Shown here piece after piece: positions 1-32,971 of a stretch of DNA of 32,971 bases. Below the pieces are notes generated by a model. It did no database searches and was not told the DNA's origin. It saw only the letters and a list, made by a program, of their open reading frames with translations. The first letter of the stretch is position 1, and the number at the start of each line of letters is the position of its first letter. Position numbers and translations under genes: made by a program. The DNA is from a virus, in the IMG/VR virus record IMGVR_UViG_3300020421_000083, positions 1 to 32,971 of that record. One strand, 5' to 3'.

Positions 1-222
1 TATGAAAAAGATGGTGTCATTGCTTTACTTTTACACTTAAACGGTAAAATGATAGAGTGGGTATACAAAGAAAACATCGCCCAATGCTTGAAATCAAAAA
101 GAGTAGCAAGTAGAGAAGTTGGTGGTGAAAGAGTTGTATTCACTTGTAAAAAAGTTAAAGCATTATTACAAGAAGATAAACAAGCAAAATACGGAATAAG
201 ATTGTTAAAGGTAATTGAGTAA
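1..222 (+). CDS. Partial small protein, paralogue of the next gene
   Basis: The frame is open from the first base, so the N-terminus lies outside the window; 73 residues remain. They include a segment of the form NIAQCLKSKR-A-R followed by FTCKKVKALL. The next gene has a matching NLMNCLKNKREAER and MTCDKVDAIV at the same spacing, so the two are tandem paralogues. The two conserved cysteines sit in equivalent places, which may mean a disulfide in an exported domain. The stop overlaps the next start (TAATG), so translation is probably coupled. I do not recognise a named family, and the function is unknown. Confidence 0.75.
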   Translation, partial: YEKDGVIALLLHLNGKMIEWVYKENIAQCLKSKRVASREVGGERVVFTCKKVKALLQEDKQAKYGIRLLKVIE

Positions 223-692
223 TGGAAAAACAAGTAAAAGTAATATTTGCATACTTTATAATTTTATCAGCTTTATTATTTGGAACTACTAAACTCTTAG
301 CAGATTGCACAGGCTGTGGTGATGATGGTCACCAAGTATGTCCAATTGAAAAGAAACACAAGCACGTTACAATTATGAAAGAAGAACACGCTATGTCTTC
401 TTCTGACCCAATGAGTGGTGTTGTATTTGCTGTTTGTATCTTTGAAGTTGCTGAAGACGGCACAAGAAAATTAGTAGACCACGTGGCTAGTGAAAACTTA
501 ATGAACTGCTTAAAAAATAAAAGAGAAGCAGAACGAAAATATAAAGAGTCAAAAGATAAAGACGGCATATATAATATGACCTGTGACAAAGTAGATGCTA
601 TTGTAAAAGTTAAACAAGATGGAACTTGGGAAATTTTAGAGATAGTAGGAAGACACGAGCAGGCTTACGAGAGAAAAAAAGTTTACGAATAA
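222..692 (+). CDS. Exported cysteine-rich protein, tandem paralogue
   Basis: This 156-aa protein has a hydrophobic N-terminal segment (about residues 8-27, FAYFIILSALLFGTTKLL) ending near ADC, consistent with a signal peptide or anchor. A short cysteine cluster follows (CTGCGDDGHQVC), then a domain with CLKNKR and MTCDKV motifs shared with the partial gene just upstream. The C-terminus carries DGTWEIL, loosely like the G-x-W endings of exported proteins near 21.0-21.9 kb. Its ATG overlaps the upstream stop. It is probably secreted to the periplasm or envelope of the infected cell; no function is recognised. Confidence 0.8.
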   Translation: MEKQVKVIFAYFIILSALLFGTTKLLADCTGCGDDGHQVCPIEKKHKHVTIMKEEHAMSSSDPMSGVVFAVCIFEVAEDGTRKLVDHVASENLMNCLKNKREAERKYKESKDKDGIYNMTCDKVDAIVKVKQDGTWEILEIVGRHEQAYERKKVYE

Positions 693-700
693 TCAAAACT

Positions 701-708
701 TATAAATA
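701..708 (+). promoter_or_regulatory. Candidate T4-type late promoter (TATAAATA)
   Basis: TATAAATA lies in the 35-nt gap between two genes, 19 nt before the ATG at 728. It matches exactly the -10 element of T4 late promoters, which is read by gp55-containing RNA polymerase. Other TATAAAT strings I noticed fall inside coding sequence. If real, it would place the following secreted-protein cassette in the late class. In sequence this AT-rich an 8-mer match is weak evidence alone. Confidence 0.4.
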
Positions 709-727
709 GTTTTAAAAAAGGATAACA

Positions 728-1465
728 ATGAAAAGATTATTAGTCTTTTTGTTATTCTTCGTTATGATAGGTGCCTCACCTATTTGGGCTGATTCAACAA
801 ACTCTGGAGCGACAACTAACACTCAATCAAATACGAGTGGAAGTAATACTGCTATTACGGGTGGTTATTCTGCCGAAACAACCACAACTTATGAAAGTGG
901 TTCATCATCAAATTCAACAACTACAAACACTACAAATGCTTATTCTGGCGATAGTAGAGTAGTCAATTCAGCTTCAGCACCATCAATGTCAGCAATGTCA
1001 CAGGACCTTTGTGTAGTAGGTATATCTGTAGGTGCTCAAAAGTTTGGTATTGGTTTCTCTGGTGGAACATATAGAACAGATGAGAATTGTGAAAGAATTA
1101 AGTTAAGTAAAGTATTAAACGATTTAGGTATGAAAGTAGCTGCGGTATCAATACTTTGCCAAGACGAAAGAGTTTTCCATGCTATGATACAATCTGGTAC
1201 GCCTTGTCCATACAATGGTAAGATTGGTAACGAAGCATTAAAAGAATGGAAAAAGTATGATAAATTAAGACCTGACTTTGAACAATATACAGCAGATTTA
1301 AAATATATTGAAAAGAAAAATAAACAACTACAAAAAGAATATGAACAAAAGCTTGAAGAAAATGCTGAGGAAATTACTAAACAACAAGAAGAAATAAACA
1401 AGATTCAAGCTGAAAAAGAAAAAATACTGAAGGAGATTGAGTCAAAAAAAAAGACTCAAAAATAA
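728..1465 (+). CDS. Secreted Ser/Thr/Asn-rich coiled-coil protein
   Basis: This 245-aa protein starts with a clear signal peptide (hydrophobic residues 4-21, probable cleavage after IWA). Residues 23-90 are low-complexity Ser/Thr/Asn. The central part (about 91-165) looks globular and has several cysteines (DLCVVG, ENCERIKLSK, SILCQDERVF, TPCPYNG). The last 60 residues are a charged coiled coil ending in lysines. The central part resembles, from memory, an uncharacterised protein common in marine T4-like phages. An AAAAGGA ribosome site precedes the ATG. It may act in the host envelope or as an exported virion component; the role is unknown. Confidence 0.8.
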   Translation: MKRLLVFLLFFVMIGASPIWADSTNSGATTNTQSNTSGSNTAITGGYSAETTTTYESGSSSNSTTTNTTNAYSGDSRVVNSASAPSMSAMSQDLCVVGISVGAQKFGIGFSGGTYRTDENCERIKLSKVLNDLGMKVAAVSILCQDERVFHAMIQSGTPCPYNGKIGNEALKEWKKYDKLRPDFEQYTADLKYIEKKNKQLQKEYEQKLEENAEEITKQQEEINKIQAEKEKILKEIESKKKTQK

Positions 1466-1472
1466 ATAAAAA

Positions 1473-1601
1473 ATGGATCCTGTTACCCTTAACCTTATTA
1501 TTTGGAGTGCCCTTATAATCTATGTGCCTTACAAATTATATAAAAGTATTGATAGGTTCGCTGACGATATTAACCCTTACAACTTTAGTAAGCGTAAATA
1601 G
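1473..1601 (+). CDS. Possible 42-aa membrane microprotein
   Basis: A short reading frame begins just after the preceding stop and encodes 42 residues. Residues 5-20 form a hydrophobic helix (LNLIIWSALIIYVPYKLY), followed by a polar tail ending in FSKRK. It overlaps the start of the next gene by 80 nt in another frame, and no convincing ribosome binding site is visible. Either it is a real coupled microprotein or the region is simply the 5' leader of the following gene. Tiny membrane proteins recur elsewhere in this window. Confidence 0.4.
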   Translation: MDPVTLNLIIWSALIIYVPYKLYKSIDRFADDINPYNFSKRK

Positions 1602-3261
1602 TCTAGCAGAAACTGCCACATCTGGTAATCTATTACCTAACGCAGGTGATGGTGTTAATACTAATCAACAAAACCCAAACAGTACAATAGACGGATTAGA
1701 TTCTGCCACAGGATTTACTCTTAACGGTATACAAGATTTTACAAGTCAATACAACGAACTAGAAGCAAAAGGTACAGGTACGGTTTCTGCCTCAGGTTCT
1801 TTAGTTAATATTACAACTACAAAACAATCAGGTGGCACTCATACCACAACCACAACAAGTTTAGATGGTGGTGTAACTTTAAATGCTACAACCGAAGTAC
1901 AAAACTGTGAGTGGTCAGGTTCATCATATCAATGTGGTAATGCACAATCAGGTAGAGACTCATATCAAACAACAATAAAGATATTAGATGAAAGTAATAA
2001 TACACTTTCTATAACTACATTTAATAGAAACAATGACGCTGGTTATAGACAAAACACTCACACATATACAGATACAGCAACTCATACAGGCACAGGCGCT
2101 AGAAATTGGGATTGGGAATGGAAAGGTATAGATGGTAATAATCCTAATACAAATAGTCCTGATGGTCCTAATTTATTAGGTGCTGCCTTAACTGCCACAT
2201 TGTTAGATATAAACTATCAACCTATAACGGAAGAAACACAAGAAGAAATAGAAGACGCAAATGAACAATTAGAATTAGCACAAGAAGATTTAGAAATAGC
2301 AATCGCACTATTAGAAGATACACAAATTGAACAATTGACAGAACTAGAATTAGAAACACCTTTACTACAAGAGATAGAGATTAAAGAAATTGAGATAGAA
2401 GAATTTGAAGAAATCTTTATAACAAACTTTAAAGAGATATTAATAGAAGAAAATGTTATGGAGACTTTTGAAACGGCACTTATAGAAGAAGGATTAACTG
2501 AAGAAGAATTTTTTGAAGAAACTACATCTATTGTTATGGAAGAATTAAAAGAAGAATTTGAAATGGAAGAAACAAATACTTTTAAGGAGGAACTTAATGA
2601 AGAAACTGCTATGACCGAAGAAACTCAAATGGAAGAAGTTAAGGAAGAAGAAATAAAAGAAGAAGAAATCAAAGAAGAATCTAAACAAGAGGAATCTAAT
2701 GAACCTGAACCGAATACAAATGAGGAAGTTAAAGAAGAGTCTAATGAAGCAACTGAGGAACGAGAGAGTGGTGAATCTGTATCTAATGAATCTGAGGTGG
2801 CTGAAGATAAGGAAACAGAAGGAACGAAGGAGGAGGAAGCTGATGGTGAAAATGTGGAAGATGAGGCAACTGAATCTAATGAACCAGAGGCTGTTTCGGT
2901 CAAGGATAGTAGCATAAATTTAAAAGTACAAAGAGTTTTAGAGAAAGTATTATCTAAACTTAAAAGAATAGACCAACAATTAGAGGCGATACAAATGGTC
3001 ACATCAAAAGGGATCACAGCAGATGGTGCAGACATAAGTGGATATATAAATAAACGTATCTACAGCAAACAATTGACGTTGCCTGACGCTAAATTTTACG
3101 ATTCAATAAATATTTTAGAACAGCAACAAATATACAAGGACGCCAATTTAGATGCGTATGTAACTAACGATCCCATTGCTGTACAAAAGCGTCAGTTAAT
3201 ACTGATAGAAATTGATAAACAAAGATTATTGAATGAAATCCAAACACTTAAAAAAGGATAA
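1522..3261 (+). CDS. Large secreted protein with acidic low-complexity middle
   Basis: This 579-aa protein has a signal peptide (hydrophobic about residues 8-28, cleavage after SLA). Residues 30-230 are Thr/Ser/Gly/Asn-rich with alternating hydrophobics, like beta-rich exported or adhesin-like domains. Residues about 236-456 are dominated by Glu, with many EEx and KEE repeats. The C-terminal 115 residues form a more regular domain (KVQRVLEKVLSKLKRIDQQ, then ISGYINKRIY and a final helix). The start could lie further downstream because the 5' end overlaps a short frame. It is probably exported with its neighbours; function is unknown. The long acidic stretch could bind cations or act as a flexible spacer. 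Confidence 0.75.
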   Translation: MCLTNYIKVLIGSLTILTLTTLVSVNSLAETATSGNLLPNAGDGVNTNQQNPNSTIDGLDSATGFTLNGIQDFTSQYNELEAKGTGTVSASGSLVNITTTKQSGGTHTTTTTSLDGGVTLNATTEVQNCEWSGSSYQCGNAQSGRDSYQTTIKILDESNNTLSITTFNRNNDAGYRQNTHTYTDTATHTGTGARNWDWEWKGIDGNNPNTNSPDGPNLLGAALTATLLDINYQPITEETQEEIEDANEQLELAQEDLEIAIALLEDTQIEQLTELELETPLLQEIEIKEIEIEEFEEIFITNFKEILIEENVMETFETALIEEGLTEEEFFEETTSIVMEELKEEFEMEETNTFKEELNEETAMTEETQMEEVKEEEIKEEEIKEESKQEESNEPEPNTNEEVKEESNEATEERESGESVSNESEVAEDKETEGTKEEEADGENVEDEATESNEPEAVSVKDSSINLKVQRVLEKVLSKLKRIDQQLEAIQMVTSKGITADGADISGYINKRIYSKQLTLPDAKFYDSINILEQQQIYKDANLDAYVTNDPIAVQKRQLILIEIDKQRLLNEIQTLKKG

Positions 3262-3268
3262 GAAAAAA

Positions 3269-3598
3269 ATGATAGATAAACTAAAAGACAACCTTGCAAG
3301 TATAGCTGCTCTTGTTGCTGCTATTGTTGCCATAGGTGGTGGTTTTGTAAAGTATGGGGAAATTACAACAAAGTTATCTCAAATAGAAGCAAGTCAAGGT
3401 GTAGATTTTGCACCTATTGAAAAACAAATAGATGAACTAAAAGATAGAGTTGACGGTTTGAGTGCATCTATCTCAAAAAACAAAAGTGCTAATAATGATG
3501 TAAATACAAAAGCACAAGTTAATGAGAAAGAGATACAACTTCTAAAATTACAAATACAAGAAATTCAGATTAAATCTAAAAATCCATTAGGCGGTTAA
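3269..3598 (+). CDS. Membrane-anchored coiled-coil protein
   Basis: This 109-aa protein has an N-terminal membrane helix (about residues 9-27, LASIAALVAAIVAIGGGFV) followed by a long amphipathic helical region rich in Lys, Glu and Gln. AAAAGGA about 10 nt upstream supports this ATG over an in-frame start 36 nt earlier that overlaps the previous gene. The next gene has the reverse layout, coiled coil first and membrane helix last, so the two products may form a membrane complex. A holin- or spanin-like role is possible but not shown. Confidence 0.75.
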   Translation: MIDKLKDNLASIAALVAAIVAIGGGFVKYGEITTKLSQIEASQGVDFAPIEKQIDELKDRVDGLSASISKNKSANNDVNTKAQVNEKEIQLLKLQIQEIQIKSKNPLGG

Positions 3599-3599
3599 T

Positions 3600-4028
3600 A
3601 TGCCTGACACTACGGATATAAAAGTAGATATAGAGTCTTTGAGAAAAGACATTGAAGGTATCAATACAATCAATAATCGTATAGACACGGCTATTGAAAG
3701 GTTGACAGATGTATCTACTTCTATAAAATCTATGTTAGCTGTACACGAAGAAAAACTTAGCAGATCAGAAAAGATTGATGATGTTATATTTGATAAGTTA
3801 AAAGAGAGAGCAGAAGAAATAGACGTAGTGTATAAAGAACTACAAAGAGATTTAACCCTAGTTGAGAAAAGATTACTCAATGAAATTAAAGCATTAAGAA
3901 ATGACGTAGGTCCAAGAATTGGTGTTTTAGAAAGATGGAAGTGGTTAATTTTAGGGGGCTCTATTGTAGTAGGCTGGATACTATCTAAAAATTTTCAGTA
4001 CATAATGTCAATGATGAATGCCCAATAG
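3600..4028 (+). CDS. Coiled-coil protein with C-terminal membrane helix (XhlA-like layout)
   Basis: This 142-aa protein has a helical heptad-like region over residues 1-110, then a single membrane segment (about 113-130, WKWLILGGSIVVGWILSK) and a short tail. The layout resembles XhlA-type hemolysin/holin-associated proteins. It starts two bases after the previous stop. Together with the upstream N-anchored coiled-coil protein it could form a membrane assembly. No catalytic motif is visible. Confidence 0.75.
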   Translation: MPDTTDIKVDIESLRKDIEGINTINNRIDTAIERLTDVSTSIKSMLAVHEEKLSRSEKIDDVIFDKLKERAEEIDVVYKELQRDLTLVEKRLLNEIKALRNDVGPRIGVLERWKWLILGGSIVVGWILSKNFQYIMSMMNAQ

Positions 4029-4031
4029 GCA

Positions 4032-4060
4032 TTGACAAATTAGGGGTATTATTATATAAT
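4032..4060 (+). promoter_or_regulatory. Perfect sigma70-type promoter for the primase-nrdAB operon
   Basis: TTGACA (4032-4037), exactly 17 bp, then TATAAT (4055-4060): a perfect consensus. It lies between the stop of the upstream gene and the primase ATG at 4072. The expected transcription start near 4067 leaves a leader of only about 5 nt. The 10-mer TTGACAAATT recurs in three other promoters in this window. Confidence 0.85.
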
Positions 4061-4071
4061 GATTGAGTGTT

Positions 4072-5073
4072 ATGTCAAATTATATAGATTCAAAATTTAT
4101 CAATGCTTTATCTAATAGATTAGAGCAGTTTAAAAGAAAAACTGATACTCTATTCAATTTTAGATGCCCGCATTGTGGTGATAGTAAAAAGAGTAAAACG
4201 AAAGCTAGAGCATATTTTTACAGAGTAAAAAATGATATGTTCTTTAAATGCCACAATTGTGGTATGGGACAAAACCTAGCAAACTTTATAAAATATATTG
4301 ACCCTAAAATGTATGATGAATATGTTTTTGAAAGATATAAAGGGTCTGCGCCAGCAACGCCAAAACCAAAGTTTGACTTTAAACCTACAAAGTTTAAAGA
4401 TAGAACTATACTAGATGATTTAAAAAGTATTGATGACCTAGAAGATAATCATCCTGTTAAAAAATATGTTATTAACAGAATGATACCAAGTGAATTTTGG
4501 GGTAAGTTATATCTATGTAATAAGTTTATGGCTTTAGTTAATAAAGTAAAACCAAATACTTTCAAAATAACTAAAGATCATCCAAGATTGATTATACCAT
4601 TTTTTGATACTACTGGTAAGTTGTTTGCATTCCAAGGTAGATCGTTTGGAAAAGAACAACCAAAATATCTAACAATAAAATTAGATGAAAATAAACAGAA
4701 GGTATACGGACTTGAAAGAATCAATTTCCAAAAGCAGGTTTGCATCACTGAAGGCCCGATTGATAGTTTATTTGTCAATAATTGTCTTGCTGCTGGTGGC
4801 GCAGATTTATTCCTAAATAATAAAATTTCTAATGAAGAAGTTACATATATATTTGACAACGAACCTAGAAATAGAGAGATTATAAAAAGAATGTATAAGG
4901 TGATTGAGGGTAATTATAATATAGTGATTTGGCCAAAAGAGATTCAATCTAAAGATGTAAACGATTTAATAATGTCAGGAAAAACAATTTCTGAAGTGAA
5001 TGATATTATAAGTAACAACACATATTCAAAACTATCTGCACTAACTAAACTAAATGACTGGAAAAAAATATGA
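4072..5073 (+). CDS. 61: DNA primase, T4 gp61 type
   Basis: This 333-aa protein makes RNA primers for lagging-strand synthesis with the replicative helicase. An N-terminal zinc-binding domain shows CPHCGDSKKSK (C32, C35) and FKCHNCG (C60, C63). A TOPRIM domain has the acidic motif ITEGPIDSLF (E227) and FDNEPRN (D262), the form seen in T4-like primases. I chose the ATG at 4072. An upstream in-frame TTG at 4063 would start before the predicted transcription start of the consensus promoter. The stop overlaps the nrdA start (ATGA). A matching gp41-type helicase is not in the window. Confidence 0.9.
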   Translation: MSNYIDSKFINALSNRLEQFKRKTDTLFNFRCPHCGDSKKSKTKARAYFYRVKNDMFFKCHNCGMGQNLANFIKYIDPKMYDEYVFERYKGSAPATPKPKFDFKPTKFKDRTILDDLKSIDDLEDNHPVKKYVINRMIPSEFWGKLYLCNKFMALVNKVKPNTFKITKDHPRLIIPFFDTTGKLFAFQGRSFGKEQPKYLTIKLDENKQKVYGLERINFQKQVCITEGPIDSLFVNNCLAAGGADLFLNNKISNEEVTYIFDNEPRNREIIKRMYKVIEGNYNIVIWPKEIQSKDVNDLIMSGKTISEVNDIISNNTYSKLSALTKLNDWKKI

Positions 5074-7382
5074 CAAACGATAAAGAAATAAATGTAGTAA
5101 AAAGAGGTGAACGTGGCAAAGAGCTTTTAAATATTGAAAAGATACACGAAATGGTTGAGTATGCTGTTGAAGACATATCAGGTGTGTCATCATCACAGGT
5201 TGAGATGAATAGTGGTTTACAATTTTATGATGGAATATCTACAGATGAAATACAAAAAATTTTAGTTAAGTCAGCAGCAGATTTAATATCGTTAGAAAAT
5301 CCAAACTATCAATTCGTTGCCGCTAGACTATTACTTTATTCATTAAGAAAAAAAGTTATCAATCGTTTATGGGACCATCCACACATTTTTGAACACACAA
5401 AAAAAGCTGTAGAAAAAGGGGTTTACGATCCAGAAGTTTTGAACAAGTATGATAAAAAAGATTTTGACAGAATGGAAAATTGGATTAACCACGAAAGAGA
5501 TTACACATTTACATATGCTGGGTTAAGACAAGTTATTGACAAATATCTAGTACAAGATAGAAGTACAGAAGAAGTATTTGAAACTCCACAATTTATGTAT
5601 ATGTTAATCTCTGCAACTATTTTTCAAAACTACCCAAAATCAAAAAGGATGACATATGTTAAAAAATATTACGATGCTATTTCAACTTTTAAAATCAATA
5701 TTCCTACACCCGTTATGGCTGGGGTTCGTACTCCTCTTAAGCAGTATGCTAGTTGTGTCCTTGTTGACGTAGATGATACCTTACCTAGTATATTCTCTGG
5801 TGATATGGCTATCGGTAGATACGTTGCTCAAAGAGCAGGTATTGGAATCAACGCAGGTCGTATTAGAGGTATTAACAGTAGAATTAGAGGTGGTGAAGTA
5901 CAGCATACAGGTGTTATACCATTTCTAAAAAAGTTTGAAGCAACTGTAAAATGTTGTACACAAAATGGTGTAAGAGGTGGTTCTGCTACAGTACATTTTC
6001 CTATCTGGCACCAAGAGATAGAAGACATCATAGTATTAAAAAATAACAAAGGTAGTGAAGACAATAGAGTTAGAAAATTAGATTACTCTATACAATTGTC
6101 AAAACTATTTTATGAAAGATTTATTAATGATGAAGAAATAACTTTATTCTCACCACACGAAGTACCTGAACTATATCAAGCTTGGGGAACACCACAGTTT
6201 GATGAACTGTATGAAAAGGCAGAAAGAAAAACAAGTGTATTCAAAAAGAAAATATCAGCACAAGAATTATTTTTTGATATATTAAAAGAAAGAGCAGAAA
6301 CTGGACGTATCTATATTATGAATATAGATCATTGTAACGACCACTCATCATTTAAAGATTTAGTTAGAATGTCAAATCTATGCCAAGAAATAACATTACC
6401 TACTGATCCAATACAACACATAGATGGTGATGGTGAAATAGCACTTTGTATTTTATCAGCTATTAACGTAGGTAAAATTAATTATTTGGATGATTTAGAA
6501 AACTTATGTGATTTAGCAGTTAGAAGTTTAGATGAAATAATAGATCATCAAGGTTATCCTGTTAAGGCAGCTGAAGTATCTACAAAGGCAAGAAGAAGTT
6601 TAGGTATTGGTTATATTGGACTAGCACACTACTTGGCTAAAATGAAAGTCAATTACAATGATAAACAAGCTTGGAAAGAAGTTGACGAGTTAACAGAATA
6701 CTTCCAATACTATCTATTAAAAGCTAGTAACGAACTTGCTAAAGAAAAAGGCAGATGTGAATACTTTGATAGAACAAAATATTCCGATGGTATCTTACCA
6801 ATTGACACCTATAAGAAAGAGGTAGATGAGATTGTAAATCGTAAACTATCTTTGAATTGGGAAAAATTGAGAAAAGATATAAAAGCAACTGGGCTCCGAC
6901 ATAGCACACTCTCAGCCCAAATGCCATCAGAATCCTCTAGCGTGGTTTCAAATGCTACCAACGGCATTGAACCACCTAGAGATTATTTAAGTGTTAAGAA
7001 ATCTAAAAAAGGTCCACTAAAACAAGTTGTGCCAGATTATCAAAGACTTAAAAACTTCTATACACTATTATGGGATATGCGTGAGATGACTGGATATATA
7101 AATATCGTTGCAGTAATGCAGAAGTATTTTGACCAAGCCATAAGTGGTAATTGGTCTTACAATCCAGAAAATTACGAAGACAATCAAGTACCTGTATCAG
7201 TAATGGCACAAGACTTATTGACAACGTATAAAATGGGTTGGAAAACAAGTTATTATCAAAACACATACGATGCTAAAAAAGATATTGACGAACCTGCACA
7301 TCCAATAGGGTTTGTTGATAACGTACCTGAAGATGATAAACCAAAACAGGAGGACGAGAATTGTGACTCGTGTACAATTTAA
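5070..7382 (+). CDS. nrdA: Ribonucleoside-diphosphate reductase large subunit (class Ia)
   Basis: This 770-aa protein reduces ribonucleoside diphosphates to deoxy forms with NrdB in the cytoplasm, feeding phage DNA synthesis. An ATP-cone-like region spans about residues 1-90. Active-site residues are all present: C229 in YASCVLVD, NLCQEI with C438 and E440, C460 in CILSA, the radical-transfer pair Y728-Y729 in TSYYQNT, and C-terminal C765/C768 (CDSCTI) that accept electrons from glutaredoxin or thioredoxin. Length is normal and no intron or split is seen. It starts inside the primase stop codon and overlaps nrdB. Confidence 0.97.
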   Translation: MTNDKEINVVKRGERGKELLNIEKIHEMVEYAVEDISGVSSSQVEMNSGLQFYDGISTDEIQKILVKSAADLISLENPNYQFVAARLLLYSLRKKVINRLWDHPHIFEHTKKAVEKGVYDPEVLNKYDKKDFDRMENWINHERDYTFTYAGLRQVIDKYLVQDRSTEEVFETPQFMYMLISATIFQNYPKSKRMTYVKKYYDAISTFKINIPTPVMAGVRTPLKQYASCVLVDVDDTLPSIFSGDMAIGRYVAQRAGIGINAGRIRGINSRIRGGEVQHTGVIPFLKKFEATVKCCTQNGVRGGSATVHFPIWHQEIEDIIVLKNNKGSEDNRVRKLDYSIQLSKLFYERFINDEEITLFSPHEVPELYQAWGTPQFDELYEKAERKTSVFKKKISAQELFFDILKERAETGRIYIMNIDHCNDHSSFKDLVRMSNLCQEITLPTDPIQHIDGDGEIALCILSAINVGKINYLDDLENLCDLAVRSLDEIIDHQGYPVKAAEVSTKARRSLGIGYIGLAHYLAKMKVNYNDKQAWKEVDELTEYFQYYLLKASNELAKEKGRCEYFDRTKYSDGILPIDTYKKEVDEIVNRKLSLNWEKLRKDIKATGLRHSTLSAQMPSESSSVVSNATNGIEPPRDYLSVKKSKKGPLKQVVPDYQRLKNFYTLLWDMREMTGYINIVAVMQKYFDQAISGNWSYNPENYEDNQVPVSVMAQDLLTTYKMGWKTSYYQNTYDAKKDIDEPAHPIGFVDNVPEDDKPKQEDENCDSCTI

Positions 7383-8485
7383 TGGCTAAAAGTGTATTTA
7401 ACAAAGACAAAAATTTAGACGCTACAAAACAATTAATGTTTTTTGGACCTGATCTATCTGTACAAAGATATGATAATATGAAGTATCCTATTTTTGACAA
7501 ATTAAATCAGCAGCAGTTAGGATATTTTTGGAGACCAGAAGAAGTGTCTTTACAAAAAGATAGAAACGATTATCAAACATTATCTGAACAACAGAAGTTT
7601 ATTTTTACATCTAATCTAAAGTATCAAACTATGTTAGATAGTGTACAAGGCAGAGGTCCTTGTCTAGCATTTTTACCATTTGTATCTTTGCCTGAGGTAG
7701 AAGGTTGTATTGTAACTTGGGATTTTATGGAAACAATCCATAGTAGAAGTTATACATACATCATTAAAAATTTATATTCTGATCCTACAGAAGTTTTTGA
7801 TACTATTATACAAGACGAGAAGATAGAAAAAAGAGCAGCTAGTGTAACTAAAACTTATGATGATCTAATCAAAATGGGTTATCAATGGACATTAACACCA
7901 GATAAAGTTGACCTGTATGAGTTAAAGAAAAAATTATATTTAGCAATGGTGACAGTAAACATACTAGAGGGTTTACGTTTCTATACATCTTTTGCTTGTA
8001 GTTTTGCTTTTGGTGAATTAAAATTACTAGAAGGTTCAGCAAAGATTATATCATTTATAGCTAGAGATGAAAGTCAACACTTGGCAATGTCACAAAGAAT
8101 TATTAATAACTGGAAAGACCACGAGAATGATAAAGATATGACAAAGATTATCAAAGAATGTGAGAAAGAAGTTTATAAGATGTATGATGAAGCATTGAAT
8201 GAGGAAAAAAGATGGGCATCTTATCTATTCTCAAAAGGTTCTATGATTGGTTTATCAGAAAAACTATTACATCAATTTGTAGAATATATGGCAAATAGAA
8301 GAATGAAAGGCATACAATTAAATCCACAGTATGACCAGAAAACAAATCCTTTGCCTTGGGTAGAACATTGGTTAAATAGTAGGTCAACACAAAACGCTCC
8401 ACAAGAAACAGAAATTGAATCATATGTAATTGGTGGAATAAAACAAGATGTTAAGAAAGACCAGTTTAAGAAATTTAAATTGTAA
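7382..8485 (+). CDS. nrdB: Ribonucleoside-diphosphate reductase small subunit
   Basis: This 367-aa subunit holds the diiron centre and tyrosyl radical that activates NrdA. Ligands and radical site are intact: D86 in KYQTMLDS, E117 and H120 in METIHSRSY, radical Y124, E196 in LEGLRFY, E230 and H233 in RDESQH. The sequence is close to E. coli R2 in these blocks. The ATG overlaps the nrdA stop (TAATG). An in-frame GTG 12 nt earlier would sit inside the nrdA C-terminal codons and is less likely. No intron, unlike T4 nrdB. Confidence 0.97.
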   Translation: MAKSVFNKDKNLDATKQLMFFGPDLSVQRYDNMKYPIFDKLNQQQLGYFWRPEEVSLQKDRNDYQTLSEQQKFIFTSNLKYQTMLDSVQGRGPCLAFLPFVSLPEVEGCIVTWDFMETIHSRSYTYIIKNLYSDPTEVFDTIIQDEKIEKRAASVTKTYDDLIKMGYQWTLTPDKVDLYELKKKLYLAMVTVNILEGLRFYTSFACSFAFGELKLLEGSAKIISFIARDESQHLAMSQRIINNWKDHENDKDMTKIIKECEKEVYKMYDEALNEEKRWASYLFSKGSMIGLSEKLLHQFVEYMANRRMKGIQLNPQYDQKTNPLPWVEHWLNSRSTQNAPQETEIESYVIGGIKQDVKKDQFKKFKL

Positions 8486-8646
8486 TGGAAAAAGCAGAAA
8501 AGTATTGTTCTAATTGTGATACTAAATATTCAGTAGAATGGAACGAGGAAGAGCAAGAGCTAGAACCTCTTACTTGTCCTTTTTGTGGATATGAGGTAGA
8601 AGATGAACTTGAAACAGAAGACAAAGAAGAAGATAATTGGAATTGA
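8485..8646 (+). CDS. Small zinc-ribbon protein
   Basis: This 53-aa protein has two CxxC pairs (YCSNC near residues 8-11 and CPFCG at 31-34) followed by an acidic tail, typical of a rubredoxin-like or zinc-ribbon knuckle. Its ATG overlaps the nrdB stop, and its 3' end overlaps the RuvC-like gene by 44 nt in another frame. Tiny zinc ribbons next to nuclease genes are common in marine T4-like phages. It may help nucleic-acid binding by a partner; the function is not established. Confidence 0.8.
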   Translation: MEKAEKYCSNCDTKYSVEWNEEEQELEPLTCPFCGYEVEDELETEDKEEDNWN

Positions 8647-9190
8647 TTATAGTCTAAACTCACCTGCTGTTTGTATTACAGATGACAGTTTTGAATTTGA
8701 TAAATGTAATTTCTTTTTTCTAACGAGTAAGAAAAAACATATGGGTATCTTTGGAAAAAATATTGGTGGTATAGAACATAAAGAATACAAAGACCCAATA
8801 GAAAGATTTTACAATTTATCTCAATGGGTAATAGATATTATAGATGAGTATGTTGGATTATATGATTTAGAAGTGTACATTGAAGGATACTCTTTTGGTT
8901 CAAAAGGCCAAGCAGTATTTCAGATAGCTGAAAATTGTGGTATTCTAAAATATAGATTGATGGAAAAGAGAATAGATTATGAAACAGTTGTACCAACCCA
9001 AGTCAAAAAATTTGCATCAGGCAAAGGCAACGCTGACAAACAATTAATGTATGATAGTTTTTGTAAAGAACACAAAAACAACTTGATGAAAAGTTTTGAT
9101 ATGGAAAAATTAAATAACCCTGTCACAGATATTGTTGACAGTTTTTATATTGCTAAATATGGTTTTGACAAAAATAAAAAATCTAATTGA
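8603..9190 (+). CDS. RuvC-like Holliday-junction resolvase
   Basis: This 195-aa protein has the RNase H-fold layout of RuvC-type resolvases: D15 in IIGIDYSLNSP, E94 in YIEGYSFGSKG, and C-terminal acidic residues D176 and D179 in DIVDSFYIAKY. GKGNADK (about 140-146) matches the substrate-contacting region of the family. It probably cleaves branched DNA from recombination and replication before packaging, a role T4 gives to endonuclease VII. AGGTAGAAG upstream supports this ATG although it overlaps the zinc-ribbon gene. Confidence 0.85.
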   Translation: MNLKQKTKKKIIGIDYSLNSPAVCITDDSFEFDKCNFFFLTSKKKHMGIFGKNIGGIEHKEYKDPIERFYNLSQWVIDIIDEYVGLYDLEVYIEGYSFGSKGQAVFQIAENCGILKYRLMEKRIDYETVVPTQVKKFASGKGNADKQLMYDSFCKEHKNNLMKSFDMEKLNNPVTDIVDSFYIAKYGFDKNKKSN

Positions 9191-9644
9191 TATTATAAAA
9201 TACAAATATAGAGAATACTTCCCTATAAGAGTATTGAGAGCTAGAGTTTATCCAAAAGCATTAGGTAATCTAGTAAAAGAATATGATGTCAACGATATAG
9301 TTATAAGACCTGGTCCAGAACATTTAGAAAAAACAAAAGATCAATTTACAAGATTAACAGACAGTATGGATAGACTAGGTTTATTGTATCCTATTATTCT
9401 TACTTCATACGAAAGATATTGGTTTAAAGATAGATGGCCTAAAGATGTAAATGGTCAACCAAAAAAAGGTTTACTATGTGTTGTAGGTAATCAAAGAGTA
9501 TTGTATGCTAGAAAAAGAAAATATCATAAAATAGAAGGATATTATGTAGTAGATAAAATGGATAGAGATAGAGTGAATGCAAAAACATTTAAACAAATTT
9601 ATCCTAAAACGTGGATAGATATTAGAGATGGAAAATGGCAATGA
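9159..9644 (+). CDS. ParB/sulfiredoxin-fold-like protein, copy 1
   Basis: This 161-aa protein contains a ParB-N-like block: LTDSMDRLGLLYPIILT, then a variable insert (YWFKDRWPKDVNGQPKKG), then VVGNQRVLYARKRKYHKIEGYYV. The gene two positions downstream has the same order and spacing, so they are paralogues. ParB-N folds bind or cut DNA or hydrolyse CTP, but the usual GxxR motif appears here as GNQRV, so activity is uncertain. The start is ambiguous: ATG 9159, an earlier in-frame ATG at 9132 inside the RuvC gene, or TTG 9165. Confidence 0.7.
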   Translation: MVLTKIKNLIDIIKYKYREYFPIRVLRARVYPKALGNLVKEYDVNDIVIRPGPEHLEKTKDQFTRLTDSMDRLGLLYPIILTSYERYWFKDRWPKDVNGQPKKGLLCVVGNQRVLYARKRKYHKIEGYYVVDKMDRDRVNAKTFKQIYPKTWIDIRDGKWQ

Positions 9645-9814
9645 GAAAAATATTATTAATAATTAGTTTTGTTATTTTATCTGGTTGTATGAAACAACAC
9701 TGTGTATCTCATAGCATATGGGATGTAAAATGTGAAAAGAAAGTTGATTGGAATAATCCTGGTTTTACAGTTTTAAGAACTATTGTAACTCAAGGTGCAA
9801 ATGCAGGAAAATGA
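9641..9814 (+). CDS. Small lipoprotein
   Basis: This 57-aa protein has a short signal peptide with a lipobox (VILSGC, lipidated Cys16). The mature part is about 42 residues with two more cysteines (HC and KC) and a WNNPGF motif. It overlaps its neighbours on both sides by 4 nt (ATGA), so it is translated within the operon. It lies between two ParB-like paralogues. A small phage lipoprotein may alter the host envelope, for example in superinfection exclusion, but nothing here proves it. Confidence 0.75.
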   Translation: MRKILLIISFVILSGCMKQHCVSHSIWDVKCEKKVDWNNPGFTVLRTIVTQGANAGK

Positions 9815-10221
9815 AAATCTTAACAGCAGAGTTTGATATACCTGGTTACAAAAAAGAATTAGTTGATGTTAAAGAGTTAATGTTGACAAATGATACAAAC
9901 TATATGATGAAAAGATACGACAAGTTAGAAATTAGTATGGATAGAGTTGGTATGATTTATCCTATCTTATATACAGATTTAGATAATTATTGGTTGGTTG
10001 AAAAAAGATGGCCAAAATATGAAAACGGAAATCCTATACCTGGAATAGCTGTACATACAGGTAATAAAAGAGTATGGTGGGCAAAACAAAATGGTTATGA
10101 TAAGATAGAGGGTATCTATGTTAATTCAAAAGCAGAACAAGTGAAGTTAGTTAAGATAACACACATACCTCACGGTAACTTACCTCATTACCGTAATTCA
10201 TATGGCAGAGGAAGAAGATGA
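9811..10221 (+). CDS. ParB/sulfiredoxin-fold-like protein, copy 2
   Basis: This 136-aa protein is a paralogue of the gene at 9159. It repeats the blocks SMDRVGMIYPILYT, YWLVEKRWPKYENGNPIPG and HTGNKRVWWAKQNGYDKIEGIYV at the same spacing. The C-terminal tail is basic (YRNSYGRGRR) and could contact nucleic acid. The start overlaps the lipoprotein stop, and the stop overlaps the next gene. Two copies this close suggest either a heteromer or diverging substrates. Function unknown. Confidence 0.72.
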   Translation: MKILTAEFDIPGYKKELVDVKELMLTNDTNYMMKRYDKLEISMDRVGMIYPILYTDLDNYWLVEKRWPKYENGNPIPGIAVHTGNKRVWWAKQNGYDKIEGIYVNSKAEQVKLVKITHIPHGNLPHYRNSYGRGRR

Positions 10222-10847
10222 TATTATATTGTGCAGCAGATCCAGTTTACTTTAATAATTATTTTCATCTCTGGTCTAGTCAATGTAACAAATACTATCC
10301 TAATCTTAAAAAAATCATAGCATTATATAATCCAACACCTGATATGATTAAGTTATGTGAAGATAACCATATCAATTGGATTAAAGCTATCTTAACAGAT
10401 GATCCTCAAAGAAAACATTTTTATCTATTGAGATGGTTGAACTTACCTTTTGAACATAATGAACTTATAATAGAAACACAAATTAATTGTATACCAATAA
10501 AGACACAATTATTTCCTAGTGATAATGATAAAGTAGAACAATATAGAGTGTCCAGATTAAAAAGAGGATTTTTAGGAGGTGTATCTGCAGCTGTGTTTAC
10601 ACCTGACGCTGCTAAAAAAGTAGTAGAACAAGCAAAAATTATGATAGACAATCCACCAGAGAGTGACCACCCTATGAATGTGTGGCAGATAAATAATTTA
10701 AAACATAGTTTTGTTAAGAGTGAACAACAGTTTAAAAATTTAAGTATGTCAATAACAGATGACACTTGTTGGATTACTGCTGGTACCTCTCAACATTATA
10801 CACCTAAACAAAAAATAGATATACTAAATTATTATATAAACAAATGA
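10218..10847 (+). CDS. Glycosyltransferase-like protein (GT-A type?)
   Basis: This 209-aa protein begins with a beta strand (MILYCAADP) and continues with blocks like those of nucleotide-diphospho-sugar transferases (YPNLKKIIALYNPT, HNELIIETQINCIPI, GFLGGVSAAVFTPDAAKK). The place where a DxD metal site would be expected reads ETQIN, so catalysis is uncertain. It opens a run of glycan-related genes and overlaps the sugar nucleotidyltransferase start. Assignment rests on fold-like pattern and context. Confidence 0.5.
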   Translation: MILYCAADPVYFNNYFHLWSSQCNKYYPNLKKIIALYNPTPDMIKLCEDNHINWIKAILTDDPQRKHFYLLRWLNLPFEHNELIIETQINCIPIKTQLFPSDNDKVEQYRVSRLKRGFLGGVSAAVFTPDAAKKVVEQAKIMIDNPPESDHPMNVWQINNLKHSFVKSEQQFKNLSMSITDDTCWITAGTSQHYTPKQKIDILNYYINK

Positions 10848-11584
10848 GTAAATTAACAGTCATATTACCAGCCGCAGGAAAAGGCACAAGATTAAATTTA
10901 CCTTATCCAAAAGAGATATTAAGATTAGATAATGACAATGCTCTAATAGATAATTGTTTTAACTTCTTTAGGGATTACGGAAGAAAAGATGTAGAGTTTG
11001 TTGTTGTTATAAATGAACATAAACTAGAACTAATACAATATCTAGCTAAATATAAAGATAAATTTAACATAACATTTACATTTCAAAATCCAAACGAACA
11101 AGAATATACAGGCGCTATAAAAAGTGCTAAACATTTATTTGGTGAATATAATTTAGTTATGTTACCAGATACTTTAATGAAATTAAAACCAAATAATGAC
11201 TTGTACACCCTAGTACAAAACTCATTATTAGAAACTGGTTTTACATTTCTTTATAAGAAAGAAAGCAACGCTGACATTTTAAAAACAAAAGGTGCACTAT
11301 ATGTAAATCCAGAAAATAATGTTATTGATTACAAAGATAAACCACAAGATGGATTAGATAACTATAATGGATTTTGGTGTGCCTTTGCTTTTAGAAAAAG
11401 AACTTTTGATGTATGTATGAACTTTATGGAAAAGTCAACATTAAAATTACACACAAAAGATAGAGAGATAGAACAAACACCAATCTTTGGTTCTAAAGCT
11501 ATTGAGATATTAGATTATATTGATTTAGGTACTTGGCCTGAAATTAGAAGGATGATATTAAATTATGAAAACAATAATAACTGA
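10844..11584 (+). CDS. Sugar-1-phosphate nucleotidyltransferase
   Basis: This 246-aa protein carries the signature LPAAGKGTRLNLPYPKEIL (residues about 8-26), the nucleotide-binding G-x-GTR...PK loop of glucose-1-phosphate thymidylyl/uridylyltransferases. VMLPDTLMKL probably holds the metal-binding Asp, and DLGTWPEIRRM is the usual late motif. It would make an NDP-sugar donor for the neighbouring glycosyltransferases. The sugar and nucleotide cannot be told from the sequence. It overlaps both neighbours. Confidence 0.8.
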   Translation: MSKLTVILPAAGKGTRLNLPYPKEILRLDNDNALIDNCFNFFRDYGRKDVEFVVVINEHKLELIQYLAKYKDKFNITFTFQNPNEQEYTGAIKSAKHLFGEYNLVMLPDTLMKLKPNNDLYTLVQNSLLETGFTFLYKKESNADILKTKGALYVNPENNVIDYKDKPQDGLDNYNGFWCAFAFRKRTFDVCMNFMEKSTLKLHTKDREIEQTPIFGSKAIEILDYIDLGTWPEIRRMILNYENNNN

Positions 11585-12140
11585 TTGTGATGGTGTTTTA
11601 TTAGATTGGGCATTTGCATTCAAAGTGTGGATGGCAGATCAAGGTTATATAAGATTACCAGATACAGACCAACATTTTCAAATGTCAAAACAATTTGGCG
11701 TATCAGAAAAAGAAGCTTTAGATAAAGTCAACGAATTCAATCAAACAGGTTCATTAGGTTATTTACCAGCGTTCAGAGATAGCGTTGAGTATGTTACAAG
11801 ATTACATAGAGAAGGTTGGAAGTTTGAAGTAATTAGTATGATTGGTCCAGATAAGTATGCACAAAGATTAAGACAACATAATCTAGTACACTTATTTGGT
11901 GATATATTTGATTACATATATTGTGCTGGTGACTTTACAAAACCTAAAAGAGAAATACTAGAAGAAAGATACAAAGGTAAAAATTATATATGGGTAGAAG
12001 ATAGATTAGATTATGCCAAAGATGGAGAGGCTGTAGGTTTAAATACTTTTATGATGGACCATCCATACAATAGAGAATATAATGGACAACGAGTAAATAA
12101 TTGGAAGGAGTTATATGACGCCGCACAACAATGCAAATAA
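11565..12140 (+). CDS. HAD-superfamily phosphatase
   Basis: This 191-aa protein starts with the HAD nucleophile motif TDCDGVLLDW (D7, D9). A cap-like helical insert (about 18-65) follows, then FEVISMIG as motif II, a Lys in FTKPKRE as candidate motif III, and VEDRLDYAKDG as motif IV. It may dephosphorylate a sugar phosphate or a nucleotide; length and cap size fit 5'(3')-deoxyribonucleotidases. Being next to both a nucleotidyltransferase and DeoD leaves both options open. Its last codons (WKELYD) contain the ribosome site and start of deoD. Confidence 0.75.
   Translation: MKTIITDCDGVLLDWAFAFKVWMADQGYIRLPDTDQHFQMSKQFGVSEKEALDKVNEFNQTGSLGYLPAFRDSVEYVTRLHREGWKFEVISMIGPDKYAQRLRQHNLVHLFGDIFDYIYCAGDFTKPKREILEERYKGKNYIWVEDRLDYAKDGEAVGLNTFMMDHPYNREYNGQRVNNWKELYDAAQQCK
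12102..12118 (+). promoter_or_regulatory. Ribosome binding site embedded in WKELY codons, copy 1
   Basis: TGGAAGGAGTTATATGA carries AGGAG six bases before the deoD ATG, while the same bases encode W-K-E-L-Y of the upstream HAD protein. The identical 17-mer recurs at 13764-13780 in front of another gene. It fixes the deoD start and implies translational coupling. Confidence 0.8.
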
Positions 12141-12810
12141 AGGTGATTATGCTGATATAGTATTATTACCTGGTGACCCATTAAGAGCAAAATGGATTGC
12201 CGAAACATTTTTAGATGACGCCAAGTGTGTGAACACAGTAAGAAATTGTTTAGGATACACAGGTACATACAAAGGCAAAAGAATATCTACACAAGCTGGT
12301 GGTATGGGAATGGCATCTAACGGAATCTATATACACGAACTATACGATCATTATGATGTTAAATGTATTATAAGAGTTGGTAGTGCTGGTGGTATATCAA
12401 AGAAGACTAGAGTAGGTGATATTGTAGCAGCTACAACAGCGAGTACCGATAGTAATATTACAAATGGTTTAGTCAATAGATACCAATTAAGTCCAAGTGT
12501 TACTTATAAATGGCTAGAAAAATTTATGAAACAATGTCCAGATGCACATGCTGGTAGTATTGTATCAAATGATTACTTTTACAATCCAAATCCAAATTGG
12601 TGGAAAGAACTACAACAACAAGGTACTGTTGCTGTAGAAATGGAAACACATATCTTATATGCACTAGCATCTCAATTTGACAAAGAAGCATTATCAGTAT
12701 GTACAATATCAGATCATTTAGATGATTCTGTAGATGAAAAAAGAATGACATCAGAAGAAAGAGAACAAGGCTTTAGTAAAATGATTAAAGCAGTATTAGA
12801 TATATGTTAA
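12115..12810 (+). CDS. deoD: Purine nucleoside phosphorylase, DeoD type
   Basis: This 231-aa protein splits purine (deoxy)ribonucleosides with phosphate into base and (deoxy)ribose-1-phosphate. It aligns throughout with bacterial DeoD: TPHNNANKGDYADIVLLPGDPLRAK at the N-terminus (phosphate Arg), LGYTGTYKGKRIS, IRVGSAGG, VAVEMETHILYA (ribose-binding Glu) and the catalytic Asp in TISDHLDDSV. Length is near the usual 235-240. It overlaps the HAD gene and the next glycosyltransferase. It may salvage purines from degraded host DNA, or feed a base modification. Unusual in a glycan gene block. Confidence 0.93.
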   Translation: MTPHNNANKGDYADIVLLPGDPLRAKWIAETFLDDAKCVNTVRNCLGYTGTYKGKRISTQAGGMGMASNGIYIHELYDHYDVKCIIRVGSAGGISKKTRVGDIVAATTASTDSNITNGLVNRYQLSPSVTYKWLEKFMKQCPDAHAGSIVSNDYFYNPNPNWWKELQQQGTVAVEMETHILYALASQFDKEALSVCTISDHLDDSVDEKRMTSEEREQGFSKMIKAVLDIC

Positions 12811-13799
12811 AATATTATTTACCTATTGTCAAAGATGAAAATTATCCTTACTCTTTTAGAGTGAGAGCAAAGATACCATCAGAACATAATGACAATAGTA
12901 AAGTTATAAATGATTTGACAGAGTGTAATAAAGATGATATTGTAGTATTAGCTAAAAAACATACTAAAGAAGATGTGGATTATTTAATATCAAAAAATAT
13001 AAATTATATATTTGATGTGTCAGATGATAAGTGGGACCCACAATGGGGTCCAGAAGATGAATGGAACTATACTTGTAAGCATGCAAAACATATAACAACA
13101 ACTTGTCAAAGATTGAAAGAAAAAATAATAGAATATACAGGTAGAAAAGAAATTACAGTTATTCCTGATCCTACAGAAAGACCAGAAGAAGAAGCTAAAT
13201 TTAGAGTATCAGGTAATATGAAATTAGTATATTATGGTTCGCACGGTAATATGAAACAAATAGATTGGATTTCTGAATACAAAAGAATATTATGGAAAAG
13301 ACCTGGTACAGAATTGAAAGTCATAACAAATAAACCTGAGGGTATACCTAAAGTTAAAAAACATCCAAGATGGTATAAAGGTATGAGTAGAGATGAAGAA
13401 AAAGCTTTAAGAAAAGAAATGCAAGTCTTTTTTGATAACAATATAATTGATTGGACTTATGGAAAACAAGGAAGATTAGTTAGAGAAAGTGATTTGGTAG
13501 TATTACCTGTAAACAAAGACGATCATATGACACAATGTAAAGGTAATAATAGACCAGTAGATGCTTTAAGATTAGGTAGATTTGTTATTACCACACCAGG
13601 ATGTCCTAGTTATGAAAACTTGGATGATTTTATTTGGATTGGAAAAAATATTGTAGATGGTGTACAATGGGCTATTGATAATCCTGAAAAAGTATTATGG
13701 AAAATACAAGCAGGTCAATCATACATTAGACATTTTTACACGCCAGAAGTAATTGGAAACAAATGGAAGGAGTTATATGAAAATATTAGTAGTCACTAG
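12804..13799 (+). CDS. GT-B-like glycosyltransferase
   Basis: This 331-aa protein looks like a two-domain GT-B enzyme: an N-terminal half with DIVVLAKK and NYIFDVSDD, the ITVIPDPTERP linker, a second Rossmann start (MKLVYYGSHGNMKQ), then RLVRESDLVVLPVNKDD and NRPVDALRLGRFVITTPGCPSY, typical of the donor-binding region of GT4-type enzymes. It probably transfers sugar to a glycan or other acceptor in the cytoplasm. The C-terminal WKELYE codons contain the ribosome site of the following gene. Confidence 0.75.
   Translation: MLKYYLPIVKDENYPYSFRVRAKIPSEHNDNSKVINDLTECNKDDIVVLAKKHTKEDVDYLISKNINYIFDVSDDKWDPQWGPEDEWNYTCKHAKHITTTCQRLKEKIIEYTGRKEITVIPDPTERPEEEAKFRVSGNMKLVYYGSHGNMKQIDWISEYKRILWKRPGTELKVITNKPEGIPKVKKHPRWYKGMSRDEEKALRKEMQVFFDNNIIDWTYGKQGRLVRESDLVVLPVNKDDHMTQCKGNNRPVDALRLGRFVITTPGCPSYENLDDFIWIGKNIVDGVQWAIDNPEKVLWKIQAGQSYIRHFYTPEVIGNKWKELYENISSH
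13764..13780 (+). promoter_or_regulatory. Ribosome binding site embedded in WKELY codons, copy 2
   Basis: The same 17-mer as at 12102-12118, again coding W-K-E-L-Y at the end of one gene and giving AGGAG plus ATG to the next. It decides the downstream start at 13777 rather than an in-frame ATG 24 nt earlier. Confidence 0.8.
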
Positions 13800-14466
13800 T
13801 TATAATAATACTTTATATAACGAATATGCACATAGATTTAGAAGTACATATAATTGGCCATTTGAATTATTAGTTTATAATGAAGACAGTGATTTTTATA
13901 CAAAGGTACCAAACTTAAAAAAGTTTGTAGAGAGAAATAAAAACAAAGTTATTAGTGATAAGTTAAAAGATTTTTGGAAAGATGGAGTTAGATTTTGTTA
14001 CAAAGTATATGCATATACAGATGCTATCATAAAGAACTCAAAAAACTACGATGGTATAATAGGTATTGATGCAGACAGTGTATTTTATAAAAAAATAGAT
14101 GCAGAATGGATAGCACAACATATACATAGAGATGATTCTATGATGAGTTATTTAGGTAGAGGTAGCCATTATAGTGAATGTGGTTTTTTGTATTGGAATT
14201 GTAAACATAGTCATACATTAAAGTTTGCACAAGAAATGCAAGATATGTATAATAAAGATTTGATATATAATGAAAGACAACAACACGATAGTTTTATATG
14301 GGATTTAGTGAGAAAAAGATTTGAGGCAAATTATGGTATTAAGAATCATAATTTAGGAGACGGTAAAACAGGGCACGTACAAGCAAGATCAATACTTGGA
14401 AGTGTTTATGACCACACAAAAGGTCAAAGAAAAGTATCTGGCAAAAGTCCAGAGTTTAAAATATAA
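13777..14466 (+). CDS. GT-A-like glycosyltransferase with DxD
   Basis: This 229-aa protein has an N-terminal strand (MKILVVTSYN), a predicted nucleotide-sugar fold and a DxD metal site in GIIGIDADSVFYKK (D98, D100). Later blocks (ECGFLYWNCKH, ERQQHDSFIWDLVRKRF) resemble the acceptor side of family 8-like transferases. The C-terminus is basic. It overlaps the end of the GT-B gene and precedes a small acidic protein. Donor and acceptor are unknown. Confidence 0.7.
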   Translation: MKILVVTSYNNTLYNEYAHRFRSTYNWPFELLVYNEDSDFYTKVPNLKKFVERNKNKVISDKLKDFWKDGVRFCYKVYAYTDAIIKNSKNYDGIIGIDADSVFYKKIDAEWIAQHIHRDDSMMSYLGRGSHYSECGFLYWNCKHSHTLKFAQEMQDMYNKDLIYNERQQHDSFIWDLVRKRFEANYGIKNHNLGDGKTGHVQARSILGSVYDHTKGQRKVSGKSPEFKI

Positions 14467-14475
14467 GGAGTTATT

Positions 14476-14679
14476 ATGAGTGATGATATAGATAGAGATA
14501 CACACGACCACGATATGACTTATGAAAATGAGCAGTCAATGGTCACAATACCATTAAAAGAATACGATAAATTAAAAGAACAAAGTAATTATATAACAGA
14601 CCCTAGTTTGATTGCTGTTATAGATAAGATAGAAGAACTAACTAGAGCATTAAGAAAACATATTGTTAGAAAGTTTTAA
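14476..14679 (+). CDS. Small hypothetical protein, acidic N-terminus
   Basis: This 67-aa protein has a His/Asp-rich N-terminus (SDDIDRDTHDHDMTYENEQ), a VTIPLKEYDKLKE segment and a helical basic C-terminus (IEELTRALRKHIVRKF). AAGGAG directly upstream gives a strong ribosome site. It shares a TAATG overlap with the next small membrane gene. No family recognised. Confidence 0.7.
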   Translation: MSDDIDRDTHDHDMTYENEQSMVTIPLKEYDKLKEQSNYITDPSLIAVIDKIEELTRALRKHIVRKF

Positions 14680-14822
14680 TGAACGGATTAGAGTTTTTGT
14701 ATCATATATTATTTGTAGAATGGGATAAAGGCCTATGGGGTATTATTATGATAGGTGTTGTTATGGCACTGGTAAGCATAATATATGATATGGGTTTTGA
14801 TCCATCGGAAGGAAATAAATGA
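14679..14822 (+). CDS. 47-aa single-pass membrane protein
   Basis: The product has one strong hydrophobic helix (about residues 19-38, LWGIIMIGVVMALVSIIYDM) flanked by acidic residues. Both ends overlap their neighbours (TAATG in, ATGA out), which argues that it is translated. It sits inside the glycosyltransferase run and could anchor or position one of those enzymes, though this is only an inference. Confidence 0.65.
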   Translation: MNGLEFLYHILFVEWDKGLWGIIMIGVVMALVSIIYDMGFDPSEGNK

Positions 14823-15493
14823 TAAATGTTTTTATAGGTTATGATAGTAAAGAGAAAGTTGCTTTTAATACATTAAGTTATAGTATATTAAAGAACTCAA
14901 CTAAACCTGTTGCCATTACACCAATATATTTAAATAATATCAAAGATGATTTTGTTAGAGAAAGAAATAGCTTGTCTAGTACAGAGTTTTCTTTTAGTAG
15001 ATTTATCATACCACATTTGATGAACTATCGTGGTTGGGCATTGTTTATGGATTGTGATATGTTAATGGAAGCTGATATAGCAGAACTATGGCGTTTAAGA
15101 GATGATAGATATGCTGTACAAGTATGTAAACACGATTACACACCAAAGAGTAAAGTAAAATTTTTAAATCAAGTACAAACAACATATCCTAAAAAGAATT
15201 GGTCTAGTTTTATGTTGATGAATTGTAAAAAGTGTACAACACTTACACCTAACTATGTAAATAGCGCTAGTGGTTTAGAATTACATCAATACAAATGGTT
15301 AGAAAGTGAAGACTTAATCGGTGAATTACCATTAGAATGGAACTGGTTAGCTGGTGAATATGAACATAAAGATGATATAAAGAATGTACATTATACAGAA
15401 GGTGGACCTTGGTTTTCAGAATACGAGCATTGTGATTATTCAACTAACTGGTATAAGTATTATTCGGAATGTTTTCAAATTAGATTAAAATGA
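14819..15493 (+). CDS. Family 8-like glycosyltransferase
   Basis: This 224-aa protein begins MINVFIGYDSKEKVAFNTLSYSI, a typical GT-A opening. It has a DxD site in ALFMDCDMLMEADI (D78, D80), the SSFMLMNC substrate loop, LPLEWNWLAGEY, and a terminal histidine-containing block (VHYTEGGPWF). These follow GT8-type order. It probably transfers a sugar using a metal-bound NDP-sugar. Start and stop overlap the neighbours by 4 nt. Confidence 0.75.
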   Translation: MINVFIGYDSKEKVAFNTLSYSILKNSTKPVAITPIYLNNIKDDFVRERNSLSSTEFSFSRFIIPHLMNYRGWALFMDCDMLMEADIAELWRLRDDRYAVQVCKHDYTPKSKVKFLNQVQTTYPKKNWSSFMLMNCKKCTTLTPNYVNSASGLELHQYKWLESEDLIGELPLEWNWLAGEYEHKDDIKNVHYTEGGPWFSEYEHCDYSTNWYKYYSECFQIRLK

Positions 15494-16332
15494 TTCAAGG
15501 ATTTTCTACAAGACAATTAACAGATATACCTATAAGAGCTTTTGTTAAAAGTGCATATGGTATTATGCACGAAAAGCATACAGAAGTTGATAAGTATGAG
15601 ATGACTAAATGGGAATCACTAAAACATCATTTAGAATATCCGTGTGTGGTATTTGGTATATTGAGAGGAACTGGTGAGATAATTAGAAAGTGTAAAGAAT
15701 CTACACATACCTTTTATCATTTTGACCATGCATATTATTTTAAAGAACAAAAGCATGGTGTAAATAAATTATTTGGTGATAAGATTTATAGAATTACAAA
15801 AAACAATTTGATGTTGACTTACATAGATAAACTTAATAAAGCAGATAGAGAAAGATTAGGAAAGTTTAAACAACATATAAAGTTAAAACCATTTAAATAT
15901 GATGGTAGTTATGTATTAGTATTGCCACCATCAGATCACGTTAGAAGATGGTATGGTTTATTTGATTGGGAAAAAAATGTTGTAGAAACTTTAAAGAAAC
16001 ATACTAAAAGAGAAATAAGAATAAGAACAAAAGATAGTAAAACTCCATATATAGAAGAATTACAAAAGGCTCACGCAGTAGTTACTTGTCAATCAACTGC
16101 TTGTGTTGATGCCATAATAGAAGGTATACCATCTTTTTGTGATAAGATGTCTATGGGTGTACCTGTATCATTAACAGATTTAAGTGAGATAGAAAATCCA
16201 TTATATCCAGCAGATAGAGAACAATGGATAGATAGTTTACTATCAAATCAATATACGTTAGAAGAAATAACAAATGGTTATGCTTGGAAAAGATTGAAGA
16301 ACAAGGAAGCTGTATATGATAATTACTCATAA
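15490..16332 (+). CDS. GT-B-like protein, tandem copy 1
   Basis: This 280-aa protein has a C-terminal half resembling capsule or CDP-glycerol-type transferases: YVLVLPPSDHVRRWYG, REIRIRTKDSK, AHAVVTCQSTACVDAIIEGIPSFCDK and a final YTLEEITNGYAWKRL. The following gene repeats the same series (REIKVRNKP, CVVTNMSLSAIDAVLNKVPIITH, FTLKEIETGVAYNTL), so the pair arose by tandem duplication. The N-terminal halves are more diverged. Substrate unknown. It overlaps both neighbours. Confidence 0.65.
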   Translation: MIQGFSTRQLTDIPIRAFVKSAYGIMHEKHTEVDKYEMTKWESLKHHLEYPCVVFGILRGTGEIIRKCKESTHTFYHFDHAYYFKEQKHGVNKLFGDKIYRITKNNLMLTYIDKLNKADRERLGKFKQHIKLKPFKYDGSYVLVLPPSDHVRRWYGLFDWEKNVVETLKKHTKREIRIRTKDSKTPYIEELQKAHAVVTCQSTACVDAIIEGIPSFCDKMSMGVPVSLTDLSEIENPLYPADREQWIDSLLSNQYTLEEITNGYAWKRLKNKEAVYDNYS

Positions 16333-17131
16333 ATTACAAAAGGCAGATTGTTTATCACATCAAATATGGCCAGCAATAGAAAAAGGCTGGAAAGATACAC
16401 CTATGAAACCCATACATTTTTTTTGGGGTCTTGGTGGTAATAACGTAAAAGAGATTGCACAAGTACAAGAGAAAAACGAAGAATGGTGGTTTGTTGATGT
16501 AGGTTATTTGACACAACAGATTACAAGATACCCTAGTCCTATCATACACGATTATGATAAAACATATTTTAGAATATGTAAAGGTGGTATGCACACTAAA
16601 CGTGGTTCAGTAGGAACTGGACAAAGATTAAACGTATTGAAAAACCAAGGTATAGATACTGAATTTAAAGGTTGGTATACTGGTGAGGTAAAACATATTT
16701 TGTTATGTCCATCATCACCAACAGTTACTTGGCATATAAATGGAATGTCACAGGAACAATGGATTGAAACAGTTACAAAAGATATAAGAAAGTATAGTCA
16801 AAGAGAAATAAAAGTTAGAAACAAACCTAGACCACATAATGAGTTTTGGAATACAGATATAAAAGATTCATTAATTGATTGTCATTGTGTAGTTACAAAT
16901 ATGAGTTTATCAGCTATTGATGCTGTGTTAAATAAAGTACCAATTATAACACATACAAGTAATGTTGCTGCACCAGTTGCCTCACACGATTTAAAGTTTA
17001 TAGAAAAACCATTAAGACCTGGTAGAAAAACTATGGATGAATGGTTAAAATTTGTAGCAGAAAATCAATTCACATTAAAAGAGATAGAAACTGGAGTTGC
17101 ATATAATACGTTGAGAGTACAAAATGGTTAA
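16316..17131 (+). CDS. GT-B-like protein, tandem copy 2
   Basis: This 271-aa protein is a paralogue of the preceding gene. Conserved blocks include HILLCPSSPTVTWHING, REIKVRNKP, HCVVTNMSLSAIDAVLNKVPIIT, LKFIEKPLRPGRKTMDEWLKFV and FTLKEIETGVAYNTL. The N-terminal half (FFWGLGGNNVKE, VDVGYLTQQITRY) differs, which could change acceptor choice. It starts 17 nt inside the previous gene and overlaps the next by 8 nt. Confidence 0.65.
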   Translation: MIITHKLQKADCLSHQIWPAIEKGWKDTPMKPIHFFWGLGGNNVKEIAQVQEKNEEWWFVDVGYLTQQITRYPSPIIHDYDKTYFRICKGGMHTKRGSVGTGQRLNVLKNQGIDTEFKGWYTGEVKHILLCPSSPTVTWHINGMSQEQWIETVTKDIRKYSQREIKVRNKPRPHNEFWNTDIKDSLIDCHCVVTNMSLSAIDAVLNKVPIITHTSNVAAPVASHDLKFIEKPLRPGRKTMDEWLKFVAENQFTLKEIETGVAYNTLRVQNG

Positions 17132-17801
17132 TGTATGCTGTGTATATTACGGTAATAAGTACGAAACGATCTATGTACAAAACTTGTACAATATGGTCAA
17201 AAGACATTTAACAAAACCATTTAAGTTTCATTGTTTTACAGATCATACTAAAATACACAAAATGGTAAAGGGTGATATTATCTTCAAACCTTTTCCAAGA
17301 CACGATTTTGAAGGTTGGTGGCACAAACTACAACTATTCAATCCTGACACAGGTTTACAAGGTGTCAATTTTTATATGGACCTAGATGTTGTGATACTAA
17401 AAAATATAGATTGTTTTGTAGAACACGGTAATGAAATGGACTTTGGTATTACCAGAGATTTTGGACAACCAGATAATACATATAATTCTAGTGTAATGAA
17501 ATGGAACAACGCTGTGATGTCAGATGTAATATGGAAACCATATATGATTGAAAGAGTAAATCATAGAAAACTCCAAGGTGACCAGAATGTGATTACTCAT
17601 TATGTACAAGGTAAACCATTATTGAAACCCTTTCCAAATGAGTGGACACAATCATACAAATGGTTTGACCGTAGTAAAACAAGATTTCATAAGACTAAAT
17701 GGACCTTTGAAAAAGACCCTAATGCAAAGATATGTGTATTTCACGGCAGACCGAATCCACACGAATCGGACCAGCAGTGGGTAAAAGACAACTGGAAGTA
17801 G
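17124..17801 (+). CDS. GT8-like glycosyltransferase, end of glycan island
   Basis: This 225-aa protein shows the GT-A pattern: MVNVCCVYYGNKY start, WWHKLQLFNP, DxD in FYMDLDVVILKN (D86, D88), SSVMKWNNA, GDQNVITHY, and the C-terminal metal-ligand block ICVFHGRPNPHE. The motif order is typical of a family common in marine phages and bacteria. It is the last gene of the glycan run; the next 120 bp are non-coding and hold a LexA-like box and a candidate promoter. Confidence 0.78.
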   Translation: MVNVCCVYYGNKYETIYVQNLYNMVKRHLTKPFKFHCFTDHTKIHKMVKGDIIFKPFPRHDFEGWWHKLQLFNPDTGLQGVNFYMDLDVVILKNIDCFVEHGNEMDFGITRDFGQPDNTYNSSVMKWNNAVMSDVIWKPYMIERVNHRKLQGDQNVITHYVQGKPLLKPFPNEWTQSYKWFDRSKTRFHKTKWTFEKDPNAKICVFHGRPNPHESDQQWVKDNWK

Positions 17802-17805
17802 TAGA

Positions 17806-17823
17806 ATGTTCTTGTTTTGTTCT
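17806..17823 (+). promoter_or_regulatory. LexA-like box GTTC-N7-GTTC, copy 1
   Basis: The sequence ATGTTCTTGTTTTGTTCT contains GTTC-TTGTTTT-GTTC, the direct-repeat operator known for alphaproteobacterial LexA. An 18-mer identical at 17 of 18 positions lies at 20541-20558. Both are in non-coding gaps just after a stop codon and about 40 bp before a promoter. The flanks here also form a 7-bp AGTAGAA/TTCTACT inverted repeat, absent from the second copy. Binding by host LexA is inferred. Confidence 0.55.
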
Positions 17824-17866
17824 ACTTTATCTTAAATAGACCCTTATTTTACTAGCAAAATAACTC

Positions 17867-17895
17867 TGTACATCTGCTATAAAACCCTGTATAGT
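17867..17895 (+). promoter_or_regulatory. Candidate promoter of the 17.9-19.1 kb operon
   Basis: TGTACA (17867-17872), 17 bp, TATAGT (17890-17895). The -35 is imperfect, but spacing is ideal and a strong AAGGAGG ribosome site follows before the ATG at 17921. It lies 44 bp downstream of the GTTC-N7-GTTC box. Confidence 0.45.
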
Positions 17896-17920
17896 ATGTG
17901 TATATAAGGAGGACAAACAA

Positions 17921-18139
17921 ATGAGTAAAATAAAACAATACATAGAAACTTCAGTAGAGAAACAAGTTGACAAAATTACTAACGATTATTTAGAAGGTAA
18001 TATTGATTTGAATACTGCTGAGAATAAGATAGAAAATATAGACAACGTAGAAATGGTTGTTGAGAAACACAATATTGGTGACCATCTATACTTTGCTAAA
18101 GAAGAACAAGAAAACAAAATGAAGGCTAAATACTATTAA
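17921..18139 (+). CDS. Small hypothetical helical protein
   Basis: This 72-aa, highly charged protein is predicted to be largely helical (IETSVEKQVDKITNDYLEGN, then AENKIENIDNVEMVVEKH). A strong AAGGAGG ribosome site precedes the ATG. First gene of a four-gene operon of small unknown proteins; its stop overlaps the next start. No family recognised. Confidence 0.7.
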   Translation: MSKIKQYIETSVEKQVDKITNDYLEGNIDLNTAENKIENIDNVEMVVEKHNIGDHLYFAKEEQENKMKAKYY

Positions 18140-18549
18140 TGAGTGAATATTTTAAAACTTTCAATATAGTCTATAAGAGAGAGTACCAAGACCCTGAGGA
18201 TGGTTATGAAACCTTTTGGTCTTCATCTACTCTTTACAGAAACGTACCTATTGAGAAAAAGAAATATTATCAAAAGAGATTAGTAATGTTCAAAGACATA
18301 ATGGATAAGTCTTATAAAGAAGATGCAACAAACTTTCTAGGTAGCACTGGTATTGAGATTGTATATCCAGACGAGTATTACCAAACATATGAAGATGTGT
18401 TTGGATCAGAAACCGCTGCTGGTGATGATAACCTATTTAATGATTATGGTCAGTTATTCAATGGTAGACAAGGTTTTAGAAAAGACTTTGATCCAGACTT
18501 TACAAAAAATTATAAAACTAAAAGACAATATATTTACAAATTGAATTAA
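18139..18549 (+). CDS. Hypothetical protein rich in aromatic residues
   Basis: This 136-aa protein has many Tyr, Phe and Asp residues (EYFKTFNIVYKREYQDPEDGY; DVFGSETAAGDDNLFNDYGQ; FRKDFDPDFTKNYKTKRQ). It looks soluble, with no signal peptide or membrane segment. Coupled to the previous gene by a TAATG overlap. Function unknown. Confidence 0.7.
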   Translation: MSEYFKTFNIVYKREYQDPEDGYETFWSSSTLYRNVPIEKKKYYQKRLVMFKDIMDKSYKEDATNFLGSTGIEIVYPDEYYQTYEDVFGSETAAGDDNLFNDYGQLFNGRQGFRKDFDPDFTKNYKTKRQYIYKLN

Positions 18550-18558
18550 GGAGGACAT

Positions 18559-18873
18559 ATGATAGATGTATATAAACAACATAAAGGTAAAAAGGTATAT
18601 AAAATATCTGCAGTAAAAACTTTAAAACTAGATCAATATATTATTGCTGACAATGAAGACGAAGCATTTGATAAGTGGTTAGAAAACGGTGGTATCAAAC
18701 ACGATAAAATTAATTCTGGTTTAACAAACACAGATACAGATGTTGATACAGATTATATTGACGTGAGTACAGGTGACCATAGTACAGAATACGTTGGTAC
18801 GGTAACTTCCGATCCTGATAGTGAGGAAGAAGAAGATTTAATTGTTAACACAGATGTAAAGGAGGACAAATGA
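18559..18873 (+). CDS. Small acidic hypothetical protein
   Basis: This 104-aa protein has an N-terminal globular part (VYKISAVKTLKLDQYIIADNEDEAFDKWLENGG) and a Thr/Asp-rich acidic tail (TNTDTDVDTDYIDVST, SDPDSEEEEDL). AAGGAGG precedes the ATG. The acidic tail could mimic nucleic acid or bind a basic host protein, but nothing specific is recognised. Confidence 0.7.
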   Translation: MIDVYKQHKGKKVYKISAVKTLKLDQYIIADNEDEAFDKWLENGGIKHDKINSGLTNTDTDVDTDYIDVSTGDHSTEYVGTVTSDPDSEEEEDLIVNTDVKEDK

Positions 18874-19109
18874 TACACACGATAGCAACAGTTGATATAC
18901 TCAATCTTGCAATAGATAAGATTGATGAAGGTAAGATAAAAGATGCCAAAGATGATCTAATTACATATAGAGATAAACTACAAAATGAAATAGACGAATC
19001 TGATAAGTGGGCTAAAGAACAATCAGAAATCCACGATATGCTAGAATTAGAGAATGAAATGTCACACAACCAGACAGTGAATAATGATGAAAAAAAGGGG
19101 GGTATATAA
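18870..19109 (+). CDS. Small helical hypothetical protein
   Basis: This 79-aa, strongly helical, charged protein (IDKIDEGKIKDAKDDLITYRDKLQNEIDESDKW) resembles a helical hairpin. AAAGGAGG lies just upstream, and the start overlaps the previous stop. Last gene of this operon; a structured RNA element follows. No family recognised. Confidence 0.7.
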   Translation: MIHTIATVDILNLAIDKIDEGKIKDAKDDLITYRDKLQNEIDESDKWAKEQSEIHDMLELENEMSHNQTVNNDEKKGGI

Positions 19110-19114
19110 GTATC

Positions 19115-19163
19115 AAAGAGTGTTGGGAAACCTGCTCAGCGGCGATCCTAGCGTGTCTTTTTC
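19115..19163 (+). terminator. GC-rich structured element, possible terminator
   Basis: In the 118-bp gap after the small-protein operon, AAAGA-GTGTTGGG (19115-19127) can pair with CCTAGCGT-G-TCTTT (19147-19160), using several G-U pairs and one bulged G. An inner CC-t-GC/GCGG hairpin sits in the loop. A run of five T ends at 19162. The segment is much richer in G and C than its surroundings. It could be an intrinsic terminator or a small structured RNA. Confidence 0.4.
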
Positions 19164-19191
19164 TTGTAAAATAAGGGGTTTTACACTAATA

Positions 19192-19220
19192 TTGACAAAT
19201 TCTAAAAATCCTGATATTAT
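19192..19220 (+). promoter_or_regulatory. Sigma70-type promoter abutting its start codon
   Basis: TTGACA (19192-19197), 17 bp, TATTAT (19215-19220), then six bases and the ATG at 19227. The expected start of transcription falls on or next to the A of the ATG, so the mRNA would be leaderless. The -35 extends to the shared 10-mer TTGACAAATT. Confidence 0.75.
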
Positions 19221-19226
19221 ATAGGT

Positions 19227-19541
19227 ATGAGTGAGATTAAACCAATAGACGAAAAATTAGATAGTAAGATAGCCAAACTCAATTCAACAAGAGTGTACAA
19301 AAAAGTTACACCTAGATATGATTTGTCTTGGTATATCAAATGGGCAAGTAGTATTATATTAATTACTGCAATGATGTTTACAGCAGTTGACATCTATCCA
19401 ATCAATATGTGGATTGCAAACATAGGTTTTATTGGCTGGTTGACTGTTGGTTTATTATGGCACGATAGATCATTGATTGTATTGAATGCTATATCACTTG
19501 CAATTTATTCAATGGGTATATTAAATTATTATTATGGCTAA
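19227..19541 (+). CDS. Multi-pass small membrane protein
   Basis: This 104-aa protein has a polar N-terminus (about 32 residues), then three hydrophobic segments (WYIKWASSIILITAMMFTAV; MWIANIGFIGWLTVGLLW; LIVLNAISLAIYSMGILNYY). From memory this resembles a small membrane family frequent in marine T4-like phages (possibly DUF6552). It opens a six-gene operon and is expressed from a promoter ending six bases before its ATG. Confidence 0.75.
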   Translation: MSEIKPIDEKLDSKIAKLNSTRVYKKVTPRYDLSWYIKWASSIILITAMMFTAVDIYPINMWIANIGFIGWLTVGLLWHDRSLIVLNAISLAIYSMGILNYYYG

Positions 19542-19797
19542 AACAATTACAATAGAAGTAAATAAAAAAACTGTATCAGAAGTTTACAATCAAGTTGCTA
19601 TGTGTAACGATCTTGGTTTTCCTAACTTTCAAAAAGGTGAACCTATCAATAAACTTATGGTAGAAATCAAAAGAAGTATTAAGAAACAAAAGAAACAAGA
19701 AAAACTAGGTTGGAAAGAGTTTTTACATTTTTGGCCACTATCAGTTGTAGTACCATTAATGTTATTATCAATATTATTAGCACCATTATTTCAATGA
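19534..19797 (+). CDS. Small protein with C-terminal membrane helix
   Basis: This 87-aa protein has a soluble N-terminal part (ITIEVNKKTVSEVYNQVAMC), a lysine-rich helix (IKRSIKKQKKQEKLGWKE) and a C-terminal membrane segment (FWPLSVVVPLMLLSILLAPL). It overlaps the preceding membrane protein gene by 8 nt, and its stop overlaps the next start. Function unknown. Confidence 0.7.
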   Translation: MAKTITIEVNKKTVSEVYNQVAMCNDLGFPNFQKGEPINKLMVEIKRSIKKQKKQEKLGWKEFLHFWPLSVVVPLMLLSILLAPLFQ

Positions 19798-20072
19798 AAA
19801 AGAAAAAGATAAAAGAAACATATAAAAGTATTAATAGAGAGTCTTTCAAAAAGACTTTATCAGGTTTTGATTTACCTGATTTGACATTAGACATCAACGG
19901 TCTACCACGAAATTCTATACCAACAAGTGATAGAATCCCAGGCGCTTGTGTAAAGAGAACTTTACCAAAAGTAAAATTGCCTGAAGGTAAAACCATCGGC
20001 ATTGCATACAACAAAGGTAATTATCAAGTTGTAGATAAGGCTGATTTTAAATCTATGGGAAGGAAAACATAA
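19794..20072 (+). CDS. Small basic hypothetical protein
   Basis: This 92-aa protein has a very basic N-terminus (MKKKKIKETYKS), then FDLPDLTLDINGLPRNSIPTSD and a C-terminal TIGIAYNKGNYQVVDKADFKSMGRK. The ATG overlaps the previous stop (ATGA). A longer in-frame start inside the previous gene gives an unconvincing extension and is rejected. Possibly nucleic-acid binding; unproven. Confidence 0.7.
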   Translation: MKKKKIKETYKSINRESFKKTLSGFDLPDLTLDINGLPRNSIPTSDRIPGACVKRTLPKVKLPEGKTIGIAYNKGNYQVVDKADFKSMGRKT

Positions 20073-20332
20073 TGTGGAATATGAAAAAATCACTACTATT
20101 TGCCGTTGCATTAGTTACAGTAATTCTTGTATCAATGAATATGGCAAGTGCAGATGAGAAGAAAGTAACACCAAAGGAATTTGCTACGGCTGTTAGTGAG
20201 TTACCAAGTAAAGTAGGTAATCATATCTCTATGGAAATAGAGAAGTCAAAGGCGTATCAAAAAAAGAGTTGGGCTGAAGCTAAAAAGAAATGGCCTTGGA
20301 ATAAAATCTTTAAGGATAGTAATGAACAGTAA
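20072..20332 (+). CDS. Small secreted protein
   Basis: This 86-aa protein has a signal peptide (MWNMKKSLLFAVALVTVILVSMNMASA, cleavage probably after ASA) and a short Lys/Trp-rich mature part (KAYQKKSWAEAKKKWPWNKIF). A second ATG 9 nt downstream is also possible. The basic, Trp-rich tail looks membrane-active or peptidoglycan-associated, but no family is recognised. Confidence 0.7.
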   Translation: MWNMKKSLLFAVALVTVILVSMNMASADEKKVTPKEFATAVSELPSKVGNHISMEIEKSKAYQKKSWAEAKKKWPWNKIFKDSNEQ

Positions 20333-20534
20333 AGATTTTGTTTATACTAGTAAAAATGATGGGACTGCTTTTATCAGGCCCATCACTGCTAGAGCTGAGA
20401 CCTTTTGGAAAGAGAATGAGTTTACTAGAAAATATGTAATTGATAATACAGAAGATTATTACATAATCAAAAGTGTAAATGGACCAGAATTGTGTAGTAA
20501 AATAAGAGATTCTGGTATGGATTTTACGTCATAA
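20322..20534 (+). CDS. Small hypothetical protein
   Basis: This 70-aa soluble protein (DFVYTSKNDGTAFIRPITARAETFW... YYIIKSVNGPELCSKIRDSG) overlaps the secreted protein gene by 11 nt. TAAGGATAG upstream gives a ribosome site. Last gene of this operon; the following gap holds the second LexA-like box. Function unknown. Confidence 0.65.
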   Translation: MNSKDFVYTSKNDGTAFIRPITARAETFWKENEFTRKYVIDNTEDYYIIKSVNGPELCSKIRDSGMDFTS

Positions 20535-20540
20535 TTATGG

Positions 20541-20558
20541 ATGTTCTCGTTTTGTTCT
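20541..20558 (+). promoter_or_regulatory. LexA-like box GTTC-N7-GTTC, copy 2
   Basis: The sequence ATGTTCTCGTTTTGTTCT holds GTTC-TCGTTTT-GTTC. It differs from the site at 17806 at a single base, begins six bases after a stop codon, and lies 37 bp before the promoter at 20595. The shared spacing to a downstream promoter suggests a working operator; no hairpin explains this copy. Confidence 0.6.
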
Positions 20559-20594
20559 TATTTAAAATGTTGATTTTATTGACTTTTTTAGGCA

Positions 20595-20623
20595 TTGACA
20601 ATACGATATTTTTATGGTATTAT
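20595..20623 (+). promoter_or_regulatory. Sigma70-type promoter with leader
   Basis: TTGACA (20595-20600), 17 bp, TATTAT (20618-20623). The expected transcript has a leader of about 25 nt containing GGAGG before the ATG at 20655. It serves the exported-protein/glutaredoxin operon. Confidence 0.75.
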
Positions 20624-20654
20624 ATAAACACTAAACTAAAAACGGAGGAATAAT

Positions 20655-20945
20655 ATGTTTCAATATACAAAAGAACTAATATTTAAAGAGTTTGATATAG
20701 AAAAAAAGAAAGATGAGAAGAAATCTACATCTAAAAAAAAGTGTTACGAGAATCGTATTCAATTCTTTAAAGACCACATAAAGAATAAAGAAGAAAATCC
20801 AAAGTGTTATGAACACCTTGATATTAAATTTGATAAACTATTAAGTGTTTATCAAACTCCAAATCCTTTAGACACAGAGTATAAATTGATTTTTGGAAAA
20901 TCTTATAACGAATATTGGACAGACTACAACAAATTATATGAATAA
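20655..20945 (+). CDS. Small lysine-rich hypothetical protein
   Basis: This 96-aa, very basic N-terminal half (DIEKKKDEKKSTSKKKCYENR) is followed by a segment with HIKNKEENPKCYEHLDIKFDKL and a Tyr-rich end. It has no signal or membrane segment. CGGAGG stands before the ATG. First gene behind the promoter and LexA-like box; function unknown. Confidence 0.7.
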   Translation: MFQYTKELIFKEFDIEKKKDEKKSTSKKKCYENRIQFFKDHIKNKEENPKCYEHLDIKFDKLLSVYQTPNPLDTEYKLIFGKSYNEYWTDYNKLYE

Positions 20946-21414
20946 AATTATTTTAAGTTTAATTGCTCTCTTGTTGTTAAATAACTGCGCAGCCAGTAAT
21001 CGTAGTCACGTTGGTGCCACTTTAGGTGCCACGACTACAACTGGCTCGTGTGTCGCTATGGGAGTAGAAAATCCTTATGCCATCGCAGCGTGTGCTGTGA
21101 CTGGTGCATTTGTTGGCGCTGATATTATGTACAAGTCAGACGCTGATGTACACAATGCAATGTTTGTTGACCATATGAACAAAAGTCCTAATGGTTCTAC
21201 ATACACTAATTGGTACAACTCAAATACAGGTAATAGTGGAATTATTAAAACTACAAGTACATATATGGTTGAAACAATCAAGTGTAAAGATTATGAATCA
21301 ACTGTAGATATAACAAACCAATGGCCTTTAATAGGTATCGGAGGTATCAATAGAAAAGTAAACTTTGGTACAGCGTGTCAAATGCCAGATGGTAGATGGG
21401 TTGAGAAAAACTAA
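20938..21414 (+). CDS. Lipoprotein with glycine/alanine-rich segment
   Basis: This 158-aa protein has a signal peptide and lipobox ending LLLLNNC (lipidated Cys17). A Gly/Ala-rich hydrophobic stretch follows (GATLGATTTTGSCVAMG... AACAVTGAFVGADI), like glycine-zipper outer-membrane lipoproteins. The C-terminus, FGTACQMPDGRWVEK, resembles the end of the next gene's product. The ATG at 20938 fits the signal peptide better than an earlier in-frame ATG. Probably membrane-attached; possible role in host envelope change. Confidence 0.78.
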   Translation: MNKIILSLIALLLLNNCAASNRSHVGATLGATTTTGSCVAMGVENPYAIAACAVTGAFVGADIMYKSDADVHNAMFVDHMNKSPNGSTYTNWYNSNTGNSGIIKTTSTYMVETIKCKDYESTVDITNQWPLIGIGGINRKVNFGTACQMPDGRWVEKN

Positions 21415-21890
21415 TGCCATTTGATCCTAGAAAATATTTGGTACTAATGATGTACACAATTTTTGCTATACTCATATGCACATATGTGTTTGGTAATGAA
21501 AATGGTGATTTGTCAGAGAAGACATATCCTGTTGAGAATGTAAAAGTAATTGAGATTTTAGATAAGATAGAGAAGATTGAAAAAGACGGCGATAAAGTTT
21601 ATTATAACAAAATTACAACTGTTGAACCTAAAGACGCAGCAGATCAATATTGTTATGTTAAAGTGATTATAAAAGAAACTGATAATACAATTATCAAAGA
21701 AGAAATTTTGGAGTGTGCTGATGGAAGAAAAACAGTAGATGGTCCTTCGTATTGGCAGCTATTTGCTCAATTTTATTATAGAGATGTGGCAACTCCCGAA
21801 TACTGTAGAATGTACAGCAGACCTAATCACGCTTTTAAGTCGTTCGGAAAAGTGTGTTTACAACAGAACGGTGAATGGGAGGTAAAATGA
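21414..21890 (+). CDS. Exported/anchored protein related to its upstream neighbour
   Basis: This 158-aa protein has an N-terminal membrane segment (about 9-26, LVLMMYTIFAILICTYVFG), then a charged region and cysteines at DQYCYVKV, ILECADG, TPEYCRMY and GKVCLQQ. It ends FGKVCLQQNGEWEVK, the same FG-x-x-C-x4-G-x-W pattern as the preceding lipoprotein, so the two C-terminal domains may share ancestry. It begins in a TAATG overlap. Function unknown. Confidence 0.72.
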   Translation: MPFDPRKYLVLMMYTIFAILICTYVFGNENGDLSEKTYPVENVKVIEILDKIEKIEKDGDKVYYNKITTVEPKDAADQYCYVKVIIKETDNTIIKEEILECADGRKTVDGPSYWQLFAQFYYRDVATPEYCRMYSRPNHAFKSFGKVCLQQNGEWEVK

Positions 21891-22027
21891 TTAAGAATTT
21901 AATCATAATCTCACTAGTTTTTGTAATAGTTACGGGTATATCAGGGGCTGAATTTTTAGACTATATATCTTTAGGACTTGACAAATTGCAAGACCTAGTT
22001 TATAATATAAAAAGTGAGGTAAATTAA
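21887..22027 (+). CDS. 46-aa small exported or membrane protein
   Basis: MIKNLIIISLVFVIVTGISGA forms a signal peptide or membrane helix, followed by about 25 residues (EFLDYISLGLDKLQDLVYNIK). GGGAGG lies just upstream, and the ATG overlaps the previous stop. The second half of the gene contains a perfect promoter for the next gene, so these bases have a double job. Confidence 0.65.
   Translation: MIKNLIIISLVFVIVTGISGAEFLDYISLGLDKLQDLVYNIKSEVN
21978..22006 (+). promoter_or_regulatory. Perfect sigma70-type promoter inside a small gene
   Basis: TTGACA (21978-21983), 17 bp, TATAAT (22001-22006), with the extended TTGACAAATT. It lies wholly in the 3' part of the 46-aa gene and would give a leader of about 18 nt with GAGG before the ATG at 22031. 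Confidence 0.75.
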
Positions 22028-22030
22028 TAT

Positions 22031-22648
22031 ATGATGAAGTATGGTAAGATAGTAGGTATCATCGCAGCAGGGTTATTAGTAGCCAATTGTGCTGGTTCTT
22101 ACAAAATGAAGTCAGAGAAGGGTAAAGTCTTAAACGAAGTACCAAAATGGTATATGGCTGACTTTTCTGAAAGTAAAGCGTGTGATACACCTTTATTCGG
22201 TAAAGACAAAGATAGAATGTGTATCTTTGGTGTCGGTACTGCAGTGTCACCTGATCTAAACTTGGCGATTGAAAAAGGTATGATGATTGCTAAGGCAGAA
22301 CTTGCTGATATTGTTAAAGGTGAGATGAACAAATCATCAAAACAATTCATTACAGAATTGGGAAAACAACATAACAAAACAACTGTATCGGAAGTAGAAT
22401 CAGTTATAGTTAACTTGATTAAAGATACACCTGTTAGAGGTTATGAAATCTTTGCCAAAGATGTAACAATAACTAAAAACGGTTATTACAGAGCGTGGAT
22501 TGGTTTGAGATTACCATTAGGTGAGTACAATAAAATGTACAATTTCACAATAGCAGAAGCAGTTGATGCTTATAATGTAAAAGAAAAAGCTAAAATTGCT
22601 TATGATAACTTAATAGGTAAAGAAAATGAAAATAGTAATATACAGTAA
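22031..22648 (+). CDS. LPP20-like lipoprotein
   Basis: This 205-aa protein has a signal peptide with lipobox LLVANC (Cys20). The mature protein has VPKWYMADF, then FGVGTAVSPDLNLAIEKGMMIAKAELADIVKGE, the W-containing start and Ala-rich helix typical of LPP20-type lipoproteins, and ends with a YYRAWIGLRLPLGEY strand region. Most relatives of this fold are bacterial outer-membrane lipoproteins, so this is probably a captured host-type gene. It has its own promoter and overlaps the glutaredoxin gene. Confidence 0.7.
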   Translation: MMKYGKIVGIIAAGLLVANCAGSYKMKSEKGKVLNEVPKWYMADFSESKACDTPLFGKDKDRMCIFGVGTAVSPDLNLAIEKGMMIAKAELADIVKGEMNKSSKQFITELGKQHNKTTVSEVESVIVNLIKDTPVRGYEIFAKDVTITKNGYYRAWIGLRLPLGEYNKMYNFTIAEAVDAYNVKEKAKIAYDNLIGKENENSNIQ

Positions 22649-22892
22649 AAACAATTGTGCCTATTGTACCAAGGCGAAGCATATGTTGAAGACGCTTGGC
22701 CTTGAGTATGAGGAAAAGATGATGGAATCTTTCTCTTCAGTAGATGAGATGTTAGAAGACATTGGTAAAAAAGTAAGAACTATGCCACAAATAAAGATTG
22801 ACGGTAAGTTAGTCGGTGGATATAACCAACTTGTTGAATATTTTGTTGAACAAGGGAAAGTGAATTTTAAAGGTGAGATTATTAGTGAGTGA
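22626..22892 (+). CDS. Glutaredoxin
   Basis: This 88-aa protein has a thioredoxin fold with active site CAYC (C11, C14), the cis-proline motif TMPQI (residues 52-56) and the glutathione-binding VGGY. It probably reduces the C-terminal cysteine pair of the phage NrdA, sustaining deoxynucleotide synthesis. It starts inside the end of the lipoprotein gene. T4 carries an analogous glutaredoxin (nrdC). Length is normal. Confidence 0.92.
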   Translation: MKIVIYSKNNCAYCTKAKHMLKTLGLEYEEKMMESFSSVDEMLEDIGKKVRTMPQIKIDGKLVGGYNQLVEYFVEQGKVNFKGEIISE

Positions 22893-23367
22893 TGATAAGA
22901 TAATACACTTTCCAACAGATCGGATTGTTAATCATAGAAGTAGGGAACTTGATGAACAAAGACGTAAAATGGGTGAGAAGGTAGCCAAACAAATTAAACA
23001 ACAACAAACTAAAAAATTTGTTGAAACAGCAGTAGATGATATTAGTATGAATTTATTAAGACAGTTTGTTGATTTGGCTATGAAGACTCAATCAAAAGTA
23101 TTTATGCAAGACTTGGCACTATTAGTAGATGTAATGCGTGGTATGATATACAGAGATTTTGGATTGAAACATCCAGCACAAACACTATCAGATAAGATGG
23201 TTATTCTAAAAGATAATAAATCAGGTCAACCACAAGCTAAAATTAACTATGAACCAGTATTAAAAGCAATGACATCTAAACCAATTAGTAAAGATGTAAA
23301 AGAAGAATTAAATGATCTAAACCAAACTGGTGTATTATTTGATCCAGATAAGGATTTAGATGAGTAA
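22885..23367 (+). CDS. Hypothetical phage protein with FPTDRIV motif
   Basis: This 160-aa protein begins SDDKIIHFPTDRIVNHRSREL, then a charged helix (RRKMGEKVAKQIKQQQTKKF) and a helical core (LLRQFVDLAMKTQSKVFMQDLALLVDVMRGMIY). The tail is acidic (DPDKDLDE). I chose GTG 22885, preceded by AAAGGTGAG and overlapping the glutaredoxin stop; a GTG 12 nt earlier is also open. I remember similar sequences in marine T4-like phages without an assigned role. Confidence 0.7.
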   Translation: MSDDKIIHFPTDRIVNHRSRELDEQRRKMGEKVAKQIKQQQTKKFVETAVDDISMNLLRQFVDLAMKTQSKVFMQDLALLVDVMRGMIYRDFGLKHPAQTLSDKMVILKDNKSGQPQAKINYEPVLKAMTSKPISKDVKEELNDLNQTGVLFDPDKDLDE

Positions 23368-23445
23368 ACAGAATTCCATAGGAATCGCCTTGACAGGTTG
23401 TAAAATAGTTTTGTTAAACTCAAATATAAAAAGGAGTAATATATA

Positions 23446-23829
23446 ATGTTTAATTATATTAAAAACCTGTTCGTTAAAGACGAACTAGTTACTGTAAAAG
23501 TAACTAAAAGAACTGCTGAAACTAGAGGCAGAAAAAAACTTTCAAAGAAACAGAAAGTTTTAAACCTTTTACAAAAAGGTGAAAACGTTGCTTGGTCAAC
23601 AATTCAAAATAAATTTGATTTGGAATCACCAAGGTCAATGATTGACACTTTAAGAGCTGAAGGCTATATGGTCTACGGTAATAAAGTGGCTGGTAGAACA
23701 TACTACAGAATTGGTGCTCCTACAAGAGCAATAGTTGCTGCTGGTATTAAAGCGTTATACGGAACTAAATTCAAGTATAACAACCACAAGGTTTCTATAA
23801 AGAGATCAGAACTAGCGCCAATTAACTAG
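23446..23829 (+). CDS. Probable winged-helix DNA-binding protein
   Basis: This 127-aa basic protein contains RGRKKLSKKQKVLNLLQKGE, then WSTIQNKFDLESPRSMIDTLRAEGYMVYGN, which reads as a helix-turn-helix (recognition helix about SPRSMIDTLRAEG) followed by a wing (VYGNKVAGRTYYRIG). AAGGAG stands nine bases before the ATG. It stands alone, with non-coding gaps on both sides, the downstream one holding a stable hairpin. A plausible phage transcription regulator; target unknown. Confidence 0.65.
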   Translation: MFNYIKNLFVKDELVTVKVTKRTAETRGRKKLSKKQKVLNLLQKGENVAWSTIQNKFDLESPRSMIDTLRAEGYMVYGNKVAGRTYYRIGAPTRAIVAAGIKALYGTKFKYNNHKVSIKRSELAPIN

Positions 23830-23840
23830 TAATCCAAGTG

Positions 23841-23865
23841 TGTGGCGTGATGCAAACACGCCACA
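23841..23865 (+). other. Stable GC-rich hairpin without T-run
   Basis: TGTGGCGTG (23841-23849) pairs perfectly with CACGCCACA (23857-23865) around a 7-base loop. It lies in the 64-bp gap after the winged-helix gene. No T-tract follows in either direction, so a simple intrinsic terminator is unlikely; an mRNA-stabilising hairpin, a processing site or a protein operator are alternatives. Confidence 0.65.
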
Positions 23866-23893
23866 TACATAATACAAACAACAGAGGAATTAT

Positions 23894-24121
23894 ATGTCAT
23901 TAAGAGATGCATTATTACAAGCAATAACGAAACACGCTGAAGGTCATATAGAAAAACATAGAATCAATGTAGAAAACTTGTTACAAAACAATGTAGGAGT
24001 TGCAGAACATCCTGACCACATTGAAACTATTGAAAAAGAATTAGGTATCATAGCTGAATATGACGATCAGATAGAAATGTTAAACAAGTATTTTGTCAAA
24101 AAAGACCCATTTAAAAAGTGA
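23894..24121 (+). CDS. Small conserved phage protein
   Basis: This 75-aa protein is helical (SLRDALLQAITKHAEGHIEKHRINVENLLQ) with a middle VGVAEHPDHIETIEKELGII motif. From memory, very similar small proteins occur in many T4-like cyanophages, with no known role. AGAGGA precedes the ATG; the stop overlaps the GTG start of the PP-loop gene. Confidence 0.75.
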   Translation: MSLRDALLQAITKHAEGHIEKHRINVENLLQNNVGVAEHPDHIETIEKELGIIAEYDDQIEMLNKYFVKKDPFKK

Positions 24122-24936
24122 TAGATCAATTATTAACACAGGAAATACAAGGACAAACAGAAGATAGTGAGGTCGCTGTATTATTATCTGGAGGTGTTGA
24201 TAGTTTATCTACGGCATTCGCTGCTAATAGATTAGGTAAAAAGATAACTGCTTATACGTTTCATTTAGAAGGTCAACCAACTTATGATTCACAAAAAGCT
24301 GTAGAAGTTGCAGAGAAATTTAATTGGGATTATAAAGTTGTAGTTGTACCTACTGATAAAATAGAAGATGATTTTTTTAGACTTGCTAAAGAAATATTAT
24401 GTAAAAAGAAAACACATTTTGAATGTTGCTTTCCGTTCTTATATGTGTATCCAGAAATAAAAGAGAAGGCAGTAATAAGTGGTTGGGCAGCAGATGGTTA
24501 CTATGGTATAAGTAAGAAAGCTATTTTACATTATACTAAAGGTAAAACAAAAGAAAAATTTGATGAGTTTAGAGATAATTATTTTGACTATTATAATCAA
24601 GCAGGTTATCTATGGCACGAAAGAATAGCTAGAAATAATGATAAACAATTGATTACACCTTATTTGTCATTTAGTGTTAAAGATTATTTCTACAATAAGG
24701 ATTGGTATGAATTAAATGAGCCATTTCAAAAGCATAATGTTGTAAACTCATTTGAAGAATTTAAGAAGTTTAAATTTAAGAAACATATTAACTTACAGTT
24801 AGGCGCTGGTATTGATAAGTTATTTGAAACACTACTAGATAATAGAAAAGTTAATTTTAAGAATAGAAAAAGAGTTATGGACATTTGTAGAGATTGGTCT
24901 ACACAATTTGAAAGTTTAGGAGTATTACCAGTATGA
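24118..24936 (+). CDS. PP-loop ATP pyrophosphatase (asparagine-synthase-like)
   Basis: This 272-aa protein has the PP-loop SGGVDS at residues 24-29, followed by ITAYTFHLEGQPTYDSQKAVEVAEKF, GWAADGYYG (second nucleotide/substrate loop) and a C-terminal LQLGAGIDKLFETLLDNRK. It activates a carbonyl or carboxylate substrate by adenylation. It resembles the synthetase domain of AsnB without the glutaminase domain; QueC-type enzymes also have this loop, but I do not see the usual zinc cysteines. It starts with GTG within the previous stop. Possible role in nucleotide or base modification, unproven. Confidence 0.75.
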   Translation: MIDQLLTQEIQGQTEDSEVAVLLSGGVDSLSTAFAANRLGKKITAYTFHLEGQPTYDSQKAVEVAEKFNWDYKVVVVPTDKIEDDFFRLAKEILCKKKTHFECCFPFLYVYPEIKEKAVISGWAADGYYGISKKAILHYTKGKTKEKFDEFRDNYFDYYNQAGYLWHERIARNNDKQLITPYLSFSVKDYFYNKDWYELNEPFQKHNVVNSFEEFKKFKFKKHINLQLGAGIDKLFETLLDNRKVNFKNRKRVMDICRDWSTQFESLGVLPV

Positions 24937-25088
24937 AAAGAAAAAAGAAAAGAGAAAAAATCTACGAAAGAAATCCTAACACAGGGGTTATTCGTTGGAG
25001 GTATGTTGATGAGTCACCAGACAAATTTGGATGGCCTAACTATGGAAGAATATTAAATGAAAAAAATAATAGACCCAAAAAATCCTAA
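24933..25088 (+). CDS. 51-aa basic protein
   Basis: The product begins MKRKKKREKIYERNPNTG, then VIRWRYVDESPDKFGWPNYG and a Lys/Arg end. The ATG overlaps the PP-loop stop, which supports translation. Its 3' part overlaps the next gene by 32 nt in another frame. Both this protein and the next contain a KNPNT/RNPNTG motif, perhaps by chance. Function unknown. Confidence 0.6.
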   Translation: MKRKKKREKIYERNPNTGVIRWRYVDESPDKFGWPNYGRILNEKNNRPKKS

Positions 25089-25185
25089 TACAGTAGGAAT
25101 GAGTTTACTAAATCTAGGCAATCACGTTTTGATTGTAGGTTTTGTTTGTGCTTTGGTGTTTGTAGTAATGGCGAGTTATTCATAA
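25057..25185 (+). CDS. 42-aa single-pass membrane protein
   Basis: The N-terminus is polar (MKKIIDPKNPNTVGM), followed by a strong membrane helix (HVLIVGFVCALVFVVMASYS). GGAAG is upstream. The stop overlaps the next start (TAATG). One of several membrane microproteins in this window; function unknown. Confidence 0.6.
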   Translation: MKKIIDPKNPNTVGMSLLNLGNHVLIVGFVCALVFVVMASYS

Positions 25186-25361
25186 TGTTAGATTTAGAAC
25201 ACGGATTGCTTTTAGGTATTATAGGATGTACAGTAACTATTACTGGTTTCTTTATTGCATTTTTAGTTGTCAATAAAATAAAAAGAAAAGAAAGAGAAGA
25301 TGAGCTTAGAAAAAGAGAAAATGAGAAGAACCCATATTACTTTGGGGACGATACAGTCTAA
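25185..25361 (+). CDS. 58-aa single-pass membrane protein
   Basis: An N-terminal membrane helix (LLLGIIGCTVTITGFFIAFLVV) is followed by a strongly charged helix (NKIKRKEREDELRKREN) and a NPYYFGDD tail. The ATG in the TAATG overlap is preferred to a longer upstream start. Layout suggests a cytoplasmic charged tail at the inner membrane. Function unknown. Confidence 0.65.
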   Translation: MLDLEHGLLLGIIGCTVTITGFFIAFLVVNKIKRKEREDELRKRENEKNPYYFGDDTV

Positions 25362-25368
25362 AAAGAAA

Positions 25369-25515
25369 ATGACTCGTAAAGTTGATACCTATGAGTATCA
25401 GTCTTTGGCAGATTGTATAAGAAGTGACCAAGTACCTGCAAGTGAAATTGCAGAGATATTTACAGATAAAACATTTTACAAATGGTATAAAAAGAAATAC
25501 TTAAATGATAAATGA
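25369..25515 (+). CDS. Small conserved phage protein
   Basis: This 48-aa protein (TRKVDTYEYQSLADCIRSDQ..., FTDKTFYKWYKKKY) resembles, from memory, small proteins of T4-like cyanophages. I placed the start at the first ATG after the previous gene; in-frame ATGs at 25300 and 25321 would overlap that gene and add a Lys-rich extension. It overlaps the next gene by 11 nt. Function unknown. Confidence 0.6.
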   Translation: MTRKVDTYEYQSLADCIRSDQVPASEIAEIFTDKTFYKWYKKKYLNDK

Positions 25516-25687
25516 ATTACTAAAAGACATTAGAGAGTTAAGAAATGAAATGGTACAGAAAAACTGGCCAGCACAAAGATTAAGTAATATTATTTTAAAA
25601 TATGAAATGAAATTACAAGAAAAGAAAAATGAATTTACAACAGAAGAAATAGTTGAAGCAACAAATAAAATACTAAACGACAAATGA
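25505..25687 (+). CDS. 60-aa helical protein
   Basis: The product is entirely helical and charged (INELLKDIRELRNEMVQKNWPAQRLSN, YEMKLQEKKNEFTTEEIVE). It overlaps the previous gene, and its stop overlaps the RNase H start (ATGA). Possibly a small binding partner; no family recognised. Confidence 0.6.
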   Translation: MINELLKDIRELRNEMVQKNWPAQRLSNIILKYEMKLQEKKNEFTTEEIVEATNKILNDK

Positions 25688-26532
25688 TACTAGTAGACCT
25701 AAATCAAGTTTTAATTTCAAACCTTATGGCTCAAACAAGAGGTAAAGCTGAAGAAATGCCTAACAAAGATATGATTAGACATATGGTGATTAATTCTATT
25801 AGAGGTTACAAGTTAAAGTTTGGAGAACAATACGGAGACATAATACTATGTGCAGATGCAAGTAACACCTGGAGGCGAAGCATATTTCCAAATTACAAAT
25901 ATGCTAGAAAGAAAAACAGAGAAGACTCTGCAACAAATTGGTTATCTATATTTGAAGTTATCAACGATATAAGAGTTGAGATACAAGAGAACTTTCCGTA
26001 TATGGTATTACATATAGATACAGCTGAAGCAGATGATATTATAGGCACATTAGTAAAAGAACTTGCACCTAAAGAGAAGAATATTCTAATTATATCTGGT
26101 GATAAAGACTTCATACAGTTACAGAAGTATGCAAACGTAAAACAATATGCACCTATACAGAAGAAATTTATAGAAGATGCAAATCCAAAGAGATTTTTAC
26201 ACGAACAGATTATCAAAGGTGATAGATCAGATGGTGTACCAAACATATTAAGTAATGATGATGTGTTTGTGGTAGGCGAGAAACAAAGACCTATCAATAA
26301 AAAGAGATTAGAGGAGTGGGCAAATGTAGATAATATACCATTGGGGTCAGAAACCAAGAAGTTTTATCAAAGAAATAAGACATTAATTGACTTGGAACAA
26401 ATACCTGAACCTCTAGTAAATACTATTATAAATAGATATACGAGTTATAAAGTAAACAATAGGTCCAAACTATTGCCATACTTTATGAAACATAAACTTA
26501 AAGCGTTAATGACTAACATTAATGATTTTTAA
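25684..26532 (+). CDS. rnh: T4 RNase H-type 5'-3' exonuclease (FEN-1 family)
   Basis: This 282-aa enzyme removes RNA primers and short flaps during lagging-strand synthesis, complementing the primase upstream. Metal-binding acidic residues follow the FEN-1/T4 RNase H pattern: D5 (ILVDLNQ), D58 (CADASNTWRR), E115/D117/D118 (AEADDIIG), D140/D142 (ISGDKDFIQL) and D180/D183 (KGDRSDGVPN). YKYARKK supplies the substrate-binding basic segment. Length is close to the T4 protein (about 305). Overlaps the previous gene. Confidence 0.92.
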   Translation: MILVDLNQVLISNLMAQTRGKAEEMPNKDMIRHMVINSIRGYKLKFGEQYGDIILCADASNTWRRSIFPNYKYARKKNREDSATNWLSIFEVINDIRVEIQENFPYMVLHIDTAEADDIIGTLVKELAPKEKNILIISGDKDFIQLQKYANVKQYAPIQKKFIEDANPKRFLHEQIIKGDRSDGVPNILSNDDVFVVGEKQRPINKKRLEEWANVDNIPLGSETKKFYQRNKTLIDLEQIPEPLVNTIINRYTSYKVNNRSKLLPYFMKHKLKALMTNINDF

Positions 26533-26555
26533 TATTGCAATATTTGGAGTGAATT

Positions 26556-27083
26556 ATGGCAGAAGAAAAACAACTTACCGAAAATAGACATCCTAGTCTT
26601 ATGAGTAAAAAGGCGATGGAAGCTGCTAGCAGAACATCTACTAACTCAAGGCCTTTAGTACACGAATTATTTACAAAAATTAATAATGCTAAAGACAAGG
26701 TTAAGAAGATTGCTATTTTGAGAGAAAACGATAGTCAATCTTTGAGACAGTTATGTAAGGCAGCATTTGATCCTAGGATTAAGTTTGACTTACCTGCAGG
26801 TGACCCACCTTATATGGAAAATGAGGCGCCAGCTGGAACAGAACATACATCTTTATTCAACGAAGCAAGAAGATTATATGTTTATATTGTCGGTGGTAAC
26901 AATCAAATTAACAGAATTAGAAAAGAAACATTGTTTATTCAATTATTAGAGGGTCTACATAAAGACGATGCTAAGGTTCTGTTGAACATCAAAAACAAAA
27001 GTCTAAACAAAGCTTACAAAGGATTTACCGAATCGGTAGTCAAAGAGGCGTTTGATTGGACTGATGAATTTGTGAAAAGATAG
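26556..27083 (+). CDS. DUF6433-like conserved phage protein
   Basis: This 175-aa protein has LVHELFTKINNAKDKVKKIAILREN, then LRQLCKAAFDPRIKFDLPAGDPPY and RRLYVYIVGG, FIQLLEGLHKDDAKVL and a final YKGFTESVVKEAFDW. I recognise this order as the DUF6433 type, conserved in T4-like marine phages and often near rnh or late-transcription genes. Role not known. GGAGTG precedes the ATG. Followed by overlapping hairpins that probably end the transcript. Confidence 0.75.
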   Translation: MAEEKQLTENRHPSLMSKKAMEAASRTSTNSRPLVHELFTKINNAKDKVKKIAILRENDSQSLRQLCKAAFDPRIKFDLPAGDPPYMENEAPAGTEHTSLFNEARRLYVYIVGGNNQINRIRKETLFIQLLEGLHKDDAKVLLNIKNKSLNKAYKGFTESVVKEAFDWTDEFVKR

Positions 27084-27084
27084 A

Positions 27085-27153
27085 TTTTTAGGGGGTTTTC
27101 TTATAAAATCCCCTTACGCCCTCCCTAAAAAGTCAATAAAATCAATGACTTTT
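27085..27153 (+). terminator. Overlapping hairpins after the DUF6433-like gene
   Basis: Three pairings are possible: an outer TTTTTAGGG (27085-27093) with CCCTAAAAA (27123-27131); an inner GGGGGTTTT (27091-27099) with AAAATCCCC (27105-27113, one G-T); and AAAAGTCA (27128-27135) with TGACTTTT (27146-27153). The outer and last stems share bases 27128-27131. A run of six T follows at 27161-27166. Likely terminator region, possibly with alternative folds. Confidence 0.65.
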
Positions 27154-27168
27154 AGACCAATTTTTTAT

Positions 27169-27197
27169 TTGACATTGACCTATAATCCTTATATACT
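27169..27197 (+). promoter_or_regulatory. Sigma70-type promoter
   Basis: TTGACA (27169-27174), 17 bp, TATACT (27192-27197). The leader would be about 20 nt with AGGAGG (27211-27216) before the ATG at 27224. It stands directly after the hairpin cluster, marking a new transcription unit. Confidence 0.75.
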
Positions 27198-27223
27198 AAA
27201 TATTATAACGAGGAGGATATATT

Positions 27224-27547
27224 ATGAAGAAGTTGATTATATTATTAGCCATATTGTGGGCAGGTTTAAACGCCTTTGCCAATTCAGTTAAGGCTGATGA
27301 ATACAATAAGGCAGTAGTTGCTAATGTAATAACCAATACTATACAAGGCAACAACGTAGATATTAGTAAGTTAATGGAGCAAGAACTACAAAAACTTGCA
27401 CATCAATTTACAATTGAGTCATTAGTTATTTTACAGAAGTACCTTCCAACAATATTAGAAGGTGTTGCTGCTGAATTAAGGATGAAAGCTGACAAAGAGT
27501 TGAAGTGTGAACTCTTAAAAGACAGCAAAATCAAAGACGATTGTTAA
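27224..27547 (+). CDS. Small secreted helical protein
   Basis: This 107-aa protein has a signal peptide (LIILLAILWAGLNAFANSVKA) and a mostly helical mature part (ISKLMEQELQKLAHQFTIESLVILQKYLPTILEGVAAELRMKADKE) ending with two cysteines (KCELL, DDC), perhaps a disulfide. Strong ribosome site and own promoter. Probably periplasmic in the infected host; function unknown. Confidence 0.75.
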   Translation: MKKLIILLAILWAGLNAFANSVKADEYNKAVVANVITNTIQGNNVDISKLMEQELQKLAHQFTIESLVILQKYLPTILEGVAAELRMKADKELKCELLKDSKIKDDC

Positions 27548-27553
27548 TTTATT

Positions 27554-27643
27554 ATGCACGAATTTGGTGACATAACATTGTGGGAGTATATTATCTACAC
27601 ATCACTCGTAATGGGTTATATGTGGTTAAAAGGTTATCTATAA
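27554..27643 (+). CDS. 29-aa membrane microprotein
   Basis: The reading frame encodes a short hydrophobic helix (LWEYIIYTSLVMGYMWLKGYL) after an acidic start. It begins six bases after the preceding stop and ends in a TAATG overlap with the SprT-like gene, which supports translation. Too short for family assignment. Confidence 0.5.
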   Translation: MHEFGDITLWEYIIYTSLVMGYMWLKGYL

Positions 27644-28059
27644 TGAAAAACAAAAAACAAAAACTATCGGTTATAAAGAAACGACTCAACACAGTATTGA
27701 GTAGTAGAGAGAAATATTATACAAATTTTAAAGACATTAAAAAGTATTTCAAACTTATTAATGACACAATCTTTGATGGTGAACTCTCACCATTTAATCA
27801 AATAGAAATCAAACAGATAAGAGATAGAAAAAAGTATTGTTATGGATTAGTTGAAGTATTAGAGTGGAAAAGAAAAGGGACAAGGGTGTATAGACTACAA
27901 ATGCAACCAGTCTATAAAAGTAAAAAAGATTTTGTGGACACATTAGGACACGAAATGGTACATCTGTATCAAATGGCTAACAAAGGTGATAGTGGTAATC
28001 ATAACAAATTATTTTACAGCTTTGAACCAAAGTTAAAATCAATCGGACTACGACTTTAA
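27643..28059 (+). CDS. SprT-like zinc metalloprotease
   Basis: This 138-aa protein has the HExxH zinc motif in TLGHEMVHLYQ (H103, E104, H107) and a third probable ligand in SGNHNKLF (H120), with KYCYGLVEV upstream, as in SprT domains. Relatives such as Spartan cut DNA-bound proteins; phage versions are common but untested. No C-terminal zinc ribbon is seen. The ATG in the TAATG overlap is preferred over a longer upstream start. Confidence 0.82.
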   Translation: MKNKKQKLSVIKKRLNTVLSSREKYYTNFKDIKKYFKLINDTIFDGELSPFNQIEIKQIRDRKKYCYGLVEVLEWKRKGTRVYRLQMQPVYKSKKDFVDTLGHEMVHLYQMANKGDSGNHNKLFYSFEPKLKSIGLRL

Positions 28060-28080
28060 ATAAAATAGAAAGATTATATT

Positions 28081-28362
28081 ATGAAGAAGGTGAGAGTAAA
28101 AAAGTTTAAGGACGCATATCTTAAAAAACCAATAGAAGAATCATTAGAAAAGTTAGAACAGTTTTTAGAAAAACCTAAAGGCGAGTTAGTTTACTATTCT
28201 GGTAATTTACAAGAAGATATTTTAAGTAACTACAATAAAAAACAATCAACAAAGTTATTTAAGAGAATGAGTAAGTACAGAGAGAATGAACAATTGATAT
28301 TCTTTCAAAAGAAAATAGATACAACACACGGTTATTATGATTACATTGTGAGGAAAAATTGA
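28081..28362 (+). CDS. Hypothetical protein
   Basis: This 93-aa soluble, basic protein has SLEKLEQFLEKPKGELVYYSG, KKQSTKLFKRMSKYRENEQL and HGYYDYIVRKN. No signal or membrane segment. The stop overlaps the TTG start of the next gene. From its size and position it may be a small DNA- or protein-binding factor; no family is recognised. Confidence 0.65.
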   Translation: MKKVRVKKFKDAYLKKPIEESLEKLEQFLEKPKGELVYYSGNLQEDILSNYNKKQSTKLFKRMSKYRENEQLIFFQKKIDTTHGYYDYIVRKN

Positions 28363-28634
28363 GATTATTAAAAAAACATACAGATATATTAAAAGGATTA
28401 GTTAAAGGTAAAGGTATTTACAAAACTAAACTAATACCAAAAGATAAATCAATCAAAGAAATGGAAACTGTAGTTGAGATGTATCTTAAAGGTATAATTA
28501 CCTTTGAGAATATTACAGAGTTAGAGTTTGTTGGACCAACAAAAGAACCACAATACAAAGCTTTAAAAATACAAACTAAATTTGATACTAAACAATTAAA
28601 ATCATTTATCAAAAAAGGTGTATATGAATCATAA
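28359..28634 (+). CDS. Hypothetical protein with TTG start
   Basis: This 91-aa basic protein has KHTDILKGLVKGKGIYKTK, then KEMETVVEMYLKGIITFENI and a C-terminal KIQTKFDTKQLKSFIKKG. It starts with TTG inside the preceding stop codon; GAGGAAAAAT gives a ribosome site. No family recognised. Confidence 0.6.
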   Translation: MRLLKKHTDILKGLVKGKGIYKTKLIPKDKSIKEMETVVEMYLKGIITFENITELEFVGPTKEPQYKALKIQTKFDTKQLKSFIKKGVYES

Positions 28635-29253
28635 GATTTGGGAAATAAAAAATATACTTAATGATAATGAAAAAGAATACATAGAAAAATATATTTTGTC
28701 AAATGACTTTCCTTGGTACTTTCAACCAGTATCTACAACAGATAAGTTTTTATTTTTTAGTCATATGCTATTACCTAGAGCAGATGATCCTTTAGTAAAA
28801 TCATTAGAACAATCAGAGGAGTTTTCTTTTTTTGAAAAGATACTATTAAGAGCATGTGATGCTGTTAATCTAAAAGTAAAAACAATGATGAGAGCTTGTC
28901 TAAATTTAAATGTAAATTGTTTTGATTATAAACACGGCGACCCACATATTGATTTTAGAATGCCACATAAATTAGGTATTATATATTTAAATGATAGTTT
29001 AGGTGATACACATATATTTAAACAAACTTATAATGATATTGATTTTAAAAACTCTACAATGACAATAGATGAACATATTAAAAATCCATTAGATTTATTT
29101 AAGACAATTAAACCAGAAAAATATAAAGTATTAATATTTGATGGCAAACATTACCACGCTACAAGTTATCCAGCTAAAAATGATAGACGGGTAATTGCAG
29201 TGTTTAACTTTCAAACGGAGGATGATTATGGTGAAACAAGCGATAAAAAATAA
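28624..29253 (+). CDS. 2-oxoglutarate/Fe(II) oxygenase
   Basis: This 209-aa protein has the double-stranded beta-helix iron site H108-x-D110 (HGDPHIDF) and H178 (HYHATSYP), with Arg near 188-189 (NDRRVIAVFNF) for 2-oxoglutarate. The LGIIYLND strand lies between. Members hydroxylate proteins, nucleic acids or metabolites; the substrate is not indicated. ATG 28624 is preferred to GTG 28618. It overlaps both neighbours and lies near a halogenase and a second such oxygenase. Confidence 0.8.
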   Translation: MNHKIWEIKNILNDNEKEYIEKYILSNDFPWYFQPVSTTDKFLFFSHMLLPRADDPLVKSLEQSEEFSFFEKILLRACDAVNLKVKTMMRACLNLNVNCFDYKHGDPHIDFRMPHKLGIIYLNDSLGDTHIFKQTYNDIDFKNSTMTIDEHIKNPLDLFKTIKPEKYKVLIFDGKHYHATSYPAKNDRRVIAVFNFQTEDDYGETSDKK

Positions 29254-29953
29254 CGTAGTAAAAAAAGTATTAACAGGTATAGTGGTGGTATTCTTTATGT
29301 TTATCATAGGAACATTTTTTCCTAATCCATATACAAAACACTTGATAAAGAAAGATATAGAAAGTTATTATACACATTGGGCAAATGCATTAGGTTTGCA
29401 AGAACCATCTTTTGAATATACAAACGATATACAATTTGTAGCTGCTGTTCGTAAATGTGTTGATTGGGTAAACTTTGAAACACCTAGATTTGAAAGAGTG
29501 CCAATAGAAATGATTGTTGCACAAGCGGCATTAGAGTCAGGTTGGGGTACAAGTAGATTTGCTTTAGAAGCAAACAACCTATTTGGTATAAGAACATACG
29601 ATAAAAAAGTACCACATTTATTGATAGAGGGTAGAACTAAATGGAAAGGTTGGGGTGTAAGAAAGTTTGATACAAAATGTCAATCCGTAAAGTTTTTTAT
29701 AGAACTATTAAACAATCATCCAGCATACGAAGAATTTAGAAATACAAGAACAAAGATGTTGGTTACAGGACAAACATTAGACGCCAAGATATTAATTAAA
29801 ACATTAAAGGCATATTCTACTACAAAAGATTATGCAGAGAGAGTAAATTGGATAGTAGATGCAATCAGAAAACAAGAAGAAAAATCAAGTAAGATAGACA
29901 TAAATACTAAAGTGGATTCAAAAGTCACACCAAAAGATAAACCAAAGGAATAG
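29228..29953 (+). CDS. Membrane-anchored glucosaminidase (endolysin-like)
   Basis: This 241-aa protein has an N-terminal anchor (about residues 13-31) that may be a signal-arrest-release sequence. The Bax/FlgJ-type glucosaminidase domain follows, with MIVAQAALESGWGTSRFA (catalytic E103), ANNLFGIR and KFDTKCQSVKFFIELLN. It would cut peptidoglycan glycan strands from the periplasmic side. GGAGG six bases before this ATG decides the start. The tail is Lys-rich. A likely lysis enzyme, though a cell-wall-remodelling role is possible. Confidence 0.85.
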   Translation: MVKQAIKNNVVKKVLTGIVVVFFMFIIGTFFPNPYTKHLIKKDIESYYTHWANALGLQEPSFEYTNDIQFVAAVRKCVDWVNFETPRFERVPIEMIVAQAALESGWGTSRFALEANNLFGIRTYDKKVPHLLIEGRTKWKGWGVRKFDTKCQSVKFFIELLNNHPAYEEFRNTRTKMLVTGQTLDAKILIKTLKAYSTTKDYAERVNWIVDAIRKQEEKSSKIDINTKVDSKVTPKDKPKE

Positions 29954-30907
29954 ATGTTTTTAACATTATTAACTTTTTTATCAGCTATTGCTATTTCTTT
30001 GATAGCTGCTGGTTATTCTATACTAGGACTGGCAACATTGTTTGCTGGGGCTGCAGTACCTATTATTGCTATGGGTTCTGCACTAGAAGTAGGTAAGTTA
30101 GTGGCGGCATCTTGGTTATATCATAACTGGCGCTCAGATATACCTAGAGCATTAAAAGCATATCTATTTTCAGCAATCATAATATTAATATTCATAACAT
30201 CAATAGGTATTTTTGGTTTCTTATCAAAGGCACACCTAGATCAAGTGAAACCTACAGCAGGTAATACAGAACAAATAGCATTAATAGATAAGAAGATTAA
30301 ACAAGAAGAAGCTATTATTGAAAGAGCAGAAAGAACTCTTAATCAATTAGATAAAGCACTTGACGTTTATATTGACAAGGAATATGTTAGTAGGGGATTA
30401 AAAGAGCGTAAGAAACAAAAAGAAGAACGAGAGCTGTTGAATAAATCAATAGACGAAGCAATGGCCAAAATAGCAGATTTGAACAATTCCAAATCGTCAA
30501 TAACCATAGAACAATTAAAATTAGAAGCGGATGTGGGTCCATTGAAATATGTTGCTGAGTTGATTTATGGTGACAATGCACAAGATCATTTTGATTCTGC
30601 TGTTCGTATTATTATATTAATACTTATATTTGTATTTGACCCATTGGCTGTACTTCTATTGATTGCTGCCAATATATCATTAAGACAATGGCGTATGGGT
30701 AGAGAAGAAGTAAAATCAAAGAAAAAAGATAACTTGAATACAAGAATAAAAAACTTGGTAAAAAAGAATGATAAGTATAAAAAGAAACAAGCTGTGATAT
30801 TAAAAGCATTATTTGGTAGTAATGCATCACCAAAAGATTTAGAAAAAATGAACCCTGACGAGATAAAAATTAAAATGAATCAAATAATGGATATGAATAA
30901 GGATTGA
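29954..30907 (+). CDS. Multi-pass membrane protein with periplasmic coiled coil
   Basis: This 317-aa protein has N-terminal hydrophobic segments (LLTFLSAIAISLIAAGYSIL, LFAGAAVPIIAMGSALEVG) and YLFSAIIILIFITSIGIFGFL, a coiled coil about 110-185 (EEAIIERAERTLNQLDKAL), another membrane helix (IIILILIFVFDPLAVLLLIA) and a charged tail. It resembles, from memory, an uncharacterised membrane protein widespread in marine T4-like phages. It follows the glucosaminidase directly, so a lysis or envelope role is plausible. Confidence 0.78.
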   Translation: MFLTLLTFLSAIAISLIAAGYSILGLATLFAGAAVPIIAMGSALEVGKLVAASWLYHNWRSDIPRALKAYLFSAIIILIFITSIGIFGFLSKAHLDQVKPTAGNTEQIALIDKKIKQEEAIIERAERTLNQLDKALDVYIDKEYVSRGLKERKKQKEERELLNKSIDEAMAKIADLNNSKSSITIEQLKLEADVGPLKYVAELIYGDNAQDHFDSAVRIIILILIFVFDPLAVLLLIAANISLRQWRMGREEVKSKKKDNLNTRIKNLVKKNDKYKKKQAVILKALFGSNASPKDLEKMNPDEIKIKMNQIMDMNKD

Positions 30908-30931
30908 CAAATTGATTAGATTTGTTATAAT
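30904..30931 (+). promoter_or_regulatory. Sigma70-type promoter abutting the halogenase ATG
   Basis: TTGACA (30904-30909), 16 bp, TATAAT (30926-30931), five bases, then ATG at 30937. The -35 overlaps the previous stop codon. The predicted mRNA is leaderless, and no ribosome site is visible between the -10 and the ATG. It also has the TTGACAAATT 10-mer. Confidence 0.8.
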
Positions 30932-30936
30932 ATAGT

Positions 30937-32484
30937 ATGAAAAGTATAAAATCATTTTTAGTTGTTGGTGGTGGTAGTGCTGGATGGATGACAGCTGCCA
31001 CACTTAAACACGAATTTCCCGACAAAGAAGTAACACTTATAGAATCACCTAATATAGCCACAGTAGGTGTGGGTGAAAGTACAGTTGGTGGTATTAAAGC
31101 TTGGACACATTATCTAGGAATAGATGATAAAGACTTTATGAAACATACCAATGGTAGTTACAAGTTAAGTATAAAATTTACAGATTTTTATAGAAAAGGT
31201 GATGGTGGTTTTCATTATCCATTTGGTCAACCATTTGTAGCAGAAAACAAAGCGTTATTGAATGATTGGTATTATAAAAAATATTTTTATCCTGATACAC
31301 CTAGATCAGATTATGCAGATAGTCACTATCCACAAATGGCTATGGTCAATTCAGGTAAACTATATTATCCAGACAATGAATTTGATAAATTTCCTTTTGA
31401 TTTTGATAAACACACTGCATATCATTTTGATGCTACAATGTTTGCCATTTGGTTAAGAGATAACTATTGTATTCCTAGAGGTGTAAAACATATCAAAGAA
31501 GATGTAAAATCCATTGAACAAGATGAAAACGGAATAGTATCGTTAAACAATACACACAAAGCAGATATGTACATTGATTGTACAGGTTTTAAATCGTTAT
31601 TATTGAGTCAAACATTAGGAACAGAGTTTGAATCATATGCTGATATGTTACCAAACAACTCTGCTTGGGCAACAAGAAAACCATATATTGATAAAGAAAA
31701 AGAATTTGTACCATACACAAATTGTACAGCCATAGAGAACGGCTGGGTATGGAACATACCACAATGGGAAAGAATAGGAACAGGTTATGTGTATTCAGAT
31801 AAGTTTGTTGATGACGATACTGCATTAAAACAATTACAAAATCATTTAGGTACAGATGAATTAGAATTTAAAAATATAAAGATGAGAGTTGGTATACACA
31901 AAAGATTATGGGTTAAGAATGTTGCAGCTATTGGATTGGCTGCTGGATTTATTGAACCATTAGAGAGTAATGGATTATATTCTGTACACGAATTTTTGTT
32001 TAGATTATTAAGAAATTTAAAAAGAGATATAGTTACACAGTGGGATAGAGATAACTATACTTTCCAATGTAAAAGATTGTTTAGAAACTTTGCTGAATTT
32101 GTGGCCATGCACTATGCATTATCTAATAGAGATGATACAGAATATTGGAGAGCAAATAGAGATAAAGAATGGGAACCTAATATGATAGATTTAAAAGCAA
32201 TGTTCCACGTAGGTTTCTTTACATATGCTTGTCAAAGAGATTATGATTACCATTATGAAACAGCTGGTGGTCTACAAGCAATTGCTGCTGGTATGAATTG
32301 GGGTCCAGGTGATTTCACTTCAGCAAAGTGGTTAGATTTTTACAATAATAAAAATATTGAAAACTATAAAAAAGAGTGGGACCCTTTCATCAAAGCATTA
32401 GACCAAAGAAAACAAAAATGGCTAGATTACTTAAAAGATAAGGATAGTTATATTGATTTTCATAGAAAATACATACATAATTAA
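30937..32484 (+). CDS. Tryptophan-halogenase-like flavoprotein
   Basis: This 515-aa protein is a flavin-dependent halogenase: FAD-binding GGGSAGW (11-17), GVGEST (44-49), the catalytic lysine K80 in KLSIKF, the halogenase signature GWVWNIP (269-275), and IEPLESNGLYS with E340 matching the catalytic glutamate. It would chlorinate or brominate an indole or other electron-rich substrate with FADH2 and halide. Length is normal. The flavin reductase partner is not in the window. Halogenase genes of this kind are known in marine phages, but their substrate is unknown. Confidence 0.9.
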   Translation: MKSIKSFLVVGGGSAGWMTAATLKHEFPDKEVTLIESPNIATVGVGESTVGGIKAWTHYLGIDDKDFMKHTNGSYKLSIKFTDFYRKGDGGFHYPFGQPFVAENKALLNDWYYKKYFYPDTPRSDYADSHYPQMAMVNSGKLYYPDNEFDKFPFDFDKHTAYHFDATMFAIWLRDNYCIPRGVKHIKEDVKSIEQDENGIVSLNNTHKADMYIDCTGFKSLLLSQTLGTEFESYADMLPNNSAWATRKPYIDKEKEFVPYTNCTAIENGWVWNIPQWERIGTGYVYSDKFVDDDTALKQLQNHLGTDELEFKNIKMRVGIHKRLWVKNVAAIGLAAGFIEPLESNGLYSVHEFLFRLLRNLKRDIVTQWDRDNYTFQCKRLFRNFAEFVAMHYALSNRDDTEYWRANRDKEWEPNMIDLKAMFHVGFFTYACQRDYDYHYETAGGLQAIAAGMNWGPGDFTSAKWLDFYNNKNIENYKKEWDPFIKALDQRKQKWLDYLKDKDSYIDFHRKYIHN

Positions 32485-32486
32485 CC

Positions 32487-32515
32487 TTGACAAAGGCCTC
32501 AAAAAGTGATATATT
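32487..32515 (+). promoter_or_regulatory. Sigma70-type promoter abutting the last gene
   Basis: TTGACA (32487-32492), 17 bp, TATATT (32510-32515), six bases, then ATG at 32522. Again the predicted transcript starts at or beside the ATG and has no room for a ribosome site. Confidence 0.75.
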
Positions 32516-32521
32516 AAACAT

Positions 32522-32971
32522 ATGAATTTAGAATATTGGTTTCCAACTATCATTTCCTATTCAGATTGGCATGGCAAATGTCAACCACTTATTGACCATT
32601 GTTACGATTTACAAAAAACAATTGAACGTGGTGGCGATAATTGGATAAGTACAGTTTACAATACACATAGCACACACAATATTATAGATGATGAAAAATT
32701 TAAAGAGATAAACGATTGGGCATTGGAACAAGCAAATTTATATTCCGAAAAGATAGGTTCTAAAGATAAACTAAAATATCAAAATGGTTGGTTTAACATT
32801 TACAAAAAGAAAGATTTCCAAGAGTATCATACTCATCCAGGTTCAACACTATCAGGTATTCTAGTGTTGAAAGCAAATCCTAAAACAGATGCTAGAACTA
32901 TATTTGAAAGTGATGGCTTGGAAAATGTTGATGATTTAAGATCAGAAGTTACACACAAGCTTGTACACTAT
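32522..32971 (+). CDS. 2OG-Fe(II) oxygenase, 3' end outside the window
   Basis: The first 150 residues are visible. The block NGWFNIYKKKDFQEYHTHPGSTLSGILVLKANP matches the core of the putative 2OG-Fe(II) oxygenase family PF13759, with the HTHPGS metal-binding region; the distal histidine and arginine lie beyond the end. This family is frequent in marine phages. It follows the halogenase with its own near-leaderless promoter, hinting at independent regulation. Confidence 0.8.
   Translation, partial: MNLEYWFPTIISYSDWHGKCQPLIDHCYDLQKTIERGGDNWISTVYNTHSTHNIIDDEKFKEINDWALEQANLYSEKIGSKDKLKYQNGWFNIYKKKDFQEYHTHPGSTLSGILVLKANPKTDARTIFESDGLENVDDLRSEVTHKLVHY

Follow-up and report, generated by a model that had tools for sequence, protein, structure and literature searches.

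Host-type promoters at two distances from the start codon in T4-like marine phages: a predicted near-leaderless gene class

The window, i.e., the whole stretch of DNA considered here, is a virus record of 32,971 bases with a G+C content of 31%. It encodes a gp61-like primase, NrdA, NrdB, a RuvC-like resolvase and T4 RNase H, and its ribonucleotide reductase shows 85% identity with that of Pelagibacter phage Mosig EXVC030M and 77% with that of HTVC008M. Judging from this identity and set of genes, the window is a fragment of a T4-like pelagimyophage, with Mosig EXVC030M as the nearest named isolate, as an earlier, sequence-only reading had proposed in calling the phage T4-like; the gene similarity to Pelagibacter phages points to SAR11 (Pelagibacter) as the probable host. 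Comparison of the window with Rfam returned no match. A tmRNA gene of the alpha/permuted type was encountered in contigs close to the window (L185, 9085–9364; L188, 8898–9184; L191, 4599–4879), and a tmRNA gene is also annotated in Mosig.

Four + strand genes of the window are preceded by a promoter situated next to the start codon; the distance, d, is given below as the count of bases that separate the end of the -10 element from the A of ATG. The DNA primase gene (4072–5073; T4 gp61-like, phrog_451 at 1.1e-89 and phrog_47 at 6e-88) follows TTGACA-N17-TATAAT at 4032–4060 with d=11, in agreement with the leader of about 5 nt claimed for it earlier. The other three genes, predicted to be leaderless, encode a small hydrophobic DUF6552 protein (19227–19541; PF20189, 1e-16), a tryptophan halogenase-like protein (30937–32484; PF04820, 5e-103) and a 2OG-Fe(II) oxygenase-like protein (32522–32971, continuing past the window end; PF13759, 3.8e-5, a match below the curated cut-off of the family). 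Their promoters are TTGACA-N17-TATTAT at 19192–19220 (d=6), TTGACA-N16-TATAAT at 30904–30931 (d=5), the -35 of which shares bases with the TGA that ends the preceding gene, and TTGACA-N17-TATATT at 32487–32515 (d=6), each with TG before the -10. Three further + strand promoters leave room for a leader: 20595–20623 (d=31, TG before the -10, Shine-Dalgarno GGAGGA) for the gene at 20655–20945, 21978–22006 (d=24, with only a weak Shine-Dalgarno, GAGG) for 22031–22648 and 27169–27197 (d=26, Shine-Dalgarno GAGGAGG) for 27224–27547. Direct reading thus reproduced all seven promoters of the sequence-only reading, including the three with the -10 ending 5–6 bases before ATG and the three leadered ones with ribosome sites, and the top + strand sites of an independent scan of 18000–32971 were exactly the six named above for this region (11–12 of 12 matches). 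A perfect TTGACA-N16-TATAAT is also present on the - strand at 4078–4051, where its -10 is the palindromic one that also serves the primase promoter; it was set aside as probably a chance palindrome, since the relatives read do not retain the opposite -10.

Transcription canonically starts at the seventh base after the -10, and therefore at d=6 it is expected to begin on the A of ATG; at d=5 this A is the sixth base, where a purine start is acceptable. The promoters at 19192, 30904 and 32487 hence fall within the -10/ATG spacing of leaderless (TA-led) genes (about 5–7 bp), and the primase promoter at 4032 (d=11) falls outside it. The elements are of the host sigma-70 (T4 “early”) type, TTGACA/TATAAT spaced by 16–18 bp; examined by eye, all seven carry a TTGACA -35 and resemble neither T4 middle promoters (MotA box at -30) nor late ones (TATAAATA without a -35). 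For the DUF6552, halogenase and oxygenase genes, a start codon further upstream is precluded by an in-frame stop, located at most 18 bases upstream and with no ATG, GTG or TTG in between. In the halogenase gene, this stop is a TAA within the -10 itself, and a later start would delete the FAD-binding GGGSAGW motif. The N-terminus MS.YI of the primase is conserved from ATG 4072.

The spacing was then catalogued in about 2 Mb of related DNA, comprising loci with relatives of the halogenase, DUF6552, primase, oxygenase and HTVC008M polymerase genes as well as the Mosig and HTVC008M genomes, with the rule TTGAC-N16-18-(5 of 6 TATAAT) and a downstream ORF. The promoter–ATG spacing in the resulting 245 sites (48 gene families) is bimodal: sites at d=5–13 almost always lack a Shine-Dalgarno and those at d≥18 often have one. 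Specifically, 139 sites lie at d≤13 (3 with a Shine-Dalgarno), 105 at d≥18 (61 with) and a single one at d=14–17. Since sites within one family are not independent, one should rely on the counts by family, which give a Shine-Dalgarno in 0/17 short vs. 16/30 long families (Fisher p=1e-4). The gap at d=14–17 is less marked when families are counted instead of sites, many sites coming from the primase and polymerase families; when starts were restricted to forced ones and ATG, GTG and TTG were allowed, 180 sites remained, with none at d=14–17 and a family-median mode at d=6. The absence of a Shine-Dalgarno expected of leaderless (TA-led) genes is hence observed, to be read with the fact that a Shine-Dalgarno precedes 29–35% of genes in the phage sets, so many phage genes lack one anyway. 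The coexistence of two promoter-to-start classes, as suggested earlier, is upheld by the bimodal d and the near-empty 14–17 zone, and the notion of a single “leaderless” class has to be split: the sites at d of about 6 are predicted to be truly leaderless, and those at d=10–13, with a predicted leader of 3–6 nt, do not qualify as strictly leaderless.

Comparison of individual genes revealed to what extent this placement is conserved. In the primase, a TTGAC[AT]-N17-TATAxT-like promoter is found at d=10–13 in 50 of 50 distinct relative upstreams; the letters of the spacer and leader vary, with the base at -3 being mostly G. Before the DNA polymerase gene (gp43) of HTVC008M-type phages, d is either 10–13 or 5–6, never between (e.g., L009, 47020–47060, equal to 97020–97060 of HTVC008M, NC_020484); another group has TATAATtatataATG-type junctions with d=6, and one phage has d=5 with TTTACA. 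No near-ATG promoter precedes gp43 in L211, L216 and Mosig. In the more distant T4-like contigs L252, L255 and L261, the polymerase ATG is preceded at six bases by TGATATACT or TGATATAAT without TTGACA, which amounts to the same placement with an extended -10. By eye, gp61 and gp43 of cyanophages (Syn19, P-SSM7, DSL-LC03, S-RSM4; Bellamy, S-SM2, S-BM3) display no consensus short-d promoter, and these genes begin where the preceding gene ends or close to that point; some of their annotated starts look too short, e.g., that of Syn19 gp61. In the halogenase, d=5–6 is kept in six relatives of 85–100% identity, and at 48% identity the promoter is absent and the gene closely follows the preceding one. 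The oxygenase retains d=6 in relatives of 80–99% identity and a weaker -10 at d of about 7 in a 67% relative. Spacers may diverge while the spacing stays, as in the halogenase of L016 and the oxygenase of L190. The DUF6552 promoter is kept only in L025 (97% identity), the other relatives read differing in upstream context. Overall, conservation of the promoter–ATG distance in relatives, on which the sequence-only reading had made its proposal depend, holds for the primase (50 relatives) and for the polymerase of HTVC008M-type phages; it receives partial support from the halogenase and oxygenase, with few relatives carrying the promoter, and for DUF6552 it extends to the 97% relative only.

Two peculiar sites were noted in the reference genomes. 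At 100690 of HTVC008M, the ATG from which gp123 is annotated shares bases with the -10 of the gene's promoter (TATAATG), and the true start may be the ATG 10 nt downstream of this -10. On the - strand of Mosig EXVC030M at 108414, a short ORF starts within a few bases after a strong promoter and enters an inverted repeat and a T run (AAAGAGAATTAATTACTCTCTTTTT); this element may yield an RNA of very small size or act as an attenuator.

These features are in all likelihood accounted for by host sigma-70 promoters making mRNAs that would be leaderless, or have 3–6 nt leaders, and be translated without a Shine-Dalgarno. In the scheme that we infer for host sigma-70 use, the exact transcript start, leaderless translation and the selective reason for the gap, the strong promoters would be read by RNA polymerase with the host housekeeping sigma-70, starting at the A of ATG when d=5–7 and 3–6 nt before it when d is about 8–13. 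Such mRNAs would offer no room for a Shine-Dalgarno, and the ribosome would recognize an AUG located at or near the 5' end. Elsewhere in these phages, genes would be read from this same promoter type with at least about 12 nt of leader, in which a Shine-Dalgarno is often present. Spacings of d=14–17 would be selected against, the leader exceeding what leaderless initiation accepts and yet having no space for a Shine-Dalgarno plus spacer. In a review, a 5' UTR appears among the features that inhibit the binding of ribosomes during leaderless initiation (PMC9031893), in line with leaders of 7–10 nt being unfavourable. No motA or asiA homologue has been reported in pelagimyophages (PMC7029224).

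The host may be accustomed to initiation of this kind. Across three SAR11 genomes (1.2 Mb of DNA), only 8% of genes have a Shine-Dalgarno-like word before them, vs. 29–35% in the phage sets, which suggests that SAR11 is perhaps used to initiating without a Shine-Dalgarno. TATAAT-like words are in about two-fold excess at d=5–6 in SAR11 DNA (loci L392–L451), a figure in which orthologues are counted twice and next to which one decoy word also rises a little; it hints, suggestively only, that the host itself has leaderless genes. The exact consensus with N5–7 before ATG was absent from five SAR11 genomes, this criterion being too strict to be informative, and a search of SAR11 DNA for the host 16S 3' end gave no match.

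Several other explanations can be considered. In AT-rich DNA such as this window, -10 words by themselves occur often and at many distances, and TATAAT-like words could come to lie near ATGs by chance. Demanding a paired -35 at 16–18 bp leaves just 0.02 short-d promoters expected, whereas four are observed at d=5–13 among the 51 listed genes of the window: 2000 dinucleotide shuffles of the same 51 upstreams yielded a mean of 0.0235 and a maximum of 1, an excess over shuffled sequence as expected of leaderless (TA-led) genes. Decoy (reversed, altered) motifs gave far fewer, scattered sites without such peaks in an earlier 1.96 Mb catalogue. Together with the conservation of the primase promoter in relatives, the shuffles refute a chance origin, to which virtually no probability is assigned. 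Genome compaction, leaving no space for a leader without any selection for leaderless initiation, is also unlikely, albeit not to that degree. It agrees with the promoters of the primase, halogenase, oxygenase and polymerase genes, which overlap the upstream stop or begin a few bases from it, but around half of the short-d families reside in roomy gaps (23–94 nt from the upstream stop to the -35; 82 nt at 19192), and compaction predicts neither the empty d=14–17 zone nor the d=6 peak. As the sole cause it was rejected, since the short-d and long-d classes do not differ in how far the -35 lies from the upstream stop (p=0.16).

It is similarly doubtful, and slightly more so, that the promoters are real but translation proceeds mainly from long mRNAs reading in from upstream, the short transcripts being minor. 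The tight packing of genes on one strand and the lack of a Shine-Dalgarno before most phage genes speak for such read-in. At the same time, the primase promoter and its spacing are kept over wide divergence and the polymerase promoter recurs with changed spacing, both implying use, and the promoter at 19192 sits in a non-coding gap of 117 nt. A more elaborate possibility, regarded as improbable, is that the near-leaderless class forms a separate translation channel, by which replication and metabolic genes of the phage would be preferentially translated at a particular stage, e.g., by 70S ribosomes altered by phage factors, with Shine-Dalgarno-led mRNAs following another schedule; a bS21 homologue, annotated in Mosig and HTVC008M, exemplifies such a factor. 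The earlier description of the leaderless class as “regulated” is not sustained: the DNA carries no sign of either regulation or timing, and the promoter is of the one sigma-70 type in both classes.

Published attempts to detect middle and late promoters in pelagimyophages were reported as unsuccessful (PMC7029224), and the near-leaderless arrangement favoured here provides a clear promoter class for these phages. It also implies that replication genes (the primase, and the polymerase in HTVC008M-type phages) of phages infecting very abundant ocean bacteria may be leader-free. The two spacing classes and the empty middle constitute a natural experiment on the leader length tolerated by leaderless initiation, and promoter spacing may help to correct start calls, as in HTVC008M gp123.

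The classic phage case is the cI mRNA of lambda, which is leaderless and transcribed by the host sigma-70 promoter PRM from the A of AUG. Mentioned also in PMC3160421 and PMC9031893, it resembles the genes described here in being a phage gene with a host sigma-70 promoter and a start at the A of AUG; unlike this single maintenance gene of a temperate phage, several families including replication genes are involved here. For the marine T4-like phage Melnitz, host-type early (sigma-70-like) promoters were likewise predicted upstream of genes; that work is cited here for its promoter counts, not for distances to start codons (PMC9004378). No description of a near-leaderless class in T4-like marine phages was found in the open-access literature searched. 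Leaderless genes as such are a known kind, and what is new is a conserved instance in a T4-like marine phage. In bacteria, their published mark is TANNNT about 12 bp before the start (PMC3160421, PMC12340547). Bacterial TA-led genes (Zheng et al. 2011, PMC3160421; Deinococcus-Thermus, PMC12340547) have, as here, a sigma-70-type -10 (TANNNT) about 6–7 bp before the ORF and, like the phage set, they lack a Shine-Dalgarno and occur beside leadered genes in the same genome. In contrast to them, the genes reported here belong to a T4-like marine phage and usually possess a near-consensus -35 (TTGACA/T) at 17 bp, and the second group at d=10–13 is a feature of the phages that sets them apart from the bacterial TA-led genes.
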